NCBI GenBank assembly: GCA_003137095.1
Contig: PLET01000113.1
Location: forward strand, 1 to 64,000
DNA from: Gammaproteobacteria bacterium
GTDB taxonomy: Bacteria; Pseudomonadota; Gammaproteobacteria; Steroidobacterales; Steroidobacteraceae
Direction: 5' to 3'
Length of the DNA stretch: 64,000 nucleotides
Notes under the pieces: model-generated
Seen by the model: the letters and a program-made list of their open reading frames with translations, nothing else
The model's database searches: none
Told to the model about the DNA's origin: nothing
Shown here: positions 1 to 64,000 of the stretch, one piece after another
Layout: each line of letters opens with the position of its first letter
Position numbering within the stretch: the stretch's first letter is position 1
Made by a program: the position numbers and the translations under genes

Positions 1-713
1 AGCTCGCGCATCACGTACGCATCGGCCATCTTGTCCAGGTAGCTCCGCACCGTAGTGTCCGAGAGACCCATGGAACGCCCGATCTCCGAGGCATTCCACA
101 CCTGCCCGTGTCCGTGCGCGAGCATGGACCAGAAGCGGCGCATGGCCTGGGCACCGGCGGAGATGCCGAATTGCGGTAGCTCACGCTCCAGAAACGTACG
201 CAAGAACTGCTCCAACCACTCGAAACATTCAGACTCGGAGCGCACCAGGAACGCGCGTGGGAATCCGCCCCGCAGCCACAGCCGGTTCCACTGCTTGTCC
301 GATACCTCAGCAAGACCTAATCCTGGCAGGAGATGGTAGGCAATGCGGCCGGCCAGCGATTCAGAACTCTGGCGCAGGAGCTGCGGCGAGGCGCTTCCCA
401 GCACGAGGAACCGCGTTCGCACCGGTCGCCGGTCCGCAAGCACCCTTAGGCTCGGGAACAGTTCCGGGCGGTTCTGCACCTCATCGAGTATCACCAGGCC
501 GCGGAGCTCACCCAACGCCAGTATAGGATCGGCCAGGCGGGCGACCGCCGCCGGATCCTCGAGGTCAAAACGAGTGACATCGACCTTGGAATTGCGCGCG
601 ATGGCAGCAGCGAGTGTCGTCTTGCCAACCTGCCGCGCACCCAGCAGACCGACTACCGGAAATCGGCCGAGCAGCCGTGTGACGGTCCTGAGATGGAACG
701 GGCGTTCTATCAT
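1..713 (-). CDS. AAA ATPase with DUF4143-type C-terminus, partial (3' end outside window)
   Basis: The minus-strand frame is open from an ATG at 713 to base 1, giving about 237 residues without a stop, so the C-terminus is missing. The N-terminus reads MIERPFHLRTV, then a Walker A GARQVGKTT near residue 25 and a Walker B VILDEVQN near residue 75, followed by a GSASPQLL sensor-like segment. This is the layout of the DUF4143 ATPases, which have a P-loop domain followed by a winged-helix/nuclease-like region. A helical segment with a winged-helix look (SDTTVRSYLDKM) appears near the break. Function in this family is poorly defined, and toxin-antitoxin or defence roles have been suggested. It lies outside the proposed island boundary and has higher GC than the genes to its right. 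The family call is firm; the role is not. Confidence 0.8.
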   Translation of the reverse strand, partial: MIERPFHLRTVTRLLGRFPVVGLLGARQVGKTTLAAAIARNSKVDVTRFDLEDPAAVARLADPILALGELRGLVILDEVQNRPELFPSLRVLADRRPVRTRFLVLGSASPQLLRQSSESLAGRIAYHLLPGLGLAEVSDKQWNRLWLRGGFPRAFLVRSESECFEWLEQFLRTFLERELPQFGISAGAQAMRRFWSMLAHGHGQVWNASEIGRSMGLSDTTVRSYLDKMADAYVMRE

Positions 714-780
714 CCTTGGATAGTACCTTGCAATTCCGGTTTCTCAAACCGATATTTCAAGGTCGATGTCCGCCCCTCAC

Positions 781-791
781 TCCCACTCAAT
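781..791 (+). repeat. Distal attachment-site core of the guaA island (candidate)
   Basis: TCCCACTCAAT here is identical, in the same orientation, to 18323-18333 at the guaA 3' end. Its distance from guaA and the two arm-type repeats at 827-845 place it where the far junction of a guaA-inserted element is expected. Eleven bases alone could recur by chance; the adjacent arm repeats raise confidence. Confidence 0.6.
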
Positions 792-826
792 TACAGCGTG
801 CTCGCTAGAACAAGCACTTAGGGCGC

Positions 827-845
827 ACGGGTACATCACGGGTAT
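827..845 (+). promoter_or_regulatory. Two arm-type repeats at the distal island end (candidate integrase-binding sites)
   Basis: ACGGGTAC at 827-834 and ACGGGTAT at 838-845 start 11 bp apart, about one helical turn. The same octamer occurs four times between the integrase gene and the guaA-side junction (18164-18267). Tyrosine integrases bind such short repeats through their N-terminal arm-binding domain. Binding here is inferred from position and repetition. Confidence 0.55.
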
Positions 846-853
846 CTGCCTAT

Positions 854-2194
854 TTACCATATGCGCTTGACGACAATCACGAGCAACACGACCAGAATCA
901 CCAGTCCCCACTCCAGAAACTTTTGCGTGCGAGCATTCTGCGCCGTAAGCAAAGGTATCTGTTGCTCGATCTTCTGCAAACGCAACGAGTCGCCGGTCGG
1001 CTTGTCGGTATAGTCAGAAAGCGACTCCAACAAATCTTGCCCGTCCGTCGTAACCGCTCGAACAGGAGGATACCCCTCTCGCTGTCTCCATCGGGCGTTT
1101 TTGATCCTTTTGTAGTAAAGCCGAATCTGGTGCGTTCCACGCAGATGGTTCTCAATCACAGCACGCTGCTGGTCGCTGGCTACCGAATAGCCGTGAAGAA
1201 CAGCGAAGATGAACGCCTCTTGGTCTTTCGTCCAAGCTTTCTCCATTTCTTCGGGTTTCATCGTCTTGCGTCCGTAGTGACAATACCTCATCACTGGATC
1301 TGGATCGTCAAGACCGCCCAAATTCACTGCCTTTCCTTGAGAAGAATAGACGCCATACAAGCTAGCCATCAGACAGATAAACTCGTCCTTGAACTCCATC
1401 GATGTGAATCGCCCGAGTCTTTCCTCGTACTTCTTGTTGAGCTTTTCGCTGACCTGAAGCTTCTGCCACCGAGCAAATATAGGGCGTGGATCTTTTTCCG
1501 GAAAGGCTGCGTGCTCGGGATTGATTGCAGAGAGCAGCATATGGAATGCCTCCAGCGAATCCTCCGTCACGGGATAAGTCTCCAGCAAGCTCACGATGCC
1601 TTTTTGAATGTCCATCGCGTACATATCAGGACCGTGTTCGCTGCTGTCATCATCCCGCAAGCTGGGATTGCGCCCAGCGGCGTATAGCAGACTCAAGTAC
1701 TTCGGCTCTGGGATCGCGTTGAATGGCTCCTTGCGATTCATTAACTGACCGAGCAGCTTCTTCGCGCCCGGATTAGTCATCGCAGCTTCGATTTCCCAAC
1801 GATTTTCTGAGTTCAAAATTTGAGCTAGTTCGGCCATTGGCACCACGCCAAAGGCATCGTTACCAAAACCATCAAGGTGATGGGGGTTGCGGAGCAGCGC
1901 GAGTCGAATAGCAGCCTTGTCTTTCTCATCTCCGTCGCCTTGCGAACCCAGATTCCAAAGGTAAACTGCGACTGGCTTAACAGCGCCATATTCCGCTAGA
2001 CCAAGATTGATCAATGGGTCTTTTCGACCCAGTAACTGCTTCTCTAGATCCTCGTCATACCGGAACGAATGGTATGACCCATCGTCGTCGATGTATTTGC
2101 CGTAGCTCTGCAATTCCTCGTAGACAGCGTCAGGCGTCATCGCCATCATCTTGGCGCACCGAATAATTGACGGCTTCTTCTCATCCCAAACCAT
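854..2194 (-). CDS. Hypothetical C-terminally anchored membrane protein
   Basis: This is a 446-residue protein that I do not recognise. The body is mostly helical and charged with no signal peptide. The last 20 residues contain one hydrophobic segment (LVILVVLLVIVV) followed by KRIW, typical of a tail anchor that leaves the bulk in the cytoplasm. A short stretch before it (LRLQKIEQQIPLLTAQNA) looks like a coiled coil. The start is well supported by AGGAGG five bases before the ATG. It is the last gene of a minus-strand cluster: the HEPN-like gene upstream ends about 30 bp away, so co-transcription is likely. A membrane-tethered effector beside a HEPN protein would fit a defence or toxin-antitoxin unit, but that is inference only. 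Confidence 0.75.
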   Translation of the reverse strand: MVWDEKKPSIIRCAKMMAMTPDAVYEELQSYGKYIDDDGSYHSFRYDEDLEKQLLGRKDPLINLGLAEYGAVKPVAVYLWNLGSQGDGDEKDKAAIRLALLRNPHHLDGFGNDAFGVVPMAELAQILNSENRWEIEAAMTNPGAKKLLGQLMNRKEPFNAIPEPKYLSLLYAAGRNPSLRDDDSSEHGPDMYAMDIQKGIVSLLETYPVTEDSLEAFHMLLSAINPEHAAFPEKDPRPIFARWQKLQVSEKLNKKYEERLGRFTSMEFKDEFICLMASLYGVYSSQGKAVNLGGLDDPDPVMRYCHYGRKTMKPEEMEKAWTKDQEAFIFAVLHGYSVASDQQRAVIENHLRGTHQIRLYYKRIKNARWRQREGYPPVRAVTTDGQDLLESLSDYTDKPTGDSLRLQKIEQQIPLLTAQNARTQKFLEWGLVILVVLLVIVVKRIW

Positions 2195-2224
2195 TAGAGC
2201 CTCCTGTCTGCGTGAGTTTGGCTC

Positions 2225-2953
2225 TTAGAATTTTTCGAAGACGTTGCGGATTAGCTGATCGATATGAGTCACCACCCTCGGGTCCCCAATTGCTAGCGAA
2301 TTGGGGTGACCGCAGCTGTTTCGAAAGTCCAGGCACGCCTGCAGCTCCCTCTTGAGAGACTTCCCAAACACCGAGCTAGACTCACACAATTCAAGGAAAT
2401 CTTTTTCTCTCATATCCGAGAGATCATCGAATGTTGATATGGCTTTCCACTTGGCTTGAGACTTCGCGACTCCTGCCTTGTTGAAGTCTGCTAGTTTCTT
2501 GTTAAGGACGTGGTCATAAAGCACCCCCACCGTGCCTACCCAAGCCATCACTGCCGCTGATCGAAGCAGCCCATACTCCAAGCACTTTATGGCTTCTTCT
2601 ACGAAGGCTGCGACGTCTGGGTTTTTTATCTTCGGTAGGTGGGCGCGAAGATTGGTGCTCGCGGGTGACTGGACGGGACCTGAAGGCAGTTTTGCCGTCT
2701 TGAGGACGTGCTGCTTTCCGGTATCGGTTAGCTTCCAGCCGGCAGGCACCTTGGCGGCAAGACCCTTAGCTTTCGATAGGTGTGCGGAAAGATTAACCTT
2801 CTTTGCTTGCGTCCAGCCAGCATCCAGGCCAATGGACCGTATGTCTGCCAATTTTCGTGGCACCTGCGGTTCCAGGGCAAGGCAAAACAAAACCTTGTCT
2901 CGGATGGCGACCCCTTGCTGGTGTAACGCTGATTCCAGGTCAGCTTTGTCCAT
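2225..2953 (-). CDS. HEPN-like protein with N-terminal winged-helix-like region
   Basis: This protein has 242 residues. The C-terminal half (about 108-242) is all-helical, with a helix rich in small and aromatic residues (near 128-148) and then the segment DFRNSCGHPNSL. That segment gives R211-N-S-C-G-H216, an R-x4-H match to the HEPN ribonuclease motif, within a layout common to HEPN/DUF4145-like proteins. Residues about 15-85 look like a winged helix ending in WKLTDTGKQHV. Many HEPN proteins are RNA-cleaving toxins paired with an antitoxin; others are non-catalytic. Its start overlaps the end of the upstream gene by 14 bp, implying coupling. The HEPN assignment rests on motif and helix pattern only. 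Confidence 0.6.
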   Translation of the reverse strand: MDKADLESALHQQGVAIRDKVLFCLALEPQVPRKLADIRSIGLDAGWTQAKKVNLSAHLSKAKGLAAKVPAGWKLTDTGKQHVLKTAKLPSGPVQSPASTNLRAHLPKIKNPDVAAFVEEAIKCLEYGLLRSAAVMAWVGTVGVLYDHVLNKKLADFNKAGVAKSQAKWKAISTFDDLSDMREKDFLELCESSSVFGKSLKRELQACLDFRNSCGHPNSLAIGDPRVVTHIDQLIRNVFEKF

Positions 2954-3452
2954 TCAACCCTGACTTTATTGAGGCAATGCCAGCTTCGCTAAGCGCGTAG
3001 GTATCCGTTCCAGACTCTAAAAACGTTCCCTCAGAGACCAGAGTTTTGAGATACGTTGTTAAGTTGTTGCTGTAGGTATCTTTGTAATACGTTTTGGCTG
3101 TCTGCATCTCGGTCAGCAGCTCTTTGCGCTTCACCGTCCTCTGTTTTCCAAAAATGATCAGTTTAGCCATCGCTGCCTTTGCGAGACCTGATCCGCTGTC
3201 AATCTTCAACCTCTGTGCAATGGTTGAAGTGCTCATATCCTTGAGCTGCCCGCCAGCCGAGTTGTCGCCCTGGTCGCCGTTTTCCTCTGCTTTAGGCAGC
3301 TTGAGCGCATTTTTCGGCAACAAAGCCGAAAGCTTCTCAACCATCTCAAGCACGTCCTGTTTCGAGATAGCCTCGTCGCTCTCATATTCAAGCTCGAAAG
3401 AGCCCATCTTGATTTTGATTTTGCTCGGCACGATCACTCCAGCTAAGTCCAT
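2940..3452 (-). CDS. Hypothetical protein, first gene of the HEPN-like operon
   Basis: This is a 170-residue protein of unknown family. The N-terminal third contains a short beta-rich stretch (KIKIKMGSFELEYES) followed by a helix (KQDVLEMVEKLSALL). After a low-complexity linker, residues about 75-165 look like a winged helix: helices followed by a strand pair (GTFLESGTDTYALSEAG). It overlaps the HEPN-like gene by 14 bp, so the two are probably co-translated, as toxin-antitoxin pairs often are. No Shine-Dalgarno sequence is visible before the ATG; a CATAAT box ends about 12 bases upstream, so the message may be nearly leaderless. A regulator or antitoxin role is plausible but unproven. Confidence 0.6.
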   Translation of the reverse strand: MDLAGVIVPSKIKIKMGSFELEYESDEAISKQDVLEMVEKLSALLPKNALKLPKAEENGDQGDNSAGGQLKDMSTSTIAQRLKIDSGSGLAKAAMAKLIIFGKQRTVKRKELLTEMQTAKTYYKDTYSNNLTTYLKTLVSEGTFLESGTDTYALSEAGIASIKSGLNGQS

Positions 3453-3484
3453 TTAGATCGCAGATTATGCTACATAATGCAGAC

Positions 3485-3490
3485 TATAAT
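3485..3490 (+). promoter_or_regulatory. -10-like TATAAT upstream of the 3561 gene
   Basis: A consensus TATAAT lies about 70 bp before the plus-strand gene at 3561, in the divergent spacer. No good -35 hexamer is present at 17-18 bp, so this is only a candidate. Confidence 0.25.
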
Positions 3491-3560
3491 TGTGAGTTGT
3501 TGCACAGAAACAGTGAGTTAGCTGCGCCACGGATGGTCCCGGTGCAGACAAGGAGGATTG

Positions 3561-4100
3561 ATGTTCGGCAGTAAAGGCAGACACAGGAAGAAATTGACCG
3601 AAGCCATACTGGCTGAGCTTCAGCCTCTGGTTTTCGATGTGGAGCGGCAGACCGGCAAGAAGATCAGCAGCATTCGCAAAGACCCGTACACCCTCGGCTT
3701 CCTCGCCGGTATGACTTCATACACGACGATGCGTCTAGATCAAACCCTCGACCAAGGCGACAAGGGATTGATCCTCTTTGCGGTAATCGAACAATTGTAC
3801 GGACCGCACCAGGTGGTACCAACGGAGTTAATCAATTTTCTTCAAGGTGTTCCGCTGCCGAATGCCGAATTTAAGAACGGTTTTGAAAACTCCGCGAAAT
3901 TGCAGTTGCTGCTCTACACAACACAGAAGCCTGTCGGAGATCCGGATTACGAAAATACCCTCGCGGCGGTACGTAGCGGGGTGGGAAATCAAATGAATCG
4001 CTTTACGCCAGGAGGAACGGAAGACAGCCACGTCATCGGCCTTTTAATGGCGAAATGGTTCTACCAGCCGGCGATGAAGAAACTTGGCCTCGACGTATAG
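3561..4100 (+). CDS. Hypothetical protein (180 aa class)
   Basis: This is a soluble protein of 179 residues that I do not recognise. A basic N-terminus (SKGRHRKK) is followed by amphipathic helices; no transmembrane segment or known catalytic motif is evident. The ATG at 3561 is preferred over an in-frame TTG at 3558 because AGGAGG at 3551-3556 leaves four bases before the ATG but only one before the TTG. It is transcribed divergently from the HEPN-like operon and ends five bases from the converging PDZ lipoprotein gene. GC is lower than in the chromosomal backbone, as for its island neighbours. Confidence 0.65.
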   Translation: MFGSKGRHRKKLTEAILAELQPLVFDVERQTGKKISSIRKDPYTLGFLAGMTSYTTMRLDQTLDQGDKGLILFAVIEQLYGPHQVVPTELINFLQGVPLPNAEFKNGFENSAKLQLLLYTTQKPVGDPDYENTLAAVRSGVGNQMNRFTPGGTEDSHVIGLLMAKWFYQPAMKKLGLDV

Positions 4101-4105
4101 CAATG

Positions 4106-4924
4106 CTACGGATTTAGCGTTACAGGAATCGTACGGGGTAGATCGCCACGCAGCAGGTCGAAGGTCACTACCTGGCCCGGCAACCGCATAAGGTCTGCTG
4201 AAAGGCTCTGCACGTCGGTAATGTCCTTGCCGTTCAGCCGAAGGAGGATGTCTCCCTCAAGGAAATTGGCGTTGAAAGCGGGTGTACCGCGCACGACTAC
4301 CACGACTTGCACTCCCGTATTGCGCTCCAACCGGTGCCGAGTCGCATCATCAATCGGGATATAGTTCAGTCCCAAATGAATTTTATTGACGTCGCGCTTT
4401 GCCCAGTAACTTGCGTAAAACGTGTTTCTATCAACGGAATAAGGTATGGCATAGGTGGAGTAGCCACCCGGGGTAGTGATAGTGCCCGATCCGCTGTAAT
4501 TCGCGCTGCTGCCATTATTCCCGTAAATCGTACCTGACGTGTTAACCGTTGAGACAACATTTGGATTGGCAACCGTATATGGAACTACACCAGAACGCGT
4601 GTCCATATAGTCAGACTTGAAGAGAACAACAGACGCGCCGACCTTCTTGCCCTGCTCGACCGCCTGGGCTTGATTGGATCTATTTGCGGGACCGTAGAAG
4701 GATGACTCTCCGATGTAAACAAAACCATCCTCCGCCATTCGCTTAGCATCGGCTTGCACGTTGGCGGAATGCAGATACACCGCGGGCTTAGCCGGCGCTG
4801 GAACCAAGGTTGTCGCCGCAAGGGCTAGTGCGGCTGGATTAGCTGGATGGTAGTACTTCTCAAACCCGCTCGCACACCCGGTAAGCAGAACAATAACGGC
4901 TCCTGCCAAGACAAACAGTTTCAT
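4106..4924 (-). CDS. Lipoprotein with C-terminal PDZ domain
   Basis: The N-terminus MKLFVLAGAVIVLL is a lipoprotein signal with lipobox L-T-G-C (Cys17 from the chosen start), so the mature protein is predicted to be membrane-anchored in the envelope. The middle (about 95-160) is rich in Gly, Ser, Asn and Thr and is low in complexity. The last 80 residues match a PDZ domain of the type in periplasmic proteases (GTPAFNANFLEGDILLRLNG, then DITDVQSL and the closing strand TIPVTL). No protease catalytic triad is present, so the PDZ probably acts as a binding module. An in-frame ATG at 4936 exists, but its own GGAG is the ribosome-binding site for the ATG at 4924, which is therefore chosen. Confidence 0.75.
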   Translation of the reverse strand: MKLFVLAGAVIVLLTGCASGFEKYYHPANPAALALAATTLVPAPAKPAVYLHSANVQADAKRMAEDGFVYIGESSFYGPANRSNQAQAVEQGKKVGASVVLFKSDYMDTRSGVVPYTVANPNVVSTVNTSGTIYGNNGSSANYSGSGTITTPGGYSTYAIPYSVDRNTFYASYWAKRDVNKIHLGLNYIPIDDATRHRLERNTGVQVVVVVRGTPAFNANFLEGDILLRLNGKDITDVQSLSADLMRLPGQVVTFDLLRGDLPRTIPVTLNP

Positions 4925-5231
4925 CTTTAACTCCATTTTTTTAACGAATATCCCATCACAATAACGTGACGCGCCCGACGCTGCTTGCAGGTATTATGTT
5001 TTATCAATGTCCATCGAAATAAGAACACCCATCACAGTATTTCGATATCTCAAAACCACTATAGACGGCAAATGGGACCCTAAGAGAACTTCTACAGGTC
5101 TCCTACCTACGCACTATTTCATTCACCTCTGTGCCTGGTCGAACTAAGCGTCGCGCGAGACATTCTTTGAAAATCGCAATTCTAAAAATGCAGGAAGACT
5201 TTTTCCCCGCATTTCTGGACCCTGCTCATCT
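4925..5231. other. AT-rich spacer, no gene seen
   Basis: About 300 bases lie between the start of the PDZ lipoprotein gene and the 3' end of the oxygenase-kinase gene. Both are on the minus strand, so this should hold the lipoprotein promoter and possibly a terminator for the upstream gene. I see no convincing hairpin with a T-run, no RNA gene and no coding region. Confidence 0.4.
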
Positions 5232-8200
5232 TTACTTCAAAGCAGAAACTCGAGTTGACCGACTGAGAAACCACTCAATCATATTCAAAATGCGCTGACT
5301 GTCTTCCTTGTTTTCATTCCGTACTTCTTCGACACAGTCCCAGATCACCGGCAGCTGGCAGATATTTTGCACTTTGGTCTCGCGGCTCCGCTTGAATTTC
5401 TCGTCTTGGGAGTCGCCTCGACCAATATGTCGAGCTGCCTTGATCGACCTAGCAACGACGAACCGCAAAACTGCCAGATTCGTTTCCAATGCCACCGCAC
5501 GTGACAAAAACGATTCCGTGAATAATCGGTCGCCTTCGAAAACGATGTTCACTGGCGTATCCGCCACCGAGGCCAGAAACGCTTCTGCTGCGGGCTGCAC
5601 AGCCCAACTCAGCTTATCTGTCCCCTGGAATAGGCCGCCATTCGCCTGATACTTCCCGAGGACGTAAAGCCTTAGACTGTCGCTGTACATACAATCAAGC
5701 AGCTTCACCTTCTTCAGCGGCACCCAATCATCAGCCCTGCTGATGAGCTGCTTGACGATGAATGTTTTTCCTGAGGCAGGCGGGCCGCCGATTGCCAAGA
5801 CATTTGCCCTTCCTTGGCGGTAAGTGGAACGGTACTCGACCAGTCTTTCCTTGGACATCTCGCTGAATGGCGAAGCCACGAACTCCGCTTGCCTCCGAAG
5901 CTTTTCGACCAGCTTAGATTTGTCCTGGCGCCAATAGGTCGGAGCCCGCTGTAAATGCCCCACGATGGTCGGCTCAGAAATTTTCTGGGTAACCGGTGGC
6001 CGGGTGCCCTTCCTGATTGGCACAACAGACGCAATCGCTTGGAAGAGCCAATATGACTCTCCGTTCGTCACAACCGCCTGCCCCCCCGTGGGTCGATCCT
6101 TGTACCTCCAGACGATCAGGGATGCATCGGACCCAGTCCTGGCTGCAAGCAACGCGACGGACTGGAAATCACTGGACCAAGTCAGCTTGGTCGGTGCGCC
6201 TTGCGATGGGCAGGACACGCGAAGTACCGGCTGCCATCGACGGGCTTTGGAAAGCTTCAACTGAGTAGGTTCAGCGGACACCTTCCACGGCCTGCCCGCC
6301 AGCGCTTTATCAAGGGGCCGAGGCGGCAGCCAGTAGGTCCCTACCCGTTCATAACGAGTCTGGAAGTCTTTTGAGGCGATGTTCTGCGCCCTGCCCCGCC
6401 AATGAACCAGTTCCTGATCAAGCAATATTTGTTCCGCTGCATCACGTATACCTATAGCATCGCACAATATCCTGGCGGCCGATTTCACCAGCGTTCCCTG
6501 TACCGTGCCACTGTGAGCAAAGCCCAACTCGTACATCAGGTCGGACTGTGGAGCCACCCGCCACCAATTTCGCAGGGCCAGACTGCCTGCCCCCGCGTAG
6601 TAGGATTCCCAAGACCCTTGTAGGGACTGTTCACGCTGTCTCCAATTTTGTTTGACCGATAGTGTCGTAAAGGCATAGCGAAATGGCGCCTCCGGAATCT
6701 GAGTCGGCACCCTCACTAGCGATACCGTGGCGCCGCTTTCCCACCGAGCCTGGAGCCATTTCACTGCATCACGCGATAATCTTGTGATTTCCTTCGGCAA
6801 GAACGGCAGCGAACCAACCGCCTGAACGTTGAATCGATTATTGGGCAACTTCACGGCACCACTCTCGCTCTCGCAGTACGCAATTGCCCATCGATCCGTG
6901 TTGATGTAAATCGCGTCCACGTTAACTGGACCATCTTCATCATCCCACCTATCTTGCCGAGGCGTCTTGAAATGGATCGCCGAGGTCAGGGCCGCCAATG
7001 TTTCCACGTGCCTGAACGATGGCTTTGGTAGCTCTGCCAAGTATTCCCAGTTCGCTGAATTGGCTAATGTATCTCTTTCGTGAAGAACCGACAGCAACAG
7101 GATCTCCGTGTTCAGCAAACCTTTTGCTCGAGCTTGATCGACGAGATACGTGGCAGGTGGTTTCCTATTTTCCGGATCGATTTCCGACCGCAAAAAGTCA
7201 TACCAGTCCCGCGACTCCCACATTTTGGGGAATAGCTTCCCTTTTCTACGTTTGAACCGTCGCCGGAGTTCCTCATAATCCAAAGAGCCACAGAAAGCCA
7301 AATCCTCCCTGGCGTAACACACAATCGACATACGCTCGGATTCCTGGTCCTTTGCATCAATCGCCGTGTTTTCGTGGATGTATTCGTGATTGGCGATGAA
7401 CAGTAAATCCCTCGGCGCAAGGGTGAACTCAACGTTAAACTCTGGAAGTATCAAGTGGCCGCCGGTGAACTCTCTGTCGTTAGAGAACACCGAAATGTTG
7501 GACATACCCTGGGACAGATCGCCGCTGTCTCGATGCGCGTATGTTCTAAAGTTCTTGTTGACTGTAATGGTCGTAAAGCAGGTTCCGCGGATCACAAAAC
7601 GAGCGTCCAGCCTGTGGCAGAACTGCTTCTGGGCTTCGTATCGCGTGGGCAGCGCAAGTCGAAATGCTTCGTCGATTCTACGGATCAGGGGAAGCACCCT
7701 TTCAAATGCATAGCTGTGGTCCTGGTTCCATCCGCAAGCTCGCCCCCAAGGATTTTGGCTGTCACGGCCAAAATATCCGACGGTCCCGGAAAGGACCGGG
7801 GTTGCGTAGGCTACTCGGCTCATTGCCGTCCGCCTCAATTTGGAAATCGCTGCACTCCGCTGCTTTAATGGCTGCGAGGCGATTTTTTCCCACCAGACAT
7901 CAAACTTCGCTGGGCTGAAGGTTGATTTGCCCTTGGGTTTGAGCCACTTCCTGGCGCTCTGCGGTTTGCGATCCTTGCTTCTGTTGATAGCCTCTCGAAT
8001 CGCAAGCCGTACATCTTCCTTATCGCCGTCGCATCGCTCCAACGCCTTTAGTACGGCCTCCTGCTCTGCCGATACATACTCTGTAGGCTTGCCCGCAATT
8101 TGCAGCGGTCCGGCTGCGGCGCCTCTGCGCTCCGTAGAAACGGCGGCGGTATTAAGACACCGATAGAGCAGCTTCTCCTCATCCTCCGAGAAGGTTCGTG

Positions 8201-8252
8201 GTAGGTAATGAGCGGCGGGATTTGTCTTCGGGCTTGCCCACTTGTAGGCCAT
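5232..8252 (-). CDS. TET/JBP-family 2OG-Fe(II) dioxygenase fused to a C-terminal P-loop kinase
   Basis: This is a 1006-residue intact protein. Residues about 185-320 carry the TET/JBP fold signature: TTITVNKNFRTYAHRDSGDL with the iron ligands H240 and D242, then GGHLILPEFNVEFTL, then the distal H293 in IHENTAI and a likely 2-oxoglutarate-binding R307. Family members oxidise the methyl group of thymine or 5-methylcytosine in DNA. Residues about 815-960 form a nucleotide-kinase-like P-loop domain with Walker A GGPPASGKT (822-830), GTDKLSWAVQP (877-887), EGDRLF (906-911) and an Arg-rich lid near 941-945. This resembles the kinases predicted in phage base-hypermodification clusters. Residues 370-770 are unassigned. 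The pairing suggests oxidation followed by phosphorylation of a DNA base. A divergent promoter with a C-box-like operator lies upstream. Substrate (T or 5mC) is not decidable here. Confidence 0.85.
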   Translation of the reverse strand: MAYKWASPKTNPAAHYLPRTFSEDEEKLLYRCLNTAAVSTERRGAAAGPLQIAGKPTEYVSAEQEAVLKALERCDGDKEDVRLAIREAINRSKDRKPQSARKWLKPKGKSTFSPAKFDVWWEKIASQPLKQRSAAISKLRRTAMSRVAYATPVLSGTVGYFGRDSQNPWGRACGWNQDHSYAFERVLPLIRRIDEAFRLALPTRYEAQKQFCHRLDARFVIRGTCFTTITVNKNFRTYAHRDSGDLSQGMSNISVFSNDREFTGGHLILPEFNVEFTLAPRDLLFIANHEYIHENTAIDAKDQESERMSIVCYAREDLAFCGSLDYEELRRRFKRRKGKLFPKMWESRDWYDFLRSEIDPENRKPPATYLVDQARAKGLLNTEILLLSVLHERDTLANSANWEYLAELPKPSFRHVETLAALTSAIHFKTPRQDRWDDEDGPVNVDAIYINTDRWAIAYCESESGAVKLPNNRFNVQAVGSLPFLPKEITRLSRDAVKWLQARWESGATVSLVRVPTQIPEAPFRYAFTTLSVKQNWRQREQSLQGSWESYYAGAGSLALRNWWRVAPQSDLMYELGFAHSGTVQGTLVKSAARILCDAIGIRDAAEQILLDQELVHWRGRAQNIASKDFQTRYERVGTYWLPPRPLDKALAGRPWKVSAEPTQLKLSKARRWQPVLRVSCPSQGAPTKLTWSSDFQSVALLAARTGSDASLIVWRYKDRPTGGQAVVTNGESYWLFQAIASVVPIRKGTRPPVTQKISEPTIVGHLQRAPTYWRQDKSKLVEKLRRQAEFVASPFSEMSKERLVEYRSTYRQGRANVLAIGGPPASGKTFIVKQLISRADDWVPLKKVKLLDCMYSDSLRLYVLGKYQANGGLFQGTDKLSWAVQPAAEAFLASVADTPVNIVFEGDRLFTESFLSRAVALETNLAVLRFVVARSIKAARHIGRGDSQDEKFKRSRETKVQNICQLPVIWDCVEEVRNENKEDSQRILNMIEWFLSRSTRVSALK

Positions 8253-8309
8253 TTGTGATCTCGGTCTCTGAATTGCATCTAAGAAAAACAGTATCTTATG
8301 TGCACTTCA

Positions 8310-8331
8310 CTTCTTTAGTCGACTAAAAGTG
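8310..8331. promoter_or_regulatory. Operator candidate: 14-bp palindrome and C-box-like half sites
   Basis: TTTAGTCGACTAAA (8314-8327) is a perfect 14-bp palindrome in the 92-bp spacer between the divergent oxygenase-kinase gene and the 8345 gene. The right half, GACTAAAAGTG (8321-8331), matches 9 of 11 positions of the box GACTAAGAGTC found upstream of the island's controller-protein gene (11481-11491). The likely binder is that controller protein. Confidence 0.5.
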
Positions 8332-8344
8332 TCAGGAGCTCGCA

Positions 8345-9094
8345 ATGGCCACGACTTCCACCGCAACGTCAAAATCCACACCACGTAGCCGTATCAAGCC
8401 GGTATCGACAGCGGAGATAAAGGCGGAGTTGAAGGGTCTGGTGGGCTTCACCAAGGAATGGAGTTCAACGGACTCGCAAGCCCGAGGACTGCTCTATAAC
8501 CTGCTCGGCACCATATTCGAACTCAGTGAGCGGTTGAGCAGAAAGTCATCGAAGGAAGCTCTGCGAGCGGAATGCGCTCGGTGCGACCATATTCGCCAGA
8601 GCAAGATGTTCAAGATAGCGGATCGCACTGTTACCGAGCTGCTGATCGCATATGCTCTTGGAACCGACGCAAAAAAGGCCCCAAGCCGGTCCCAGTGGAA
8701 AAAAGTCATACAAAAGGGCAAGAGCGCGCAACTTCCCTTCAAGCGCAAATCATTCAGTGATTGGCTTCACGAAAACGGTGGGGTCGAAGGGGTGCTAAGC
8801 GGCGGAAAGAAGCAATCTCCAAAAGCTGCCAGAGTCCCGTTTGATTTGGTTGAGTTCGCGTCCGGTTATGACCCGACCACCAATCCAATTCAACTCTCTA
8901 TAGATCTCGCAGACACCCCAAGTTTTTCTGACGACAGCTATACCAACGATTTTGCGTTGGTCCTGTTGAAAAAGGCCAAGAACCTCGAAACCGGGGCAAT
9001 GAATGGTTTCACTGTGGTGGATGTTGTAAACAACTCCGAGCTTGTTGCATTGGCCGCTCAATCAATAGACGCACAGCAGAAGAAAAAACACTGA
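8345..9094 (+). CDS. Hypothetical protein divergent from the oxygenase-kinase gene
   Basis: This protein has 249 residues and no family I can name. A Ser/Thr/Lys-rich N-terminal tail of about 18 residues precedes a helical region with a CxxC-like pair (ECARCDH, near 78-84) and basic stretches (KKVIQKGKSAQ, FKRKSF) that could contact nucleic acid. The C-terminal third is acidic and ends in a lysine run. AGGAG at 8334-8338 sets the ATG. It shares a short promoter region and the palindromic operator with the TET/JBP-kinase gene, so co-regulation is likely. It could be a specificity or accessory factor for the modification enzymes, but nothing in the sequence proves that. Confidence 0.65.
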   Translation: MATTSTATSKSTPRSRIKPVSTAEIKAELKGLVGFTKEWSSTDSQARGLLYNLLGTIFELSERLSRKSSKEALRAECARCDHIRQSKMFKIADRTVTELLIAYALGTDAKKAPSRSQWKKVIQKGKSAQLPFKRKSFSDWLHENGGVEGVLSGGKKQSPKAARVPFDLVEFASGYDPTTNPIQLSIDLADTPSFSDDSYTNDFALVLLKKAKNLETGAMNGFTVVDVVNNSELVALAAQSIDAQQKKKH

Positions 9095-9125
9095 TTCAAC
9101 TGAACCGGCAAAAATGTCGGTCGAT

Positions 9126-9153
9126 AGGGTTCCGATTAAGACCCTTTAATTTT
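9126..9153 (+). terminator. Weak candidate terminator after the 8345 gene
   Basis: AGGGT (9126-9130) and ACCCT (9141-9145) can pair across a 10-base loop, followed by TTAATTTTTG. The stem is short, so confidence is low. Confidence 0.3.
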
Positions 9154-9507
9154 TGTTTGGATTAAATCGGCGTAGTCCCGCCAATAAAACACCCCTCACC
9201 ATCATATTTTTTTGCTAATACTACCGAGACCTCCACTTTCTCGACCCGCCCGCGAGGCGAGCGTACCGCCGAATCCGTCGAAATTCAATCGGCCTTTGTT
9301 CTAGGCGTTAACAACGCTCACACGCAGCAGAATCCAATTCGATCTGCTGCTCTCTGGCCTATTTGCACCAGGTCCCTGCCTGAACATTTAAACGCCTCCC
9401 GAAGCTAAATACAGGTAACTAATCGGTAATACCGGGGTGGCTTTGAAACGTGTATCGAAATGCTATTTTGGCCTTTTGGCTACTGAACAAGTTCTGGGAA
9501 GAGAATA
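9154..9507. other. Non-coding spacer before the small-gene trio
   Basis: About 350 bases with no supported gene on either strand. The 3' end must contain the promoter for the operon starting at 9508. I could not single out a convincing -35/-10 pair, RNA gene or repeat. Confidence 0.35.
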
Positions 9508-9711
9508 ATGGATGACCCACTAGGACTTAACAGCATTCCAACGCCGGCGCCTATACGTGCTGAACAGGTTGCACCCGCGCCTATCATCGCAAACCTGCAC
9601 CAAAGATTGACAGGCAGTTACACGGCCGATTCGGTCGAAACCCGCATCGTCCTGCTGGCACACCTGATCTTTCTCACCTACGCAGACCTCAAGGAGACCA
9701 TCATCGAATGA
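9508..9711 (+). CDS. Small hypothetical protein, first of a coupled trio
   Basis: This is a 67-residue protein. Its proline-rich N-terminus (SIPTPAPIRAEQ) leads to a short helical C-terminus. GGGAAG lies six bases before the ATG. The stop overlaps the next start in ATGA (9708-9711), so translation is coupled. No family is recognised. The tight coupling to a ribbon-helix-helix-like protein is the best evidence that it is real. Confidence 0.5.
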   Translation: MDDPLGLNSIPTPAPIRAEQVAPAPIIANLHQRLTGSYTADSVETRIVLLAHLIFLTYADLKETIIE

Positions 9712-9905
9712 ATCCGACAGAACCTATCTACAATGCCTTCATTGGATTCAAGGCGCCGGAGGACTTCCTTGAGCGGTTTGAACGTTTCAGTGCCGTAGTC
9801 GGGCGCAACCGCAGTGCTGTTGCTCGACATCTACTTGCGCGGTGCCTGTCATCCTATGAGAACGACAAGATTGCAATCGCCAAGCTCAGGCAGGAAATTC
9901 TGTGA
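9708..9905 (+). CDS. Ribbon-helix-helix-like small DNA-binding protein
   Basis: This protein has 65 residues. The pattern of a short strand (YNAFIGFKAP), a helix (EDFLERFERFSAVV) and a second helix after GRNRSAV fits a ribbon-helix-helix (Arc/MetJ-like) fold, which binds DNA as a dimer. It begins in a 4-bp overlap with the upstream gene and ends in a GTGA overlap with the downstream gene. Likely roles are plasmid- or phage-type copy control, or an antitoxin/repressor of this small operon. The fold call comes from pattern only. Confidence 0.55.
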   Translation: MNPTEPIYNAFIGFKAPEDFLERFERFSAVVGRNRSAVARHLLARCLSSYENDKIAIAKLRQEIL

Positions 9906-10081
9906 TCGCCGTAATCCGTACCAAGCAGGACTTAGTGCGGGCACTCGCCTTTAATGAACTGCAATTTGTCGGTGAGTATGAAGTGGTAAATGAACGCGGA
10001 TTGAAGGACGCCACCGACAAAGTCCGCGCACTTCTAAGGCAAAAGAAAAAGCTACACCTCGTCGTTATTGAACGAGCCTGA
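9902..10081 (+). CDS. Tiny hypothetical protein, third of the coupled trio
   Basis: This is a 59-residue protein beginning at GTG 9902, which overlaps the stop of the upstream gene (GTGA). It reads MIAVIRTKQDLVRAL and ends KKKLHLVVIERA. A compact alpha/beta pattern is possible. No family is recognised. Support comes from the coupled start, the unbroken frame and the stop at 10079-10081. Confidence 0.45.
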   Translation: MIAVIRTKQDLVRALAFNELQFVGEYEVVNERGLKDATDKVRALLRQKKKLHLVVIERA

Positions 10082-10146
10082 CATCCGTGTTTGAGCAGTG
10101 ACCGACGCGATAGTGCTCGCTAGCGGACGCAAAGTATCGCTAACGG

Positions 10147-11217
10147 TTACTCCGCCTGAATAATAACGTTCATCGATTTAATCGGTCCGTCGTTTTGGTA
10201 GCTCGGGTTTGCGCCCCAACTTGATTGCCAGCCCCCATTGCCACCGAAGTAAAATGTCAGCACATATTGAACACCGGCCTGAGTAGCAACATTTTGGTAA
10301 ATCGTACCGGCGCCGGTGCCGTGGCTTCCTGTTAAATCGACAAAGCTCCCTCCCGTTGGGCCAATGGCACCGCAGCCACTGTTGGCAACGTCGATATTGC
10401 CGATAGAGACCACCCACCCAGAGAGAATCGTAGTGCCAGCCTCACAAGAAGTGCCAGCGCCAGAGAAATCGCCATCCGTGAGCAGATTCGTGAGCGACGC
10501 GGTTCCCGCCACAAGAGATAAAGAGGCAATTACCGGCCCGTATACCGTTGCATTCGCACCATTAAGACTCGCAAAAGTAATTTGAGTCGTCGATGTAGTT
10601 GCGGTGAAAGTAACTGCCTGAGACGTCCAACCGAAATCGTTATTAGCACGCCCGGTTGTATTGATGCTGTAGGTCTGATTTGCGATATAAGCATTCGGAC
10701 CGCACGCACGATCCAACGCAGCCCAAGAGGCACTGGACGACGTGGAACTAGCGGCAGTGTGGGGTGATATTCCAACGGAGGCTGTTTTTGCGATGTAGGG
10801 GCAATAGTAATATGAAGAGAAATCATTTGTGGTGTAGACGATATTGCCCGGTGAATATGTTGTCCCGGAGTTCCACAGACCGAGGTATACGGCCGGTCCT
10901 TGCGGCCCAGCGGGTCCAGTCGCTCCAGCGGCCCCGGCCGGACCTTGCGCGCCCTGCGGCCCAGCGGGGCCTTGTGGACCTGTTGCCCCTTGCGGCCCCG
11001 TCGGCAGGTTTTTCACCGTGCTCTGCAACGTTGAAACGTCTTGCGCGGTGCCATTAACGGCATTTGCTACCGCATTGAAATTGGCGTTGACGTCGGCGGC
11101 TTTAGCTGGACTCCCGGAAACAAATGCGTTCGGAATCGTAACGGTGCCGGATTCAGCGCTTCCTGCGGCTATGACTAATGCCGCACAAAGCGAAACGGAG
11201 AATTTTTTATTATTCAT
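10147..11217 (-). CDS. Secreted collagen-like protein with C-terminal carbohydrate-binding-like domain
   Basis: This protein has 356 residues. A signal peptide ([23 protein letters not shown]) is followed by a short helical region that could trimerise (about 38-70). Twelve uninterrupted Gly-X-Y triplets follow at residues 74-109 ([16 protein letters not shown] and onward), a bacterial collagen-like repeat. The C-terminal 240 residues are rich in Ser, Thr and Gly. The last part ([44 protein letters not shown]) resembles DUF642-like galactose-binding beta-sandwiches. The product is probably exported and surface-displayed. A tiny lipoprotein gene 15 bp upstream is likely in the same transcript. 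It looks like adhesion cargo unrelated to the DNA-modification genes. Confidence 0.8.
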
Positions 11218-11232
11218 AGTCGGTTTCGTTCC

Positions 11233-11394
11233 TTATGTCCAGTTTGTGTTGTCCCAGGTACCTGAGTCCCAGGTCAGTGGTTGATTTTGTCCGGTGCTTT
11301 GCGAGGGACCAGAAGCACTCGGACTTCCGCCGCCTCCGCAACCACCCGCGAATGCCAACATCGCTACGGCAAGAAACCTAAATCCAAGCCGCAT
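11233..11394 (-). CDS. Tiny lipoprotein upstream of the collagen-like gene
   Basis: This is a 53-residue product. [19 protein letters not shown] forms a lipoprotein signal with the lipobox A-G-G-C (Cys19), followed by a Gly/Ser/Gln-rich linker and a Trp-rich end ([13 protein letters not shown]). A GGGAGG purine run lies about four bases before the ATG. It ends 15 bp before the collagen-like gene on the same strand and probably belongs to the same operon, perhaps as a small envelope anchor or accessory. Confidence 0.6.
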
Positions 11395-11465
11395 AAGCCT
11401 CCCCCCCTGGTAGTACCAACCAATCGCTGGCTATCGTCTCGAAAGATACCACGGACAATGTACGA

Positions 11466-11491
11466 CGCCTATAGTCCGTGGACTAAGAGTC
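11466..11491 (+). promoter_or_regulatory. C-box operator of the controller-protein gene
   Basis: Two boxes, CGCCTATAGTC (11466-11476) and GACTAAGAGTC (11481-11491), are separated by CGTG. This matches the arrangement recognised by restriction-modification controller proteins such as C.Esp1396I and C.AhdI: GACT-N3-AGTC boxes around a GTG-containing centre. The second box is a perfect GACT-N3-AGTC and the first is degenerate at its outer half. It ends 25 bp before the ATG at 11517; a TATTCT box at 11501-11506 would make the transcript nearly leaderless, as is common for C genes. Confidence 0.65.
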
Positions 11492-11516
11492 ACATCACAA
11501 TATTCTGTGGTTCCCT

Positions 11517-11741
11517 ATGGGGAACAAGACAATTCCGGAGGCTTTTGGAGATGTCTTGCGAGACTGCCGCACCCGGGCCGGTACCACCCAGGAGAATCTC
11601 GCCTTCAGGGCCGAGCTAGACCGCACCTATGTTTCTCTACTTGAACGCGGTCTACGTCAACCAACGTTAGAGACCCTATTTCGGCTCGCCGCTGTTCTTG
11701 AAATCGCGCCCACCACTCTTACTTACGCGGATGATCGGTAG
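11517..11741 (+). CDS. XRE-family controller (C-protein-like) transcription regulator
   Basis: This protein has 74 residues, the usual size of C proteins. The helix-turn-helix core reads TTQENLAFRAELDRTYVSLLERG, with the TQE, LDRTYVS and ERG positions typical of restriction-modification controller proteins, followed by RQPTLETLFRLAAVL. These proteins activate and then repress their own promoter through paired C-boxes. A C-box pair lies immediately upstream (11466-11491). No restriction endonuclease or DNA methyltransferase gene follows; the next clear gene is a serine recombinase. A similar half-site lies in the promoter of the TET/JBP-kinase gene, so this regulator may time expression of the island's DNA-modification genes. 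Confidence 0.8.
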   Translation: MGNKTIPEAFGDVLRDCRTRAGTTQENLAFRAELDRTYVSLLERGLRQPTLETLFRLAAVLEIAPTTLTYADDR

Positions 11742-11759
11742 AATGGAGGGGCATTCCTG

Positions 11760-11966
11760 ATGCTGCGGTCCTATACCGAAACCCCGTATGAAATCGTCAT
11801 CGTGCAGGAACAAATAATCAATGACTTCCCCGCGCGTGATGTCCATACGGCAATGAAGTCATATCCGTATACGCTCGCAATTCTCTACGGTATCGTTTTC
11901 TTCGTTTTCAATTACGGAGCACGATATGAAACGAGTTGGAGTCTATCTGCGAGTCAGTACTACTGA
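11760..11966 (+). CDS. Doubtful small ORF overlapping the recombinase start
   Basis: This is a possible 68-residue product with a GGAGG sequence eight bases before its ATG and one hydrophobic segment (YTLAILYGIVFFVF). Its last 41 bases overlap the serine recombinase start in another frame. No family is recognised. It may be a real short membrane protein or simply an open stretch in the recombinase leader. Confidence 0.25.
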   Translation: MLRSYTETPYEIVIVQEQIINDFPARDVHTAMKSYPYTLAILYGIVFFVFNYGARYETSWSLSASQYY

Positions 11967-12510
11967 CCAAACAACTGCCAATCAACGCCTCGATCTGGAG
12001 CGGGTTGCAGCTCAGCGCGGCTGGGTAATCGCCGAAACATATGTTGATCACGGAATCAGTGGCTCCAAAGGCCGCGATAAGCGGCCTGCATTCGACAAAC
12101 TCTGCAAGGACGCCACCTCCGGCAAATTGGATTTGGTGGCCGCCTGGTCAATTGACCGCCTCGGCCGGTCGCTACAGCACGTCGTTACCTTTCTGAATGA
12201 ACTCAGCGCAATGAACGTTGATTTATACCTTCACCAGCAATCAGTCGACAGCTCGACTCCCGGTGGCAAAGCAATGTTGTCGATGTGTGCGGTATTCGCC
12301 GAGTTTGAACGGAATATGATTATTGAACGGGTCACTGCCGGAATGGCGCGAGCTAGGTCCCAAGGGAAAGTTTTTGGACGAACCAAAGTCTCACCCGCAA
12401 CCGAGTTGGAGATTCACCGCTTGCGGAAACTTGGACACGGCATCATCAAGACTGCGAAGCTCGCTGGTGTTGGCGTCTCAACGGTCCAAAGAGTAGTTTC
12501 GGCTGCGTAG
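11926..12510 (+). CDS. Serine recombinase (resolvase/invertase family)
   Basis: This protein has 194 residues. The N-terminal resolvase domain starts VGVYLRVSTTDQ with the nucleophilic Ser11, followed by the conserved YVDHGISGSK, DRLGRSLQHVV and ERNMIIERV motifs. The C-terminal 45 residues form an HTH_7-type DNA-binding domain (HRLRKLGHGIIKTAKLAGVGVSTVQRV). The length fits the small resolvase/invertase group, which resolves cointegrates or inverts segments rather than integrating large elements. GGAG lies six bases before the ATG. Its target sites are not identified. The island's integration is more likely due to the tyrosine integrase at 16830. Confidence 0.9.
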   Translation: MKRVGVYLRVSTTDQTTANQRLDLERVAAQRGWVIAETYVDHGISGSKGRDKRPAFDKLCKDATSGKLDLVAAWSIDRLGRSLQHVVTFLNELSAMNVDLYLHQQSVDSSTPGGKAMLSMCAVFAEFERNMIIERVTAGMARARSQGKVFGRTKVSPATELEIHRLRKLGHGIIKTAKLAGVGVSTVQRVVSAA

Positions 12511-12535
12511 ACATACTGATCTCCCTACATTTGAA

Positions 12536-13102
12536 CTACAACTTGGTACTTCGCCGAAGACTTCGTTTCACCGACTGCTTCAGCCAATTGTCCTTCCAGA
12601 ACCCATAGAGGTCGTGACAACCCTGATCTATTCGCAGAGCGAGGTCGTCCAGCCTCTGCGACTTAAGCTTCAGCACCTTTCCCCGACCCTTCTTATGCGT
12701 AGCTTCACCAAGCTTGTTCAGCGCCTTGCCCTCAAGCAGTGAAGCCAGCATTGAAAAAGTCATTCCACCCTCCGGTCCCCAACGTCCGTGAACGGCAGTG
12801 TTTCGCTCGGCGTTCAACGCACTAAGGTTATTGATGAGATCAGTGAACGCTTGTTGCTTCTTCTGGGACTTCAACTTCAACAATCCCAGGTCCTTCAAGA
12901 TGTTCAGCTTGTTGCCGATCATCTTGCCACCAACCAATACCTCGAATTGCTGCTCACGGAGCTTGGCGAGACTTTGAATCAGGAGATCTATGGTGTCTTC
13001 GAGCTGTGCTGACCCCGACACCACCAATCCGAGCGCGGCTAGCTCGTTGTCAGTGAGAAAGTTCCTAGCACTGAGATAGTTGTTTTTCTTAAGTCGCGTC
13101 AT
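12536..13102 (-). CDS. HEPN-like protein coupled to the amino acid:DNA transferase homologue
   Basis: This protein has 188 residues and is all-helical by pattern. The segment LNAERNTAVHGRW gives R100-N-T-A-V-H105, an R-x4-H match to the HEPN ribonuclease motif, preceded by helices like those in HEPN proteins (LEDTIDLLIQSLAKL and FTDLINNLSAL). The C-terminus is strongly basic. Its ATG overlaps the stop of the upstream transferase gene in a 4-bp ATGA, so the two are co-translated. A ribonuclease tied to a DNA-modification enzyme could act as a guard or abortive-infection effector; it could equally be a non-catalytic helper. Confidence 0.6.
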   Translation of the reverse strand: MTRLKKNNYLSARNFLTDNELAALGLVVSGSAQLEDTIDLLIQSLAKLREQQFEVLVGGKMIGNKLNILKDLGLLKLKSQKKQQAFTDLINNLSALNAERNTAVHGRWGPEGGMTFSMLASLLEGKALNKLGEATHKKGRGKVLKLKSQRLDDLALRIDQGCHDLYGFWKDNWLKQSVKRSLRRSTKL

Positions 13103-14184
13103 TGCGGATTAAACGGCTCTGACCAGCGTTGTGGTTGGTTGTTGAAGTAGGCCTCGACCCGTGGGATTCGCCCATAATCACATAGGGCTTTTGTCCAACT
13201 GTGCAGGTAGGCTCTGGGTGAATCATTTACCGGATCGTCGCGATGATTCTCAAAAAGCATACTATCTGGGAATACGGCTTGCCGGGCTTGATGGTACTTT
13301 TTCCATAGCCATTCGTATTCCGGCCAATCGGCCATCATCTTCATCGTGTCATCATATTGTTCGTCGATGTACCCGAGCTGATATCTAGTGCCCTTATGAC
13401 CGCGCTTGTAATTGCAACACGCGGTCTCCAGCGTGAAAAAGTCGGCGCGTTCAAGCTCGGGATGGCTGGCACAAAATCGCTCAAGGTATTCAGCGGCGGA
13501 CCGTTCGAGCATCGACACGTCCACGGCACTCCAGTGCTTGTCAACCAAATCGTCGCGACCAATTGAAAATGCCCAACCGTTAGTATGGCTCTTTCCGTGT
13601 CTTCCGAATTCCATCGTGGGCGGTTCAATAGGAACTCCGGCGATGCGAACGAGAGCTTCAGAAAAACACCAGCCTGCCATCCTGCCCCATTGATACCATT
13701 TGTCGAAACACAGGCATTGAAGCTGTAGGTAGTTAGTCTTCTTGTCTGCTTTTTGTATGCACGACTCAATGAGCTTGCCGAGACTGCCGTATCGCTTGAG
13801 GCTGTTCCCAACAGACTGGAGAAACTTTGGGAATACCATCTTGCGATACTTCGCGTCAGGGCTGAATAGTAACCGGCTCTTGTTGGCCTTGAAGAATGCG
13901 GTGACACCCCGAACATCCGGCGTCATCAACGGAAACTGGTCGGCCAGCATCGATTCAGTGGGTCCCGAGTACGTGCTGCCGTGATGAAGGGCCAGCACAC
14001 AGCGCTTTTCAAAATCAAACGCACCCTGGTCGGCTATCCACCGCTCGCAGGCGAGATCCGGCGAAACGTCATTCGTTTCGCACATTGCTCGATAGAACCA
14101 GTCAAAACCGGTTTGGCGATACTCCTTTAGCCGGTAATCGACGGTCGTGAGCACGGGCACCCAGTCAGGCGAAGAGCAGGACAA
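13099..14184 (-). CDS. Amino acid:DNA transferase (ADDT/AADT) family protein
   Basis: This protein has about 361 residues. Segments match the phage amino acid:DNA transferase family (formerly aGPT-pyrophosphorylase) as I remember it: HHGSTYSGPT with FP after it (67-85), RYGSLGKLIES (131-141), WGRMAGWCFSEAL (166-178), SHTNGWAFSIGRDD (199-212), and FTLETACCNYKRG with RYQLGYIDEQYDD (250-279). In phages such as ViI and M6 this enzyme joins an amino acid to phosphorylated 5-hydroxymethyl-dU in DNA. The start is uncertain: a TTG at 14184 directly follows an in-frame TGA, no ribosome-binding site is visible, and GTG codons lie a few residues in. It is flanked by a 72-residue ORF upstream and coupled to a HEPN-like gene downstream. 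The family is firm; the bound amino acid and target base are unknown. Confidence 0.8.
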   Translation of the reverse strand: MSCSSPDWVPVLTTVDYRLKEYRQTGFDWFYRAMCETNDVSPDLACERWIADQGAFDFEKRCVLALHHGSTYSGPTESMLADQFPLMTPDVRGVTAFFKANKSRLLFSPDAKYRKMVFPKFLQSVGNSLKRYGSLGKLIESCIQKADKKTNYLQLQCLCFDKWYQWGRMAGWCFSEALVRIAGVPIEPPTMEFGRHGKSHTNGWAFSIGRDDLVDKHWSAVDVSMLERSAAEYLERFCASHPELERADFFTLETACCNYKRGHKGTRYQLGYIDEQYDDTMKMMADWPEYEWLWKKYHQARQAVFPDSMLFENHRDDPVNDSPRAYLHSWTKALCDYGRIPRVEAYFNNQPQRWSEPFNPQ

Positions 14185-14192
14185 TCAATATG

Positions 14193-14411
14193 TTACAACG
14201 GTTTGGCCGCTATTGCATCGCCAATCGAACTTTCGAGTTGCTTCGAATATTGCGAAAGAAATAGGCTGGTGATGAGCCAGCCCAGTTTTGGCACGCGAGG
14301 GTTGTCATTGTTGCCGTTAAAGAACGGCCCGTAGTCTTGCAATCTGATTCCAAATTTCCTCATTGCGATGTACGAAGGCCTGAAGCCGGGTAATAACCGC
14401 CGTCGCTTCAT
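14193..14411 (-). CDS. Small hypothetical protein upstream of the transferase gene
   Basis: This is a 72-residue basic protein starting MKRRRLLPGFRPSYIAM, with no recognised domain. It ends eight bases before the transferase frame opens and lies on the same strand, so it may be an operon leader gene. The transferase lacks a good start and this ORF ends so close to it that a frameshifted or decayed N-terminal extension is an alternative. Confidence 0.4.
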   Translation of the reverse strand: MKRRRLLPGFRPSYIAMRKFGIRLQDYGPFFNGNNDNPRVPKLGWLITSLFLSQYSKQLESSIGDAIAAKPL

Positions 14412-14701
14412 TGAGCACGGCCAGACCCGATGCTACGTCAGGCGGAGAAGGTTTCAGAGCAGTCTTCCTGGTGCGTTTGTCGAGTAATGCGCCTTGAGCA
14501 AAGTGCCCCCCTCGTAGGGCCTCCTACGCCTGAACATCGACTGGTCGCCCCGAATGCCGACGCAAGCCAAACCTCCCCGGACCACTGTGCACGGGCATCG
14601 TCACCATAAGTCAGCGATTTTGCTTGGCAGCACACGTCTGCCTTTACCTTGACGTTATCCTCAGTAGAGTTCGCGGCCGACTAAAGCGCGGAAGCGAATT
14701 G
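14412..14701. other. Spacer upstream of the transferase operon
   Basis: About 290 bases should contain the divergent promoters for the minus-strand transferase operon and the plus-strand 14702 gene. I see no C-box, RNA gene or strong hairpin; short open stretches here look accidental. Confidence 0.35.
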
Positions 14702-15016
14702 ATGACAGGTTTCTTGCCTGATGGCGGAATAGCTCTTTACTACAAAGCAGTCTCATTGCCGACCATCATTATGGTGACGAAGGAGGCACTTGCTGGTCAA
14801 CCCCTCATCGAGTACTACGCAGGGAAAACGTTGATCAGCTATCCCTGCTTTGGCTTTATGTTTTCATTCTTGCTGCCACTGACTCCAAATCAAGTTGTCG
14901 CACATTTCAAAGCCCACGCCCTGCTGGCGCTCAACGATTTCCGAGCAGGAAAGCTCGAGACCAGCGCAACTACAGGTGAGAGATACCGGTGGGTAAGTTG
15001 CAATGTTTCCATTTGA
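14702..15016 (+). CDS. Hypothetical protein
   Basis: This gives 104 residues from the ATG at 14702; an in-frame ATG at 14624 would add 26 residues of less protein-like sequence. GGAAGCG upstream of 14702 may serve as the ribosome-binding site. The sequence has moderately hydrophobic stretches (PCFGFMFSFLLPL) but no clear export signal, and no family is recognised. Confidence 0.45.
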   Translation: MTGFLPDGGIALYYKAVSLPTIIMVTKEALAGQPLIEYYAGKTLISYPCFGFMFSFLLPLTPNQVVAHFKAHALLALNDFRAGKLETSATTGERYRWVSCNVSI

Positions 15017-15111
15017 CACGTAATGCCTTTTTATCTTTTGCCTATTGGGTTTACGAGTTCAATCGCATCAGTATCGTTCTCTTCCGTTGTATTTACTAAC
15101 TAACGGAGTGA

Positions 15112-15612
15112 ATGGCAATGAACCTCGAAGATCAAATGAACGTTGCTCGTGATGCTGATCGAATGTCCACGAGAGACATAAAAAACGCAAAGGCGCGTGC
15201 AAAACGCGCGGCAGCCAAGGCGGCGGCAGTGATGAATACGGAACTGCCTGAGCCAGCGCCAGTTGCTGCTGTTCCGGTGGTTGGTCAACCCACCATCCGC
15301 CCTGAGGTCGACGAGTCTGCGAGCGCCGCCGCAGCGCCGGTGGCGAAGGAAACGCCTGAGCCGGTCAAGATTACCGTCAAGAAGGCCGTTCTGGATTGGT
15401 TCTACGCCGTCCCTGGAACGGTGTTCAGCACCCAAGAGGCCGTCGCAGCCATCCGAGCAGTCCACCCCGGGATGAATGAGAGTAGCATTCGCGTCTGGAT
15501 CACGGACTTCCAGAAGGATGGGTCCATCAAGAAGGCCGGCAACGACGGTCGCAAGGTATTGTTGACGTCGGGGAAACTGGGCAAGTTCTCCAAGGGTTAC
15601 GTCGCCGGTTGA
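15112..15612 (+). CDS. Hypothetical protein with C-terminal winged-helix-like domain
   Basis: This protein has 166 residues. The N-terminal part is a charged helix (about 15-40, rich in Ala, Arg and Lys) followed by a long Ala/Pro/Val/Glu linker. The last 75 residues (VKKAVLDWFYAVPG, then FSTQEAVAAIRAV, SSIRVWITDFQKDGSI) have the look of a winged helix that would bind nucleic acid. GGAG precedes the ATG at 15112, with a second in-frame ATG at 15118. A good terminator follows at 15634. A small nucleoid-type or regulatory DNA-binding protein of the island is the likely role. Confidence 0.6.
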   Translation: MAMNLEDQMNVARDADRMSTRDIKNAKARAKRAAAKAAAVMNTELPEPAPVAAVPVVGQPTIRPEVDESASAAAAPVAKETPEPVKITVKKAVLDWFYAVPGTVFSTQEAVAAIRAVHPGMNESSIRVWITDFQKDGSIKKAGNDGRKVLLTSGKLGKFSKGYVAG

Positions 15613-15633
15613 ATCGAAGCGGAACTCAAGATC

Positions 15634-15659
15634 AGCCCGCCTAGTGCGGGCTTTTTCTT
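15634..15659 (+). terminator. Rho-independent terminator
   Basis: Stem AGCCCGC (15634-15640) and GCGGGCT (15646-15652) with loop CTAGT, followed by TTTTCTTT. It lies 22 bp after the stop of the winged-helix-like gene. Confidence 0.85.
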
Positions 15660-16367
15660 TGCCCTCCATCTGCATAGCCTCCTTCCACCCAACCTTTGCA
15701 ACACCTGCGGCGCAGAGTGGCGACTAATCTAGGTGCGGCATTCGGGCCGCTCTATCGCAAACGGACGAGCCTCCAGAGCCGTGCGATTTGTCTCCTTGGG
15801 AGTTTATCCAACTCAGGCACTATCGACGTCCAGGAGCATTCCAGGGCTGGGCAGGTACCATTGTGCCGGGTGCCTCGCGTCGCTGATTTCTGCTTAAGAA
15901 TTACGAACAAAAGAACCCTCAAGAGGTTGGTGAATATCCAATTCTGGACATTGCTCCCAACCAACTTCTACGCCCATAGGAATGGTCACAAACCACTCAA
16001 CATTGTCTCAGACCGCCTCTGATCACTTCATTCAAAATATACGAGACGAACACATTCCACTTGGTAGTTGAGACACCCGCGTTTCCACTGGACTCTTCGG
16101 GTATCATCCCGACGACACTCCTGCCGCAATACCTACAAAATATCCAGCAACCTCTGGCGTGGTTGTAAGTCCACATTTTTCTTCACCGTTTCCAAGCTTC
16201 CACTCTGTTGAAGTCGATATACCTCTAACTCGGTGTTCATCATCGTTTGCTGGTGTCTGGCCACCGTGCTAGCGAGGTGTATTCCGGTCACCGACCTTGT
16301 GTCTTGTGGTTGGATAAGGGTTCACATTCACTCTTGACCCTGCAAGGGATCCGAGCCTGGAAATAGA

Positions 16368-16432
16368 AAGGCCCAGGACTGGGTTAAGCAGCCCGGGCCT
16401 TAGATGATGTTGTTGGACGCCCCACCAACATC
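16368..16432. other. Two adjacent hairpins, possible structured RNA
   Basis: Hairpin 1: AAGGCCC (16368-16374) pairs with GGGCCTT (16395-16401). Hairpin 2: GATGTTGTTGG (16406-16416) pairs with CCACCAACATC (16422-16432) with one mismatch and a 5-base loop. Only four bases separate them and neither has a T-run, so they are not simple terminators. Strand and function are unknown. Confidence 0.4.
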
Positions 16433-16573
16433 AGTTTCGTGAATCTTGGGGGTGGGCCAATTGACTATCCGGGCGCCGGACTGCAACTTGCCATAATGTA
16501 TGGAACTGCTCGACCGTGGCCTTCCTTGGGGTCGGCGGGATACGCATCATTCCAAGGGTCGTCTGTCGATCAG

Positions 16574-16597
16574 GAATCGAGGTCAATACCTCGATTC
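16574..16597. repeat. Perfect 10-bp inverted repeat with 4-base loop
   Basis: GAATCGAGGT (16574-16583) and ACCTCGATTC (16588-16597) enclose CAAT. It could be an RNA hairpin or a protein-binding site; no T-run follows on the plus strand. Confidence 0.5.
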
Positions 16598-16829
16598 ACA
16601 TTCGTATTTAGGTCAAGGCGTTACTCGCTCGCTGCCGGCACTTCTCTGTCACGACTCGCGACGGCTTAACTCAACCCACTACTCTATTTTACCGCGAATA
16701 ACTGTAAGAGTATTCCACAGCGGATTCATCAACCGCGTTCAAGAACTACCAGTTGGCGATCCACTACACATCACATCGTAGAGCAAACGGAGAAGCTTTC
16801 CGTGCCCACTTTCGAGTACGGTTGGGTAG

Positions 16830-18158
16830 TTATCCAGCCTTGCGCTTGCGAGGCTTCTTCACCCGCTTCTCGATGTCGTCGATTCTCACTCTCTTGTAGC
16901 CCCCCTCATCATCGTATTCGACAATAGTTTTACTGAATTCTTTGGTTGCCATTTCGACGAGCACGTGCGAGTAGGTTGATTCAATTTCGGCCACTGAGGT
17001 ACCAGCCGCCTTAGCAATCAAATGAATCGCCTCGCCTGCGAGCAATCGATTTGTGATCCAGAAATGGCGACAATGATATGTATCAAACCAGGCAATGTCC
17101 TTTTCGGCCAGTTTTACTCTCAACAGCCTGTAGTTGTGGTAATAAACGTCGCGAGCATCACGACGACCGAAATCCATTGTCGAGAAAACATAATCATACG
17201 GGTCTTTGTGGAGTTGATATTGGTCAATCCATCGAATGAGATAGTTGGTCCGCTCAGTCCGTCGAGAATTCCCACCATACGATGCGTGAAATGAGATCTG
17301 TCGACCCTGCCTTACTTTCGAGGTTTCGGGTCGAATGGTAATCAAGCATTCATTTGCTTTACGATGTAATGCCACGTCTTTGTTCCGGAGGCTGAATAGC
17401 TCACCGGAACGCATTCCTGAATTGGCGACTACCAACACAAAATGGCGTAAAAGCACGCGGTTGTAGACTTCACGGTCGTTCTTCGCTTCCCTAATCCAGT
17501 GGTAGATTGTCGTCAGGAAGTCGAGGTAGTTTCTCTGACTCATCCGCTGGCGCTTTGGACCCTCCTTTTCAACGATAAATGTCCATTTGGGAATATTGCG
17601 TTCAGTGCAAAGCTTCTCCAGCTGAGCGTACTGGAACATTTTTCGGATAGTCAGCAGTTCGTCGCGCACCACGTCACGGCGAATGGTCTTGCCCCGGCTT
17701 TGAGCGTCGGCAAATCGCCACTCTAGGTATCCGTTCCACAGCGTGCCATCCACTACCGAAATGCGTGTGTGAACGTTCTTGCCAATCGAAGCCAGAAATC
17801 GAAAGCCGTGATTGAGCCGAGTGCCGTGATTGTTGAGGGTGTTCTTTGAAATTTGTCCCTGGGCGACCAAGGACTGCCGGTGCTGCCAGAAGCGCCGTTT
17901 GAGGTCGGCTAAGGTGACTGATAGGACTCGTTGACCGGACTCGACCTTCGCGGAGATTTGAATGATCTCCTTGATCGCCAGCTCACGCGCCTTGACCACG
18001 TCAGCGGTCTTCAATGACCGGCGCAGGTGGCGACCCTCCTCCTTGAGATATACCCGCAGAAACCAGGAGCTAATTTTTAGGTCAACCCGGCGATAAATGG
18101 TGCCGCTATAAGGTCCGAATACCAGGTTTTCCGTGTCTTTCTGGTGTTTGTCGCTCAT
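16830..18158 (-). CDS. Tyrosine recombinase (integrase) of the guaA island
   Basis: This is 442 residues from the ATG at 18158; a GTG at 18209 would add 17. The later start is preferred because the upstream stretch carries two integrase-type ACGGGTAT sites (18164-18171 and 18208-18215). Catalytic residues are visible as Arg in NSGMRSGEL, the H-x-x-R motif in YHCRHFW and the tyrosine nucleophile in ESTYSHV. An N-terminal SAM-like core-binding region precedes them, and the tail is very basic (VKKPRKRKAG). It cuts and rejoins DNA at the attachment site in the guaA 3' end, 160 bp away. It is transcribed away from guaA. Confidence 0.9.
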   Translation of the reverse strand: MSDKHQKDTENLVFGPYSGTIYRRVDLKISSWFLRVYLKEEGRHLRRSLKTADVVKARELAIKEIIQISAKVESGQRVLSVTLADLKRRFWQHRQSLVAQGQISKNTLNNHGTRLNHGFRFLASIGKNVHTRISVVDGTLWNGYLEWRFADAQSRGKTIRRDVVRDELLTIRKMFQYAQLEKLCTERNIPKWTFIVEKEGPKRQRMSQRNYLDFLTTIYHWIREAKNDREVYNRVLLRHFVLVVANSGMRSGELFSLRNKDVALHRKANECLITIRPETSKVRQGRQISFHASYGGNSRRTERTNYLIRWIDQYQLHKDPYDYVFSTMDFGRRDARDVYYHNYRLLRVKLAEKDIAWFDTYHCRHFWITNRLLAGEAIHLIAKAAGTSVAEIESTYSHVLVEMATKEFSKTIVEYDDEGGYKRVRIDDIEKRVKKPRKRKAG

Positions 18159-18163
18159 CCCAT

Positions 18164-18267
18164 ATACCCGTTTGACGTGTTGGCTCGCGCCGGCCACGAG
18201 TACCGGCACGGGTATTACGATACCCTACCGGGTGGCGAAAAGGGTTAAAACGGGTATGGACGGGTAT
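18164..18267. promoter_or_regulatory. Arm-type repeats between integrase and guaA junction
   Basis: The octamer ACGGGTAT occurs at 18208-18215, 18250-18257 and 18260-18267, and inverted at 18164-18171. The last two direct copies are spaced by exactly one helical turn. The same octamer occurs twice at the other island end (827-845). This fits integrase arm sites; the copies before the integrase start may also give autoregulation. Confidence 0.6.
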
Positions 18268-18318
18268 CTTTGGTACGCTTATAAGTGTCTGAAAAGATTA
18301 TATAATTGTTCGTAACGC

Positions 18319-19896
18319 CTATTCCCACTCAATCGTCGCCGGCGGCTTGCCCGAGATGTCGTACACGACTCGCGATATCCCGGGTACCTCGTTGATGATT
18401 CGGAGGCTGACGCGATCCAAGAAGTCATAGGGCAGATGCGCCCAGCGGGCGGTCATGAAATCAATGGTCTCGACCGCGCGCAGCGCGACTACATAATCGT
18501 AGCGCCGGACGTCGCCCATCACACCCACCGATCGCACCGGCAGGAACACGGCGAACGCCTGGCTCACCTTGTCGTACAGATCGTGCCGTCGCAGTTCTTC
18601 GATGAAAATCGCGTCGGCGCGCCGCAACAGATCGGCGCGCGCCTTTTCAATCTCGCCGAGGATGCGCACGCCGAGCCCGGGGCCCGGAAACGGATGGCGA
18701 CATACCATTTCGACCGGTAATCCGAGCTGCACACCCAGCTTTCGCACCTCGTCCTTGAACAGCTCGCGCAGCGGCTCCAGCAGCTTCAAGTTCATGCGCT
18801 CGGGCAGACCGCCAACGTTGTGGTGGCTCTTGATGACGTGCGCCTTGCCGGTTTTGGCGCCGGCGGACTCGATCACGTCAGGATAGATGGTTCCCTGGGC
18901 GAGCCATTTGATACCAGTCAGCGTGGCCGCCTCTTCGTCGAACACCTCGATGAACTGGCGCCCGATGATCTTGCGCTTCTTCTCCGGATCCTTCTCGCCG
19001 GCCAGCGCGGCGAGGAAGCGCGCCTCCGCATCGACGCGGATCACCCGCACGCCCATGTGCTCGGCGAAGGTGGCCATCACCTGATCGCCCTCACCCATAC
19101 GCAGCAGCCCATGGTCCACGAAAACGCAGATGAGCTGGTTGCCGATCGCGCGCTGCAAGAGTGCCGCCAGAACCGACGAATCGACGCCTCCCGAAAGGCC
19201 CAGCAGCACCTTATCCGCACCGACTTGTGCGCGGATACGCGACACGCTGTCCTCGATGATGCTGCCGGTGGCCCAATCAGCTTCGCAGCCGGCGATCTCG
19301 CGCACGAAACGGCGCAGGATCTCGCCGCCCTGCAAGGTATGCGTGACCTCAGGATGAAACTGCAGCGCGTAAAAGCGCCGGGATTCGTCCGCCATGGCGG
19401 CGAGCGGCGCATTGTCGCTGTGTGCAATCACGGCAAAGCCCGGCGGCGCCGCGGCCACCCGGTCGCCGTGGCTCATCCACACGTCGAGCACGCGGCGGCC
19501 TTGTGCGTCCCGATTGTCCTCGAGTCCATCGAGCAGCCTGGATGGAGCGCCCGGTTTGACCTGCGCGAAGCCGAATTCGCGATGGGCCGATGATTCGACC
19601 CGGCCGCCGAGCTGCGTCGCCATGGTCTGCATGCCGTAACAGATGCCGAGCACCGGCACCTTCAGCGCGAATACGATTTCCGGCGCCGCCGGACCCTTCA
19701 CATCGTAGACGGATTCCGGACTGCCCGACAGGATCACGCCCCGCGGCGCAAAGCGCCCGATTTCCTCCGGCGGCGCGTCCCAGGCGTAGATCTCGCAATA
19801 AACGCCAAGTTCGCGCACGCGGCGCGCGATCAATTGGGTGTACTGCGAGCCGAAATCGAGGATGAGAATGCGGCCGGCTCGGATGTCGGGCATCAA
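18319..19896 (-). CDS. guaA: GMP synthase (glutamine-hydrolysing)
   Basis: This full-length 525-residue protein converts XMP, ATP and glutamine to GMP. The N-terminal class I glutamine amidotransferase has LGICYGMQ with the nucleophilic Cys and ALQFHPEV with the catalytic His. The ATP-pyrophosphatase P-loop SGGVDSS follows near residue 235, then the C-terminal dimerisation domain with RPPATIEWE-like ending (KPPATIEWE). Its ATG overlaps the guaB stop by four bases, so the two enzymes of the IMP-to-GMP branch are co-translated. The 3' end hosts the island attachment core. Confidence 0.98.
18323..18333 (+). repeat. guaA-side attachment-site core (candidate)
   Basis: TCCCACTCAAT lies within the last codons of guaA (the reverse strand encodes I-E-W-E). 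It is identical to 781-791. Insertion at this point keeps the guaA reading frame and stop intact, as is normal for islands that use the guaA 3' end. Confidence 0.65.
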
Positions 19897-21359
19897 CCGA
19901 TCCGGTAGTTCGGGGCTTCTTTGGTGATGGTCACGTCGTGCACGTGGCTCTCACGAACGCCCGCGTTGGTTATGCGTACGAATTGCGGCCGCGTGCGCAT
20001 CTCCTCGATGCTGTTGCTGCCGGTGTATCCCATCGCGGCCCGCAGGCCGCCGGACAGCTGCAGGAGTATGGCAACCAGGCTGCCCTTGTACGCTACGCGG
20101 CCTTCGATGCCCTCCGGCACGAGCTTCTCGAGTTCCGTGGTGGTGTCCTGAAAGTACCGGTCGCTCGATCCATGGGCCTGCGACATCGCGCCGATGGATC
20201 CCATCCCGCGATAGGCCTTGTAGGATCCGCCCTGATACAGCTCCACCTCGCCCGGGGACTCCTCGGTGCCGGCGAACAGGCCGCCGATCATCACGCTGTG
20301 GGCACCGGCCGCCAGCGCCTTGGCGATGTCTCCGGAATAGCGTATGCCGCCGTCGCCGATCACCGGTACACCGCTGCCTTCGAGGGCGACGGCAACCCGC
20401 GATATGGCGCTGATCTGCGGCACGCCGACGCCCGCCACGATGCGCGTGGTGCAGATCGAGCCGGGTCCGATGCCCACCTTGACGGCGTCTGCCCCGGCCT
20501 TCACCAGATCGAGCGCCGCCTCCGCGGTCACGATGTTGCCGCCGACGACCTGCATGTCCGGGTGGGCCTTCTTGATTTTGGCGACTGTGTCCAACACCCC
20601 GCGCGAATGGCCGTGCGAGGTGTCGACCACGATCACGTCGACGCCCGCCTCGCGCAATGCGGCGACGCGCTGCAGCGTATCCGGAGTGGTGCCGACCGCC
20701 GCGCCCACCCGCAGGCTACCCACATCGTCCTTGCAGGCGTTCGGGAATTCCGTGGCCTTTTGGAAATCCTTGACAGTGATCATGCCCTTGAGCTCGTGGT
20801 CACCGGCCACCACCAGCACCTTTTCGATGCGATGCTTGTGCAAAAGGGCCAGCACCTCGTCCTTGGGCGCGTTCTCGCGCACCGTGATCAGGCGCTCCTT
20901 CGGGGTCATCACGGAGGAAACCGGCGCATCGAGCTTGGTCTCGAAACGCAGATCCCGGTGCGTCACGATCCCCACCACCTTGGTGCCGAGCACGACGGGG
21001 ACGCCGGAGATGTTCTTGGCGCGCGTCAATTCGATGACCTGGCGGATGGTCATGTCCGGATTCACGCTGATCGGGTCGGTGATCACGCCGCTCTCGAACT
21101 TCTTCACGCGGTCCACTTCGCGTGCCTGGTGGGCGATCGACATGTTCTTGTGGATGATGCCGATGCCGCCTTCCTGCGCGATGGTGATCGCCAGCCGCGC
21201 CTCGGTGACAGTGTCCATGGCTGCGGAAATCATCGGCAGATTCACGCGTATTTCCCGGGTCAACCAGGTGCCCAGGGATACCTCGCGCGGCAGGACCTCG
21301 GAGTAGGCCGGTACCAGCAGCACGTCGTCGAAAGTAAGAGCCTCTTCAAGAATACGCAT
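19893..21359 (-). CDS. guaB: IMP dehydrogenase
   Basis: This is 488 residues from the ATG at 21359 ([20 protein letters not shown]), the normal IMPDH length. A GTG five codons upstream is also possible. The enzyme oxidises IMP to XMP with NAD. A (beta/alpha)8 barrel is interrupted by two CBS domains at about 95-205. The catalytic cysteine lies in GPGSICTTR, and the flap motif is [11 protein letters not shown]. It is the first gene of the guaB-guaA operon and diverges from xseA across an 86-bp promoter region. Confidence 0.97.
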
Positions 21360-21445
21360 TGGGGGAGCGATCACGCACCGTCATCCAAGAGGCGGCGCAT
21401 TGTACCTTGCACCTGCAGCGCGGTAAACCGCAGTATGATTTGGCC

Positions 21446-22813
21446 ATGGAATATGCAGCCGGCGAGCCCTTTTCGTCCCCGCCGCAGCGGGACATTTACA
21501 GCGTTTCACGCCTGAATCGCGAGGTACGGGTGCTGCTCGAGCGGGGATTCGCCAGTGTGTGGCTCGAGGCCGAGATCTCCAATTTTGCACGACCCAGCTC
21601 CGGACACTGGTATTTCACGCTCAAGGACGCGACGTCGCAGGTGCGCTGCGCGATGTTCCGGCAGCGAAACATGCTGTGCGGCTTCACGGCCCGGGACGGC
21701 CAGAAGGTGCTGGTGCACGCCCGCGTGGGTCTCTACGAGCCGCGCGGCGAGTTTCAGCTCATCGTCGATTCCATGGAGGATTCCGGGCTCGGAGCGCTGA
21801 AGCGCCAATTCGAGCAGCTGGCCGCCAGGCTCGCCGCCGAAGGCCTGTTCGCCGTGGATCGCAAACGCCCGCTGCCCGCCCTGCCCCGGCGCATCGGCGT
21901 GATCACCTCGCCCACGGGAGCGGCCATCCGTGACATCCTGCACGTCCTCGCACGGCGCTTTCCGGCGGCGGCGGTGCTCATCTACCCGGTGGCGGTGCAG
22001 GGCGCGGCGGCAGCGGCCGAGATCATCGCTGCGCTGGTCCTGGCCCGGCAGCGCGCCGAGTGCGATGTCCTGATCCTAGCGCGCGGCGGCGGCTCGCTGG
22101 AGGATCTGTGGGCCTTCAACGACGAGGCGCTGGCGCGCGCCATCGTAGCCTCCCCCATTCCCGTGGTGTCCGGCGTCGGCCACGAGATCGACGTCAGCAT
22201 CGCGGATTTCGCCGCCGACGTGCGCGCTCCCACCCCGTCGGCCGCCGCGGAGCTGGTCGTGCCCGACGCGCTTGAATGGCTGAAATCCTATCAGGCCTTC
22301 CATAGCCGGCTGCAGCGGATCGTGTTGCGGCGATTGGCCGAGCAACAGACCCGCCTGCGCTGGCTCGCAGGCCGTGCGGCGCAGGTGAGCCCTTCCGCCC
22401 GCCTGGCGCAGCAGATGCAGCGTCTGGACGACCTCGAACGGCGCATGGGGCGCGCGCTGCGCAAGTCGCTCGCGGACCAACATACGGGGCTCGCCCTGCG
22501 GCGCAGCCGGCTGTGGGGCGTGAGTCCGGCGACGCAGGTGCGCGAGGCACTGGCGGCCCAGCGCGCTTTGCAGGCCAGATTGGGCGCCGCCGGCCGCCTG
22601 ACCCTGCGTCAGGCACGCGAGCGGCTGCTGCCGTTGGTGCGCACCCTGAACGCCGTGAGTCCGCTCGCCACGCTCGATCGCGGCTACGCCATCGTGAGCA
22701 CCGAGGACGGCGCGATTCTGCGCGATGCGGCGGCGGCGCCCGCGGGCATGCGCATCGTGGCGCGGCTGGCGCACGGGCGAATCCGCGCCAAGGTCGAGGG
22801 CGGCTCGGCTTGA
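21446..22813 (+). CDS. xseA: Exodeoxyribonuclease VII large subunit
   Basis: This is 455 residues from the ATG at 21446; a longer frame from 21359 adds unlikely sequence that would run into the guaB start. The N-terminal OB-fold (YSVSRLNREVRVLLERGF and NFARPSSGHWYFTLKD) precedes the catalytic domain (RIGVITSPTGAAIRDI, RGGGSLEDLWAFNDE, VVSGVGHEIDVSIADF) and a long coiled-coil region. The partner XseB is not nearby. TATGAT ends seven bases before the ATG, so a leaderless transcript is possible, although no good -35 is seen at standard spacing. The stop overlaps the next ATG (TGATG). Confidence 0.96.
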   Translation: MEYAAGEPFSSPPQRDIYSVSRLNREVRVLLERGFASVWLEAEISNFARPSSGHWYFTLKDATSQVRCAMFRQRNMLCGFTARDGQKVLVHARVGLYEPRGEFQLIVDSMEDSGLGALKRQFEQLAARLAAEGLFAVDRKRPLPALPRRIGVITSPTGAAIRDILHVLARRFPAAAVLIYPVAVQGAAAAAEIIAALVLARQRAECDVLILARGGGSLEDLWAFNDEALARAIVASPIPVVSGVGHEIDVSIADFAADVRAPTPSAAAELVVPDALEWLKSYQAFHSRLQRIVLRRLAEQQTRLRWLAGRAAQVSPSARLAQQMQRLDDLERRMGRALRKSLADQHTGLALRRSRLWGVSPATQVREALAAQRALQARLGAAGRLTLRQARERLLPLVRTLNAVSPLATLDRGYAIVSTEDGAILRDAAAAPAGMRIVARLAHGRIRAKVEGGSA

Positions 22814-23640
22814 TGCGCAGCGCGCTGATCCTGACCTCGCTGCTGCCGGCTTTGGTCGCGTCGATGCCCATGCCGCGCGAGAGTGCGGTCCCGGGTGGTG
22901 TGAAAATCATTCCTCTGACTGCAGCCGGATCGGCTGCGGACTCCGTGCCCTATGTCGATGCGGACGGGCATCGGGCGCTGGTCGTCAATGACGGCGCCGG
23001 CTGGTTCGCGCTGATCGGAATTCCCCTGTCGGCTCCCGTCGGCATCAGGCAGATCACGGTGCGCGTCCGCGGCCCAGACGGCGCCGCGCGCAGGATCGGC
23101 TTTACGGTGGCGGCGAAGCGCTACGCCAGCCAATCCTTGCAGGTCCCACCCAAGCAGGTGGACCTGTCTGCGGACGATCTCGCGCGCGTTGCGAGCGAGC
23201 GCGGCAAAATCGATCGCGCGCTGAACCACTGGTCCTCGCGGCAACCCGACACACTGCTGCTGGCGCAGCCGGTACCGGGCGTGCGCAGCAGCTCGTTTGG
23301 CCTGCGGCGCGTCTTCAACGGCGAGTCGCGCAGTCCGCACAGCGGCATGGACATCGCCGCGCCGAGCGGCACCGCGGTGCTGGCGCCCGCCGCGGGCGAG
23401 GTCGTCGACATCGGCGACTATTTTTTCACCGGCAACACGGTGGTGCTAGATCATGGCCGCGGTTTTTTCAGCATGTATTGTCACCTGAGCGCCGTCGACG
23501 TGCGGCCCGGGCAGCAGGTCGTCGCCGGCGCACGCATTGGTGCGGTCGGCATGACCGGTCGGGCCACGGGTCCGCATCTGCATTGGGCTCTCAGCCTGAA
23601 CCGCGCCTGGGTCGACCCGGAACTATTCGTCCGCCAATGA
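22813..23640 (+). CDS. M23-family metallopeptidase (LytM-like), exported
   Basis: This protein has 275 residues. The start overlaps the xseA stop. A signal peptide (MRSALILTSLLPALVAS) is followed by an N-terminal beta domain and a C-terminal peptidase domain from about residue 160. The zinc motifs are visible: HSGMDIAAPSGT (H-x3-D), then HLSAV and GPHLHWAL (H-x-H). Catalytic members cut peptidoglycan cross-bridges. All zinc ligands appear present, so it may be active in the periplasm on septal or general wall remodelling. It is translationally coupled to xseA, a pairing seen in related genomes. Confidence 0.9.
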   Translation: MRSALILTSLLPALVASMPMPRESAVPGGVKIIPLTAAGSAADSVPYVDADGHRALVVNDGAGWFALIGIPLSAPVGIRQITVRVRGPDGAARRIGFTVAAKRYASQSLQVPPKQVDLSADDLARVASERGKIDRALNHWSSRQPDTLLLAQPVPGVRSSSFGLRRVFNGESRSPHSGMDIAAPSGTAVLAPAAGEVVDIGDYFFTGNTVVLDHGRGFFSMYCHLSAVDVRPGQQVVAGARIGAVGMTGRATGPHLHWALSLNRAWVDPELFVRQ

Positions 23641-23656
23641 ACACGGGGTGATCCGC

Positions 23657-24499
23657 ATGAGTGTCGCAGCCAGCCCACCGTCAGCCACGCAGGTCATTCC
23701 GGTTCTGCTCAAGGGACAGAAAGCCCTGGTGACCGGTGCCAACTCCGGCATCGGCAGGGCCATTGCCATCGCACTCGGCCAGTCGGGAGCGGATGTCGCC
23801 GTCAACTATGTGGACGGCGATGCAGCGGCGCAGGAGGTCGTCGACGCCATCATCGCCGCCGGCTCGCGCGCCGTCGCCATCAAGGCGGATGTGTCGGACG
23901 AGGCCGAGGTTCAGGCGATGTTCCAGCGCATGTACCAGGAGTACGGCACCATCGACATCCTCGTCAACAACGCCGGATTGCAGCGCGACGCCCCCTTCGA
24001 TCAAATGACCCTGGCGCAGTGGAATTTCGTGCTCGGCGTCAATCTCTCGGGCCAATTCCTGTGCGCGCGCGAAGCGCTGCGCGAATTCAAACGCCGCGGA
24101 ATCGTGCGCGAGGTGTCGGTGGCAGCCGGCAAGATCATCTGCATCAGCTCGGTCCACGAGGTCATTCCCTGGAGCAGCCATGCGAACTATGCGGCCTCCA
24201 AGGGAGGCATCATGCTGATGATGAAGACCCTGGCCCAGGAGGGCGCTCCATTCGGCGTACGCGTCAACAGCATTTGTCCCGGCGCCATCCGCACGCCCAT
24301 CAACACCACCGCCTGGGATACCCCCGCGGCTTATGCGGCGCTGATGACCCACATTCCCTACAAGCGCATCGGCGAACCCGAGGACATCGGCCGGGTCGCG
24401 GTCATGCTCGCCTCGGATCTGTCCGACTACATCACCGGCGCGAGCATTTTCGTCGACGGCGGCATGACGCTGTACCCTGAATTCGCCACCGGCGGCTGA
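23657..24499 (+). CDS. SDR-family oxidoreductase, glucose 1-dehydrogenase-like
   Basis: This is 280 residues from the ATG at 23657; a GTG at 23648 is an alternative. It is a classical short-chain dehydrogenase with the Rossmann motif TGANSGIGRAIA, NNAGLQ, the catalytic Ser in ISSVHEV, the YAASK Tyr-Lys pair and the ending GASIFVDGGMTLYP. The overall pattern is close to glucose 1-dehydrogenases, which oxidise sugars with NAD(P). It follows the M23 gene by 16 bp on the same strand and may be co-transcribed. Substrate is not provable from sequence. Confidence 0.88.
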   Translation: MSVAASPPSATQVIPVLLKGQKALVTGANSGIGRAIAIALGQSGADVAVNYVDGDAAAQEVVDAIIAAGSRAVAIKADVSDEAEVQAMFQRMYQEYGTIDILVNNAGLQRDAPFDQMTLAQWNFVLGVNLSGQFLCAREALREFKRRGIVREVSVAAGKIICISSVHEVIPWSSHANYAASKGGIMLMMKTLAQEGAPFGVRVNSICPGAIRTPINTTAWDTPAAYAALMTHIPYKRIGEPEDIGRVAVMLASDLSDYITGASIFVDGGMTLYPEFATGG

Positions 24500-24519
24500 G
24501 GCCGCCCCGCGATCGGGCG

Positions 24520-24945
24520 TCAGACCGCCGGCGGGTTCGCCGGCGTACGAGGCGCCGGCGCCGGCACGGTCGCATTCTTCGGCGCGATCTTCTTGTCGGG
24601 CGCAGCGGTTTGAATCAGCGACACCAGCGGGCAATGCTGATGATGCAGCAGGATTTCGCCGAATCTGTCGAAGCTGCCGTCGGCGTTGGTCTTGAAGCCG
24701 AGGTGCTCGGCGAAGGGCAGATCATTGCAGTGCCCGAGCAGGGTGGCCTTGTACCAGGTGTGATCGCGGCTCTGTATGAGCACCGTCTGATCATTCACGA
24801 CCCGCCAGTCGTTGATTCCATGGCGGTCGGCGAACGCAATACGCGCCTCCGGCGCCGGCGCCGGATCTGCGGCGAGTGCGATCTGCGGGGCGGCTCCCGC
24901 CGCAAATCCACCCAACGCGATGGCCAAGGACAATGTGCGCGTCAT
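24520..24945 (-). CDS. DUF6491-type secreted protein
   Basis: This is 141 residues from MTRTLSLAIALGGFAAG, a signal peptide cleaved near ALAADP; the longer frame upstream starts with non-signal sequence and is rejected. The mature part (IAFADRHGINDWRVVNDQTV, then RDHTWYKATLLGHCNDLPFA) is the conserved pattern of the DUF6491 proteins of gammaproteobacteria, whose function is unknown. Two cysteines (GHCNDL and HQHCPL) could form a disulfide. A Pro/Ala-rich tail ends the protein. It converges with the SDR gene. Confidence 0.75.
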   Translation of the reverse strand: MTRTLSLAIALGGFAAGAAPQIALAADPAPAPEARIAFADRHGINDWRVVNDQTVLIQSRDHTWYKATLLGHCNDLPFAEHLGFKTNADGSFDRFGEILLHHQHCPLVSLIQTAAPDKKIAPKNATVPAPAPRTPANPPAV

Positions 24946-25042
24946 GCCGGACTCCCTGCTGGGTCGATGCTCACTAGAGTGCGCCGGCTCGCCGAAGTTC
25001 TGGTTGCATCGCAGCATTCAGCCTATATAGCCGTTCTGGGAA

Positions 25043-26431
25043 TTACTCGATCCGCTCTCCATGCTGGGAGATGTCCAGTCCCTCCCGCTCCTGCTCTTCG
25101 GTGACCCGAAGGCCGATGGTCACATCGATGATTTTCAGGATGATGGAACTGACGGTGAAGCCGTAGATCAGCGTCGTGCCCACTCCCCAGAGCTGTGTGA
25201 GCACGGATCCGTCCGAACCGCTGATTTCCTTGCTGGCGAAAACCCCGGTCAGCAGCGCACCGATGATTCCGCCGACGCAGTGCACCCCGAACGCGTCCAG
25301 TGAATCATCGTAGCCGAGCGCGCTCTTCAACGAGGTGGCCGACAGGAAGCAGACCACGCCGGCGACCACGCCGATGATCACGGACGCGGAAGGTCCGACG
25401 AATCCCGATGCCGGCGTGATCGCCACCAGACCCGCGACCGCCCCCGATGCGATGCCGAGCACGCTCGGTTTGCCCTTGGATATCCATTCGGCAAACATCC
25501 AGCCGAGGGCTGCCGAGGCGGTCGCGATCTGGGTCGCCAACATCGCCATGCCCGCACGCCCGTCGGAGGCGACGGCCGAACCGGCATTGAAGCCGAACCA
25601 GCCCACCCACAGCAGCGATGCGCCGATCACCGTGTAGGTCAGATTGTAGGGCGGCATGGCCTCTTTCGGATAGCCGAGCCGCTTGCCCATGATCAGACAG
25701 CTCGCCAGACCTGCGATGCCGGCGTTGATGTGCACCACGGTGCCGCCGGCGAAATCCAGAACGCCCTTGGCGGCAAGCCACCCGGAGGGTTCCCACACCC
25801 AGTGTGCAATGGGTGAATATACGACCAGCGACCAGACCGCCATGAAGATGAGCATGGAGGAGAACTTCATGCGGTCGGCGAACGAACCGCATATCAACGC
25901 CGGCGTGATGATCGCGAAGGTCAGCTGGAACATGGCGTACACGGTCTCGGGCACCGTCAGCCCGAGATGCGAAACCGTGAGCTTCATGGCGTCGTGCTGG
26001 TAGAGCATGCCGCCGAGCAACGCGCGCGAAGTGCCCCCCACGAGGTAGGGATTCGTACCGGGCGTGAATGCCCACGAATAGCCAATCACCCACCACAGTA
26101 TCGTGACCACGCAGGTGATCGCGAAGCTCTGCATCAGGGTGGCGAGGACGTTTTTCTTGCGGACCATGCCCCCATAGAACAGCGCCAGGCCGGGTATGGT
26201 CATCATGAGCACCAGCGCCGTCGACGTCAGCATCCAGGCGGTGTCGCCCGAATTGATCTTGTCGAAGCCGACCAGAACCGGTTCGGTCGGTGCCGGCGGG
26301 GCGGCAGCAGGCGCCACCGCCGAAGGAGCACTTGCGGTCGGCGTGGCCGTCGCCGGCGCATCGTCGGCCCATACGGTGTGTACGGAGAGCGCCAGCAATC
26401 CGAGACAGGCCAATCGAGACAGTTTAGTCAT
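25043..26431 (-). CDS. amtB: Ammonium transporter
   Basis: This is 462 residues from MTKLSRLACLG, which begins a signal peptide followed by an Ala/Pro/Thr-rich linker. The Amt channel has about eleven membrane spans: TSTALVLMMTIPGLALFYGGMVRKKN, the conserved DFAGGTVVHINAG and the histidine segment FGVHCVGGIIGALLTG. It moves ammonium across the inner membrane and is blocked by unmodified GlnK. AGGGAG precedes the start. The gene lies 22 bp after glnK in the usual glnK-amtB operon under a sigma-54 promoter. Confidence 0.96.
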   Translation of the reverse strand: MTKLSRLACLGLLALSVHTVWADDAPATATPTASAPSAVAPAAAPPAPTEPVLVGFDKINSGDTAWMLTSTALVLMMTIPGLALFYGGMVRKKNVLATLMQSFAITCVVTILWWVIGYSWAFTPGTNPYLVGGTSRALLGGMLYQHDAMKLTVSHLGLTVPETVYAMFQLTFAIITPALICGSFADRMKFSSMLIFMAVWSLVVYSPIAHWVWEPSGWLAAKGVLDFAGGTVVHINAGIAGLASCLIMGKRLGYPKEAMPPYNLTYTVIGASLLWVGWFGFNAGSAVASDGRAGMAMLATQIATASAALGWMFAEWISKGKPSVLGIASGAVAGLVAITPASGFVGPSASVIIGVVAGVVCFLSATSLKSALGYDDSLDAFGVHCVGGIIGALLTGVFASKEISGSDGSVLTQLWGVGTTLIYGFTVSSIILKIIDVTIGLRVTEEQEREGLDISQHGERIE

Positions 26432-26453
26432 CAATGCGAATCTCCCTAAAGGT

Positions 26454-26903
<450 letters not shown>

Positions 26904-26950
26904 CTATCAGTGCCTTGTACCAACTATCGAGCGCATCACCTGCGCATGAG

Positions 26951-26986
26951 CGCACCAATCGGGCGCGCGGCGTCCAAAATGGTGCA
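26951..26986 (-). promoter_or_regulatory. NtrC-like binding sites upstream of the sigma-54 promoter (candidate)
   Basis: Two imperfect dyads resemble the NtrC site GCACC-N5-GGTGC: CGCACC-AATCG-GGCGC (plus strand from 26951) and GTCC-AAAAT-GGTGCA (26972-26986). They lie about 70-100 bp upstream of the -24 element, the usual enhancer position. Confidence 0.4.
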
Positions 26987-27101
26987 TCATTTTAATGCGG
27001 CGCGGCACCCGCATATGTCATTATTTTTTAACGCAATTATTCCAGCAAACGCACCGATTGTGGTGTAGGACTCGCACTTTTTTGGGCGGTGGCCGGCCGG
27101 C

Positions 27102-30100
27102 TCATTGCAGCACCAATTCGAGCCGGGCTTGCCCGTCCTGCGCCTTGGCCTTGTCGTTGACGACCAGGAAGATGCGCGCCGGATCGATTTGCGTGCCGGC
27201 GAGCAAGGCGGACTGCACCAGCGTCGCCCGCTGTTCGGCGAGTGCCTTCAGATCGGCGTCCGCAACGGTGACGTGGCTCCGCAGCTGCTGCTCGAGAAAT
27301 CCGACGTGATCGGCCACGATGTCGTCCTTCGACTTGCCGGCCGCGTCGGCGGCAAATGTCGGCGCTGCGCCCAGCTCCTTCTTGTACAGCGCCGAAAGCA
27401 GTTCGAGCTTGGCGCGGGGTTCGAGCTGATCGAACGGGACACCGGCTTTGGCGTTCCTGCCGGCCGACAGCTGATCCTGCACTTCGGCGTTGAAGCGCGC
27501 TTGCAGCAGGGCCGGTCGATCGACATCGGGCACCGAGGCGATCGGCACCTCGATCTTGAGTTGCGGCCGCTCAGCCAGCACCTTCGACACCGAGTTGACC
27601 TTCGCGGTGGCCGGGCCATCGAGCGCGGCGAGTCCCGGCCCGAAATCGATGAACTGCATGTCGGGACCGCCGCCGAACAGCGACCCGAGCAGCGCGAACG
27701 GAGCGGTCACGGCCTTCACCAGCAGATTGAGCAGCACTTTCCAGATGAGAGGACCCAGGCGAAATTGCGGGTCGTCGAGCGAACCGGTCACCGGCAGATC
27801 CAGGTCGATCACCCCGTTTCGATCCTTCAGCAGCGACACCGCGAGCTTGACGGGCAGCGACACGGCGTCCTTACTCGCCGTCTTCTCGCCAAATTCGAGC
27901 TGATCCACCGTCACATGATGCTGCGCATCGAGCTTGCGGCCGTCGACCTTGTAGTGAAATTCGGTGGTGAGCTTGCCCTTGGTGATGTTGTAGCCGGCGA
28001 ACTTGCCGGAATATGGATTGAACATCGTCAGCTCGATGTTGCGGAAACTGATCGCCAGATCCGTGTACAGCGTCGGGCCGAGCACATTGACCTCGCCGTT
28101 GATAGCCACCGGAGCGAACGGGTCCACCTGGCCGTGCAGGTCGACCTTGGCGCGCGAATTCGGCTTGGACGACAGCCCGAGGACGCTGCCCTCCAGGGAC
28201 TGGATGCTCGCGGCAAAATTCGGTTTGATCGACAGATCCGAGAAATTCGCCACGCCCGCCTGAATCAGTATTTTGCGGATCGCCATGGGCATGGTGTCGC
28301 GAGGCGCTGTCGCGGCTGTCGCGGCCGGGCCGGCATTCGGGGGCTGCTTCGCGGCTGCCGCCGCCTTGGCGGGCTTCGGCGCCGCACCCGCGCCCGGACC
28401 CGTCAGCACGCGCTTCACGTTCAGGCTCGAATCCGCCTCGATGATGACGCGCGCGTAAGGCTTACGGGCCACGATTTGATCGATCTCCAACCGGTCCGGG
28501 CCCTGGCTGTACTTCACGCCAAGCACCTCGAGGCGGTCCCAGGAGATGAAATCGTCGTGAAGCGTATTGTCGACCGTGTGCAGCTTGTCCACCCGCAGAT
28601 TGCCGGTGAGCTGCAGCGCCGGCTTGTCGCGGCCGTAGCGCACTTTGGCATCCCCGCTCAAATGACCGCCGAGCAGCGTCATCGCCGTGTATTGCTGCAG
28701 GTAGGGCTGGATCGCCGTCAGATCGACGCCACCCAGCTTCACCGACAGATTGGCTGCGAGCGGCTGCGGCGTGACATCGCCGCCCAGCTGCAGGCTGCCC
28801 GGGCCGTTGATTCCCGTGTCGAGCTCGAAACCCACGGATTTCGTCAAATCCTGGCTCAAGCCCGTGAGCTTCACGGAAAATGGCGCGAGCAGGAGCTTGG
28901 CGACGGGCTTGGTGCTGCGATCCTCGGCGCTGAGGCTCGCCGCCTGCAGGCTGAATTCACGCAGATCGAAGCGCCACGGCGGCGCCGCGGACGCCGCGGT
29001 CTGCGTCGGTGCCGTCGGCGCTGCCGCCGTTGACGCTGTCGTCGTCGATGTCGTCGGCGCCGGCGACAACGCTGCCGGGGGCGCCGCCGGGTGGGGCGGG
29101 GCCGCGAGCTGGGTCAGATTGACCGACTTGTCGGGGTTCAACCAGGCGGTGACCTTCACCCCCGACAACCCCACCGAATCGACGTGCGCTTCGCGCTTCG
29201 CGAGATCGACCGACGCACCGCTCACGCTGAAGGTGGGTACGAGGATCCAATCGACGTCGGCCTCCTTCGCGCGCAAACCGAGATCGCTCACCGTGACTTT
29301 CGACACGTCGACCTTCAATTCCACCGAGTCGCGGAGCGCGAAGTGATACGTGGCGGCGACGTCGATGGTGCCGGAGTGGACGACGAAGCCGAGCTGGTCC
29401 TCCAGATATTCCCAGATGGTGCGCGCGTGCAGTCCGTCGATGCGCAAATCGCCGTCCGATTGCACCGGTTGCACACCCAGCTGCCCGTGCCATTCGATGC
29501 GCTCGCCGAGCTTCGACGCGCCGCTGAAGGTGAAGCGCCCGCTTTCCCCCTCGCTGCCGGTGCTGAAATCCCGCAGATCGAAATTGATGGGCTCGAGGCG
29601 CGTCGAAAAATGCGACGGACGGCTGAGGTCATCGTAGGTCACCAGGCCGCGGCTGACGCTGAAATCGCCGATTTGGATCGCCGGCAGGGGACCCGACTTG
29701 GGGGGCGGCGTGGCGCTCGGCGGTGCCGTCGGCTGCAACCGCAGCAGATTCACCGAACCGTCCGTGGCGACCACCGCATGGGCGAACGGGCCATCGATGT
29801 CGATGGTCTTGAACACGAACGCCCGGTGCCACAGGGACGACAGCCCGAAATCGACGAACAGCCGGTCGAATCCCACCAGCTTGGTGCCGTCGGCGTCGGG
29901 CAGCGAAAAGCCCTTCACCTCCACCTGCAACAGAAACGGGTTGATGCGGATGTCGCCCACCGTCGGCGTGACGTTCAGCTGCTTCTGGATGTTTTCGATG
30001 AGCGCCGAGCGCGCGAGCTTCGGTGCGAGCAGAAAACCGCCGAGTGCGTACAACGCAACCAGAACCAGGAGGACGGCCAAAACCCAGACGGCCTTCGACC

Positions 30101-30134
30101 TGCGAAAGTTAGCCACGAATTCTCCCCGCAACAT
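27102..30134 (-). CDS. DUF748/AsmA-like envelope protein
   Basis: This protein has 1010 residues. One N-terminal transmembrane segment (VWVLAVLLVLVALYALGGFLL, about 16-36) leads to a long periplasmic body of repeating beta segments, with DUF748 motifs such as INPFLLQVEVKGFSL and NITKGKLTTEFHYKVDGRKLDAQHHV. Two Ala/Pro/Thr-rich linkers interrupt it (near 335-380 and 580-610). Large proteins of this repeating-beta-groove class are thought to help move lipids across the periplasm or control outer-membrane assembly; the exact task here is unknown. It stands alone, 80 bp before the der operon end, with its own promoter region. Confidence 0.85.
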   Translation of the reverse strand: MLRGEFVANFRRSKAVWVLAVLLVLVALYALGGFLLAPKLARSALIENIQKQLNVTPTVGDIRINPFLLQVEVKGFSLPDADGTKLVGFDRLFVDFGLSSLWHRAFVFKTIDIDGPFAHAVVATDGSVNLLRLQPTAPPSATPPPKSGPLPAIQIGDFSVSRGLVTYDDLSRPSHFSTRLEPINFDLRDFSTGSEGESGRFTFSGASKLGERIEWHGQLGVQPVQSDGDLRIDGLHARTIWEYLEDQLGFVVHSGTIDVAATYHFALRDSVELKVDVSKVTVSDLGLRAKEADVDWILVPTFSVSGASVDLAKREAHVDSVGLSGVKVTAWLNPDKSVNLTQLAAPPHPAAPPAALSPAPTTSTTTASTAAAPTAPTQTAASAAPPWRFDLREFSLQAASLSAEDRSTKPVAKLLLAPFSVKLTGLSQDLTKSVGFELDTGINGPGSLQLGGDVTPQPLAANLSVKLGGVDLTAIQPYLQQYTAMTLLGGHLSGDAKVRYGRDKPALQLTGNLRVDKLHTVDNTLHDDFISWDRLEVLGVKYSQGPDRLEIDQIVARKPYARVIIEADSSLNVKRVLTGPGAGAAPKPAKAAAAAKQPPNAGPAATAATAPRDTMPMAIRKILIQAGVANFSDLSIKPNFAASIQSLEGSVLGLSSKPNSRAKVDLHGQVDPFAPVAINGEVNVLGPTLYTDLAISFRNIELTMFNPYSGKFAGYNITKGKLTTEFHYKVDGRKLDAQHHVTVDQLEFGEKTASKDAVSLPVKLAVSLLKDRNGVIDLDLPVTGSLDDPQFRLGPLIWKVLLNLLVKAVTAPFALLGSLFGGGPDMQFIDFGPGLAALDGPATAKVNSVSKVLAERPQLKIEVPIASVPDVDRPALLQARFNAEVQDQLSAGRNAKAGVPFDQLEPRAKLELLSALYKKELGAAPTFAADAAGKSKDDIVADHVGFLEQQLRSHVTVADADLKALAEQRATLVQSALLAGTQIDPARIFLVVNDKAKAQDGQARLELVLQ

Positions 30135-30215
30135 CCCGCCAGGCGGCTCCCGAGGCCTGCGATGGTACCGTTCTCGGGCGCGTCCTTAAAGTGCCGCGGA
30201 CGGAATTGTCGGCTG

Positions 30216-31598
30216 TCAGCGCTTATTTCGCTGGATGAGCCGCTTGCGCTTGCGCACTTGTCGCGGCGTGAGCGGATTGCGCCTGCCCGCGAAGGGGTTC
30301 TCCTCGCTGCGGAACGCGACTCGAACCGGGGTCCCCGCCAGGTCGAAGGCCTTGCGAAACACATTCACCAGATAGCGCCGGTAGGCGTCGGGCACGTGAT
30401 CCGTTTGGTTTCCATGAATGACGATCACCGGCGGATTGCGGCCGCCCTGGTGCGCATAGCGCAGCTTGATGCGCCGGCCGCGAACCAGCGGCGGCTGATG
30501 GCTTTCGATCGCCGCCTCCAGCACGCGCGTCAATTCCGGGGTCGCCATTTCCCGCGTCGCCGCCGCGTACACTTTCCGCACCGACGCGAACAATTCGCCC
30601 ACGCCGCTGCCATGGCGAGCCGAAATGAAGTGCAGCGGCGCGAAATCGGCGAACGGGATGCGCTGCTCGATCTGGCCGCGGATCAAATCGCGCTGCTCGG
30701 CGGGAATGTTGTCCCATTTGTTGACGGCGATGACCAGCGCCCGCCCCTGTTCGATCACCGTTCCGAGGAGGCTCGCGTCCTGTTCCGCGACCGTGTCGTG
30801 GGCGTCCATGACGACCACGACCACGTGGGCGGTCTCGATCGCCTGCAGCGTCTTGATCACACTGAACTTCTCGACCGCATCCTCGATGCGGGCGCGCCGG
30901 CGCACGCCGGCGGTATCGATCAGGGTGTAGTGCTCGCCGTCGCGTTCGAAGGGCACCAGCACCGCGTCGCGGGTGGTTCCTGGTTCGTCGAAGGCGACCA
31001 GGCGATTTTCGCCGAGCAGACGGTTGATAAGCGTGCTCTTGCCGACATTCGGCCGGCCGATCACCGCAACCTTGATGCCGGTCGTCTCGGGTCCGTCGTG
31101 CGGGTCCGGAGCGAGACCCACGAGGGCCGCCTCGAGCAGCGAAATGACGCCCTGATCATGCGCCGCCGAGATCGGGTGCGGCTCGCCCAGGCCGAGCGAA
31201 TGAAAATCCGCGACCGCGACGTCGTGATCGAATCCTTCGGTCTTGTTGACCGCGAGAAACACCGCCTTGCCGCTGCGCCGCGCCAGCTGCGCCACGAACT
31301 GATCCTGGGGCGTCAACCCGGCGCGGCCGTCCACGAGCACGATCAGCCGGTCCGCCTCGGCGATCGCACGATCGGTCTGCGCGATCATCAAACTCTCGAT
31401 CGCGTCGGCGTTTTCGACCAGGCCGCCGGTGTCGACCACGATGCACGGCACATCGCAGCGCCGGGCGAAGCCGTACTGCCTATCCCGCGTCAGTCCCGGC
31501 AGATCGGCGACCAGCGCATCGCGCGTTCCGGTCATGGCATTGAACAACGTCGATTTGCCGACATTCGGTCGACCAATCAATGCAACGACCGGCAGCAA
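30216..31598 (-). CDS. der: GTPase Der (EngA), ribosome assembly
   Basis: This protein has 460 residues with two tandem G domains: GRPNVGKSTLFNAM with DTGGL, then NKTEG, and GRPNVGKSTLINRLLG with DTAGV, then NKWDN. A C-terminal KH-like domain and a basic tail (RQVRKRKRLIQRNKR) follow. It acts in 50S subunit maturation. It lies nine bases after bamB at the end of the hisS-yfgM-bamB-der run. Confidence 0.97.
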   Translation of the reverse strand: MLPVVALIGRPNVGKSTLFNAMTGTRDALVADLPGLTRDRQYGFARRCDVPCIVVDTGGLVENADAIESLMIAQTDRAIAEADRLIVLVDGRAGLTPQDQFVAQLARRSGKAVFLAVNKTEGFDHDVAVADFHSLGLGEPHPISAAHDQGVISLLEAALVGLAPDPHDGPETTGIKVAVIGRPNVGKSTLINRLLGENRLVAFDEPGTTRDAVLVPFERDGEHYTLIDTAGVRRRARIEDAVEKFSVIKTLQAIETAHVVVVVMDAHDTVAEQDASLLGTVIEQGRALVIAVNKWDNIPAEQRDLIRGQIEQRIPFADFAPLHFISARHGSGVGELFASVRKVYAAATREMATPELTRVLEAAIESHQPPLVRGRRIKLRYAHQGGRNPPVIVIHGNQTDHVPDAYRRYLVNVFRKAFDLAGTPVRVAFRSEENPFAGRRNPLTPRQVRKRKRLIQRNKR

Positions 31599-31607
31599 GA
31601 GGTCTCT

Positions 31608-32807
31608 TCAGGGCTTGGGCGGCGAGGGTTTGGGCGGCGGCGAGACGCGAAAAGCCGCCATTTTTCCGCCGTCGGTCAGCGCGACCACGATATCGCCCGA
31701 GGCGACCAGCGGGTTGGAGACCCTGTCCTTGGCGACGCGCATGCGGGCGACCAACTCCCCGCTGGCCTTGTCGAGCCAGTGCACGTAGCCCTGGAAATCG
31801 GCGACCACGACGGCGGTGCTCGTGAGGACCGGCTCGGTCAGACCGCGGCGCTTCAGTTTGTCGTTGCGCCACAGCTCCGAGCCGTCGCGCTCGCGCAGCG
31901 CCACGACGATGCCGTCGGATTGGGATATGAACACGGTCTCCGAATCGACCGTCAGTCCGCGGTAGCTCGACATGTCGTGCGACCACCAAACCTGACCCGA
32001 ATCGAGTGCGAGCATCGCCGTTCGGCCCTGAAACCCGGCGGCATAGACATCGTCGCCGACGACGCGCACGGCCGAATCGATGTCGATCAGGCGATCGAGC
32101 TCGGTGCGTCCATGCGGCGATGCCAGGGCCGTGTCCCACACCGTATCGCCGTTCGAGAGGGAAACCGCCATCACCTTGCCGTTGTCGAATCCGCAGATGG
32201 CCAGATCCTTGGCGATGATCGGCGTGGCCGTGCCGCGCAGGCTCAAACGCGGGACCTGCTGATCCACCGACCACATCTCCTTGCCGGTGCTGCGGCTCAG
32301 CCCGCGCAGGCGGCCGTCCACGGAACGCAGCACCACCACCGACTCGCCGATCGCCGGGGCTGCGAGCAGCTCGGCATTGACCTGGGTGCGCCACAATTGC
32401 CGGCCGCTCGCCGCGTCCAGGGCGATTACCGCACCCTTGCTCGAGCCGACCACCAGCAGGCCGTCCGCGGCCGCGGGTCCGGCCGACAGCGGTAGCTTCA
32501 GGTTCTTGACCCACAGGTGCTTGCCCGATTCGAGCGCCACCGCCAGCACCTCGCCCTTGTGCGAGGCGGCGTAGGCCACGCCGTTGTCGATGGCCGGTCC
32601 GAGGCCGAGCCGCAGCAGCATCTGTTTCTTGCCGCCGCCGAGATTCGCGCTCCAGATCTCGCGAACCGGCAGCTTCGCGGGGAAATTGACCAGCACGGCC
32701 GGCGGTTCGACATCCTTGTCCTTGTCGCAACCGGCTGCAAACGCGAGCACGGCGAGAGCGGCCAGCAGCGGACGCTTCAGCGTGTGGCGCATCGGGGTAT
32801 GGCGCAT
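31608..32807 (-). CDS. bamB: Outer-membrane assembly lipoprotein BamB
   Basis: This is 399 residues from the ATG at 32807, which overlaps the yfgM stop; an in-frame ATG at 32792 is an alternative. The signal ends with lipobox AFAAGC. Repeated PQQ-like motifs (ALDAASGRQLWRTQV, ALESGKHLWVKNL, ALDSGQVWWSHD, RERDGSELWRNDK) build the eight-bladed beta-propeller that docks on BamA. The ending PPPKPSPPKP is a proline-rich tail not typical of E. coli BamB. Its place between yfgM and der is standard. Confidence 0.93.
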   Translation of the reverse strand: MRHTPMRHTLKRPLLAALAVLAFAAGCDKDKDVEPPAVLVNFPAKLPVREIWSANLGGGKKQMLLRLGLGPAIDNGVAYAASHKGEVLAVALESGKHLWVKNLKLPLSAGPAAADGLLVVGSSKGAVIALDAASGRQLWRTQVNAELLAAPAIGESVVVLRSVDGRLRGLSRSTGKEMWSVDQQVPRLSLRGTATPIIAKDLAICGFDNGKVMAVSLSNGDTVWDTALASPHGRTELDRLIDIDSAVRVVGDDVYAAGFQGRTAMLALDSGQVWWSHDMSSYRGLTVDSETVFISQSDGIVVALRERDGSELWRNDKLKRRGLTEPVLTSTAVVVADFQGYVHWLDKASGELVARMRVAKDRVSNPLVASGDIVVALTDGGKMAAFRVSPPPKPSPPKP

Positions 32808-33481
32808 CAGGGTGTGGCCTTGGCGGTCGCGCCGGGCGCCGGGGCCGCGAGCGCGCCGATGTCGGCGATCTTCAGCTGCAGCAGGCCGGCGTCGACACCA
32901 TGCGCTTCGCTGGCGGCCAGCGCGGATTTGTATTCGGTCAATGCGCCGCCCAAATCCTTCTTGGCATACAGCGCATCGCCGCGCACCTCGTGATAACGCC
33001 CGGCGAACGCCCCGGCCTTGGCGTCGGCGAGCGCGCTGAGCGCCGCATCCGCCTTGCCCTGGTCGATCAGCACGCGCGCCAGGCGCAAGCGCGCGATGTT
33101 GCGCAGCTCCTCGTCGCTCGAGCCGCTCATCACCGCGGTCAACGGCGCCACGGCGCCGGCGAGGTCGTTCGCCTCCACCGACAGGCGCGCGCGCGCGAGT
33201 TCGGCCTGGTCGGCGTACGGTGTGTTCGAATAGTCCCGGATCAGCCCATCGGCGATGCGCCTCGCAACCACCCGGTCGCCCCGGTCGAGCGCCGCCGTCA
33301 TGTCGCCGAACTGCGCGGCTGCCTTCAGCGCGTGTTCGTTGCGGTAGCTCTCGTAATAACGCCATCCAAACAGCAGCACGGCGCCGATGACGATGCCTCC
33401 GAGCACCCACAGCCCGTTCTCGGCGGTCCAGCGCTTGACGGCCTCGACCTGCTCGTCGTCGGTCAAATAATCTTCTGCCAT
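32807..33481 (-). CDS. yfgM: YfgM-family inner-membrane TPR protein
   Basis: This is 224 residues from MAEDYLTDDEQVEAVKRWTAENG. A single transmembrane segment (LWVLGGIVIGAVLLFGWRYY) follows, then TPR-like helices in the periplasm. Family members bind PpiD at the SecYEG translocon and help outer-membrane protein biogenesis, which suits the coupling to bamB (TGATG overlap). The gene starts two bases after the hisS stop. Confidence 0.92.
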   Translation of the reverse strand: MAEDYLTDDEQVEAVKRWTAENGLWVLGGIVIGAVLLFGWRYYESYRNEHALKAAAQFGDMTAALDRGDRVVARRIADGLIRDYSNTPYADQAELARARLSVEANDLAGAVAPLTAVMSGSSDEELRNIARLRLARVLIDQGKADAALSALADAKAGAFAGRYHEVRGDALYAKKDLGGALTEYKSALAASEAHGVDAGLLQLKIADIGALAAPAPGATAKATP

Positions 33482-33483
33482 GT

Positions 33484-34773
33484 CTACTCCGCCACCCCCG
33501 TGAGACCCAACAAGGCGCCCAGACGTTCGCCCAGGGCGCCGATTGCGCATTCCTCCTGCGCCGACTCGCGACGCAACGCCTTCAACGCCGCGACGCCGCG
33601 CGCGGCCTCGTCCTCGCCGAGCACGATGGCGTATTCGGCGCCGCTCTTGTCTGCGCGTCTGAACTGCGTCTTGAAATTGCCGCCGCCGGCGTTGATCTGC
33701 AATTTCAGCCGGGGCTGCACATCACGCAGCTGCTCCGCAACTTTGAAGCCCAAAACCTCGGCAGGTTCCCCGACCAGCACCAAATAAACCTGCGGCCGTT
33801 CTCGCGCCATCGCGCTGCCCAGCTTCTCGATGAGCATCACGATCCGCTCTTGTCCCATGGCCCAGCCGATTCCCGGCGTGGCCGCACCGCCCAGTTGCGC
33901 CACCAGCCCGTCGTAACGTCCGCCGGCGCAAACAGTGCCTTGGGCGCCGAGATCGTCCGTGATCCATTCGAACACCGTGCGCGTGTAGTAATCCAGGCCG
34001 CGGACCAGTCGTGGCTCGACATGATACTCGATGCCGGCGCCGCGCAGGTGGGAACACAGCCGCTCGAAATGTGTAAGGGACGCGGGGTCGAGCGACTCGA
34101 GCAACGACGGGGCGCCGGCCACGATACGCTGCGTATCGGGGTCCTTGCTGTCCAGGATGCGCAGCGGATTGCCGTGCAGCCGGCGCCGGCTGTCCTCATC
34201 GAGCGTCGATTCGTACGCCTTGAAGTATTCGCTCAGGCGTTCGCGGTATGCGGTGCGGGCCGCCGCCGTGCCGAGCGAATTCAGGTGCAGCTTCACGCCG
34301 GACAGGCCCACCCGCCGCAGCAGCCGGGCCGACAGCAGGATCAGTTCGGCGTCGATGTCCGGCCCTTCGAAACCGAAGGCCTCGGCGTCGATCTGATGAA
34401 ATTGGCGGTAGCGGCCCGCCTGCGGACGTTCGCGGCGAAACATGGGCCCCATGCACCACAGGCGCAGCCGGCCTTCGCGTAGCATTCCGTTGGAGATCAC
34501 GGCGCGCGCCATGCCGGCGGTCGCCTCGGGCCTCAAGGTGATCTGATCGTCACCCTGATCGGTGAAGCTGAACATCTCCTTCTCGACGATGTCCGTGAAA
34601 TCGCCGATCGAGCGCCGGAACAGCTGTGTCTGCTCGATGATGGGTACGCGCATCTCCTCGTATGCGTAGGCTGCGAATACCTCGCGCGTATGGCGCTCGA
34701 GAAATTGCCAGGCGGGCGATTGTGCCGGCAACACGTCGTGAACGCCGCGCAGGGGCTCGATGATTTTGCTCAC
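33484..34773 (-). CDS. hisS: Histidyl-tRNA synthetase
   Basis: This protein has 429 residues. Class II motifs are present: motif 2 (RPEATAGMARAVI and MGPMFRRERPQAGRYRQFHQ), the histidine motif LVRGLDYYTRTVFEW, motif 3 GIGWAMGQERIVML, and the C-terminal anticodon-binding domain ending with the helix RRESAQEECAIGALGERLG. It lies eight bases after rodZ. The ispG gene that often sits between rodZ and hisS in gammaproteobacteria is missing. Confidence 0.97.
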   Translation of the reverse strand: MSKIIEPLRGVHDVLPAQSPAWQFLERHTREVFAAYAYEEMRVPIIEQTQLFRRSIGDFTDIVEKEMFSFTDQGDDQITLRPEATAGMARAVISNGMLREGRLRLWCMGPMFRRERPQAGRYRQFHQIDAEAFGFEGPDIDAELILLSARLLRRVGLSGVKLHLNSLGTAAARTAYRERLSEYFKAYESTLDEDSRRRLHGNPLRILDSKDPDTQRIVAGAPSLLESLDPASLTHFERLCSHLRGAGIEYHVEPRLVRGLDYYTRTVFEWITDDLGAQGTVCAGGRYDGLVAQLGGAATPGIGWAMGQERIVMLIEKLGSAMARERPQVYLVLVGEPAEVLGFKVAEQLRDVQPRLKLQINAGGGNFKTQFRRADKSGAEYAIVLGEDEAARGVAALKALRRESAQEECAIGALGERLGALLGLTGVAE

Positions 34774-34781
34774 GTCGCCCT

Positions 34782-35723
34782 TCAGCCGTGTGGGCGCGCG
34801 TTGTGCGAATCACGGCGCAGGATCCCGTCTGCGCCCGCCTCGAAGCGCGCCACGTCGCCATTGACGAACTGCGGTCCGATCGCGACCGCCCGCTCGTTGA
34901 TTTCGAGCTGCACGCCGCTGGCGAAACCCAGATAGACGCGCAGCGGCGCCTCGCCCGCAAGCGACTTGACGCTGTTGGCGCGGCCGTTGCCGGCGAATAC
35001 GCGCTTGCCCTTCGCATCGCGCACGTCGACCCAGGAATCCGCGGAGAAGCTCATGCGCAGGCGCGCATGCCCGGCGCCCAATTCTGGAGCGCCTGGCGCG
35101 GCCGAGGTCTGCGCGGGAGCGGACATGGCGGCTGCGGACTGCGGTTCGGTGGGCGCGGTGCCCGGTGTGCCGGACGCAGGCGCCGCGGCCGCGGCGGGTT
35201 CGGCGGCCTGGATCGGCGGCGGCGCGTCGTTCGCGGCCGCCGCGGCGCCGGAGGCTAGGGCACCGCCGGACCCGGCCGCGACATCCGCGGCCGGTGTTTC
35301 GGCTGCCGGGCTCGCCTTGGCGACCGCGGGCACGCGCTGTTGCCAGGGCTGCCACCACAGGATGCCGGCCACCAGCAACACGACGATGGCGGTGCCCGCG
35401 ATGCCGGCCCACGGCAGATTGTGCAGGCCGGAATGCGGCACCAACGCGCGAACATTGGCGGCCTGGGGCTGCTGATCGCCGAGCTGCAGGGCCTCATAGC
35501 CGGCGACGATCTCGGCCGGCGGCAGTCCCAGCAGTGCGGCATATTTGCGCAAATGGCCCCTGGCATAAACCGCCGGCCCGACGCGCGCATAGGTGTCGGA
35601 TTCGAGCGCCTCGATCACCCAGGTGTCGAGGTGCATCTCGTCCGCCGCCTTCTGCACGCTCAGGCCCTGGCGTTCGCGCTCGCGCCGCAGACGTGGCCCG
35701 GGGGTCTCCACGGCCTCGCTCAT
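34782..35723 (-). CDS. rodZ: Cytoskeleton protein RodZ
   Basis: This protein has 313 residues. The N-terminal helix-turn-helix (LRRERERQGLSVQKAADEMHL) binds MreB. A single membrane segment (AGIAGTAIVVLLVAGILWW, about 107-125) and a long Ala/Pro-rich linker (about 135-215) follow. The C-terminal DUF4115 periplasmic domain is recognisable from MSFSADSWVDVRDAKGKRV. It is required for rod shape. Its start overlaps the pilW stop by four bases. Confidence 0.93.
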   Translation of the reverse strand: MSEAVETPGPRLRRERERQGLSVQKAADEMHLDTWVIEALESDTYARVGPAVYARGHLRKYAALLGLPPAEIVAGYEALQLGDQQPQAANVRALVPHSGLHNLPWAGIAGTAIVVLLVAGILWWQPWQQRVPAVAKASPAAETPAADVAAGSGGALASGAAAAANDAPPPIQAAEPAAAAAPASGTPGTAPTEPQSAAAMSAPAQTSAAPGAPELGAGHARLRMSFSADSWVDVRDAKGKRVFAGNGRANSVKSLAGEAPLRVYLGFASGVQLEINERAVAIGPQFVNGDVARFEAGADGILRRDSHNARPHG

Positions 35724-36463
35724 CGATCGATGCCGGCGCGCATCATCTGCGCCTGCTCCGAGGTGGGGAATTCAGTCTGCAACCGCCGCGCATACGATGC
35801 CGCAGCGGTGGCATCCCCGAGCTTGCGCTCGGCGCGCATGCCGAGCCAGAGAACCTCGGGAGTGGCCGGATTGACGGCGAGGTAGCGCTGCACTTCTTCA
35901 CGCGCCTGGTCGGCATCGCCGCGGTCGAATTCCAGATTGCCCAATTGCAGCAGGGCTTCGGCCAGGTTCGGATGGATCGCGAGCGCCTGCCGGAAATAGC
36001 GCTCACTGTTGATGTTGTCGCCCGCGCCGCGAACGCAAACCCCGGCGTTGACCAGGGCAACCTCGGGCGTCAGATAGGTGGGATTGCGCGCCACCTCGAC
36101 GAACAGCTTTTCGCCCTCGACGGCCCGGCCGGTGCGGCATAGGAAGCCGGCATAGGTGTTCTGGATGTTCGGGTCGTCCCTGCCGAGCCGCGCGGCGGTG
36201 GCGTAGGAATGCTCGGCCTTGGCGCTCTCGCCCAGACGCTCGTATATCAGACCGGCCGTCGCCTGCACGCTTGCGCTGCGCGGGTCCTGTTTCAGCGCCC
36301 GCTCGATCATCTCGCGCGAGGTGCCGAGCTTGCCGAGCCGCATGTACTCGATCGCGAGCTGCGTGTTCACCGAAGCGGCGGCCTCCGGTGATTTGCCGGG
36401 TGCCACGGTGTTCTGCACGCAGGCAGACAGCGCCAGCACGCAGGCCGCCGCCAGATATCTCAC
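35720..36463 (-). CDS. pilW: Type IV pilus biogenesis/stability lipoprotein PilW (PilF)
   Basis: This is 247 residues from the GTG at 36463, which overlaps the rlmN stop in GTGA. The signal peptide MRYLAAACVLALSAC has the lipobox L-S-A-C (Cys15). Six or so TPR repeats follow (for example TAGLIYERLGESAKAEHSYATAA and ALLQLGNLEFDRGDADQA). It pilots the PilQ secretin to the outer membrane. No other pilus genes are in the window, as is usual for this position. Confidence 0.9.
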   Translation of the reverse strand: MRYLAAACVLALSACVQNTVAPGKSPEAAASVNTQLAIEYMRLGKLGTSREMIERALKQDPRSASVQATAGLIYERLGESAKAEHSYATAARLGRDDPNIQNTYAGFLCRTGRAVEGEKLFVEVARNPTYLTPEVALVNAGVCVRGAGDNINSERYFRQALAIHPNLAEALLQLGNLEFDRGDADQAREEVQRYLAVNPATPEVLWLGMRAERKLGDATAAASYARRLQTEFPTSEQAQMMRAGIDR

Positions 36464-37581
36464 GGCACTTCCGCCGGCGCGATCGGCAGCCGCTGACCGA
36501 GCCGCACGGTCGCCCGGTTGGTGACGCGGCCGGCGAGCTGGCCGCACGCCGCCTCGATGTCGTCGCCGCGCGTCTTGCGGATGGTCGCAATGACCCCGTG
36601 CTCGTTCAGGACGTCCCGGAAGCCGACGATCGCCGCCGCCGGCGAGCAGCTGTAGCGTGTCCCGGGAAAGGAGTTGAAGGGGATCAGATTGACCTTCGCC
36701 GGGTGTCCGCGCAGCAATTTCGCGAGCTGCCGCGCATGTTCGCGTTGGTCGTTGACCCCGTCCAGCATGACGTATTCGAAGGTGACGCTGCGCCCGTTCT
36801 GTTTGTCGAGGTAGTGCCAGCAGGCCGCCAACAGCTCATCGATCGGGTGCTTGCGGTTGATGGGCACCAGTTCGTTGCGCAATTCGTCGTTCGGCGCATG
36901 CAGCGACACGGCAAGCGCCACGTTGCACTCCTCGGCGAGCTTGTGGATTTGCGGCACCAGGCCCGAGGTGCTCAGCGTGACGCGGCGCCGCGACAGGTCG
37001 TATCCAAGATCATCCAGGAAGATGCGCATCGCCGGCAGGACGTTTCGATAATTGGCGAGCGGCTCGCCCATGCCCATGAAAACCACGTTGGTTATCACAC
37101 GGCCGGCCGATGCGCCGCCGCTGCGCAGCTCGCGCTGCGCCAGCCACACCTGGCCGACGATTTCCGCCACGGTCAGGTTGCGGTTGAAGCCCTGCTGTGC
37201 GGTTGCGCAAAACGAGCAATCCATGGCGCAGCCCACCTGGCTCGAAATGCACAGCGTGCCCCGGCCGGGTTCGGGAATGAACACCGTCTCGATGCCCTGC
37301 ACTGCGTCCATTCGCAGCATCCACTTGCGGGTGCCGTCGGCGGAGCGCTGTTCGGTGACGATCTGCGGCACGGAAATGCCCGCCACAGCGGCGAGTTGCG
37401 CGCGAAAATCCTTGGCAAGATCGGTCATCTCTGCAAAATCCGCCGCGCCGCGCCGGTAGATCCAGTGCATGAGCTGGCGTGCGCGAAACGGCTTGGCGCC
37501 GAGACGCTGCGCCACGAAGCTCTCGAGTTCAGGCCGCGGCAAGCCGAGTAGATTCACACGATCGCCCGCCAGCATGTTCAT
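36460..37581 (-). CDS. rlmN: 23S rRNA/tRNA adenine-C2 methyltransferase RlmN
   Basis: This protein has 373 residues; the third codon is also ATG. It is a radical-SAM enzyme with the cluster motif CAMDCSFCATAQQG, the substrate motif NVVFMGMGEPLANY, SLHAPNDELRNELVPINR and the C-terminal cysteine region SFPGTRYSCSP that carries the methyl-accepting Cys. It methylates A2503 of 23S rRNA and some tRNAs. It lies 27 bp after ndk. Confidence 0.96.
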   Translation of the reverse strand: MNMLAGDRVNLLGLPRPELESFVAQRLGAKPFRARQLMHWIYRRGAADFAEMTDLAKDFRAQLAAVAGISVPQIVTEQRSADGTRKWMLRMDAVQGIETVFIPEPGRGTLCISSQVGCAMDCSFCATAQQGFNRNLTVAEIVGQVWLAQRELRSGGASAGRVITNVVFMGMGEPLANYRNVLPAMRIFLDDLGYDLSRRRVTLSTSGLVPQIHKLAEECNVALAVSLHAPNDELRNELVPINRKHPIDELLAACWHYLDKQNGRSVTFEYVMLDGVNDQREHARQLAKLLRGHPAKVNLIPFNSFPGTRYSCSPAAAIVGFRDVLNEHGVIATIRKTRGDDIEAACGQLAGRVTNRATVRLGQRLPIAPAEVP

Positions 37582-37608
37582 GTCTCTCGGATTTCTCTGC
37601 GGTGCACG

Positions 37609-38040
37609 CTAGCGCGTGCGCGGGCAGACCTCGATTTCCCGGAAGAAATACGCGATCTCCCGTGCGGCCGTGTCGGCCGCGTCCGAACCATGCACCATGT
37701 TTTCATCGATGCTGGTCGCGAGGTCGGCGCGAATCGTGCCCTTGGAGGCCTTTTTTGGATCGGTGGCGCCCATGACGTCGCGGTTCTTGGCGACCGCGCC
37801 CTCGCCCTCGAGCACCTGCACCATGACCGGCCCCGAGGTCATGAAAAGCACCAGATCCTTGAAAAACGGGCGCTCCCGGTGCACGGCATAGAAGCCCTGG
37901 GCCTCCCGTTCCGACAAATGCTGCATGCGCGCAGCGACCACCCGCAGACCCACCTGCTCGAAGCGGCGATAGATTTCGCCGATCAGGTTTTTGGCAACGC
38001 CGTCCGGTTTGATGATCGACAAGGTGCGCTCAATTGGCAT
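37609..38040 (-). CDS. ndk: Nucleoside diphosphate kinase
   Basis: This is 143 residues from [18 protein letters not shown]. The phospho-accepting His lies in [17 protein letters not shown]. It equalises NTP and dNTP pools. Upstream in-frame codons extend to 38124 but lack the family start. A terminator at 38152 separates it from the iscA-like gene, so it should have its own promoter in the 38041-38150 stretch. Confidence 0.97.
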
Positions 38041-38151
38041 GCGGTCCCCGACTGAAGATTTGAACGAAAGGAACGAGAAATGGCCGGCAAGTGTACTTGA
38101 GAGAGTCCCCTCAAGCAATTCCAATGACTGCCGAAGTGCCTGTATTACTTG

Positions 38152-38178
38152 AAAAAACTGTCCCGCGGGGGGCGGGAC
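38152..38178 (-). terminator. Rho-independent terminator of the Fe-S gene cluster
   Basis: On the minus strand GTCCCGC and GCGGGAC pair around a CCCCC loop (38160-38178), followed by AGTTTTTTC. It lies 19 bp after the iscA stop. Confidence 0.9.
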
Positions 38179-38196
38179 GATCGGCCGCGCCGGCCG

Positions 38197-38520
38197 CTAG
38201 ACGCTGAAACTCTCGCCGCAGCCGCACTCACCCTTGGCCTTGGGGTTCTGGAACTTGAAGGCTTCGTTCAAACCCTGCTTGACGAAGTCGACAATGGTGC
38301 CGTCGATCAGCGGCAAACTGGCCGAATCCACCACCACCTTGACGCCTCGGGCCTCGAAAACGCAGTCTTCGGCGTGAATTTCGTCGGCATAATTGACCAC
38401 ATACGCGAAACCCGAGCAGCCGGTCTTTTTGATGCCGACGCGCAGGCCGACGCCGGCACCGCGTTTCGCCAGGTGGGAACGCACCCGATCCGCCGCCGAT
38501 TCCGTCAATACGATCGCCAT
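38197..38520 (-). CDS. iscA: IscA-type iron-sulfur carrier
   Basis: This is 107 residues from [17 protein letters not shown], the usual A-type carrier length. The three conserved cysteines are present: Cys35 in [10 protein letters not shown], and Cys99 and Cys101 in GECGCGESF. It delivers Fe-S clusters to target proteins. The gene lies about 70 bp after the IscU-like gene and before a strong terminator. IscA is preferred over ErpA because of the neighbourhood. Confidence 0.88.
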
Positions 38521-38591
38521 ATCGAGCCTCTGCGAGAATTCCAGGCGATATACATAACACGCAAGCGCGGTCCGCGCACGAGAACTCCTGC

Positions 38592-38963
38592 TCAACTTTT
38601 CACACCCGCGTCCGCCATGGCCGCGAGCCATGCATCTTCGACAACCAGTAGCCGCCCGAGTTTCTCCACCGGCAGGTCGAATCGACGCCGCAGGGCCTGC
38701 ACGCCCTCGGGCAAGGCCGGCTGCGGGAGCCGGCCCACCGCCGCCTCGGCCACCCAGGCGGCCACGGCGATGGTGTGCGGGCATCCAAAGGCCAGGAACC
38801 GCGCGGCCGCGATGCGCCCGCCCGGCGCATCGATTTGCAGCTCGAATTGCACCCAGGTGCCTTGCGCGCGGCTGCCGGCCGCGCCACGGGCCGCCCCCGG
38901 CCCGAGGGTGCCGGCGCCAGGTGCGGTCTCGAAATAGCGCTGCGTCAGCTCGCTGTAATTCAT
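38592..38963 (-). CDS. Degenerate IscU-like scaffold protein
   Basis: This protein has 123 residues. It aligns by eye with IscU/Nif[20 protein letters not shown] at the N-terminus and [24 protein letters not shown] in the core. Only one cysteine remains (Cys61, second-ligand position); the first ligand region reads GSRAQGTW and the third ligand is gone. It therefore probably cannot hold a [2Fe-2S] cluster in the usual way. It overlaps the cysteine desulfurase gene by four bases, so a role as a sulfurtransfer or assembly partner is possible. Confidence 0.75.
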
Positions 38964-40150
38964 GCGCCGGCGATCCGCCGCAGCCGCGCCACCGCTGCGG
39001 CCACCGCCTCCACGGCCACCTCGATGTCCTGCGGGGTGGTGAAGCGGCCGAGGCTGAAGCGCAGGCTGCTTTCGGCCAGGCGTTCATCGCGCCCCAGCGC
39101 CCGCAGCACATACGACGGCTCCCGCGCCGCGGAGGCGCAGGCCGAACCGGTCGATACGGCCACTTGGGCCCGTACCGCGGCGAGCAAGCTCTCGCCTTCC
39201 ACCTCCTCGAAGGACACATTGAGCAGCTGCGGCACGGTGTTTTGCGCCGCGCCATTGCGCAGGACCCGGCCGATGGCCTCGAGTCCCTGCCACAGCCGGT
39301 CGCGCAGTGCCGCCACCCTCGGCCCTTCGGCCGTCGCCGCCGCCGCCAGGGCGAAGGCTTCGCCCATGCCGACGACCTGATGAGTCGGAACGGTTCCGGA
39401 CCGCAAACCGCGCTCCTGGCCTCCGCCGAATTGCAGCGCCTGCAGCTGCAAATCGCGCCGTCGCGACACCAGCAAAGCGCCGACGCCCTTGGGTCCGTGG
39501 ACCTTGTGCGCCGACAGGGACATCAGGTCGACGCCCGCTGCGCCGAAATCGATGGCGCATTTGCCCATGCTCTGCGCCGCATCGACGTGCAGGCGCGCCA
39601 CGCCGTGACGCGCGCAGACCGCGGCGATGGCGGCAATGTCCTGCACCACCCCGATCTCGTTGTTCACGTGCATGATGGAGACCAGCGTGGTGTCGCCCTG
39701 CAGTGCCGCCTGCACCTGGCCCGGATCGATGCCGCCACCGGAGTCCGGTACCAGGTAGGTGACCCGCCAACCGCGGCGCTCGAGTTCGCGGCAAGGATCG
39801 AGCACGGCCCGATGTTCGGTGCGGGCGGTGACCACATGCCTGCCGGCATCGCGGTAATAATGAGCGGCACCGAACACGGCGAGATTATTCGCCTCCGTTG
39901 CACCCGAGGTCCAGATCACCTCCCCGGGTTCGGCACCCGCTGCCGCCGCCACCTGCGCCCGCGCGCGTTCGACGCGCTCGGCTGCGCGCTCGCCGAATTC
40001 ATGTGCGTCGGAGCCGGGATTGCCGTACACGCCGGCCTCGGTCAGGCACTCGGCCATCCGGGCGGCCACCCGCGGGTCGACCGGCGTGGTCGCCGCGTTG
40101 TCCAGGTAGACCGGCGCCGTCATGGGTGCGCGCGCGGCATCCGGACTCAT
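38960..40150 (-). CDS. Cysteine desulfurase (IscS/NifS class)
   Basis: This is 396 residues from the ATG at 40150 ([22 protein letters not shown]), which overlaps the trmJ stop by four bases; the ATG at 40123 is an alternative. It is a PLP enzyme with the HVDAAQS and [14 protein letters not shown] lysine motif and the active-site loop STGSACASA with its Cys. It takes sulfur from cysteine for Fe-S and tRNA modification. It heads a three-gene set with the degenerate IscU-like and IscA proteins; IscR, HscA/B and ferredoxin are absent. Confidence 0.9.
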
Positions 40151-40878
40151 TTCAGCGGGCGGCGCACGCCCTGATCCGGCCGTCCCTGAACGGCGCTCAG
40201 GATGCCGCGCATGATGTTGAGTTCGTTGCGGTCGAGCTGCGCGCGGTTGAACAGCCTGCGCAGGCGCTCCATAAGATGTCCGGTGCGGTCCTCGAAATTG
40301 ATGTCGTCGAGCACCTTTTGCAGATGCGCGTAGAAATGCTCGATGTCGCCTGAGGTCGCGAGCGGTTGATCGAACTGGGTGAACGAGCCGGGCGCCTCGC
40401 GCGCCACGAATATCTCGTAGGCCAGCAGCTGGACCGACATGGCCAGATTCAGCGAGCAATAGTCAGGATTGGCCGGAATCCGCACCAGCACGTTGCAATG
40501 CTGCAGGTCTTCATTGGCGAGCCCGTAGCGCTCGGAGCCGAACAGCAGCGCCGCACGGTTCTCCTGCGCCAGCGCCACGACTCTCGCGGCCACGTCGCGC
40601 GGCGTGGTGAATTCCCAGTGATACGAACGGGGGCGCGAGGTCGTGCCGGCGATGAAGCCGCAATCCGCGATGGCCTCCGCCACGCTGTCGACGACGCACG
40701 CCGCGGCCAGCACGTCGTCGGCTCCGGCAGCCAGGGCGTCGGCCTCGGCGTGCGGGAAAGCGCGCGGACGCACCAGCACCAGTTCCCGCAGCGCCATGTT
40801 TTTCATGGCGCGCGCAACCGATCCGATGTTGCCCGGATGGCTGGGATCTATCAGCACGATGCGAACGGCGGTGGTCAT
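40147..40878 (-). CDS. trmJ: tRNA (cytidine/uridine-2'-O-)-methyltransferase TrmJ
   Basis: This protein has 243 residues and is a SPOUT methyltransferase. It starts VRIVLIDPSHPGNIGSVARAMKNM; the knot motifs ALLFGSERYGLANEDLQHC and YCSLNLAMSVQLLAYE are intact. It methylates position 32 of tRNAs. The gene precedes Fe-S genes as in other gammaproteobacteria and diverges from suhB across 24 bp. Confidence 0.95.
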   Translation of the reverse strand: MTTAVRIVLIDPSHPGNIGSVARAMKNMALRELVLVRPRAFPHAEADALAAGADDVLAAACVVDSVAEAIADCGFIAGTTSRPRSYHWEFTTPRDVAARVVALAQENRAALLFGSERYGLANEDLQHCNVLVRIPANPDYCSLNLAMSVQLLAYEIFVAREAPGSFTQFDQPLATSGDIEHFYAHLQKVLDDINFEDRTGHLMERLRRLFNRAQLDRNELNIMRGILSAVQGRPDQGVRRPLK

Positions 40879-40902
40879 GCTCTGTTATTCTAGCGCCAGC
40901 CT

Positions 40903-41700
40903 ATGCATCCACTGCTCAATATCGGCATGCGCGCCGCCAGGCGCGCCGGTGATCTGATCGTACGCAGCCTTTCGCGACTCGATTCGATCAAGATCGACAC
41001 CAAGGGCCGCAACGATTTCGTCACCGACATCGACCGCAAGGCCGAGGCCGAGATCATCGCCACGGTGCGCCGCGCGCATCCGGACCACGCATTTCTCGCC
41101 GAGGAAACGGGCCGCAGCGGCGACAGCGAATTCCTCTGGATCATCGATCCATTGGACGGAACGACGAACTTCCTGCACGGATTTCCCACCTTCGCCGTCT
41201 CCATCGCGGTCGAGCAAAAGGGCCGGCTGCAGCACGCGGTCGTCTACGATCCCATGCGCCAGGAATTCTTCACGGCCTCGCGCGGCGACGGTGCACAGCT
41301 CGAGGGGAAAAAGATCCGCGTCAGCACGCAGCGCACGCTCGAGGGCGCGCTGATCGGCACCGGCCTGCCGTTTCGCGCCGGTGCCGGCTATATCGACGAA
41401 TATCTGGCCATGCTCAAGGTGATCATGTCGACCGCGGCCGGGGTACGCAGGCCCGGCGCCGCGTCGCTCGACCTGGCCTACGTGGCGGCCGGCCGGACCG
41501 ACGGGTTTTGGGAATTCGGGCTGTCCCCGTGGGACACCGCCGCCGGCACGCTGCTCATCCAGGAAGCCGGGGGCCGGGTGGGAACGCCCGCCGGCGCGCA
41601 ATACGCGCTCGGCAGCAACATCGTCGCCGGCAATCCCAAGGTGTACGAAGCGCTGCTCGCCGCGATCGGACCGCTCGCGCCGGCGGCGCTGCTCGTCTAG
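40903..41700 (+). CDS. suhB: Inositol-1-monophosphatase family protein SuhB
   Basis: This protein has 265 residues. Metal-binding motifs of the family are present: FLAEETGRSG, WIIDPLDGTTNFLHGFP and the C-terminal GFWEFGLSPWDTAAG. SuhB hydrolyses inositol phosphates and in E. coli also joins the rRNA antitermination complex. It lies divergent from trmJ, as is typical. Its stop is four bases from the converging permease gene. Confidence 0.94.
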   Translation: MHPLLNIGMRAARRAGDLIVRSLSRLDSIKIDTKGRNDFVTDIDRKAEAEIIATVRRAHPDHAFLAEETGRSGDSEFLWIIDPLDGTTNFLHGFPTFAVSIAVEQKGRLQHAVVYDPMRQEFFTASRGDGAQLEGKKIRVSTQRTLEGALIGTGLPFRAGAGYIDEYLAMLKVIMSTAAGVRRPGAASLDLAYVAAGRTDGFWEFGLSPWDTAAGTLLIQEAGGRVGTPAGAQYALGSNIVAGNPKVYEALLAAIGPLAPAALLV

Positions 41701-41704
41701 CAGG

Positions 41705-43204
41705 CTAGCGGGTGCCCGCGCCGGAAGCCGCCGCTGCGGCCGGCGGCTCCGGCGCGCCGCGCCGCAACCGGCTGTGCGAGTAGCCGTAAAAGAAATACAG
41801 GGCGAAACCGACCGCGCTCCACAACACCAGACGCATCCAGGTCGCGGTGGGCAGCGAGGCCGCCATGCCGGCGCAGAACAGCACCCCCATGATCGAGGTG
41901 AACCACACCGCCGGCACCCGGAAGGGCCGCGGCAGATCCGGCCGGGTATAGCGCAGCACCAGCACGCCGATGCACACCACGATGAAGGCGACCAGCGTGC
42001 CGATGGACACCAGTTCGCCGAGGATGCCGATCGGCAGCAGGCCGGCGAACGTGGCCGCGAGCACGCCGGTGATGAGCGTGGCGATGTGCGGGGTGCGAAA
42101 TTTCGGATGCACGGCGCCGAAGTACTTCGGCATCAGGCCGTCGCGCGACATGGTCAGCCAGATGCGCGCCTGCGGAATGATCATGGTGATGATGACGGAG
42201 GTCAATCCGAACAGGGCGCCCCAGATGACCCAGCTCGTCAGCCACGAGAGCTGCGGGTGCGCTTCGAGGGCGACCGCCACGGGCGCGGCGTCGTTGAGCT
42301 GCTGGTACGGCACCAGTCCGGTCATCACGCTCGACATCAGGATATAGAGCACGGTGCAGATGGCGAGGCTGCCGAGCATGCCGATCGGCACGCTGCGGGC
42401 CGGATCCTTGGCCTCCTGCACCACGGTCGAGACGCCGTCGAAGCCGATGTAGGCGAAGAAGATGATGGCCGAGGCCTGCAGGATCCCGCTCCAGCCGAAT
42501 TCACCGAAAGTGCCGTTATTCTTCGGGATGTACGGCGCCCAGAGCGACGTGTTGACATAGATGGCGCCGAACACGATCACTGCGACCACGATGCTGACCT
42601 TGATGGCCACGATGATGGTGTTGACGGTGGCGGATTCCTTGATGCCCTTGTAACAGAGCGCGGTCGCCGCGGCGATGATCAGAATCGCCGGCAGGTTGAT
42701 GAACGCGGTGGTGCGGTGGATCTCGAACCCGACTTCGGAGGCCTCGAACGGCGCCGAGGTGAGCCAGGCGGGGAAGATGTTGATGCCATACAGGTCGAGC
42801 AGCTTCACGAAGTAGCGGCTCCAACCGACCGCAACCGTGGAGCAGGCCATCATGTACTCGAGCACCAGGTTCCAGCCGACGAACCACGCCACGATTTCAC
42901 CGAGCGTCGCGTAACTGTAGGCATAGGCGCTGCCGGCCACCGGCACCATGCCGGCAAATTCGGAATAGCAAAGACCCGCGAACATGCAGCCGATGCCGGC
43001 GATGATGAAAGAAATCACGATCGCCGGCCCGGCGTGCTGCGCGGCCGCGAGCCCGGTGAGGACGAAGATTCCGGTGCCGATGATGCCGCCGATGCCGAAT
43101 GCCACCAGCGCCGGCACGCCGAGCGCCCGAACCAGGTGCTTGCCGGCCGCCTCCTCATGGTAATCGGCGATCGGTTTGACTGCGAAAATTCCCGTGTTAT
43201 TCAT
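41705..43204 (-). CDS. APC-superfamily amino acid permease (cationic amino acid transporter type)
   Basis: This is 499 residues from MNNTGIFAVKP; an ATG three codons upstream is possible. It has about twelve to fourteen membrane spans. The N-terminal FGIGGIIGTGIFVLTG is the APC substrate-binding helix, followed by AGLCYSEFAGMVPVAGSAYAY and FFAYIGFDGVSTVVQEAKDP, as in CAT-type permeases (YhdG-like). It imports amino acids with protons or by exchange; the substrate is unknown. It stands alone between suhB and the TerC gene. Confidence 0.9.
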   Translation of the reverse strand: MNNTGIFAVKPIADYHEEAAGKHLVRALGVPALVAFGIGGIIGTGIFVLTGLAAAQHAGPAIVISFIIAGIGCMFAGLCYSEFAGMVPVAGSAYAYSYATLGEIVAWFVGWNLVLEYMMACSTVAVGWSRYFVKLLDLYGINIFPAWLTSAPFEASEVGFEIHRTTAFINLPAILIIAAATALCYKGIKESATVNTIIVAIKVSIVVAVIVFGAIYVNTSLWAPYIPKNNGTFGEFGWSGILQASAIIFFAYIGFDGVSTVVQEAKDPARSVPIGMLGSLAICTVLYILMSSVMTGLVPYQQLNDAAPVAVALEAHPQLSWLTSWVIWGALFGLTSVIITMIIPQARIWLTMSRDGLMPKYFGAVHPKFRTPHIATLITGVLAATFAGLLPIGILGELVSIGTLVAFIVVCIGVLVLRYTRPDLPRPFRVPAVWFTSIMGVLFCAGMAASLPTATWMRLVLWSAVGFALYFFYGYSHSRLRRGAPEPPAAAAASGAGTR

Positions 43205-43262
43205 GTCGTGCACCCAATTTGCGCTGGCTTCGCCCGACTGTATCGGCTTTCCTTGCCCGCCG

Positions 43263-43970
43263 CTAGGAGACCCGCTTGCGGAGCCGGATATTCATCCATT
43301 CCACGGCCGTGGCAAAGCCCATGGCGAAATACAGGTAGCCGCGGGGAATTTCGTGGTCCACCGACTCGCCGATCAGCGCGGCGCCCACCAGCACCAGGAA
43401 CGCGAGCGCCAGCACTTTGAGCGTGGGGTAGCGGTCGATGAATTTGCCGACCGCCGCCGACACCCACATCATGAACACCACCGAGCAGACGATGGCGGCC
43501 GCCATCACCTCGATGCGGTTGGCGAGCCCGATGGCGGTAAACACCGAATCGAGCGAAAACAGGATGTCGATGACACCGATCTGCAGGATGACCAGCCAAA
43601 ACCCGTCCAGCAGCCCGGGTGTGCGATCGCGCCCGCGACCCTGCAGGGTGGCGCGGATCTCGAGCACGCTGTTCAGCAGCAGGAACAGGCCGCCGGCGAA
43701 CAGCACCAGGGCGCGACCCGATATGGCCACGTCGAGCACTGAAAACAGCGGCCGGCGCAGGCTTGCGAGCCAAGTGATCGAATACAGCAGCCCCAGCCGG
43801 GTGAACATTGCGAACACCAATCCGAGCACGCGCGCGCTGGCGCGCCGCGGCGCCGGCAGGCGCGCGACCAGCACGGACAGCAGGATGATGTTGTCGATCC
43901 CGAGAACGATCTCGAGCAGCGTCAGGGTCAGAAACGACAGCCAGGCCTGCGGCTCGAACAACAACTGCAT
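43263..43970 (-). CDS. TerC-family integral membrane protein
   Basis: This protein has 235 residues and seven or so membrane helices. The conserved acidic motifs are LEIVLGIDNIILLSVL in the first helix and DILFSLDSVFTAIGLANR in the middle. Family members are linked to metal-ion export or loading of exported metalloproteins, for instance manganese export. The C-terminus ends with a basic RLRKRVS. It lies between the permease and secF, apparently as its own unit. Confidence 0.9.
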   Translation of the reverse strand: MQLLFEPQAWLSFLTLTLLEIVLGIDNIILLSVLVARLPAPRRASARVLGLVFAMFTRLGLLYSITWLASLRRPLFSVLDVAISGRALVLFAGGLFLLLNSVLEIRATLQGRGRDRTPGLLDGFWLVILQIGVIDILFSLDSVFTAIGLANRIEVMAAAIVCSVVFMMWVSAAVGKFIDRYPTLKVLALAFLVLVGAALIGESVDHEIPRGYLYFAMGFATAVEWMNIRLRKRVS

Positions 43971-44046
43971 GAATCCACTCTAGGGTCCGCGCGCGGCCAG
44001 GGCAAGGCCGTCACCCGGCCGCAGGCGATTTCCGGCTTCGACAGGC

Positions 44047-44098
44047 GCTCCGCGGCTTCGCAGGAGCTCCGCGGCTTCGCAGGAGCTCCGCGGCTTCA
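44047..44098. repeat. 19-bp tandem repeat, 2.7 copies, reaching the secF stop
   Basis: The unit GCTCCGCGGCTTCGCAGGA begins at 44047, 44066 and 44085; the third copy is partial and runs into the secF stop codon (44096-44098). The spacer before terC contains nothing else of note. Confidence 0.85.
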
Positions 44099-45034
44099 GG
44101 GCAGGCCGTCCACCTCTTCCGGTTTGGTGAGCTTGCGCTCCAGCAGGTCGTCGGTCCTGAGGCCGAGGTCGAGCGCGAGTGCCGCGGAGATGTAGATCGA
44201 GGAGTAGGTGCCGGCCAGGATGCCGATGACCAGCGCCGCCGAGAAGCCGTGCAGGGTTTCGCCGCCGAATATCAGCAATGCGAGCACCACCAGCAGGGTC
44301 ACCAGCTTGGTCATCAGGGTGCGCGACAGCGTTTGGTTGATCGATTCGTCGATGACCTGGGCGATCGACAGCTTGCGGGCGGTGCGCGCCCGTTCACGAA
44401 CCCGATCGAAGACGATGACGGTGTCATTGAGCGAATAGCCGATCACCGCGAGAATCGCGGAGATGGCCGTCAGATCGAACGTCATCTGGGATACCGCAAA
44501 GAACCCGAGCACGCAGATTGGGTCGTGCAACACCGCAAAAATCGCGCCCAGGGCGAGTTTCGGCGTGAAGCGCAGCAGCACGTAGATCAGGATCAGCACC
44601 AGGGTGGCCACCAGCGCCCAGGCGCCCTTGACGAACAACTCCTGCCCGACCTGCGGCCCGACGATCTCCGTCTGCTGCAGCTTCACGCCGGGATCCGCGG
44701 CGCGAAAGATGTCGAGAATGCGCGCGCCGATCTCGCCGCCCCTGGCGCTCGGATCGGGCGGCAGGCGCACCAGGATGTCCCGCGAACTGCCGAACGCCTG
44801 TACCTGGGCGCCGGCGATGCCGGCCTTGGCCAGGTCGCCGCGCAGCGCCTCGATGTTCGGCGCCTGCGGAAAATTCGTCTCGACGACGATGCCGCCGGTG
44901 AAGTCGATGCCCAGATTCAGACCGCGAGCTGCGACCAGCGCCAGCGATGCGACGATCAGGACCGCCGACAGGCCGTACCAGATCTTGCGCGTCCGCATGA
45001 AGGGGAAGCGCGTGACTTTGTGAAAGAATTCCAT
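44096..45034 (-). CDS. secF: Protein translocase subunit SecF
   Basis: This is 312 residues from MEFFHKVTRFPFMRTRK; the longer frame upstream is not SecF-like. Six membrane spans are seen, with the first periplasmic motif LNLGIDFTGGIVVE and the pore motif GYSLNDTVIVFDRVRER. It uses the proton gradient to pull exported proteins through SecYEG. It lies 37 bp after secD. The stop codon lies in a 19-bp tandem repeat. Confidence 0.97.
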   Translation of the reverse strand: MEFFHKVTRFPFMRTRKIWYGLSAVLIVASLALVAARGLNLGIDFTGGIVVETNFPQAPNIEALRGDLAKAGIAGAQVQAFGSSRDILVRLPPDPSARGGEIGARILDIFRAADPGVKLQQTEIVGPQVGQELFVKGAWALVATLVLILIYVLLRFTPKLALGAIFAVLHDPICVLGFFAVSQMTFDLTAISAILAVIGYSLNDTVIVFDRVRERARTARKLSIAQVIDESINQTLSRTLMTKLVTLLVVLALLIFGGETLHGFSAALVIGILAGTYSSIYISAALALDLGLRTDDLLERKLTKPEEVDGLP

Positions 45035-45071
45035 GTATTTGAACCCCGATTCGCGCGGCCGGATCGACCGC

Positions 45072-46925
45072 CTAGATCGACAACCGCTCGATCTTGCGCT
45101 TGCCGCCGTAGATGACCTGGACCAGCGCGCGACTGCCCATGAGGGATGTGAACATCGACGTCGCGATCCCGAGCACCAGCACCACCGCGAAGCCGCGCAC
45201 CGCACCGGTGCCGAACAGCCACAGCACGAGGCCGGCGATCAGCGCCGTGACGTTGGAGTCCGCAATCGCCGAGAACGCGCGGTCGAAGCCCGCGGAGATG
45301 GCCGCACGCGGCGAGACGCCGATGCGGATCTCCTCGCGAATGCGCTCGTAGATCAGAATGTTGGCATCCACCGCCATGCCGACGGTCAGCACCACCGCGG
45401 CGATTCCCGGCAGGGTGAGCGCGGCACCGACCAGCGACAGGAATGCGGTGAGCAGCACCACGTTGGCCGCCAACACGATGTCGGCAATCAAACCGAACGC
45501 CTTGTAGTAGATCGCCATGAAGATGAAGGCACCTAACATGCCGAACACCATCGCGTTGACCCCCTTGTCGATGTTGTCCTGACCGAGGCTCGGGCCGATC
45601 GCCCGCTCCTCGACCGGCGTCAGCGGCGCGGCCAATCCGCCCGCCCGCAGCAGCAGCGCGAGTTCGCGTCCCTCGATGGGATTCACGCCGGTGATCTGGA
45701 AATTGTTGGAGAACACCCCGCGAATGGTCGCACGATTGATGACCTCCTCGGTGGTGCGGTCGACATCGACGCCTTCGGCGTTTTTCTCGCGGGAACGGTC
45801 GATGAACACCACGGCCATCAGGTGACCGATGTTCTCCTGCGTGTTCTTGAGCATCTTGGCCGCGCCGCGGCTGTCGAGGCCCACCGACACCGCCGGGCCA
45901 TCCTGGCTGTTCGGCTGAAACGAGGCATCCGTCAGCTGATCGCCGGTGACGACCACGTCGCGCTTCAGTAGAACCGGCTGCTTGTCCCGGGTGTAGTACA
46001 GTTTGGAGCCGAGCGGCACATGGCCGGTGGCGGCGGCCTCCAGCGGATTGTTGGCCTCATCGACCATGCGAAATTCCAGGGTTGCGGTCTTGCCGAGGAT
46101 CTTCTTGACCTCGGCGGAGTTCTGCAGGCCGGGCAGTTCGATCTGGATGCGGTCCACGCCCTGGCGCGCAACCTGCGGCTCGGACACCGCAAGTTCCGGG
46201 CTGTTCAGCCGGTTTCGCAGGATCACGATGTTCTGCTGGATCGCGTAGTCCTCGCGCTCCTTGATCTCGGCCGGCGTGAGCACCAGATCGAGGGCAGGCG
46301 AACCATCGACGGTGGCGTCGGTCAGGGTCAGATTGCGGCTGTCGGCGAGAATGGCTGCGCGGCCCTTGGCGAAGCTGTCGGCGTCGCGGAACAGCACCCG
46401 CACCCGGTTCTGCGCATAATCCACTTGCACGTCCTGGTAGCCGATGCGGGCGTTGCGCAGCGACGCGCGGAAGTCCTGCTCATGGTGATCGAGCTGCTGC
46501 TTGACGGCGCCCGCCACGTCGACCTGATAAACGAGGTAGACGCCGCCGCGCAGGTCGAGGCCGAGCTTCAGCGGGTTCAACCCCAGATTGCGCATCCACT
46601 CGGGAACGCGCGAGGCCTGCGACAGCGCGATGGTGTACTCGTTGGGCTGGCCCTCCGCGATGACGTCGCGCGCCTTGAGCTGGTCCTGTTTGGTGGCGAA
46701 ACGCAGGGTCAGCCGCCCCTGGTCGAGAAATGCCCCGGTGGCCTTGACGCCCTTGTCCGCGAGCAGCCGCTCGATCGATGCCCGGTCCCCGTCCTGCACC
46801 GCCGCCCGGTCGCGCGCGAATTGCAGGGCATTCTCCTCGCCGAACAGGTTCGGCAGCGCGAGCAATATCCCGAACAGCAACACGATCGCCACCAGCGCAA
46901 TCTTCCAGCGCGGGTATGAAATCAT
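45072..46925 (-). CDS. secD: Protein translocase subunit SecD
   Basis: This protein has 617 residues. A first membrane span (KIALVAIVLLFGILLALPNLF) and the large P1 periplasmic domain with GLDLRGGVYLVYQVD precede GMAVDANILIYERIREE and a C-terminal five-helix block. It partners SecF. The start overlaps yajC by four bases. Gene order yajC-secD-secF is standard. Confidence 0.97.
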   Translation of the reverse strand: MISYPRWKIALVAIVLLFGILLALPNLFGEENALQFARDRAAVQDGDRASIERLLADKGVKATGAFLDQGRLTLRFATKQDQLKARDVIAEGQPNEYTIALSQASRVPEWMRNLGLNPLKLGLDLRGGVYLVYQVDVAGAVKQQLDHHEQDFRASLRNARIGYQDVQVDYAQNRVRVLFRDADSFAKGRAAILADSRNLTLTDATVDGSPALDLVLTPAEIKEREDYAIQQNIVILRNRLNSPELAVSEPQVARQGVDRIQIELPGLQNSAEVKKILGKTATLEFRMVDEANNPLEAAATGHVPLGSKLYYTRDKQPVLLKRDVVVTGDQLTDASFQPNSQDGPAVSVGLDSRGAAKMLKNTQENIGHLMAVVFIDRSREKNAEGVDVDRTTEEVINRATIRGVFSNNFQITGVNPIEGRELALLLRAGGLAAPLTPVEERAIGPSLGQDNIDKGVNAMVFGMLGAFIFMAIYYKAFGLIADIVLAANVVLLTAFLSLVGAALTLPGIAAVVLTVGMAVDANILIYERIREEIRIGVSPRAAISAGFDRAFSAIADSNVTALIAGLVLWLFGTGAVRGFAVVLVLGIATSMFTSLMGSRALVQVIYGGKRKIERLSI

Positions 46926-47254
46926 GCGCTCTTGACCGTGCCCTTCGGCAGCACCTGGGCGACCTGGAATTTCTGCAGCTTGACGCTCACGCCGCTCGCG
47001 ATCTCGAGCGTCAGGAACTGCTCGCCGACGTCGGTGACCTTGCCGAGGATTCCTCCGGTGGTGGCGACCTCGTCGCCGGCGGCGATCTTCGAGAGCATCT
47101 CGCGCTGCTCCTTGGCGCGCTTGTTCTGCGGCCTGATCAGCAGGAAGTAGAAGACCACCAGGAGCAGTACGGGCAGCATCAGCGCACTCAGGATGCTTTG
47201 TCCCCCAGCTGCCCCGGCCGCCTGCGCCTGGGCAGAATTAATGAAGAAATCCAT
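46922..47254 (-). CDS. yajC: Sec translocon accessory protein YajC
   Basis: This is 110 residues from MDFFINSAQAQAAGA, with a single membrane span (LMLPVLLLVVFYFLLIRP) and the conserved RPQNKRAKEQREML and GDEVATTGGILGKV. It associates with SecDF. It is coupled to secD by overlap and lies about 95 bp after tgt. Confidence 0.96.
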   Translation of the reverse strand: MDFFINSAQAQAAGAAGGQSILSALMLPVLLLVVFYFLLIRPQNKRAKEQREMLSKIAAGDEVATTGGILGKVTDVGEQFLTLEIASGVSVKLQKFQVAQVLPKGTVKSA

Positions 47255-47349
47255 AGCGTTACACCTGTTATTTGCGGTATGGCCGCGGCACAAAGGCGCG
47301 TATTATACAAAGAAACGCACGCCGCAAAGGTAAACCGGTCCCTTCGAGG

Positions 47350-49520
<2,171 letters not shown>

Positions 49521-49574
49521 TTGCACGGGAATACTACCAACAGGGCCGATCGCATATACTGCCGCACCTGGCAT

Positions 49575-49661
49575 GCCCGGATGGCGGAACTGGTAGACGC
49601 GCCGGACTCAAAATCCGGTGGTGGTGACACCGTGTGGGTTCGATTCCCTCTCCGGGCACCA
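49575..49661 (+). tRNA. tRNA-Leu (anticodon CAA)
   Basis: The gene is 87 nt with encoded CCA. The acceptor stem GCCCGGA pairs with TCCGGGC; the anticodon loop CTCAAAA sits in stem CCGGA/TCCGG and gives CAA, reading UUG. The long variable arm (GGTGGTGACACC region) and TTCGATT T-loop are typical of class II tRNA-Leu. Confidence 0.95.
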
Positions 49662-49681
49662 GTATTAACTATGGACGACAC

Positions 49682-50221
49682 TTGAATTTCTGCAGCAATT
49701 GCGGCTCACCCGTCGTATTGAAAGTTCCCGAGGGGGACCATCTGCCCCGCTTCGTGTGCACGAATTGCGGCAAGGTGCACTACCAGAATCCGCTGCTGGT
49801 GCTGGGATGCGTGCCCGAGTGGGAGGGCCGGATTCTCCTGTGCCGCCGCGCCATCGAGCCGCGGCTCGGCTATTGGACCGTACCGGCCGGATTCATGGAG
49901 AACGGCGAATCCCTGCAGGCGGCCGCCGCGCGCGAATGCTACGAAGAGGCGCGGGCGACGGTCGAGGTGGGCTCGCTGCTGGCGGTCGTCAGCGTCATCC
50001 ATGCAAACCAGGTGCACGTCATGTTTCGCGCACGCTTGATCGAGCCGCGATACGCCGCCGGACCCGAGAGTCAGGAGGTCGGCCTGTATGCCGAGGCCGA
50101 GATCCCCTGGGGCGACCTGGCATTCCCCAGCGGGGAGTTCACCCTGCGCAGGTACTTTCAGGACCGCACTGCCGGCCGCGAAGACCATCACGTGACCGAA
50201 TTGAACCGCTCCCTCAAATAG
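49682..50221 (+). CDS. Nudix hydrolase with N-terminal zinc ribbon
   Basis: This is 179 residues from TTG 49682 (LNFCSNCGSPV), which has GGACGA upstream; longer frames would begin inside the tRNA. A zinc ribbon (CSNCG and CTNCG) is followed by the Nudix box GFMENGESLQAAAARECYEEA (G-x5-E-x7-RE-x2-EE). Proteins of this layout hydrolyse nucleotide diphosphates such as NADH or ADP-ribose; the substrate is unknown. It starts only 20 bases after the tRNA and may share its transcript. Confidence 0.88.
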   Translation: MNFCSNCGSPVVLKVPEGDHLPRFVCTNCGKVHYQNPLLVLGCVPEWEGRILLCRRAIEPRLGYWTVPAGFMENGESLQAAAARECYEEARATVEVGSLLAVVSVIHANQVHVMFRARLIEPRYAAGPESQEVGLYAEAEIPWGDLAFPSGEFTLRRYFQDRTAGREDHHVTELNRSLK

Positions 50222-50276
50222 CCTATGGCACAATATCGGCGTCGAAACAGCGCAATAGAATTCAGAAGGGTAAGAC

Positions 50277-50600
50277 ATGACCTTTGTGGTGACCGAGTCC
50301 TGCATCAAATGCAAGTACATGGATTGCGTCGAGGTTTGCCCGGTCGACTGCTTCCATGAGGGACCGAATTTCCTGGTGATCGATCCGGACGAGTGCATCG
50401 ACTGCACCTTGTGCGAACCGGAGTGTCCGGTGGAGGCGATTTTCTCAGAGGAGGAGATTCCGGACGGTCAGGAAGCGTTCAAACAGCTGAACGCCGAACT
50501 CGCCAAGAAATGGCCGGTGATCAGCGAGAAAGGCGAGGCGCCGCCGGACGCCAAGGAATGGGAAGGCAAACCGGACAAGCTGAACCTGCTCGAGCGCTGA
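50277..50600 (+). CDS. fdxA: 7Fe ferredoxin
   Basis: This protein has 107 residues, the exact family length. The N-terminal cluster ligands lie in [17 protein letters not shown] and the second set in [12 protein letters not shown], together holding [3Fe-4S] and [4Fe-4S] clusters. The C-terminal extension ([16 protein letters not shown]) is typical of FdxA. It donates electrons at low potential; partners are unknown. Its stop abuts the dsbC stop within a perfect palindrome. Confidence 0.95.
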
Positions 50601-50608
50601 TCAGCGCT
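50593..50608. repeat. 16-bp perfect palindrome joining two convergent stop codons
   Basis: AGCGCTGATCAGCGCT spans the fdxA TGA (50598-50600) and the dsbC TGA (complement of 50601-50603). It leaves zero spacer between the genes and may act as a short bidirectional hairpin, although no T-run follows. Confidence 0.7.
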
Positions 50609-51356
50609 TGGCGAGCCGCAGATCGTTTATCTGCTGGACCAGCTCGTGCGGCGGCATGTAGCCCGCGATGTAATCCCCGTTTTCGGTGACGATGGCGGGC
50701 GTACCGCGCACGCCGATGGTCTGCCCCAGTGCGTATTCACGCGCCACCGGCGTGGCGCCGCAGGTCTTGGTCATGTCGAGCTGGCCGCCGGCCTTGGCTC
50801 GCGTCAGCGCCTCGTTGCGGTTCGCCGAACACCAGACCACCTCCGCCTTGCGCCAGCTCTCGGTTCCCGGCCCGGTGCGCGGATAGAACATGTAGCGCAC
50901 GCGCACGCCGAGTTTGTTGAGTTCGGCCATTTCACTGTGCAGCTTGCGGCAATATCCGCAGTCCACGTCGGTGAACACGGTGATCGTGTACTTCGGATTC
51001 GGCGGCGAGAAGATCAGCATCTGCGACTCGGGAACCTCGTTGATCAGTGCGATGCGCGCCCGTGTGCGCACCTCCTCGGTGAGATTCGCCCGCGAATCCA
51101 TGTCATAAAGGTTGCCGTCGATGAAGTACTTGCCGTCGGCGGTCAGGTAGCTCACGTCGGCACCCTGGGCGAATTCGTAGATGCCCGGAATGGGCGATGG
51201 ACGCAGGTCCTCGAGCTTGGATCCCGCCGGCAGCCGCTTGAGCAGCGCGGCACGGGGGTCCTTGGTGGCATCGGCCGGAGGATCGGCGGCAAGCGCCGGC
51301 GCCAGACCGCCGGCGAAGGCCACGAGCATGAACAAGGCGGCGATTTTTTGCGGCAT
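50601..51356 (-). CDS. dsbC: Thiol:disulfide interchange protein DsbC
   Basis: This is 251 residues from MPQKIAALFMLVAFAGG, a signal peptide; an ATG seven codons upstream is less likely. The N-terminal dimerisation domain is followed by the thioredoxin fold with active-site CGYC (FTDVDCGYCRKLH), a second disulfide pair (WCSANRN and KTCGATP) and the cis-Pro loop GVRGTPAIV. It isomerises wrong disulfides in the periplasm. Its position beside xerD is conserved in gammaproteobacteria. Confidence 0.95.
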   Translation of the reverse strand: MPQKIAALFMLVAFAGGLAPALAADPPADATKDPRAALLKRLPAGSKLEDLRPSPIPGIYEFAQGADVSYLTADGKYFIDGNLYDMDSRANLTEEVRTRARIALINEVPESQMLIFSPPNPKYTITVFTDVDCGYCRKLHSEMAELNKLGVRVRYMFYPRTGPGTESWRKAEVVWCSANRNEALTRAKAGGQLDMTKTCGATPVAREYALGQTIGVRGTPAIVTENGDYIAGYMPPHELVQQINDLRLAKR

Positions 51357-51451
51357 GAGTTCCACCAGAAAGATCACTTATTCGACCGGGCGGCGGCCCC
51401 CGGGTTCAACCCGAATTCTACCAGACGGGCGCGCGCCGCGGCGCGCTGCGG

Positions 51452-52408
51452 CTAGCCGCGCGGATGATGCTGCGAATGCAGCTCTTTGAGGCGCTCACGG
51501 GCGACATGGGTGTAGATCTGCGTGGTCGACAGATCGCTGTGGCCGAGCAACATCTGCACCACCCGCAAGTCCGCGCCGTGATTCAATAAATGGGTGGCGA
51601 ACGCGTGGCGCAGGGTATGCGGAGACAGTTCCTTCTCCACCCCGGCCTTCTTGGAATATCGCTTGATGATGTGCCAAAACGCCTGCCGGGTCATGCGATC
51701 GCCGCGGCGCGTCGGGAACAGGTAGTCGGTCTGCCGCTCGAGCAGGATTTCCACGCGCGGACCGCGCATGAACTGTTGCAGCCATTGCACAGCCTCGTCG
51801 CCCAGCGGAATCAGGCGTTCGCGGTTGCCCTTGCCGAGCACCCGCATGACACCCTGATTCAGGTTGACCTGGTTGTGCTTCAGGCTCACCAGTTCGGTGA
51901 CCCGCAGACCGGTGGCGTACAGCACCTCGAGCATGGTGCGGTCACGGTGACCCAGCGGATCGGAGACCGTCGGCGCTTCGAGCAGGGAATCGACCTCGGC
52001 CTCGGTGAGCGATTTCGGCAGCGAGCGGCCGATCTTCGGCATGGCGATCTGCGCCGTCGGGTCCAGCGCAATCAAGCCTTCGCGCACCATGAATCTGTAA
52101 AATCGGCGGAAGCTCGACAGCTGCCGGGCGGTGGATCGCGGCCGCGAGCCGCCTTCGACCCGCGCGGCGATGAAGCCGAGCAATTCGATGCGAGTGGCCT
52201 TGAGCAGCGCGCTGTCGCGTTCGTCCAGCCAGCGGCCGAGCGCCGTCAAATCGGCGCGATACGCCGCCAGCGTGTTGGCGGACAGTCCGCGCTCGGTCCA
52301 CACGGCGTCGAGAAAGCGCTGCAACGCCGGATCGGCCGCCTCGCGAGTGGGCGGTACCGTTGTGCCCGATGACCGTGTATAAACCGTCCGTTTCAGAGCC
52401 GTCGCCAT
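51452..52408 (-). CDS. xerD: Site-specific tyrosine recombinase XerD
   Basis: This protein has 318 residues. The N-terminal SAM-like domain (LSANTLAAYRADLTAL) precedes the catalytic residues: Arg in LYATGLRVTELVSL, HTLRHAFATHLLNHG and the tyrosine in STTQIYTHVARERLKEL. It resolves chromosome dimers at dif with XerC. The N-terminal 20 residues are longer than usual, so a start a little downstream is possible. This is a housekeeping recombinase unrelated to the island. Confidence 0.96.
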   Translation of the reverse strand: MATALKRTVYTRSSGTTVPPTREAADPALQRFLDAVWTERGLSANTLAAYRADLTALGRWLDERDSALLKATRIELLGFIAARVEGGSRPRSTARQLSSFRRFYRFMVREGLIALDPTAQIAMPKIGRSLPKSLTEAEVDSLLEAPTVSDPLGHRDRTMLEVLYATGLRVTELVSLKHNQVNLNQGVMRVLGKGNRERLIPLGDEAVQWLQQFMRGPRVEILLERQTDYLFPTRRGDRMTRQAFWHIIKRYSKKAGVEKELSPHTLRHAFATHLLNHGADLRVVQMLLGHSDLSTTQIYTHVARERLKELHSQHHPRG

Positions 52409-52539
52409 ATTGTCCTGCGTGCACCGCGGCGCACGAATTTCCGATCGGTATGCAATCGGGTGTCAGTATGCGAGGGGTATGGGCAGGTCGGCGTGACCCG
52501 AATCACAGTAACACCAAGTATTAACATAAGGAGAACCAG

Positions 52540-53256
52540 ATCACAGAAGTCAAAGCCGGCACGGGCTGGGATCTGCCGGGCGCCGCGTACGGAATCTATT
52601 CTTTGCTACTCTTCACCGCGCTAGGTACGGCCGTGCTAATCATCAATTTATTCGTGCCCAATCTGCGCAACCGGCGGTTCGTGGCTGGCGCCTTCTCCCG
52701 CGCCTTCCTGCGGTGCGCCGGCGTGCCGTTTGCGGTGCAGGGCGCCGAACGTCTGCCGCCCACCCCCTGCGTGGTGGTGGCAAATCATGCAAGCTACGTC
52801 GATGGCTTGGTCGCGGCGGCCGCCCTGCCGCCGAATTTCGCTTTCGTGATCAAGAAGGAGATGATCAAGGTGCCGCTCGCGGGGGTTTTGCTGCGCCGCC
52901 TGGGCTCCGAGTTCGTCGAACGCTTCGACCGGCGGAAAAGCGCCGTCGATGCCCGGCGCGTGGTGAAACTGGCGGTCGCCGGCCAGTCGCTGGTGTTCTT
53001 CCCCGAGGGCACCTTCGATCATCGGCGCCAGGTGGGAAAATTCATGCGGGGCGCCTTTGCCACTGCGGCGCGCGCGGACATGCCGGTGGTGGCGATGGCA
53101 ATCCACGGCACCCGCGATGCGCTGCCTTCCGGCAGCCTGTGGCTGCGCCGCAGGCCCATCCGGGTGGAGATTTTGCAGGTGCTGACGGCAGCCGAGGCGC
53201 GGCTGCACAGCCGCGAATTGATTGCCCGGGCGGTGGGGGAGCCGCTGGCGTCGTGA
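52540..53256 (+). CDS. plsC: 1-acyl-sn-glycerol-3-phosphate acyltransferase (PlsC family)
   Basis: This is 238 residues if translation starts at ATC 52540, six bases after AAGGAG (52528-52533); otherwise 217 from a TTG at 52603 that has no ribosome-binding site. An in-frame TAA lies just upstream and no ATG or GTG intervenes. The N-terminal membrane segment is followed by the acyltransferase motifs VVANHASYVDGL (H-x4-D), KKEMIKVPLAG, FFPEGTFDHRR and VAMAIHGTRD. It makes phosphatidic acid. The stop overlaps the thiolase GTG. Confidence 0.88.
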   Translation: MTEVKAGTGWDLPGAAYGIYSLLLFTALGTAVLIINLFVPNLRNRRFVAGAFSRAFLRCAGVPFAVQGAERLPPTPCVVVANHASYVDGLVAAAALPPNFAFVIKKEMIKVPLAGVLLRRLGSEFVERFDRRKSAVDARRVVKLAVAGQSLVFFPEGTFDHRRQVGKFMRGAFATAARADMPVVAMAIHGTRDALPSGSLWLRRRPIRVEILQVLTAAEARLHSRELIARAVGEPLAS

Positions 53257-54440
53257 ACCATTCAACCGATCCGGCCGTGATTCTCGCCGCCCGCCGCACC
53301 CCGCTCGGCGCATTCCAGGGCGCTTTTGCGGGGCTCACGGCGCCGCAGCTCGGCGCCTGCGCCATCCGGGCGGCGCTGGCCGATTCAGGATTGGCGCCCG
53401 GCGACGTCGACGAGGTCATTATGGGCATGGTGCTGTCCGCCGGAATCGGCCAGGCACCCGCACGCCAGGCGGCCCTGGCCGGCGGCATTCCGGCGGCCAC
53501 ACCGGCGACCACCGTGAACAAAATGTGCGGTTCGGGCATGCGCGCCGTCATGCTGGCCGCGGACCAGATCGTCGCGGGCTCCGCCCGCACCGCCGTGGCC
53601 GGCGGCCTGGAGTCGATGACCAATGCGCCGTATCTGCTGCCGAAGGCCCGCGCCGGCTATCGGATGGGACACCAGGAGGTGCTCGATCACATGTTCTTCG
53701 ACGGCCTGCAGAGCCCCTGGGACGGACAGCTCATGGGTTGTTTCGCCGAGGCGACCGCCGACAAGTACGGGTTCTCGCGCGTCGCCCAGGACGATTTCGC
53801 GTGCGAGTCCGTGCGCCGTGCGCAGGCGGCCATGGAACGCGGCGACTTCGCCGCAGAAATCACGGCTGTGAGCGGCGGCAGAGCCGCATCGAAGACGCTC
53901 GTCGAGCGGGACGAGACACCCTTCAAGCTCGACATGGCCCGGATCCGTTCGCTCAAGCCCGCCTTCCGGCAGGACGGCACCGTCACCGCGGCCAGTTCCT
54001 CGGGCATCGCCGATGGCGCGGCGGCCCTGGTGCTGGCGCGGGCATCGGTTGCGGTGGGCCTCGGGCTGGCCCCCATCGCCCGGATAGCGGGCCATGCAAG
54101 CTACGCACGCGAGCCCGAGTGGTTTACCCTGGCGCCCGTGGGGGCCATGCGCAAGTTGCTCGATCAGCTGCAGTGGTCGACAAACGAGGTCGATTTATTT
54201 GAAATCAATGAAGCTTTCGCGGTGGTGACAATGGCGGCCATGCGCGATCTTGAGCTCGATCCGGACAAGGTGAACGTCAACGGCGGCGCCTGCGCGCTGG
54301 GGCATCCCATCGGCGCCACGGGCGCCCGTATCCTGACCACCCTCATCCACGCCCTGCGAACGCGCGGCGGGAAACGCGGCATTGCCAGCCTCTGCATCGG
54401 CGGCGGCGAGGCCACGGCCGTGGCGGTCGAGTTGGCATAG
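53253..54440 (+). CDS. Acetyl-CoA C-acetyltransferase (thiolase)
   Basis: This is 395 residues from the GTG at 53253, overlapping the plsC stop. Thiolase motifs: the nucleophilic Cys in NKMCGSGMRAVMLAA, NGGACALGHPIGATGARI with the catalytic His, and a C-terminal LCIGGGEATAVAVE. In the usual CxG motif (C-IGGG) the second cysteine is present. It condenses or cleaves acetyl groups in beta-oxidation or polyester and isoprenoid synthesis. It precedes the ETF-QO gene, which accepts electrons from acyl-CoA dehydrogenation. Confidence 0.93.
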   Translation: MNHSTDPAVILAARRTPLGAFQGAFAGLTAPQLGACAIRAALADSGLAPGDVDEVIMGMVLSAGIGQAPARQAALAGGIPAATPATTVNKMCGSGMRAVMLAADQIVAGSARTAVAGGLESMTNAPYLLPKARAGYRMGHQEVLDHMFFDGLQSPWDGQLMGCFAEATADKYGFSRVAQDDFACESVRRAQAAMERGDFAAEITAVSGGRAASKTLVERDETPFKLDMARIRSLKPAFRQDGTVTAASSSGIADGAAALVLARASVAVGLGLAPIARIAGHASYAREPEWFTLAPVGAMRKLLDQLQWSTNEVDLFEINEAFAVVTMAAMRDLELDPDKVNVNGGACALGHPIGATGARILTTLIHALRTRGGKRGIASLCIGGGEATAVAVELA

Positions 54441-54577
54441 ATGGGCGTCCCTGCCCGAGCCATGCCCACATCCCTCGGCCATCCTTGGTTGACGGCGTCC
54501 TTGGCCTATTAACATGGTGTCCCCACCGGGTATAGCGACGCGGCGGGGGAAATTCCCTCACCAATGAAGGCAGGTTC

Positions 54578-56188
54578 ATGAGCGAAATCCAGCGAGATGT
54601 CATGTCCTACGAGGTTGCGATCGTGGGCGGCGGTCCGGCCGGTCTCGCGTGCGCGATTCGCCTCAAGCAATTGGCGCCGAACACGACCGTCTGCGTCCTC
54701 GAGAAGGGCGCCAGCCTGGGCGCACATTCGCTGTCCGGCGCCGTGCTCGAGCCCGGCCCCCTCGATGCCCTGCTGCCCGATTGGCGCGGGCATGCGCCGG
54801 CGATCTGCGTGCCGGCGACCCGCGATGAATTTTCCTTTCTAACGCGCTCACGACGCATCAAGCTGCCCACGCCCCCGCAAATGGCGAACCATGGCAATCT
54901 GATCACCTCACTCGGCCAGCTGACTCCGCTGCTCGGGGCGCAGGCCGAGCGTCTCGGCGTCGATGTGTTCGCGGGCTTCGCAGCCGCGGAAGCGTTGTTC
55001 GATGATCGGGGTGCGGTCCGCGGCGTACGCATCGGCGACATGGGCGTGGAGAAGAACGGCGCCGCGGGACCGAATTTTGCGCCCGGCCCGGAGATTCACT
55101 CCAAACTCACCGTGCTCGCCGAGGGCTGCCGGGGAAGCATCAGCAAGCAGTTGATCCGGCGCTTCCAGCTGGACGCCGGCAAGTCCCCGCAGACCTACGG
55201 CCTGGGGATCAAGGAGCTGTGGCAGCTGCCCCCGCAGCGGGTCGAACCCGGCCTCATTCAGCACACCCTCGGCTGGCCGCTCGATGCCCAGACCTACGGC
55301 GGCAGCTTCCTGTACCACCTCAATGACGATCGCGTGTACGTGGGATTCGTCGTCGGCCTCGATTACCCGGACCCGCGCTTCAAACCGTTCGAGGCCTTTC
55401 AGCAGTACAAGAATCACCCCAGCGTCCGCAATCTTCTGCAAGGCGGCGAGATCCTCGCCGGCGGAGCACGCACCGTGATCGAGGGCGGCTACCAATCCAT
55501 GCCGACGTTGGAGATGCCCGGGGCGCTGCTGGCCGGCGACGCGGGGGGCACCCTGAACACCCCCAAGATCAAGGGCATCCACCAGGCGATCCGCTCGGGC
55601 GTCACGGCAGCCGAGCACTATGTGGAAACCGGCAGCGCAGCGGGTTTCGACGCGCGCTGGCGCGGATCGGTCGGCGGCCGCGAACTGCACAAGGTGCGCA
55701 ACATCCGGCCCGGATTCAGGCGCGGCCTGTGGCTGGGGCTGGCCAATGCCGTGCTCGAGACGGCGACCGCCGGGACGCTGCCCTGGACGCTCGCCAATCA
55801 TGCCGACCACTCCGCGCTGCGGCGCCTCGACGAGTACCAGTCGCCCGAACGCGGCTGGGGCGAGCGCGAACTGCCGCCGCGCGATCGCCTGGCCTTCGTA
55901 TTCTTCGCCGCAACCACCCATGATGAGAACCAACCGGTGCATCTGCACGTGGCGGATGCCAACCTGTGCGCATCGCGCTGCACGGTCGAGTTCGGCAATC
56001 CCTGCACGAATTTCTGCCCGGCCAACGTGTATGAGATGGTCGATGACCCGGGCGGCGGCAGAAGGCTGCAGATCAATTCATCCAATTGCGTGCATTGCAA
56101 GGCGTGTGACATCAAGGAACCGTACGACGGGCAGATCACCTGGGTGCCGCCTGAAGGCGGATCGGGCCCCAATTATCAAAGCCTGTAG
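54578..56188 (+). CDS. Electron transfer flavoprotein-ubiquinone oxidoreductase
   Basis: This protein has 536 residues. It has the FAD-binding motif VAIVGGGPAGLACAIRL, GAHSLSGAVLEPGPLDALLPDW, GCRGSISKQLI, the GDAGGTLNTPKIKGIHQAIRSG segment and C-terminal [4Fe-4S] ligands (NFCPANVYEM and NCVHCKACDIKEPYDG). It passes electrons from ETF to ubiquinone in fatty-acid and amino-acid oxidation. The next gene starts directly after its stop. Confidence 0.96.
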   Translation: MSEIQRDVMSYEVAIVGGGPAGLACAIRLKQLAPNTTVCVLEKGASLGAHSLSGAVLEPGPLDALLPDWRGHAPAICVPATRDEFSFLTRSRRIKLPTPPQMANHGNLITSLGQLTPLLGAQAERLGVDVFAGFAAAEALFDDRGAVRGVRIGDMGVEKNGAAGPNFAPGPEIHSKLTVLAEGCRGSISKQLIRRFQLDAGKSPQTYGLGIKELWQLPPQRVEPGLIQHTLGWPLDAQTYGGSFLYHLNDDRVYVGFVVGLDYPDPRFKPFEAFQQYKNHPSVRNLLQGGEILAGGARTVIEGGYQSMPTLEMPGALLAGDAGGTLNTPKIKGIHQAIRSGVTAAEHYVETGSAAGFDARWRGSVGGRELHKVRNIRPGFRRGLWLGLANAVLETATAGTLPWTLANHADHSALRRLDEYQSPERGWGERELPPRDRLAFVFFAATTHDENQPVHLHVADANLCASRCTVEFGNPCTNFCPANVYEMVDDPGGGRRLQINSSNCVHCKACDIKEPYDGQITWVPPEGGSGPNYQSL

Positions 56189-57298
56189 GTGAGCGAATCC
56201 CGGTCGGTTGCCGCGCGCCTCGCGCGCGATGTCGCCGCGCATCGGCTCGAATTCGACGCCGGCCAGCACAGCGCCGCCGTGCGGCTGGATGATCTGGCAC
56301 TCGCCTTGAACCGCTCCCGGCGCGGCGGCAGGTGGCGGCGCATGCGGCTCAAGTGGCTGCCGCGTAGCGCCGTCATCGCACCGCTGCGCGGTGTTTATCT
56401 GTGGGGCGAGGTCGGCCGGGGCAAAACCCACCTGATGGATCTGTTCTACGAGTCCCTCGATTTCGAGGAGCGCGAGCGCAGCCATTTCTATCGCTTCATG
56501 CGCGCCGTGCATGCCGGGCTCGCCGGCGTGCAGCGGCGCAGCGAGCCGCTCGAGAACGTCGCACAAAACCTCGCACGGCGCGCGCGGGTGATCTGCCTCG
56601 ATGAGTTCTTCGTGTCGGACATCGCCGACGCGATGATCCTCGCCGGCTTGTTCGAAGGGTTGTTCCGCCGCGGAGTGACGCTCGTCGCCACCTCGAATTC
56701 ACCGCCGCGCGAGCTGTACAAGGACGGTTTGCAGCGGCAGCGCTTTCTGCCCGCCATCGAGCTGTTGGAGAGCCGGTTGGACGTGGTGCGCCTCGACGGC
56801 GGACCCGACTACCGATTGCGGCAGCTGGAGCGTGCACGCACCTACTTGGATTCGACCGCACCGGACACGGTCGCGGAGCTGCGCCGGCTGTTCGGCGCGC
56901 TCGCGGGCGGATCGGCGACGCCAGCCGTGCAAATCAACATCGAAGGCCGGCCGATCCGCACGCTCGGCGCCGGCGCCGGCCTGGCCTGGTTCGAATTTCG
57001 CGAGCTCTGCGAGGGTCCGCGCAGCCAGAACGACTACATCGAGATCGCGCACCTCTACCAGACGATATTCGTGTCGGATGTTCCGGTGTTTCGGCGCGAG
57101 CACGAGGATGCGGCGAGGCGCTTTGTGATGCTGATCGACGAGCTGTATGATCGCGGCGTCAACCTGGTGGTGTCCGCGGCAGCCGAGCCCGCCCAACTGT
57201 ATCGCGGCGAGCGCCTGCGCTTCGAGTTCCAGCGCACCGCCAGCCGGCTCATGGAAATGCAGTCGCATCTGTACCTTGCCCGCGGGCACCGTCCCTGA
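56189..57298 (+). CDS. zapE: AFG1/ZapE-family ATPase
   Basis: This is 369 residues from the GTG at 56189, with no gap after the upstream stop. Walker A is GEVGRGKTHLMD, followed by the FYRFMRAVHAGL region, Walker B ICLDEFFVSDIADAMIL and sensor motif LVATSNSPPRELYKDGLQ. ZapE is a cell-division-associated ATPase at the Z-ring and belongs to the AFG1 family. The coupling to the ETF-QO gene is unusual for a division factor and may be chance packing. Confidence 0.92.
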   Translation: MSESRSVAARLARDVAAHRLEFDAGQHSAAVRLDDLALALNRSRRGGRWRRMRLKWLPRSAVIAPLRGVYLWGEVGRGKTHLMDLFYESLDFEERERSHFYRFMRAVHAGLAGVQRRSEPLENVAQNLARRARVICLDEFFVSDIADAMILAGLFEGLFRRGVTLVATSNSPPRELYKDGLQRQRFLPAIELLESRLDVVRLDGGPDYRLRQLERARTYLDSTAPDTVAELRRLFGALAGGSATPAVQINIEGRPIRTLGAGAGLAWFEFRELCEGPRSQNDYIEIAHLYQTIFVSDVPVFRREHEDAARRFVMLIDELYDRGVNLVVSAAAEPAQLYRGERLRFEFQRTASRLMEMQSHLYLARGHRP

Positions 57299-57331
57299 GC
57301 GCGCGCAGCAAACCCCTGGCATAATCCGCCG

Positions 57332-58414
57332 ATGCAAACGGTCGCCGAATTCAAGATTCAATACCGGCAGATCCTGAAGCCCGACGGCGAAGCGGCGGAA
57401 CCACTGCCTGAATTTGCGCGCGATCGCGCGGAGGTCTTGCGCATGTACCGGCTCATGACGCTGGTGCGCGCCTTCGACGCCAAGGCCGTGAACCTGCAGC
57501 GCACCGGCCAGCTCGGCACCTTTGCCTCCTGCCTGGGCCACGAAGCCACCCACGTCGGCGTGGGCGCGGCGATGCATCCCGGCGATGTGCTCGCCCCGGT
57601 GTACCGCGAATACGGCACGCAGCTGTGGCGCGGCGTGACCATGACCGAAATTTTGATGTATTGGGGCGGCGATGAACGCGGCAACGATTTCGCCGTGCCG
57701 CGGCACGACTTCGCATGGTGCGTGCCGATCGCGACCCAGACCCTGCATGCGGCTGGAGCGGCCATGGCATTCAAGGTGCGCAACGAGCCGCGCTGCGCGC
57801 TCGCCTACATCGGCGATGGCGGCACCTCCGAGGGCGCCTTCTATGAAGCGCTCAATCTGGCCGGTGCGCGCGCCCTGCCGGTGGTGTTCCTGGTGGTCAA
57901 CAACGGCTGGGCGATCTCGGTGCCGGTGTCGGCGCAAACCGCCGCGTCCACCCTGGCGCAAAAATCCGTGGCCGCGGGAATACCCGGCGTACAGATCGAC
58001 GGCAATGACGTGTTTGCGGTCAGACAGGTGGTGGGCGAAGCCGTGGAGGCCGCGCGCCGCGGCGCCGGCCCGTGTCTCATCGAGGCCCTCACCTACCGCC
58101 TGAGCGATCACACCACGGCGGACGACGCCACCCGTTATCGCGCGGATGCCGAGGTGAAGCTGGCGTGGTCGGTGGAGCCGCTGCTGCGCCTGCGCGCTTA
58201 TGTCGAGAAGGCGGGCTGGTGGAGCGCCGCGGCCGAGCAGGAGCTGCTGCGCGATTGCGCGCGGCGGGTCGATGCCGCGGTGTCGGAGTATCTCGGGACC
58301 GCGAAACAGCCCACCGACGCGATGTTCGACCGCCTGTTCGCCTCTATTCCGAAGCACCTGCAGGAGCAGCGCCTCGTCGCCCGCAAGTACGCCTCGAAGC
58401 CCGGCGGCCATTGA
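57332..58414 (+). CDS. 2-oxoacid dehydrogenase E1 alpha subunit
   Basis: This protein has 360 residues. The thiamine diphosphate motif is GDGGTSEGAFYEALNLAGA with VVNNGWAIS; FASCLGHEATHVGVGAAM and the phosphorylation-loop region YRLSDHTTADDATRY are typical of pyruvate or branched-chain E1 alpha. It works with E1 beta (next gene) and the E2 that follows. Substrate (pyruvate or branched-chain oxoacids) is not certain; resemblance to BkdA-type E1 alpha is strong. Confidence 0.93.
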   Translation: MQTVAEFKIQYRQILKPDGEAAEPLPEFARDRAEVLRMYRLMTLVRAFDAKAVNLQRTGQLGTFASCLGHEATHVGVGAAMHPGDVLAPVYREYGTQLWRGVTMTEILMYWGGDERGNDFAVPRHDFAWCVPIATQTLHAAGAAMAFKVRNEPRCALAYIGDGGTSEGAFYEALNLAGARALPVVFLVVNNGWAISVPVSAQTAASTLAQKSVAAGIPGVQIDGNDVFAVRQVVGEAVEAARRGAGPCLIEALTYRLSDHTTADDATRYRADAEVKLAWSVEPLLRLRAYVEKAGWWSAAAEQELLRDCARRVDAAVSEYLGTAKQPTDAMFDRLFASIPKHLQEQRLVARKYASKPGGH

Positions 58415-58415
58415 A

Positions 58416-59393
58416 TTGGCGAAGGTCACCATGGTCGAGGCCATCACGATGGCGCACGCCTGGGAGATGCAGCATGATCCCAGCGTCGTCGTGATCGGTC
58501 AGGACGTCGGCGCCAACGGCGGCGTGTTCCGCGCGACCGTGGGGTTGCAGGAGCGCTTCGGCAGTGCGCGCGTGCAGGATACGCCGCTCGCCGAGGCGAC
58601 CATCGCCGGCATGTCCGTCGGAATGGCGGCACAGGGCCTGAAGCCCGTTGCGGAAATCCAATTCATGGGCTTCATGTACCCGGCGCTCGATCAGATCGTG
58701 AATCACATGTCGCGCATGCGTCATCGGACCCGCGGCCGGCTGAGTTGTCCGGTCGTCATCCGGACTCCGCACGGTGGCGGCATCCATGCGCCGGAACACC
58801 ATTCGGAGAGCACGGAGACCATGCTGTGCCACATCCCCGGCATTCGCGTGGTGTGCCCGTCCTCGCCGGCGCGGGCATACGGCCTGCTGCTCGCCTCCAT
58901 CCGCGATCCGGATCCGGTGATGTTCCTCGAGCCGGTGCGGCTGTATCGCGCCATGCGCCAGGAGGTTGTCGACAATGGCCGGGCTCTGCCGCTCGATGCG
59001 TGTTTCGTGCTGCGCGAAGGCACCGACGTGACGATCGTGACCTGGGGCGCGATGACCCTCGAGACCCTGCGTGCGGTGGCGGAACTCGACAAGGAGGGCG
59101 TCAGCGCCGAGGTCATCGACCTCGCGACCTTGAGTCCCATCGACGCCGACACCATTCTCGCATCCGTAGCCAAGACCGGCCGGCTCGTCATCGTGCACGA
59201 GGCGGCGCGCAACGTCGGCGTGGGCGCGGAAATCGCGGCCATCGTGGCGGAACATGGGCTTTACGATTTGCAGGCCCCCGTGCAGCGGGTCACCGGCTTC
59301 GACACCATCATGCCGCTGTTCCGCCTGGAGCAGGATTACATTCCGAGCGTCAAGCGCATCGTCGATGCCGTGCAGCTCACCCTGATCGACTAG
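58416..59393 (+). CDS. 2-oxoacid dehydrogenase E1 beta subunit
   Basis: This is 325 residues from TTG 58416 (LAKVTMVEAITMAHAWEM), which follows the upstream stop by one base; ATG 58431 is an alternative start. Motifs: VIGQDVGANGGVFRAT, GLQERFGSARVQDTPLAEATI, PHGGGIHAPEHHSES and the C-terminal transketolase part VHEAARNVGVGAEIAAIV. It completes the E1 heterotetramer. It ends 12 bp before the E2 gene. Confidence 0.94.
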   Translation: MAKVTMVEAITMAHAWEMQHDPSVVVIGQDVGANGGVFRATVGLQERFGSARVQDTPLAEATIAGMSVGMAAQGLKPVAEIQFMGFMYPALDQIVNHMSRMRHRTRGRLSCPVVIRTPHGGGIHAPEHHSESTETMLCHIPGIRVVCPSSPARAYGLLLASIRDPDPVMFLEPVRLYRAMRQEVVDNGRALPLDACFVLREGTDVTIVTWGAMTLETLRAVAELDKEGVSAEVIDLATLSPIDADTILASVAKTGRLVIVHEAARNVGVGAEIAAIVAEHGLYDLQAPVQRVTGFDTIMPLFRLEQDYIPSVKRIVDAVQLTLID

Positions 59394-59405
59394 GGACCGC
59401 AGAAC

Positions 59406-60530
59406 ATGACCACTTTCAAGCTTCCTGATTTGGGCGAAGGCCTCGCCGAGGCGGAGATCATCGAGTGGCACGTGCGCGTCGGCGAACGGGTGGTCGTGGA
59501 TCAGCCCATGGTGTCGGTGGAAACCGCGAAGGCGGTGGTGGAGCTGCCCGTGCCCTTCGGCGGCATGGTGTCGGCGCTGCATGCGGCGGCGGGCGACATG
59601 GTGCCGACCGGCGCTCCGCTCATCGACTTCGACTCCGGCACGGTGGTGGGCAGCATGCCGGTCACGAGCGAGGAGGAATTCGTGGACACCGCCACGGTCG
59701 GCGGCGGCCGCGGCACGGAAATGCGGGGCCGCGCGGTGCCCGTGGCCAGGGCGCTCGCGAAGCGTCTCGGCGTCGACCTGGCGACGGTCACCGGCAGCGG
59801 CCGCGGCGGGCTGATCACCCTGGATGACGTACTGCGCCAGGCGCACCTGACGCCGGCGCCACCGGCCAGTCCCTGGATGTCGCCGCAATCCGGCCTGACG
59901 CCGGCCCCGCTGCGGGGCGCGCGGCGCGCGATGGCGCACAGCATGTCCCTCGCCCGCGACCAGATTGCGCTCAGCACGGTGTGCGACGACGCCGACATCA
60001 ACCGCTGGACGGCCCGCGGCGACTACATGGTGCGCCTGATGCGCGCGATGATCGCCGCCTGGCGCGCCGAGCCCGCATTGAATGCGGCCTATGATCCGGT
60101 GGACAATTCGCGGATGTTGTTCAAGCACATCGATCTGGCCGTCGCCGTGGATACGCCGGCCGGCCTCATCGTTCCGGTGTTGCGCGGCATCGAGACGAAG
60201 ACTCCGGAGGAGCTGCGGGCCGCGCTCACCGCGCAGAAGGACGCCGCCCATCAACGCAGCACCTCCGCCGGCGACCTGCGCGACTTCACCCTGATGCTCT
60301 CGAATTTCGGCACGCTCGCCGGCCGCTATGGCATACCCCTGGTGGTGCCGCCGGCGGTCGCGATCCTGGGCGCCGGCAAGGTGCGCAACGACGCCGTGGT
60401 GGTGGGCGAGGCCATCGAGGCGCACCGCCGCATGCCCTTGTCGCTCAGCTTCGACCACCGCTGCGTGACCGGCGCGGAGGCCTGTCGTTTTCTCGCGGCC
60501 GTCATTGCCGACCTCGAAAGACCGGACTGA
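59406..60530 (+). CDS. Dihydrolipoamide acyltransferase E2 component
   Basis: This protein has 374 residues. An N-terminal lipoyl domain has Lys42 in VETAKAVVE; the subunit-binding domain covers about 108-143 (VPVARALAKRLGVDLATVTGSGRGG); the catalytic domain ends with SFDHRCVTGAEACRFL. The active-site His351 is present, but the usual H-x3-D-G aspartate is Thr355. Plastid-type E2 proteins also vary at this residue (Tyr), so activity may persist. No E3 gene is nearby; a shared lipoamide dehydrogenase would be needed. Confidence 0.93.
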   Translation: MTTFKLPDLGEGLAEAEIIEWHVRVGERVVVDQPMVSVETAKAVVELPVPFGGMVSALHAAAGDMVPTGAPLIDFDSGTVVGSMPVTSEEEFVDTATVGGGRGTEMRGRAVPVARALAKRLGVDLATVTGSGRGGLITLDDVLRQAHLTPAPPASPWMSPQSGLTPAPLRGARRAMAHSMSLARDQIALSTVCDDADINRWTARGDYMVRLMRAMIAAWRAEPALNAAYDPVDNSRMLFKHIDLAVAVDTPAGLIVPVLRGIETKTPEELRAALTAQKDAAHQRSTSAGDLRDFTLMLSNFGTLAGRYGIPLVVPPAVAILGAGKVRNDAVVVGEAIEAHRRMPLSLSFDHRCVTGAEACRFLAAVIADLERPD

Positions 60531-60545
60531 CCTGAGGATCGGACC

Positions 60546-63500
60546 ATGTATCCGGACGCCTCCGAACTGCAGCGTAACATCCTGACGCAGATTGCGGCGG
60601 CGGCGCACGCGCCGGCGTCCGCGGCGGCGCTCAAGATGCTGCGGGCCCTGGATTGTCCGCACTTCCTGCACTTGTATTATGCGGGCGTCGAGGCCGCCGA
60701 CCTCGCCGCCTATGAACCCGCCGAACTCGCCGCCGCAGCCTTGTCGCACCTGGACTTCGCGCGCCGCCGGCGCCGCGGGCGGGCGCTGGTACGCGTTTTC
60801 AATCCGACGCTGCGCGAACACGGCTACAGCTCGCCGCATACCGTCGCTGAGATAGTCAACGACGACATGCCGTTTCTGGTCGACTCGATCGGTCTGGCGC
60901 TCGCCGAGCGTTCGCTGACCCTGCATTTCCTCGCACATCCGATTTTCGCGGCGGCGCGCGACAGCCACGGCGATCTGCACTCGCTGCGCGGGCGCGGCGA
61001 CGCGGCCCGCGGCGCAGCAGCGCGCGGCGGCATGGCGCGGGCCGCTGCGCGCCTGGAGTCGCTGCAGCACGTGGAGATCGACCGCATCGTCGATCCCGCG
61101 ATGCTGCGCTCGCTGGAGCTGCAGATCGAACGCAATCTGCGCGACGTGCGGGCCGCCTGCGCGGATTGGACCAAGATGCAAAATGCCGCGGCCAAGGCGG
61201 CGGAGGATCTTGAGATCGGGAACAAGCGCTTCGATCCGCAGGACGTGAGCGAGACGCACGCGTTGCTCGAGTGGATGCTGAACCGCCACTTCACCTTCAT
61301 CGGCTACCGGGAATACCGCCTGCGCGGCGGCCCCGGCCGCGAGTCGCTCGACGCGCTCGAGGCCAGCGGGCTCGGCATCCTGCGACCCGGCCACAAACGG
61401 CCCGAGACGGTGGGCCGCATTTCGGCGGGGGACATACGCCGCCAGAGCAGATCCCGGGACCTCGCACTGGTGACCAAGGCGAACACGCGCTCCACCGTGC
61501 ACCGCCCCGGATTTCTCGATTATGTAGGCATCAAGCTCGTAGATGCCCGGGGTCGGCTGATCGGCGAGCGCCGATTCCTCGGTCTGTGGACCTCGGCGGC
61601 GTACAACACCAACCCTCGCGATATTCCGCTGCTGCGGCACAAGGTGGCCAAGGTCGCGCAGCATTTCTCGCTGGCGCCGGACAGCCACGACGGCAAGGCG
61701 CTGCAGCACATTCTCGAATCCTTTCCGCGCGACGAGCTGTTCCAGGCGAGCGTTCCCGAATTGATCCGCATCGTCACGGGAATTTTCGGGCTGCAGGAAC
61801 GGCCGCGTGTGCGGGTGCTCCTGCGCCGCGACCCGTTTCACCGGTTCTACTCCTGCCTGCTGTACGTGCCGCGCGAAAAATACAACACCCAGGTGCGGCT
61901 GCGCATCGAGCGGGTGGTGAGCGAGGCGTTCGACGCGCGCGGCATCGAATCGCAGGTGCAGATCGCCGAATCGAATCTCGCCCGCATCCACATCGTCGCC
62001 CGCACCGTGCCCGGCGATGCGGCGCGGATTTCCGCCGACGCGCTGGAACGGCGCCTGGCGGCGGCGGTGCGTTCCTGGCCGGACGGTTTCAAGAGCGCGC
62101 TGCTCGCACGCTTCGACGAAGCCTACGCCCTGCAGCTTTTCGCCAAGTACGCCGCCTGCTTTCCCGCGGCCTACACCGAGGATTTCACGCCGGAATCGGC
62201 GGCGCTCGACGTGTCCTTCCTCGAGGCGCTGGACATGCGTCCCGCCGGCCTGCATCTCGACCTCTACCGGCCGGAGCCGCGGCGCAAGGACAGGCTGTTT
62301 CTCAAGATATTCCGCGGCCAGGAAGCCGTGCCCATATCGGATCTGCTGCCGATGCTCGAGAACATGGGCCTCAAGGTCATCGCCGAACGGCCGTATGAGC
62401 TCGAGTTCGCCGCCGGCATTCGCCGCTGGATCCAGGATCTCGAACTCGAATGGCGGACCCCGGCATCCGCCGGTTTCGAGTCCCTGGTCGAGGAGTTCAA
62501 ACGCGCCTTCACCGCCGTCTGGACCGGGAGGATGGACAGCGACAGCTTCAATCAGCTGACGCTCTGCGCCGCGGTGCCATGGCGCATCGTCACGGTGCTG
62601 CGCGCCTATTGCAGGTACCTGCTGCAGACCGGGCTGCCGTTCAGCCAGGGATACGTCGCCCAGGTGCTGATCAACAACTTCGCCATCGCGCGTCTGCTGG
62701 CGGACCTGTTCGCGGCGCGCTTCGATCCGGACGTGGCGGCGCCGGCGCGCCGCGCCGCGCTGGCGCGCATCGACGCCGGCCTGCACGGCGCGCTCGAACT
62801 GGTCGCCCGCTCGGATGAGGACCGCATATTGCGCGCCCTCTGGAATGCAGTGTCCGCCACGGTGCGCACCAACGCCTATCAGCGCACCGCCGAAAGTCAG
62901 CTCAAGGAGTACTTGTCCTTCAAGATCGAGAGCCAGCAGCTGCGCGAACTGCCGCTGCCGAAGCCGCTGTTCGAAGTATTCGTCTTCTCGCCGCACATGG
63001 AAGGCATCCACCTGCGCATGGGGAGGGTCGCGCGCGGCGGCATCCGCTGGTCCGACCGGCCGGAGGACTTTCGCACCGAGATCCTCGGCCTGATGAAGGC
63101 GCAGAACGTCAAGAACACGGTCATCGTTCCGGTCGGAGCCAAGGGCGGCTTCGTCGTGCGAAAGCAATCCGATGCCGTGGCCTGCTATCAGACGCTGATA
63201 CGCGGGCTGCTCGACCTCACCGACAACATCGTCGGCGACAAGGTGGTCCCGCCGGCCGGGTTGGTGCGCCATGACGCAGACGATCCGTATCTGGTGGTTG
63301 CGGCGGACAAGGGCACCGCGACGTTTTCCGACGTCGCGAACGCGATCTCCGCCGAATACGGCTTCTGGCTGGGCGACGCATTCGCCTCCGGTGGCTCGGC
63401 GGGATATGACCACAAGAAGATGGCCATCACCGCACGCGGCGCGTGGGAATGCGTCAAGCGGCATTTTCGCGAGATCGGCGTCGACATCCAGAGAACCGAT

Positions 63501-64000
63501 TTCACGGTGGCCGGGATCGGCGACATGTCGGGCGACGTGTTCGGCAACGGCATGCTGCAGTCGCGCCACATCCGGCTGTTGGCGGCCTTCAACCATCAGC
63601 ATATATTTCTCGATCCGCAGGCCGATGCCGTCCGCGGCTTCCGCGAGCGGGCGCGGCTGTTCAAGCTGCCGCGCTCGAGCTGGGAGGATTACCCGCGCGA
63701 CGCCATTTCGAGGGGCGGCGGCGTGTTCGCGCGCGCCTCGAAAAGCCTTTCATTGTCGCGCGAGGCGCAAACGCTGTTGGAACTTCCTGTGCTGGCCACG
63801 CCGAACGAGGTGATCAAGTCCATTCTGCGGATGAATGTAGATCTGATTTGGAACGGCGGGATCGGCACCTACGTGAAGGCCGGCAGCGAAAGCCACCGCG
63901 ACGTCGGCGACCACGGCAACGATGCGGTGCGCATCGACGGGCGCGAACTGCGATGCAAGGTAATCGGCGAGGGCGGCAATCTCGGCCTCTCGCAGCTGGG
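60546..64000 (+). CDS. Large NAD-specific glutamate dehydrogenase, partial (3' end outside window)
   Basis: At least 1151 codons are present and open to the end of the window; the 180-kDa bacterial family has about 1600 residues. The N-terminal regulatory part has AEIVNDDMPFLVDSIGLAL, ETHALLEWMLNRHFTFIGYRE and PRDELFQASVPELI. The catalytic domain begins near residue 800 with ARGGIRWSDRPEDFRTEILG and NTVIVPVGAKGGFVV, then VAGIGDMSGDVFGNGML. It deaminates glutamate to 2-oxoglutarate with NAD. The start MYPDASELQRN at 60546 lies 15 bp after the E2 stop. Confidence 0.94.
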   Translation, partial: MYPDASELQRNILTQIAAAAHAPASAAALKMLRALDCPHFLHLYYAGVEAADLAAYEPAELAAAALSHLDFARRRRRGRALVRVFNPTLREHGYSSPHTVAEIVNDDMPFLVDSIGLALAERSLTLHFLAHPIFAAARDSHGDLHSLRGRGDAARGAAARGGMARAAARLESLQHVEIDRIVDPAMLRSLELQIERNLRDVRAACADWTKMQNAAAKAAEDLEIGNKRFDPQDVSETHALLEWMLNRHFTFIGYREYRLRGGPGRESLDALEASGLGILRPGHKRPETVGRISAGDIRRQSRSRDLALVTKANTRSTVHRPGFLDYVGIKLVDARGRLIGERRFLGLWTSAAYNTNPRDIPLLRHKVAKVAQHFSLAPDSHDGKALQHILESFPRDELFQASVPELIRIVTGIFGLQERPRVRVLLRRDPFHRFYSCLLYVPREKYNTQVRLRIERVVSEAFDARGIESQVQIAESNLARIHIVARTVPGDAARISADALERRLAAAVRSWPDGFKSALLARFDEAYALQLFAKYAACFPAAYTEDFTPESAALDVSFLEALDMRPAGLHLDLYRPEPRRKDRLFLKIFRGQEAVPISDLLPMLENMGLKVIAERPYELEFAAGIRRWIQDLELEWRTPASAGFESLVEEFKRAFTAVWTGRMDSDSFNQLTLCAAVPWRIVTVLRAYCRYLLQTGLPFSQGYVAQVLINNFAIARLLADLFAARFDPDVAAPARRAALARIDAGLHGALELVARSDEDRILRALWNAVSATVRTNAYQRTAESQLKEYLSFKIESQQLRELPLPKPLFEVFVFSPHMEGIHLRMGRVARGGIRWSDRPEDFRTEILGLMKAQNVKNTVIVPVGAKGGFVVRKQSDAVACYQTLIRGLLDLTDNIVGDKVVPPAGLVRHDADDPYLVVAADKGTATFSDVANAISAEYGFWLGDAFASGGSAGYDHKKMAITARGAWECVKRHFREIGVDIQRTDFTVAGIGDMSGDVFGNGMLQSRHIRLLAAFNHQHIFLDPQADAVRGFRERARLFKLPRSSWEDYPRDAISRGGGVFARASKSLSLSREAQTLLELPVLATPNEVIKSILRMNVDLIWNGGIGTYVKAGSESHRDVGDHGNDAVRIDGRELRCKVIGEGGNLGLSQL

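Follow-up and report, generated by a model that had tools for sequence, protein, structure and literature searches.

A putative phage-derived pathway for post-replicative DNA base hypermodification on a mobile island at guaA

Results

A TET/JBP oxygenase-kinase fusion and an amino acid:DNA transferase homologue

The window (the whole 64,000-nucleotide stretch of DNA that was analysed) begins in a mobile island that probably carries a phage-derived pathway of post-replicative base hypermodification, in which a base would be hydroxylated, phosphorylated and aminoacylated. The features concerned are the following, with the evidence in brackets.

5232..8252, minus strand: TET/JBP oxygenase - middle region - P-loop kinase fusion, 1006 aa (uninterrupted ORF, Pfam, PHROG, residues)
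7305..7709, minus strand: TET/JBP oxygenase core, aa 182-316, with H240, D242, H293 and R307 (PF12851, residues, fold)
5853..7172, minus strand: middle region, aa 361-800, without family match (model mostly below pLDDT 50)
5259..5816, minus strand: P-loop kinase domain, aa 813-998 (PHROG; identity to viral-locus kinases)
11926..12510, plus strand: serine resolvase/invertase inside the island (PF00239, 1.7e-43)
12536..13102, minus strand: 188-aa protein with Rx4H (RNTAVH) motif, overlapping the ADDT stop by 4 bp (ORF list)
13099..14184, minus strand: amino acid:DNA transferase (ADDT) homologue, 361 aa, TTG start uncertain (Pfam, PHROG, alignment, fold)
16830..18209, minus strand: tyrosine integrase at the guaA end of the island (phrog_1, 4.1e-20; PF00589, 8.8e-6)
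18320..18335, plus strand: 3' end of guaA, presumed attachment site (integrase adjacency)
18319..19896, minus strand: guaA (GMP synthase), where host-like high-GC sequence begins (PF00958 and PF00117; GC)

The original prediction that a TET/JBP iron motif (H240-x-D242, H293) is fused to a P-loop kinase was confirmed. Tet_JBP (PF12851) matched aa 182-316 of the fusion at 3.4e-21 (75.6 bits against a cut-off of 34.9), phrog_24024 matched aa 19-358 at 4.1e-78 and phrog_800 matched aa 813-998 at 1.2e-7. The iron triad and the 2-oxoglutarate arginine R307 are all kept, and these residues are invariant across five aligned TETs. In the predicted structure the TET domain matched CcTet (1.6e-9), TET2 (7.3e-9) and also NgTET1. 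The kinase part contains a Walker A box, GPPASGKT, at aa 823, FEGDR at aa 905 and QDEKFKRSRETK at aa 949, and shares 34-48% identity with 10 kinases encoded in viral loci alongside TET and ADDT. When all of phage M6 was searched with the kinase profile a single match was obtained, gp54 (~5e-4), which we take to be the 5hmdU kinase; phage Vi01 likewise gave one match (~5e-4). Comparison of the kinase with gp54 by hhalign resulted in 93% probability and an E-value of 3.4e-7 over 92 columns. BLASTP of the kinase against gp54 gave no match, nor did the profile against Bue1, an ADDT phage. M6 gp54 carries the annotation "terminase small subunit", and phrog_800 bears the same label.

Between its two domains the fusion is poorly modelled (472 of the 1006 residues have pLDDT below 50, mostly aa 354-776), and we therefore make no claim on this region. 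Three candidates for a fused partner, the 443-aa protein of the viral cassette L056, a 220-aa methylase and a 372-aa hydroxylase-like protein, found no support upon comparison. A motif, YELG(F/L)AH, is common to the middle regions of the window fusion and of two bacterial fusions described below (L109 and L110); five ORFs match it among those of loci L001-L112, a set without L116-L140, and three of them are copies of the window gene. Pairwise scores between the middle regions bearing the motif were not significant. In a TET tree of 26 rows, constructed without L071, the window branch is long and its placement unsure.

The second gene had been predicted to encode an ADDT homologue about 5 kb away in the same island, and this also held: a gap of 4846 bp that includes other genes separates the two, and ADDT (PF18724) matched aa 92-263 at 5.1e-12 (46.4 bits against a cut-off of 26.2; profile positions 67-228 of 232). 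Both proteins are thus placed above curated Pfam cut-offs, as a proposed profile check had envisaged, and a misreading of the families was rejected on the Pfam, PHROG and structure matches. In addition, phrog_3271 matched aa 10-314 at 6.7e-31, and the 20 invariant columns of a 15-sequence alignment that includes the window ADDT are kept in it. The three best structure matches of the ADDT model were to 8z2m/8z2n, the PaMx 5-phosphomethyl-dU (5-PmdU) glycinyltransferase, with probability 1.00, TM 0.62-0.63 by target and a best E-value of 2.2e-3; none of the matches reached E ≤0.001. M6 gp51 is a homologue of this solved enzyme. The hhalign comparison of the window ADDT with gp51 was not significant (probability 0.5%), and the ADDT profile matched no PDB chain up to E 1; the window ADDT is linked to gp51 and the solved glycinyltransferase through its predicted fold only. 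Its TTG start lies directly 3' of an in-frame stop, and no clear ribosome-binding site was seen.

The island and its host genome

The integrase adjoins the 3' end of guaA and the composition shifts at this point (GC 0.527 in the island, 0.661 in host-like sequence), as expected for a guaA-integrated island, which indicates that both genes sit on a mobile island. The PF00589 match of the integrase (26.0 bits) is slightly below the cut-off of 27.1. The contig begins inside the island, its first base being also the first of the window, and no second attachment site is present within the window. Among 16 island proteins searched against Pfam, the left end being missing, none was recognised as a tailoring enzyme.

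A second Rx4H protein is encoded at 2225-2953, and the motif itself is presumably HEPN-like. The 188-aa protein had no Pfam match below E 0.76 and no NCBIfam match, and no homologue of it is encoded in L109/L110 or in 25 viral loci with a window-type ADDT. Pfam and NCBIfam recognised no restriction nuclease among the island proteins, and PADLOC, run on 10 proteins, gave weak matches in four of them (E 0.0027-0.037) that did not amount to a known defence system. In the host assembly thymidylate synthase had one match, on contig C16 and outside the island. Among 118 relatives the fusion and the ADDT were both confined to their own genome, and an ADDT survey of the phylum likewise returned only that genome (1 of 398).

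Related loci in bacteria and viruses

The fusion was also found on two alphaproteobacterial MAG contigs, L109 and L110 (Rhizobiales, Beijerinckiaceae), which are 96% identical over 8.5 kb. As in the window, a TET-kinase fusion is linked there to an ADDT (directly adjoining, and 51-52% identical to that of the window), with integrase genes nearby. They differ from the window in that their fusion starts with an extra N-terminal PF00145 domain, and in that their TET clusters with that of Melnitz (support 100/99 in the 26-row tree). This PF00145 domain, aligned with that of Melnitz, does not contain the PPC and ENV motifs; both MAGs have additional PF00145 matches elsewhere in the genome.

These contigs were recovered when genome contigs were scanned with the kinase alignment (48 pattern matches, three relatives, L109-L111); the scan with the TET alignment gave 70 pattern matches and no relatives, and missed L109-L111. 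Such scans rely on short patterns, so that divergent copies can escape and a sequence's own genome may be left out. An ADDT survey of the family of genome G127 yielded 2 of 298 genomes, both already known. No plasmid matched the fusion, the window ADDT, the 188-aa protein or the L109 ADDT, and single-sequence scans of viral contigs gave no close relative. The first results of a literature search, with most journals outside its reach, contained no paper on a bacterial TET-kinase-ADDT island, and we know of no description of a TET-kinase fusion with an ADDT on a bacterial guaA island.

A survey for co-occurrence, proposed together with the original prediction, found the genes together in the two MAGs, in phage Cr30 of Caulobacter and in other viral loci. 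TET, ADDT and kinase are all present in 15 of the 25 viral loci with a window-type ADDT, and of the 80 TET loci retained, 45 have both ADDT and kinase; in all 45 the kinase lies within 284 bp of the ADDT. Cr30 and the IMG/VR cassettes L016, L056, L118, L120, L126 and L136 resemble the window in having the same three enzyme families in a cluster, but as separate genes. Additional genes accompany them in some cases: L118, L120 and L136 encode a methylase, L126 a beta-hydroxylase, and L056 both an amidotransferase and a GNAT protein. None of the 25 viral loci has a TET-kinase fusion. Outside the window, the fusion was seen in no locus but the two MAG contigs, the viral versions being unfused. The composition proposed for a chromosomal system is not confined to chromosomes but is that of a phage cassette; and since the element is a mobile island, "chromosomal" has to be taken as island-borne.

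Discussion

A proposed pathway and its phage counterparts

We propose that the TET/JBP domain would hydroxylate a pyrimidine at its C5-methyl group once the base is part of DNA, that the fused kinase would phosphorylate the resulting hydroxymethyl group, and that the ADDT would swap the phosphate for an amino acid. We infer both the order of the steps and their taking place on DNA. That a base is oxidised in place, phosphorylated and given an amino acid, as originally predicted, remains the best reading of the families, motifs and linkage, with role and product predicted from homology.

The same order is known from phages: 5hmdU in DNA is phosphorylated before transfer, and M6 and Vi01 are given as phages with hypermodified thymine (PMC6449724). 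Pseudomonas phage M6/PaMx and Salmonella phage ViI share with the island a P-loop kinase of the same family, a transferase of the ADDT fold and the order proposed for it, phosphorylation followed by transfer in DNA (PMC6449724). These phages, however, produce 5hmdU at the nucleotide level, ahead of replication, whereas the TET/JBP domain fused to the kinase would make it in DNA; their cluster's thymidylate synthase homologue, which supplies hm-dUMP, is not in the island. The ViI/M6-type pathway continues after the amino acid step with PLP and radical SAM tailoring enzymes, the class for which the island proteins gave no match. Iyer et al. 2013 and Burke et al. 2021 reportedly describe TET/JBP-based base modification in phages, where, as proposed for the island, hydroxymethyl pyrimidines made by TET/JBP are the start for further modification.

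Alternative explanations

Alternatively, the genes could be the inactive remains of a phage cassette that once integrated, as the 4.8 kb of other genes between ADDT and fusion, the TTG start that immediately follows a stop and lacks a clear ribosome-binding site, and the restriction of the genes to one genome among 118 relatives would suggest. We consider this improbable: frames of 1006 and 361 aa are open with the family-invariant residues kept, and a fusion with linked ADDT recurs in another lineage, while none of the 25 viral loci has it fused. It is still less probable that the substrate of the kinase or the ADDT is RNA, a nucleotide or a protein in place of DNA. P-loop kinases have diverse functions and the label of phrog_800 points to a terminase, but the kinase is fused to a TET domain and linked to an ADDT, and its family is also that of M6 (gp54) and Vi01, described as hypermodified-thymine phages (PMC6449724). 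Somewhat less remote, though unlikely, is a defence or self-marking system, in which modified DNA would be marked as self, with a nuclease of the island attacking DNA that lacks the label or reacting to infection. The integrase-bearing island and the two Rx4H proteins, one overlapping the ADDT stop, are consistent with it; the weak PADLOC matches (4 of 10 proteins), the lack of a recognised restriction nuclease among the island proteins and the absence of a homologue of the 188-aa protein from L109/L110 and the 25 viral loci argue against it.

For the hypermodification pathway, by analogy with phages, the most likely purpose would be protection of island or host DNA from nucleases, and this is the least certain part of the proposal. 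The known amino-acid-modified bases come from phages in which the hydroxymethyl precursor is made ahead of replication; together, a TET-kinase fusion and an ADDT would introduce such a base in situ, perhaps at selected sites, into the DNA of a bacterium or a mobile element. It is quite possible, if slightly less likely than not, that bacteria through mobile islands and outside lytic phages use a dedicated oxygenase-kinase fusion and ADDT to write an amino-acid-bearing pyrimidine post-replicatively at chosen positions, where it could serve as an epigenetic or self/non-self mark. Fusion and ADDT would amount to a two-protein way of aminoacylating DNA, of use in base chemistry and in finding out whether such bases serve bacteria as marks.

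Thymine or methylcytosine

We slightly favour thymine as the modified base, because the host assembly yielded neither of the two methylase families sought: at 91.77% completeness it contains no PF00145 methylase and no match to a profile of PCYEDL methylases, so that neither family offers a cytosine-5 methylase partner for a 5mC-based TET pathway. The view that the absence of PF00145 settles the matter was withdrawn when an unusual methylase of the PF01555 type was found beside the ADDT in viral loci. This methylase, with PCYEDL invariant in eight aligned sequences, is present in 20 of the 25 viral loci with a window-type ADDT; in 14 it lies between TET and ADDT, in four it directly precedes the ADDT, the TET side being truncated or not visible, and in two it lies between ADDT and kinase. 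Because of the 14 loci with the order TET-methylase-ADDT, which weaken the earlier case for thymine, there is an appreciable though lesser chance that a methylase makes 5-methylcytosine, which TET oxidises and from which kinase and ADDT build aminoacyl-methylcytosine. In the host the source of the methyl mark would then be an enzyme that the assembly lacks or one outside the two families sought. The PF00145 domain that opens the L109/L110 fusion and the further PF00145 matches in both MAGs fit this route, as does the PF00145 methylase gene of Melnitz, which overlaps its TET. Against it, besides the host assembly, stand the L109/L110 domain lacking PPC and ENV, and loci L123 and L126, the neighbours of the window ADDT in its tree (94/94), from which the PCYEDL methylase is absent. 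The viral survey makes the question of the substrate testable, namely by asking whether the TET-adjoining PCYEDL methylase makes 5-methylcytosine. Phage Cr30, in addition to its TET, ADDT and kinase, encodes a thymidylate synthase homologue.

Sequence and predicted structure of the two enzymes

The analysis centred on the following two genes of the window:

5232-8252, minus strand: TET-kinase fusion, intact ORF of 1006 aa; Pfam Tet_JBP 3.4e-21 at aa 182-316, above the curated cut-off
13099-14184, minus strand: homologue of amino acid:DNA transferases (ADDT), intact ORF of 361 aa; Pfam ADDT 5.1e-12, above the curated cut-off

In agreement with the original prediction, which had described the first protein as a TET/JBP iron motif fused to a P-loop kinase, the fusion keeps H240, D242, H293 and R307 as well as a Walker A box and the FEGDR and QDEKFKRSRETK motifs. 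In PHROGs, its residues 19-358 matched phrog_24024 (4.1e-78) and residues 813-998 phrog_800 (1.2e-7). The predicted placement of the second protein in the ADDT family is likewise borne out by its Pfam match, and by phrog_3271 (6.7e-31); it shares 20 invariant columns with the rest of a 15-sequence alignment in which it is one row.

The structural model of the window ADDT had a mean pLDDT of 76.7. Its top three PDB matches were to the PaMx gp46 5-phosphomethyl-dU glycinyltransferase (8z2m, 8z2n; probability 1.00, TM by target 0.62-0.63, best E value 2.2e-3 and none at or below 0.001), the others having probabilities of at most 0.30 among the 50 of 56 matches listed. Gp51 of phage M6 matched 8z2m at 1.2e-90 and 25qc, which is titled amino acid:DNA transferase domain-containing protein, at 8.6e-200. 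Because a profile comparison of the window ADDT family with gp51 gave no significant match, the link of the window ADDT to the solved glycinyltransferase is one of fold only. In the model of the fusion, confidence was high chiefly for the TET portion and the kinase portion, and the former matched CcTet (1.6e-9), TET2 (7.3e-9) and NgTET1 (1.0e-8).

The window kinase domain is 34-48% identical to 10 kinases from viral loci. A kinase-family profile matched 10 of the 12 records searched (not phage Bue1 or the fragment L017), with single matches of ∼5e-4 in M6 (41685-41972, gp54) and in phage Vi01 (38380-38763). With gp54, hhalign gave 93% across 92 columns and plain BLASTP no match. We take M6 gp54 to be the 5hmdU DNA kinase, and the name "terminase small subunit", given to both phrog_800 and gp54, is therefore probably wrong. 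Gp54 carries this annotation in NC_007809 (L112:16686-17249) yet belongs to the base-kinase family; the Cr30 kinase in NC_025422 is likewise so annotated.

Co-occurrence of the genes in viruses and bacteria

Among the best 80 of 313 viral TET relatives, ADDT was present in 49 loci, the kinase in 45, and both in 45; for the 39 of these 80 whose sequence extends 5.5 kb or further downstream of TET, the counts were 24 with both and 15 without both. In all 45 loci the distance from the ADDT end to the kinase start is at most 284 bp, and the kinase has a frame separate from TET. Window-type ADDTs (48-59% identity) were found in 25 viral loci, 17 with TET, 22 with the kinase and 15 with all three, so that the two genes do occur together elsewhere; a lack of such co-occurrence would have counted against the original prediction. 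None of the 25 has a TET-kinase fusion. Several of the eight TET-less loci end close to ADDT, and one (L137) has no TET despite ∼8 kb upstream of ADDT. Of five phages examined, Cr30 alone combines TET with ADDT, and it carries the kinase too; TET occurs with no PF18724 match in DLP_6, C48C1 and Melnitz, and ADDT with no TET in Bue1. In the cassette of a T4-like virus (L056 11187-16227), TET is separated from ADDT-kinase by genes for a glutamine amidotransferase and a GNAT acetyltransferase and for two proteins that matched nothing in Pfam.

A scan of genome contigs (described by the tool as covering 84,980 species) detected no relative with the TET alignment. The kinase alignment detected three loci, all missed by the TET scan, whose host assignment rests on MAG binning, which can misplace contigs. 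Two of them, L109 (Rhizobiales) and L110 (Beijerinckiaceae), are 96% identical across 8.5 kb and hence represent one element in two assemblies, with integrase genes nearby. Each encodes an 1184-aa protein matching TET and kinase, and a convergent ADDT, 51-52% identical to that of the window, that overlaps the fusion gene by 4 bp:

L109 886-4440: fusion gene, N-terminal ∼375 aa a PF00145 methylase domain (likewise in L110)

Pfam, run on the L109 protein, placed PF00145 ahead of TET. Aligned with the methylase of Melnitz, the domain of both loci lacks the PPC and ENV motifs; it is therefore probably inactive, and perhaps a DNA-reading pseudo-enzyme. In the third locus, L111 (Parcubacteria), the kinase and TET genes are neighbours, and ADDT is absent from the locus. 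Neither the fusion nor PF18724 was found in 117 other relatives of the window's genome. ADDT surveys detected only that genome among 398 of the phylum, and only MAGs G127 and G128 among 298 of G127's family, so that none of these surveys added a copy.

In a 23-row ADDT tree, in which Bue1 has a long branch, the window grouped with viral loci L123 and L126 (94/94, slightly short of the starred level), within a 15-row clade to which L109/L110 also belong (100/99). In a 26-row TET tree, L109/L110 grouped with Melnitz (100/99), and the window lay on a long branch within the other group (23 rows), alongside T4-like phages. These different TET placements within one ADDT clade suggest that one kinase-ADDT core has been combined with more than one kind of TET. 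The middle regions of the window and L109/L110 fusions have one short motif in common, which is not significant. TET-based phage base-modification pathways are known. TET-kinase-ADDT sets being a phage theme, their kind is a known one, and what is new here is a TET-kinase fusion with ADDT borne on an island.

Which base would be modified

The proposed sequence of oxidation, phosphorylation and aminoacylation is well supported by homology and linkage. We slightly favour thymine as the base that it would modify. PF00145 was absent from the window's genome and 13 of 14 other records, Melnitz alone having it, and in a second search from six of six virus records, many virus records being fragments; absence from the window's genome is not proof, since that assembly is ∼92% complete. 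PF00145 is present in three bacterial MAGs (G127, G128 and G129), in the first two also outside the fusion gene. Thymidylate synthase matches were found in 3 of 15 records: Bue1, the window's genome (a single match, on another contig) and Cr30, which could therefore make a hydroxymethyl precursor by the pre-replicative route instead. The less probable, though appreciable, alternative is 5-methylcytosine, for which we count a methylase present in 20 of the 25 viral loci with window-type ADDT (L116-L140):

L136:7355-8017; L120:7343-8005; L132:7316-7999; and others: PF01555-type methylase, ∼220 aa
L126:2372-3490; L123:2867-4000; L127:2689-3936: protein between ADDT and kinase

Among eight aligned methylases PCYEDL is invariant and SPPC occurs in six. 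In 14 loci (L117-L122, L125, L128, L129, L132, L133, L136, L139, L140) the methylase stands between TET and ADDT, and it is a candidate for a cytosine methylase of an unusual type that works with TET. In four loci (L124, L130, L131, L134) it comes just before ADDT and TET was not seen; in two (L135, L137) it separates ADDT from the kinase. It was not found in the window's genome, in L123, L126 or L127, or in L116 and L138, which are cut. L123, L126 and L127 have instead the second protein, which matches aspartyl/asparaginyl beta-hydroxylase (PF05118; L127 by homology) and perhaps modifies the attached amino acid.

Role and genomic setting

By analogy with phages, anti-restriction protection of island or host DNA would be the default role, though it may instead be marking or defence. 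PADLOC gave weak matches only. Two window proteins have an Rx4H motif, presumably HEPN-nuclease-like; the first is a lead only as to role. These two head the list below, which also gives other genes in and beside the island:

12536-13102: RNTAVH, overlaps the ADDT stop codon
2225-2953: RNSCGH
10147-11217: island protein that combines DUF642 with collagen-like repeats
16830-18209: tyrosine integrase (phrog_1 4.1e-20; PF00589 just under cut-off)
18319-19896: guaA, with an IMP dehydrogenase gene after it

The window covers the initial 64 kb of a 145,731 bp contig in an assembly of 4.74 Mb and 129 contigs. GC content is 0.527 over 1-18310 and 0.661 from 18320 on, the step coinciding with the guaA 3′ end. 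We read the genes as sitting on a mobile island in guaA, which also contains a resolvase gene. The window holds no second attachment site, and the island's left end lies beyond the contig. Another contig of the same genome (C115, 6.7 kb) has three guaA-end-like sequences (738-753, 5184-5199 and 6430-6445), each with two mismatches to the 16-base guaA-end pattern, an arrangement that would fit a build-up of small elements at sites of the guaA type.
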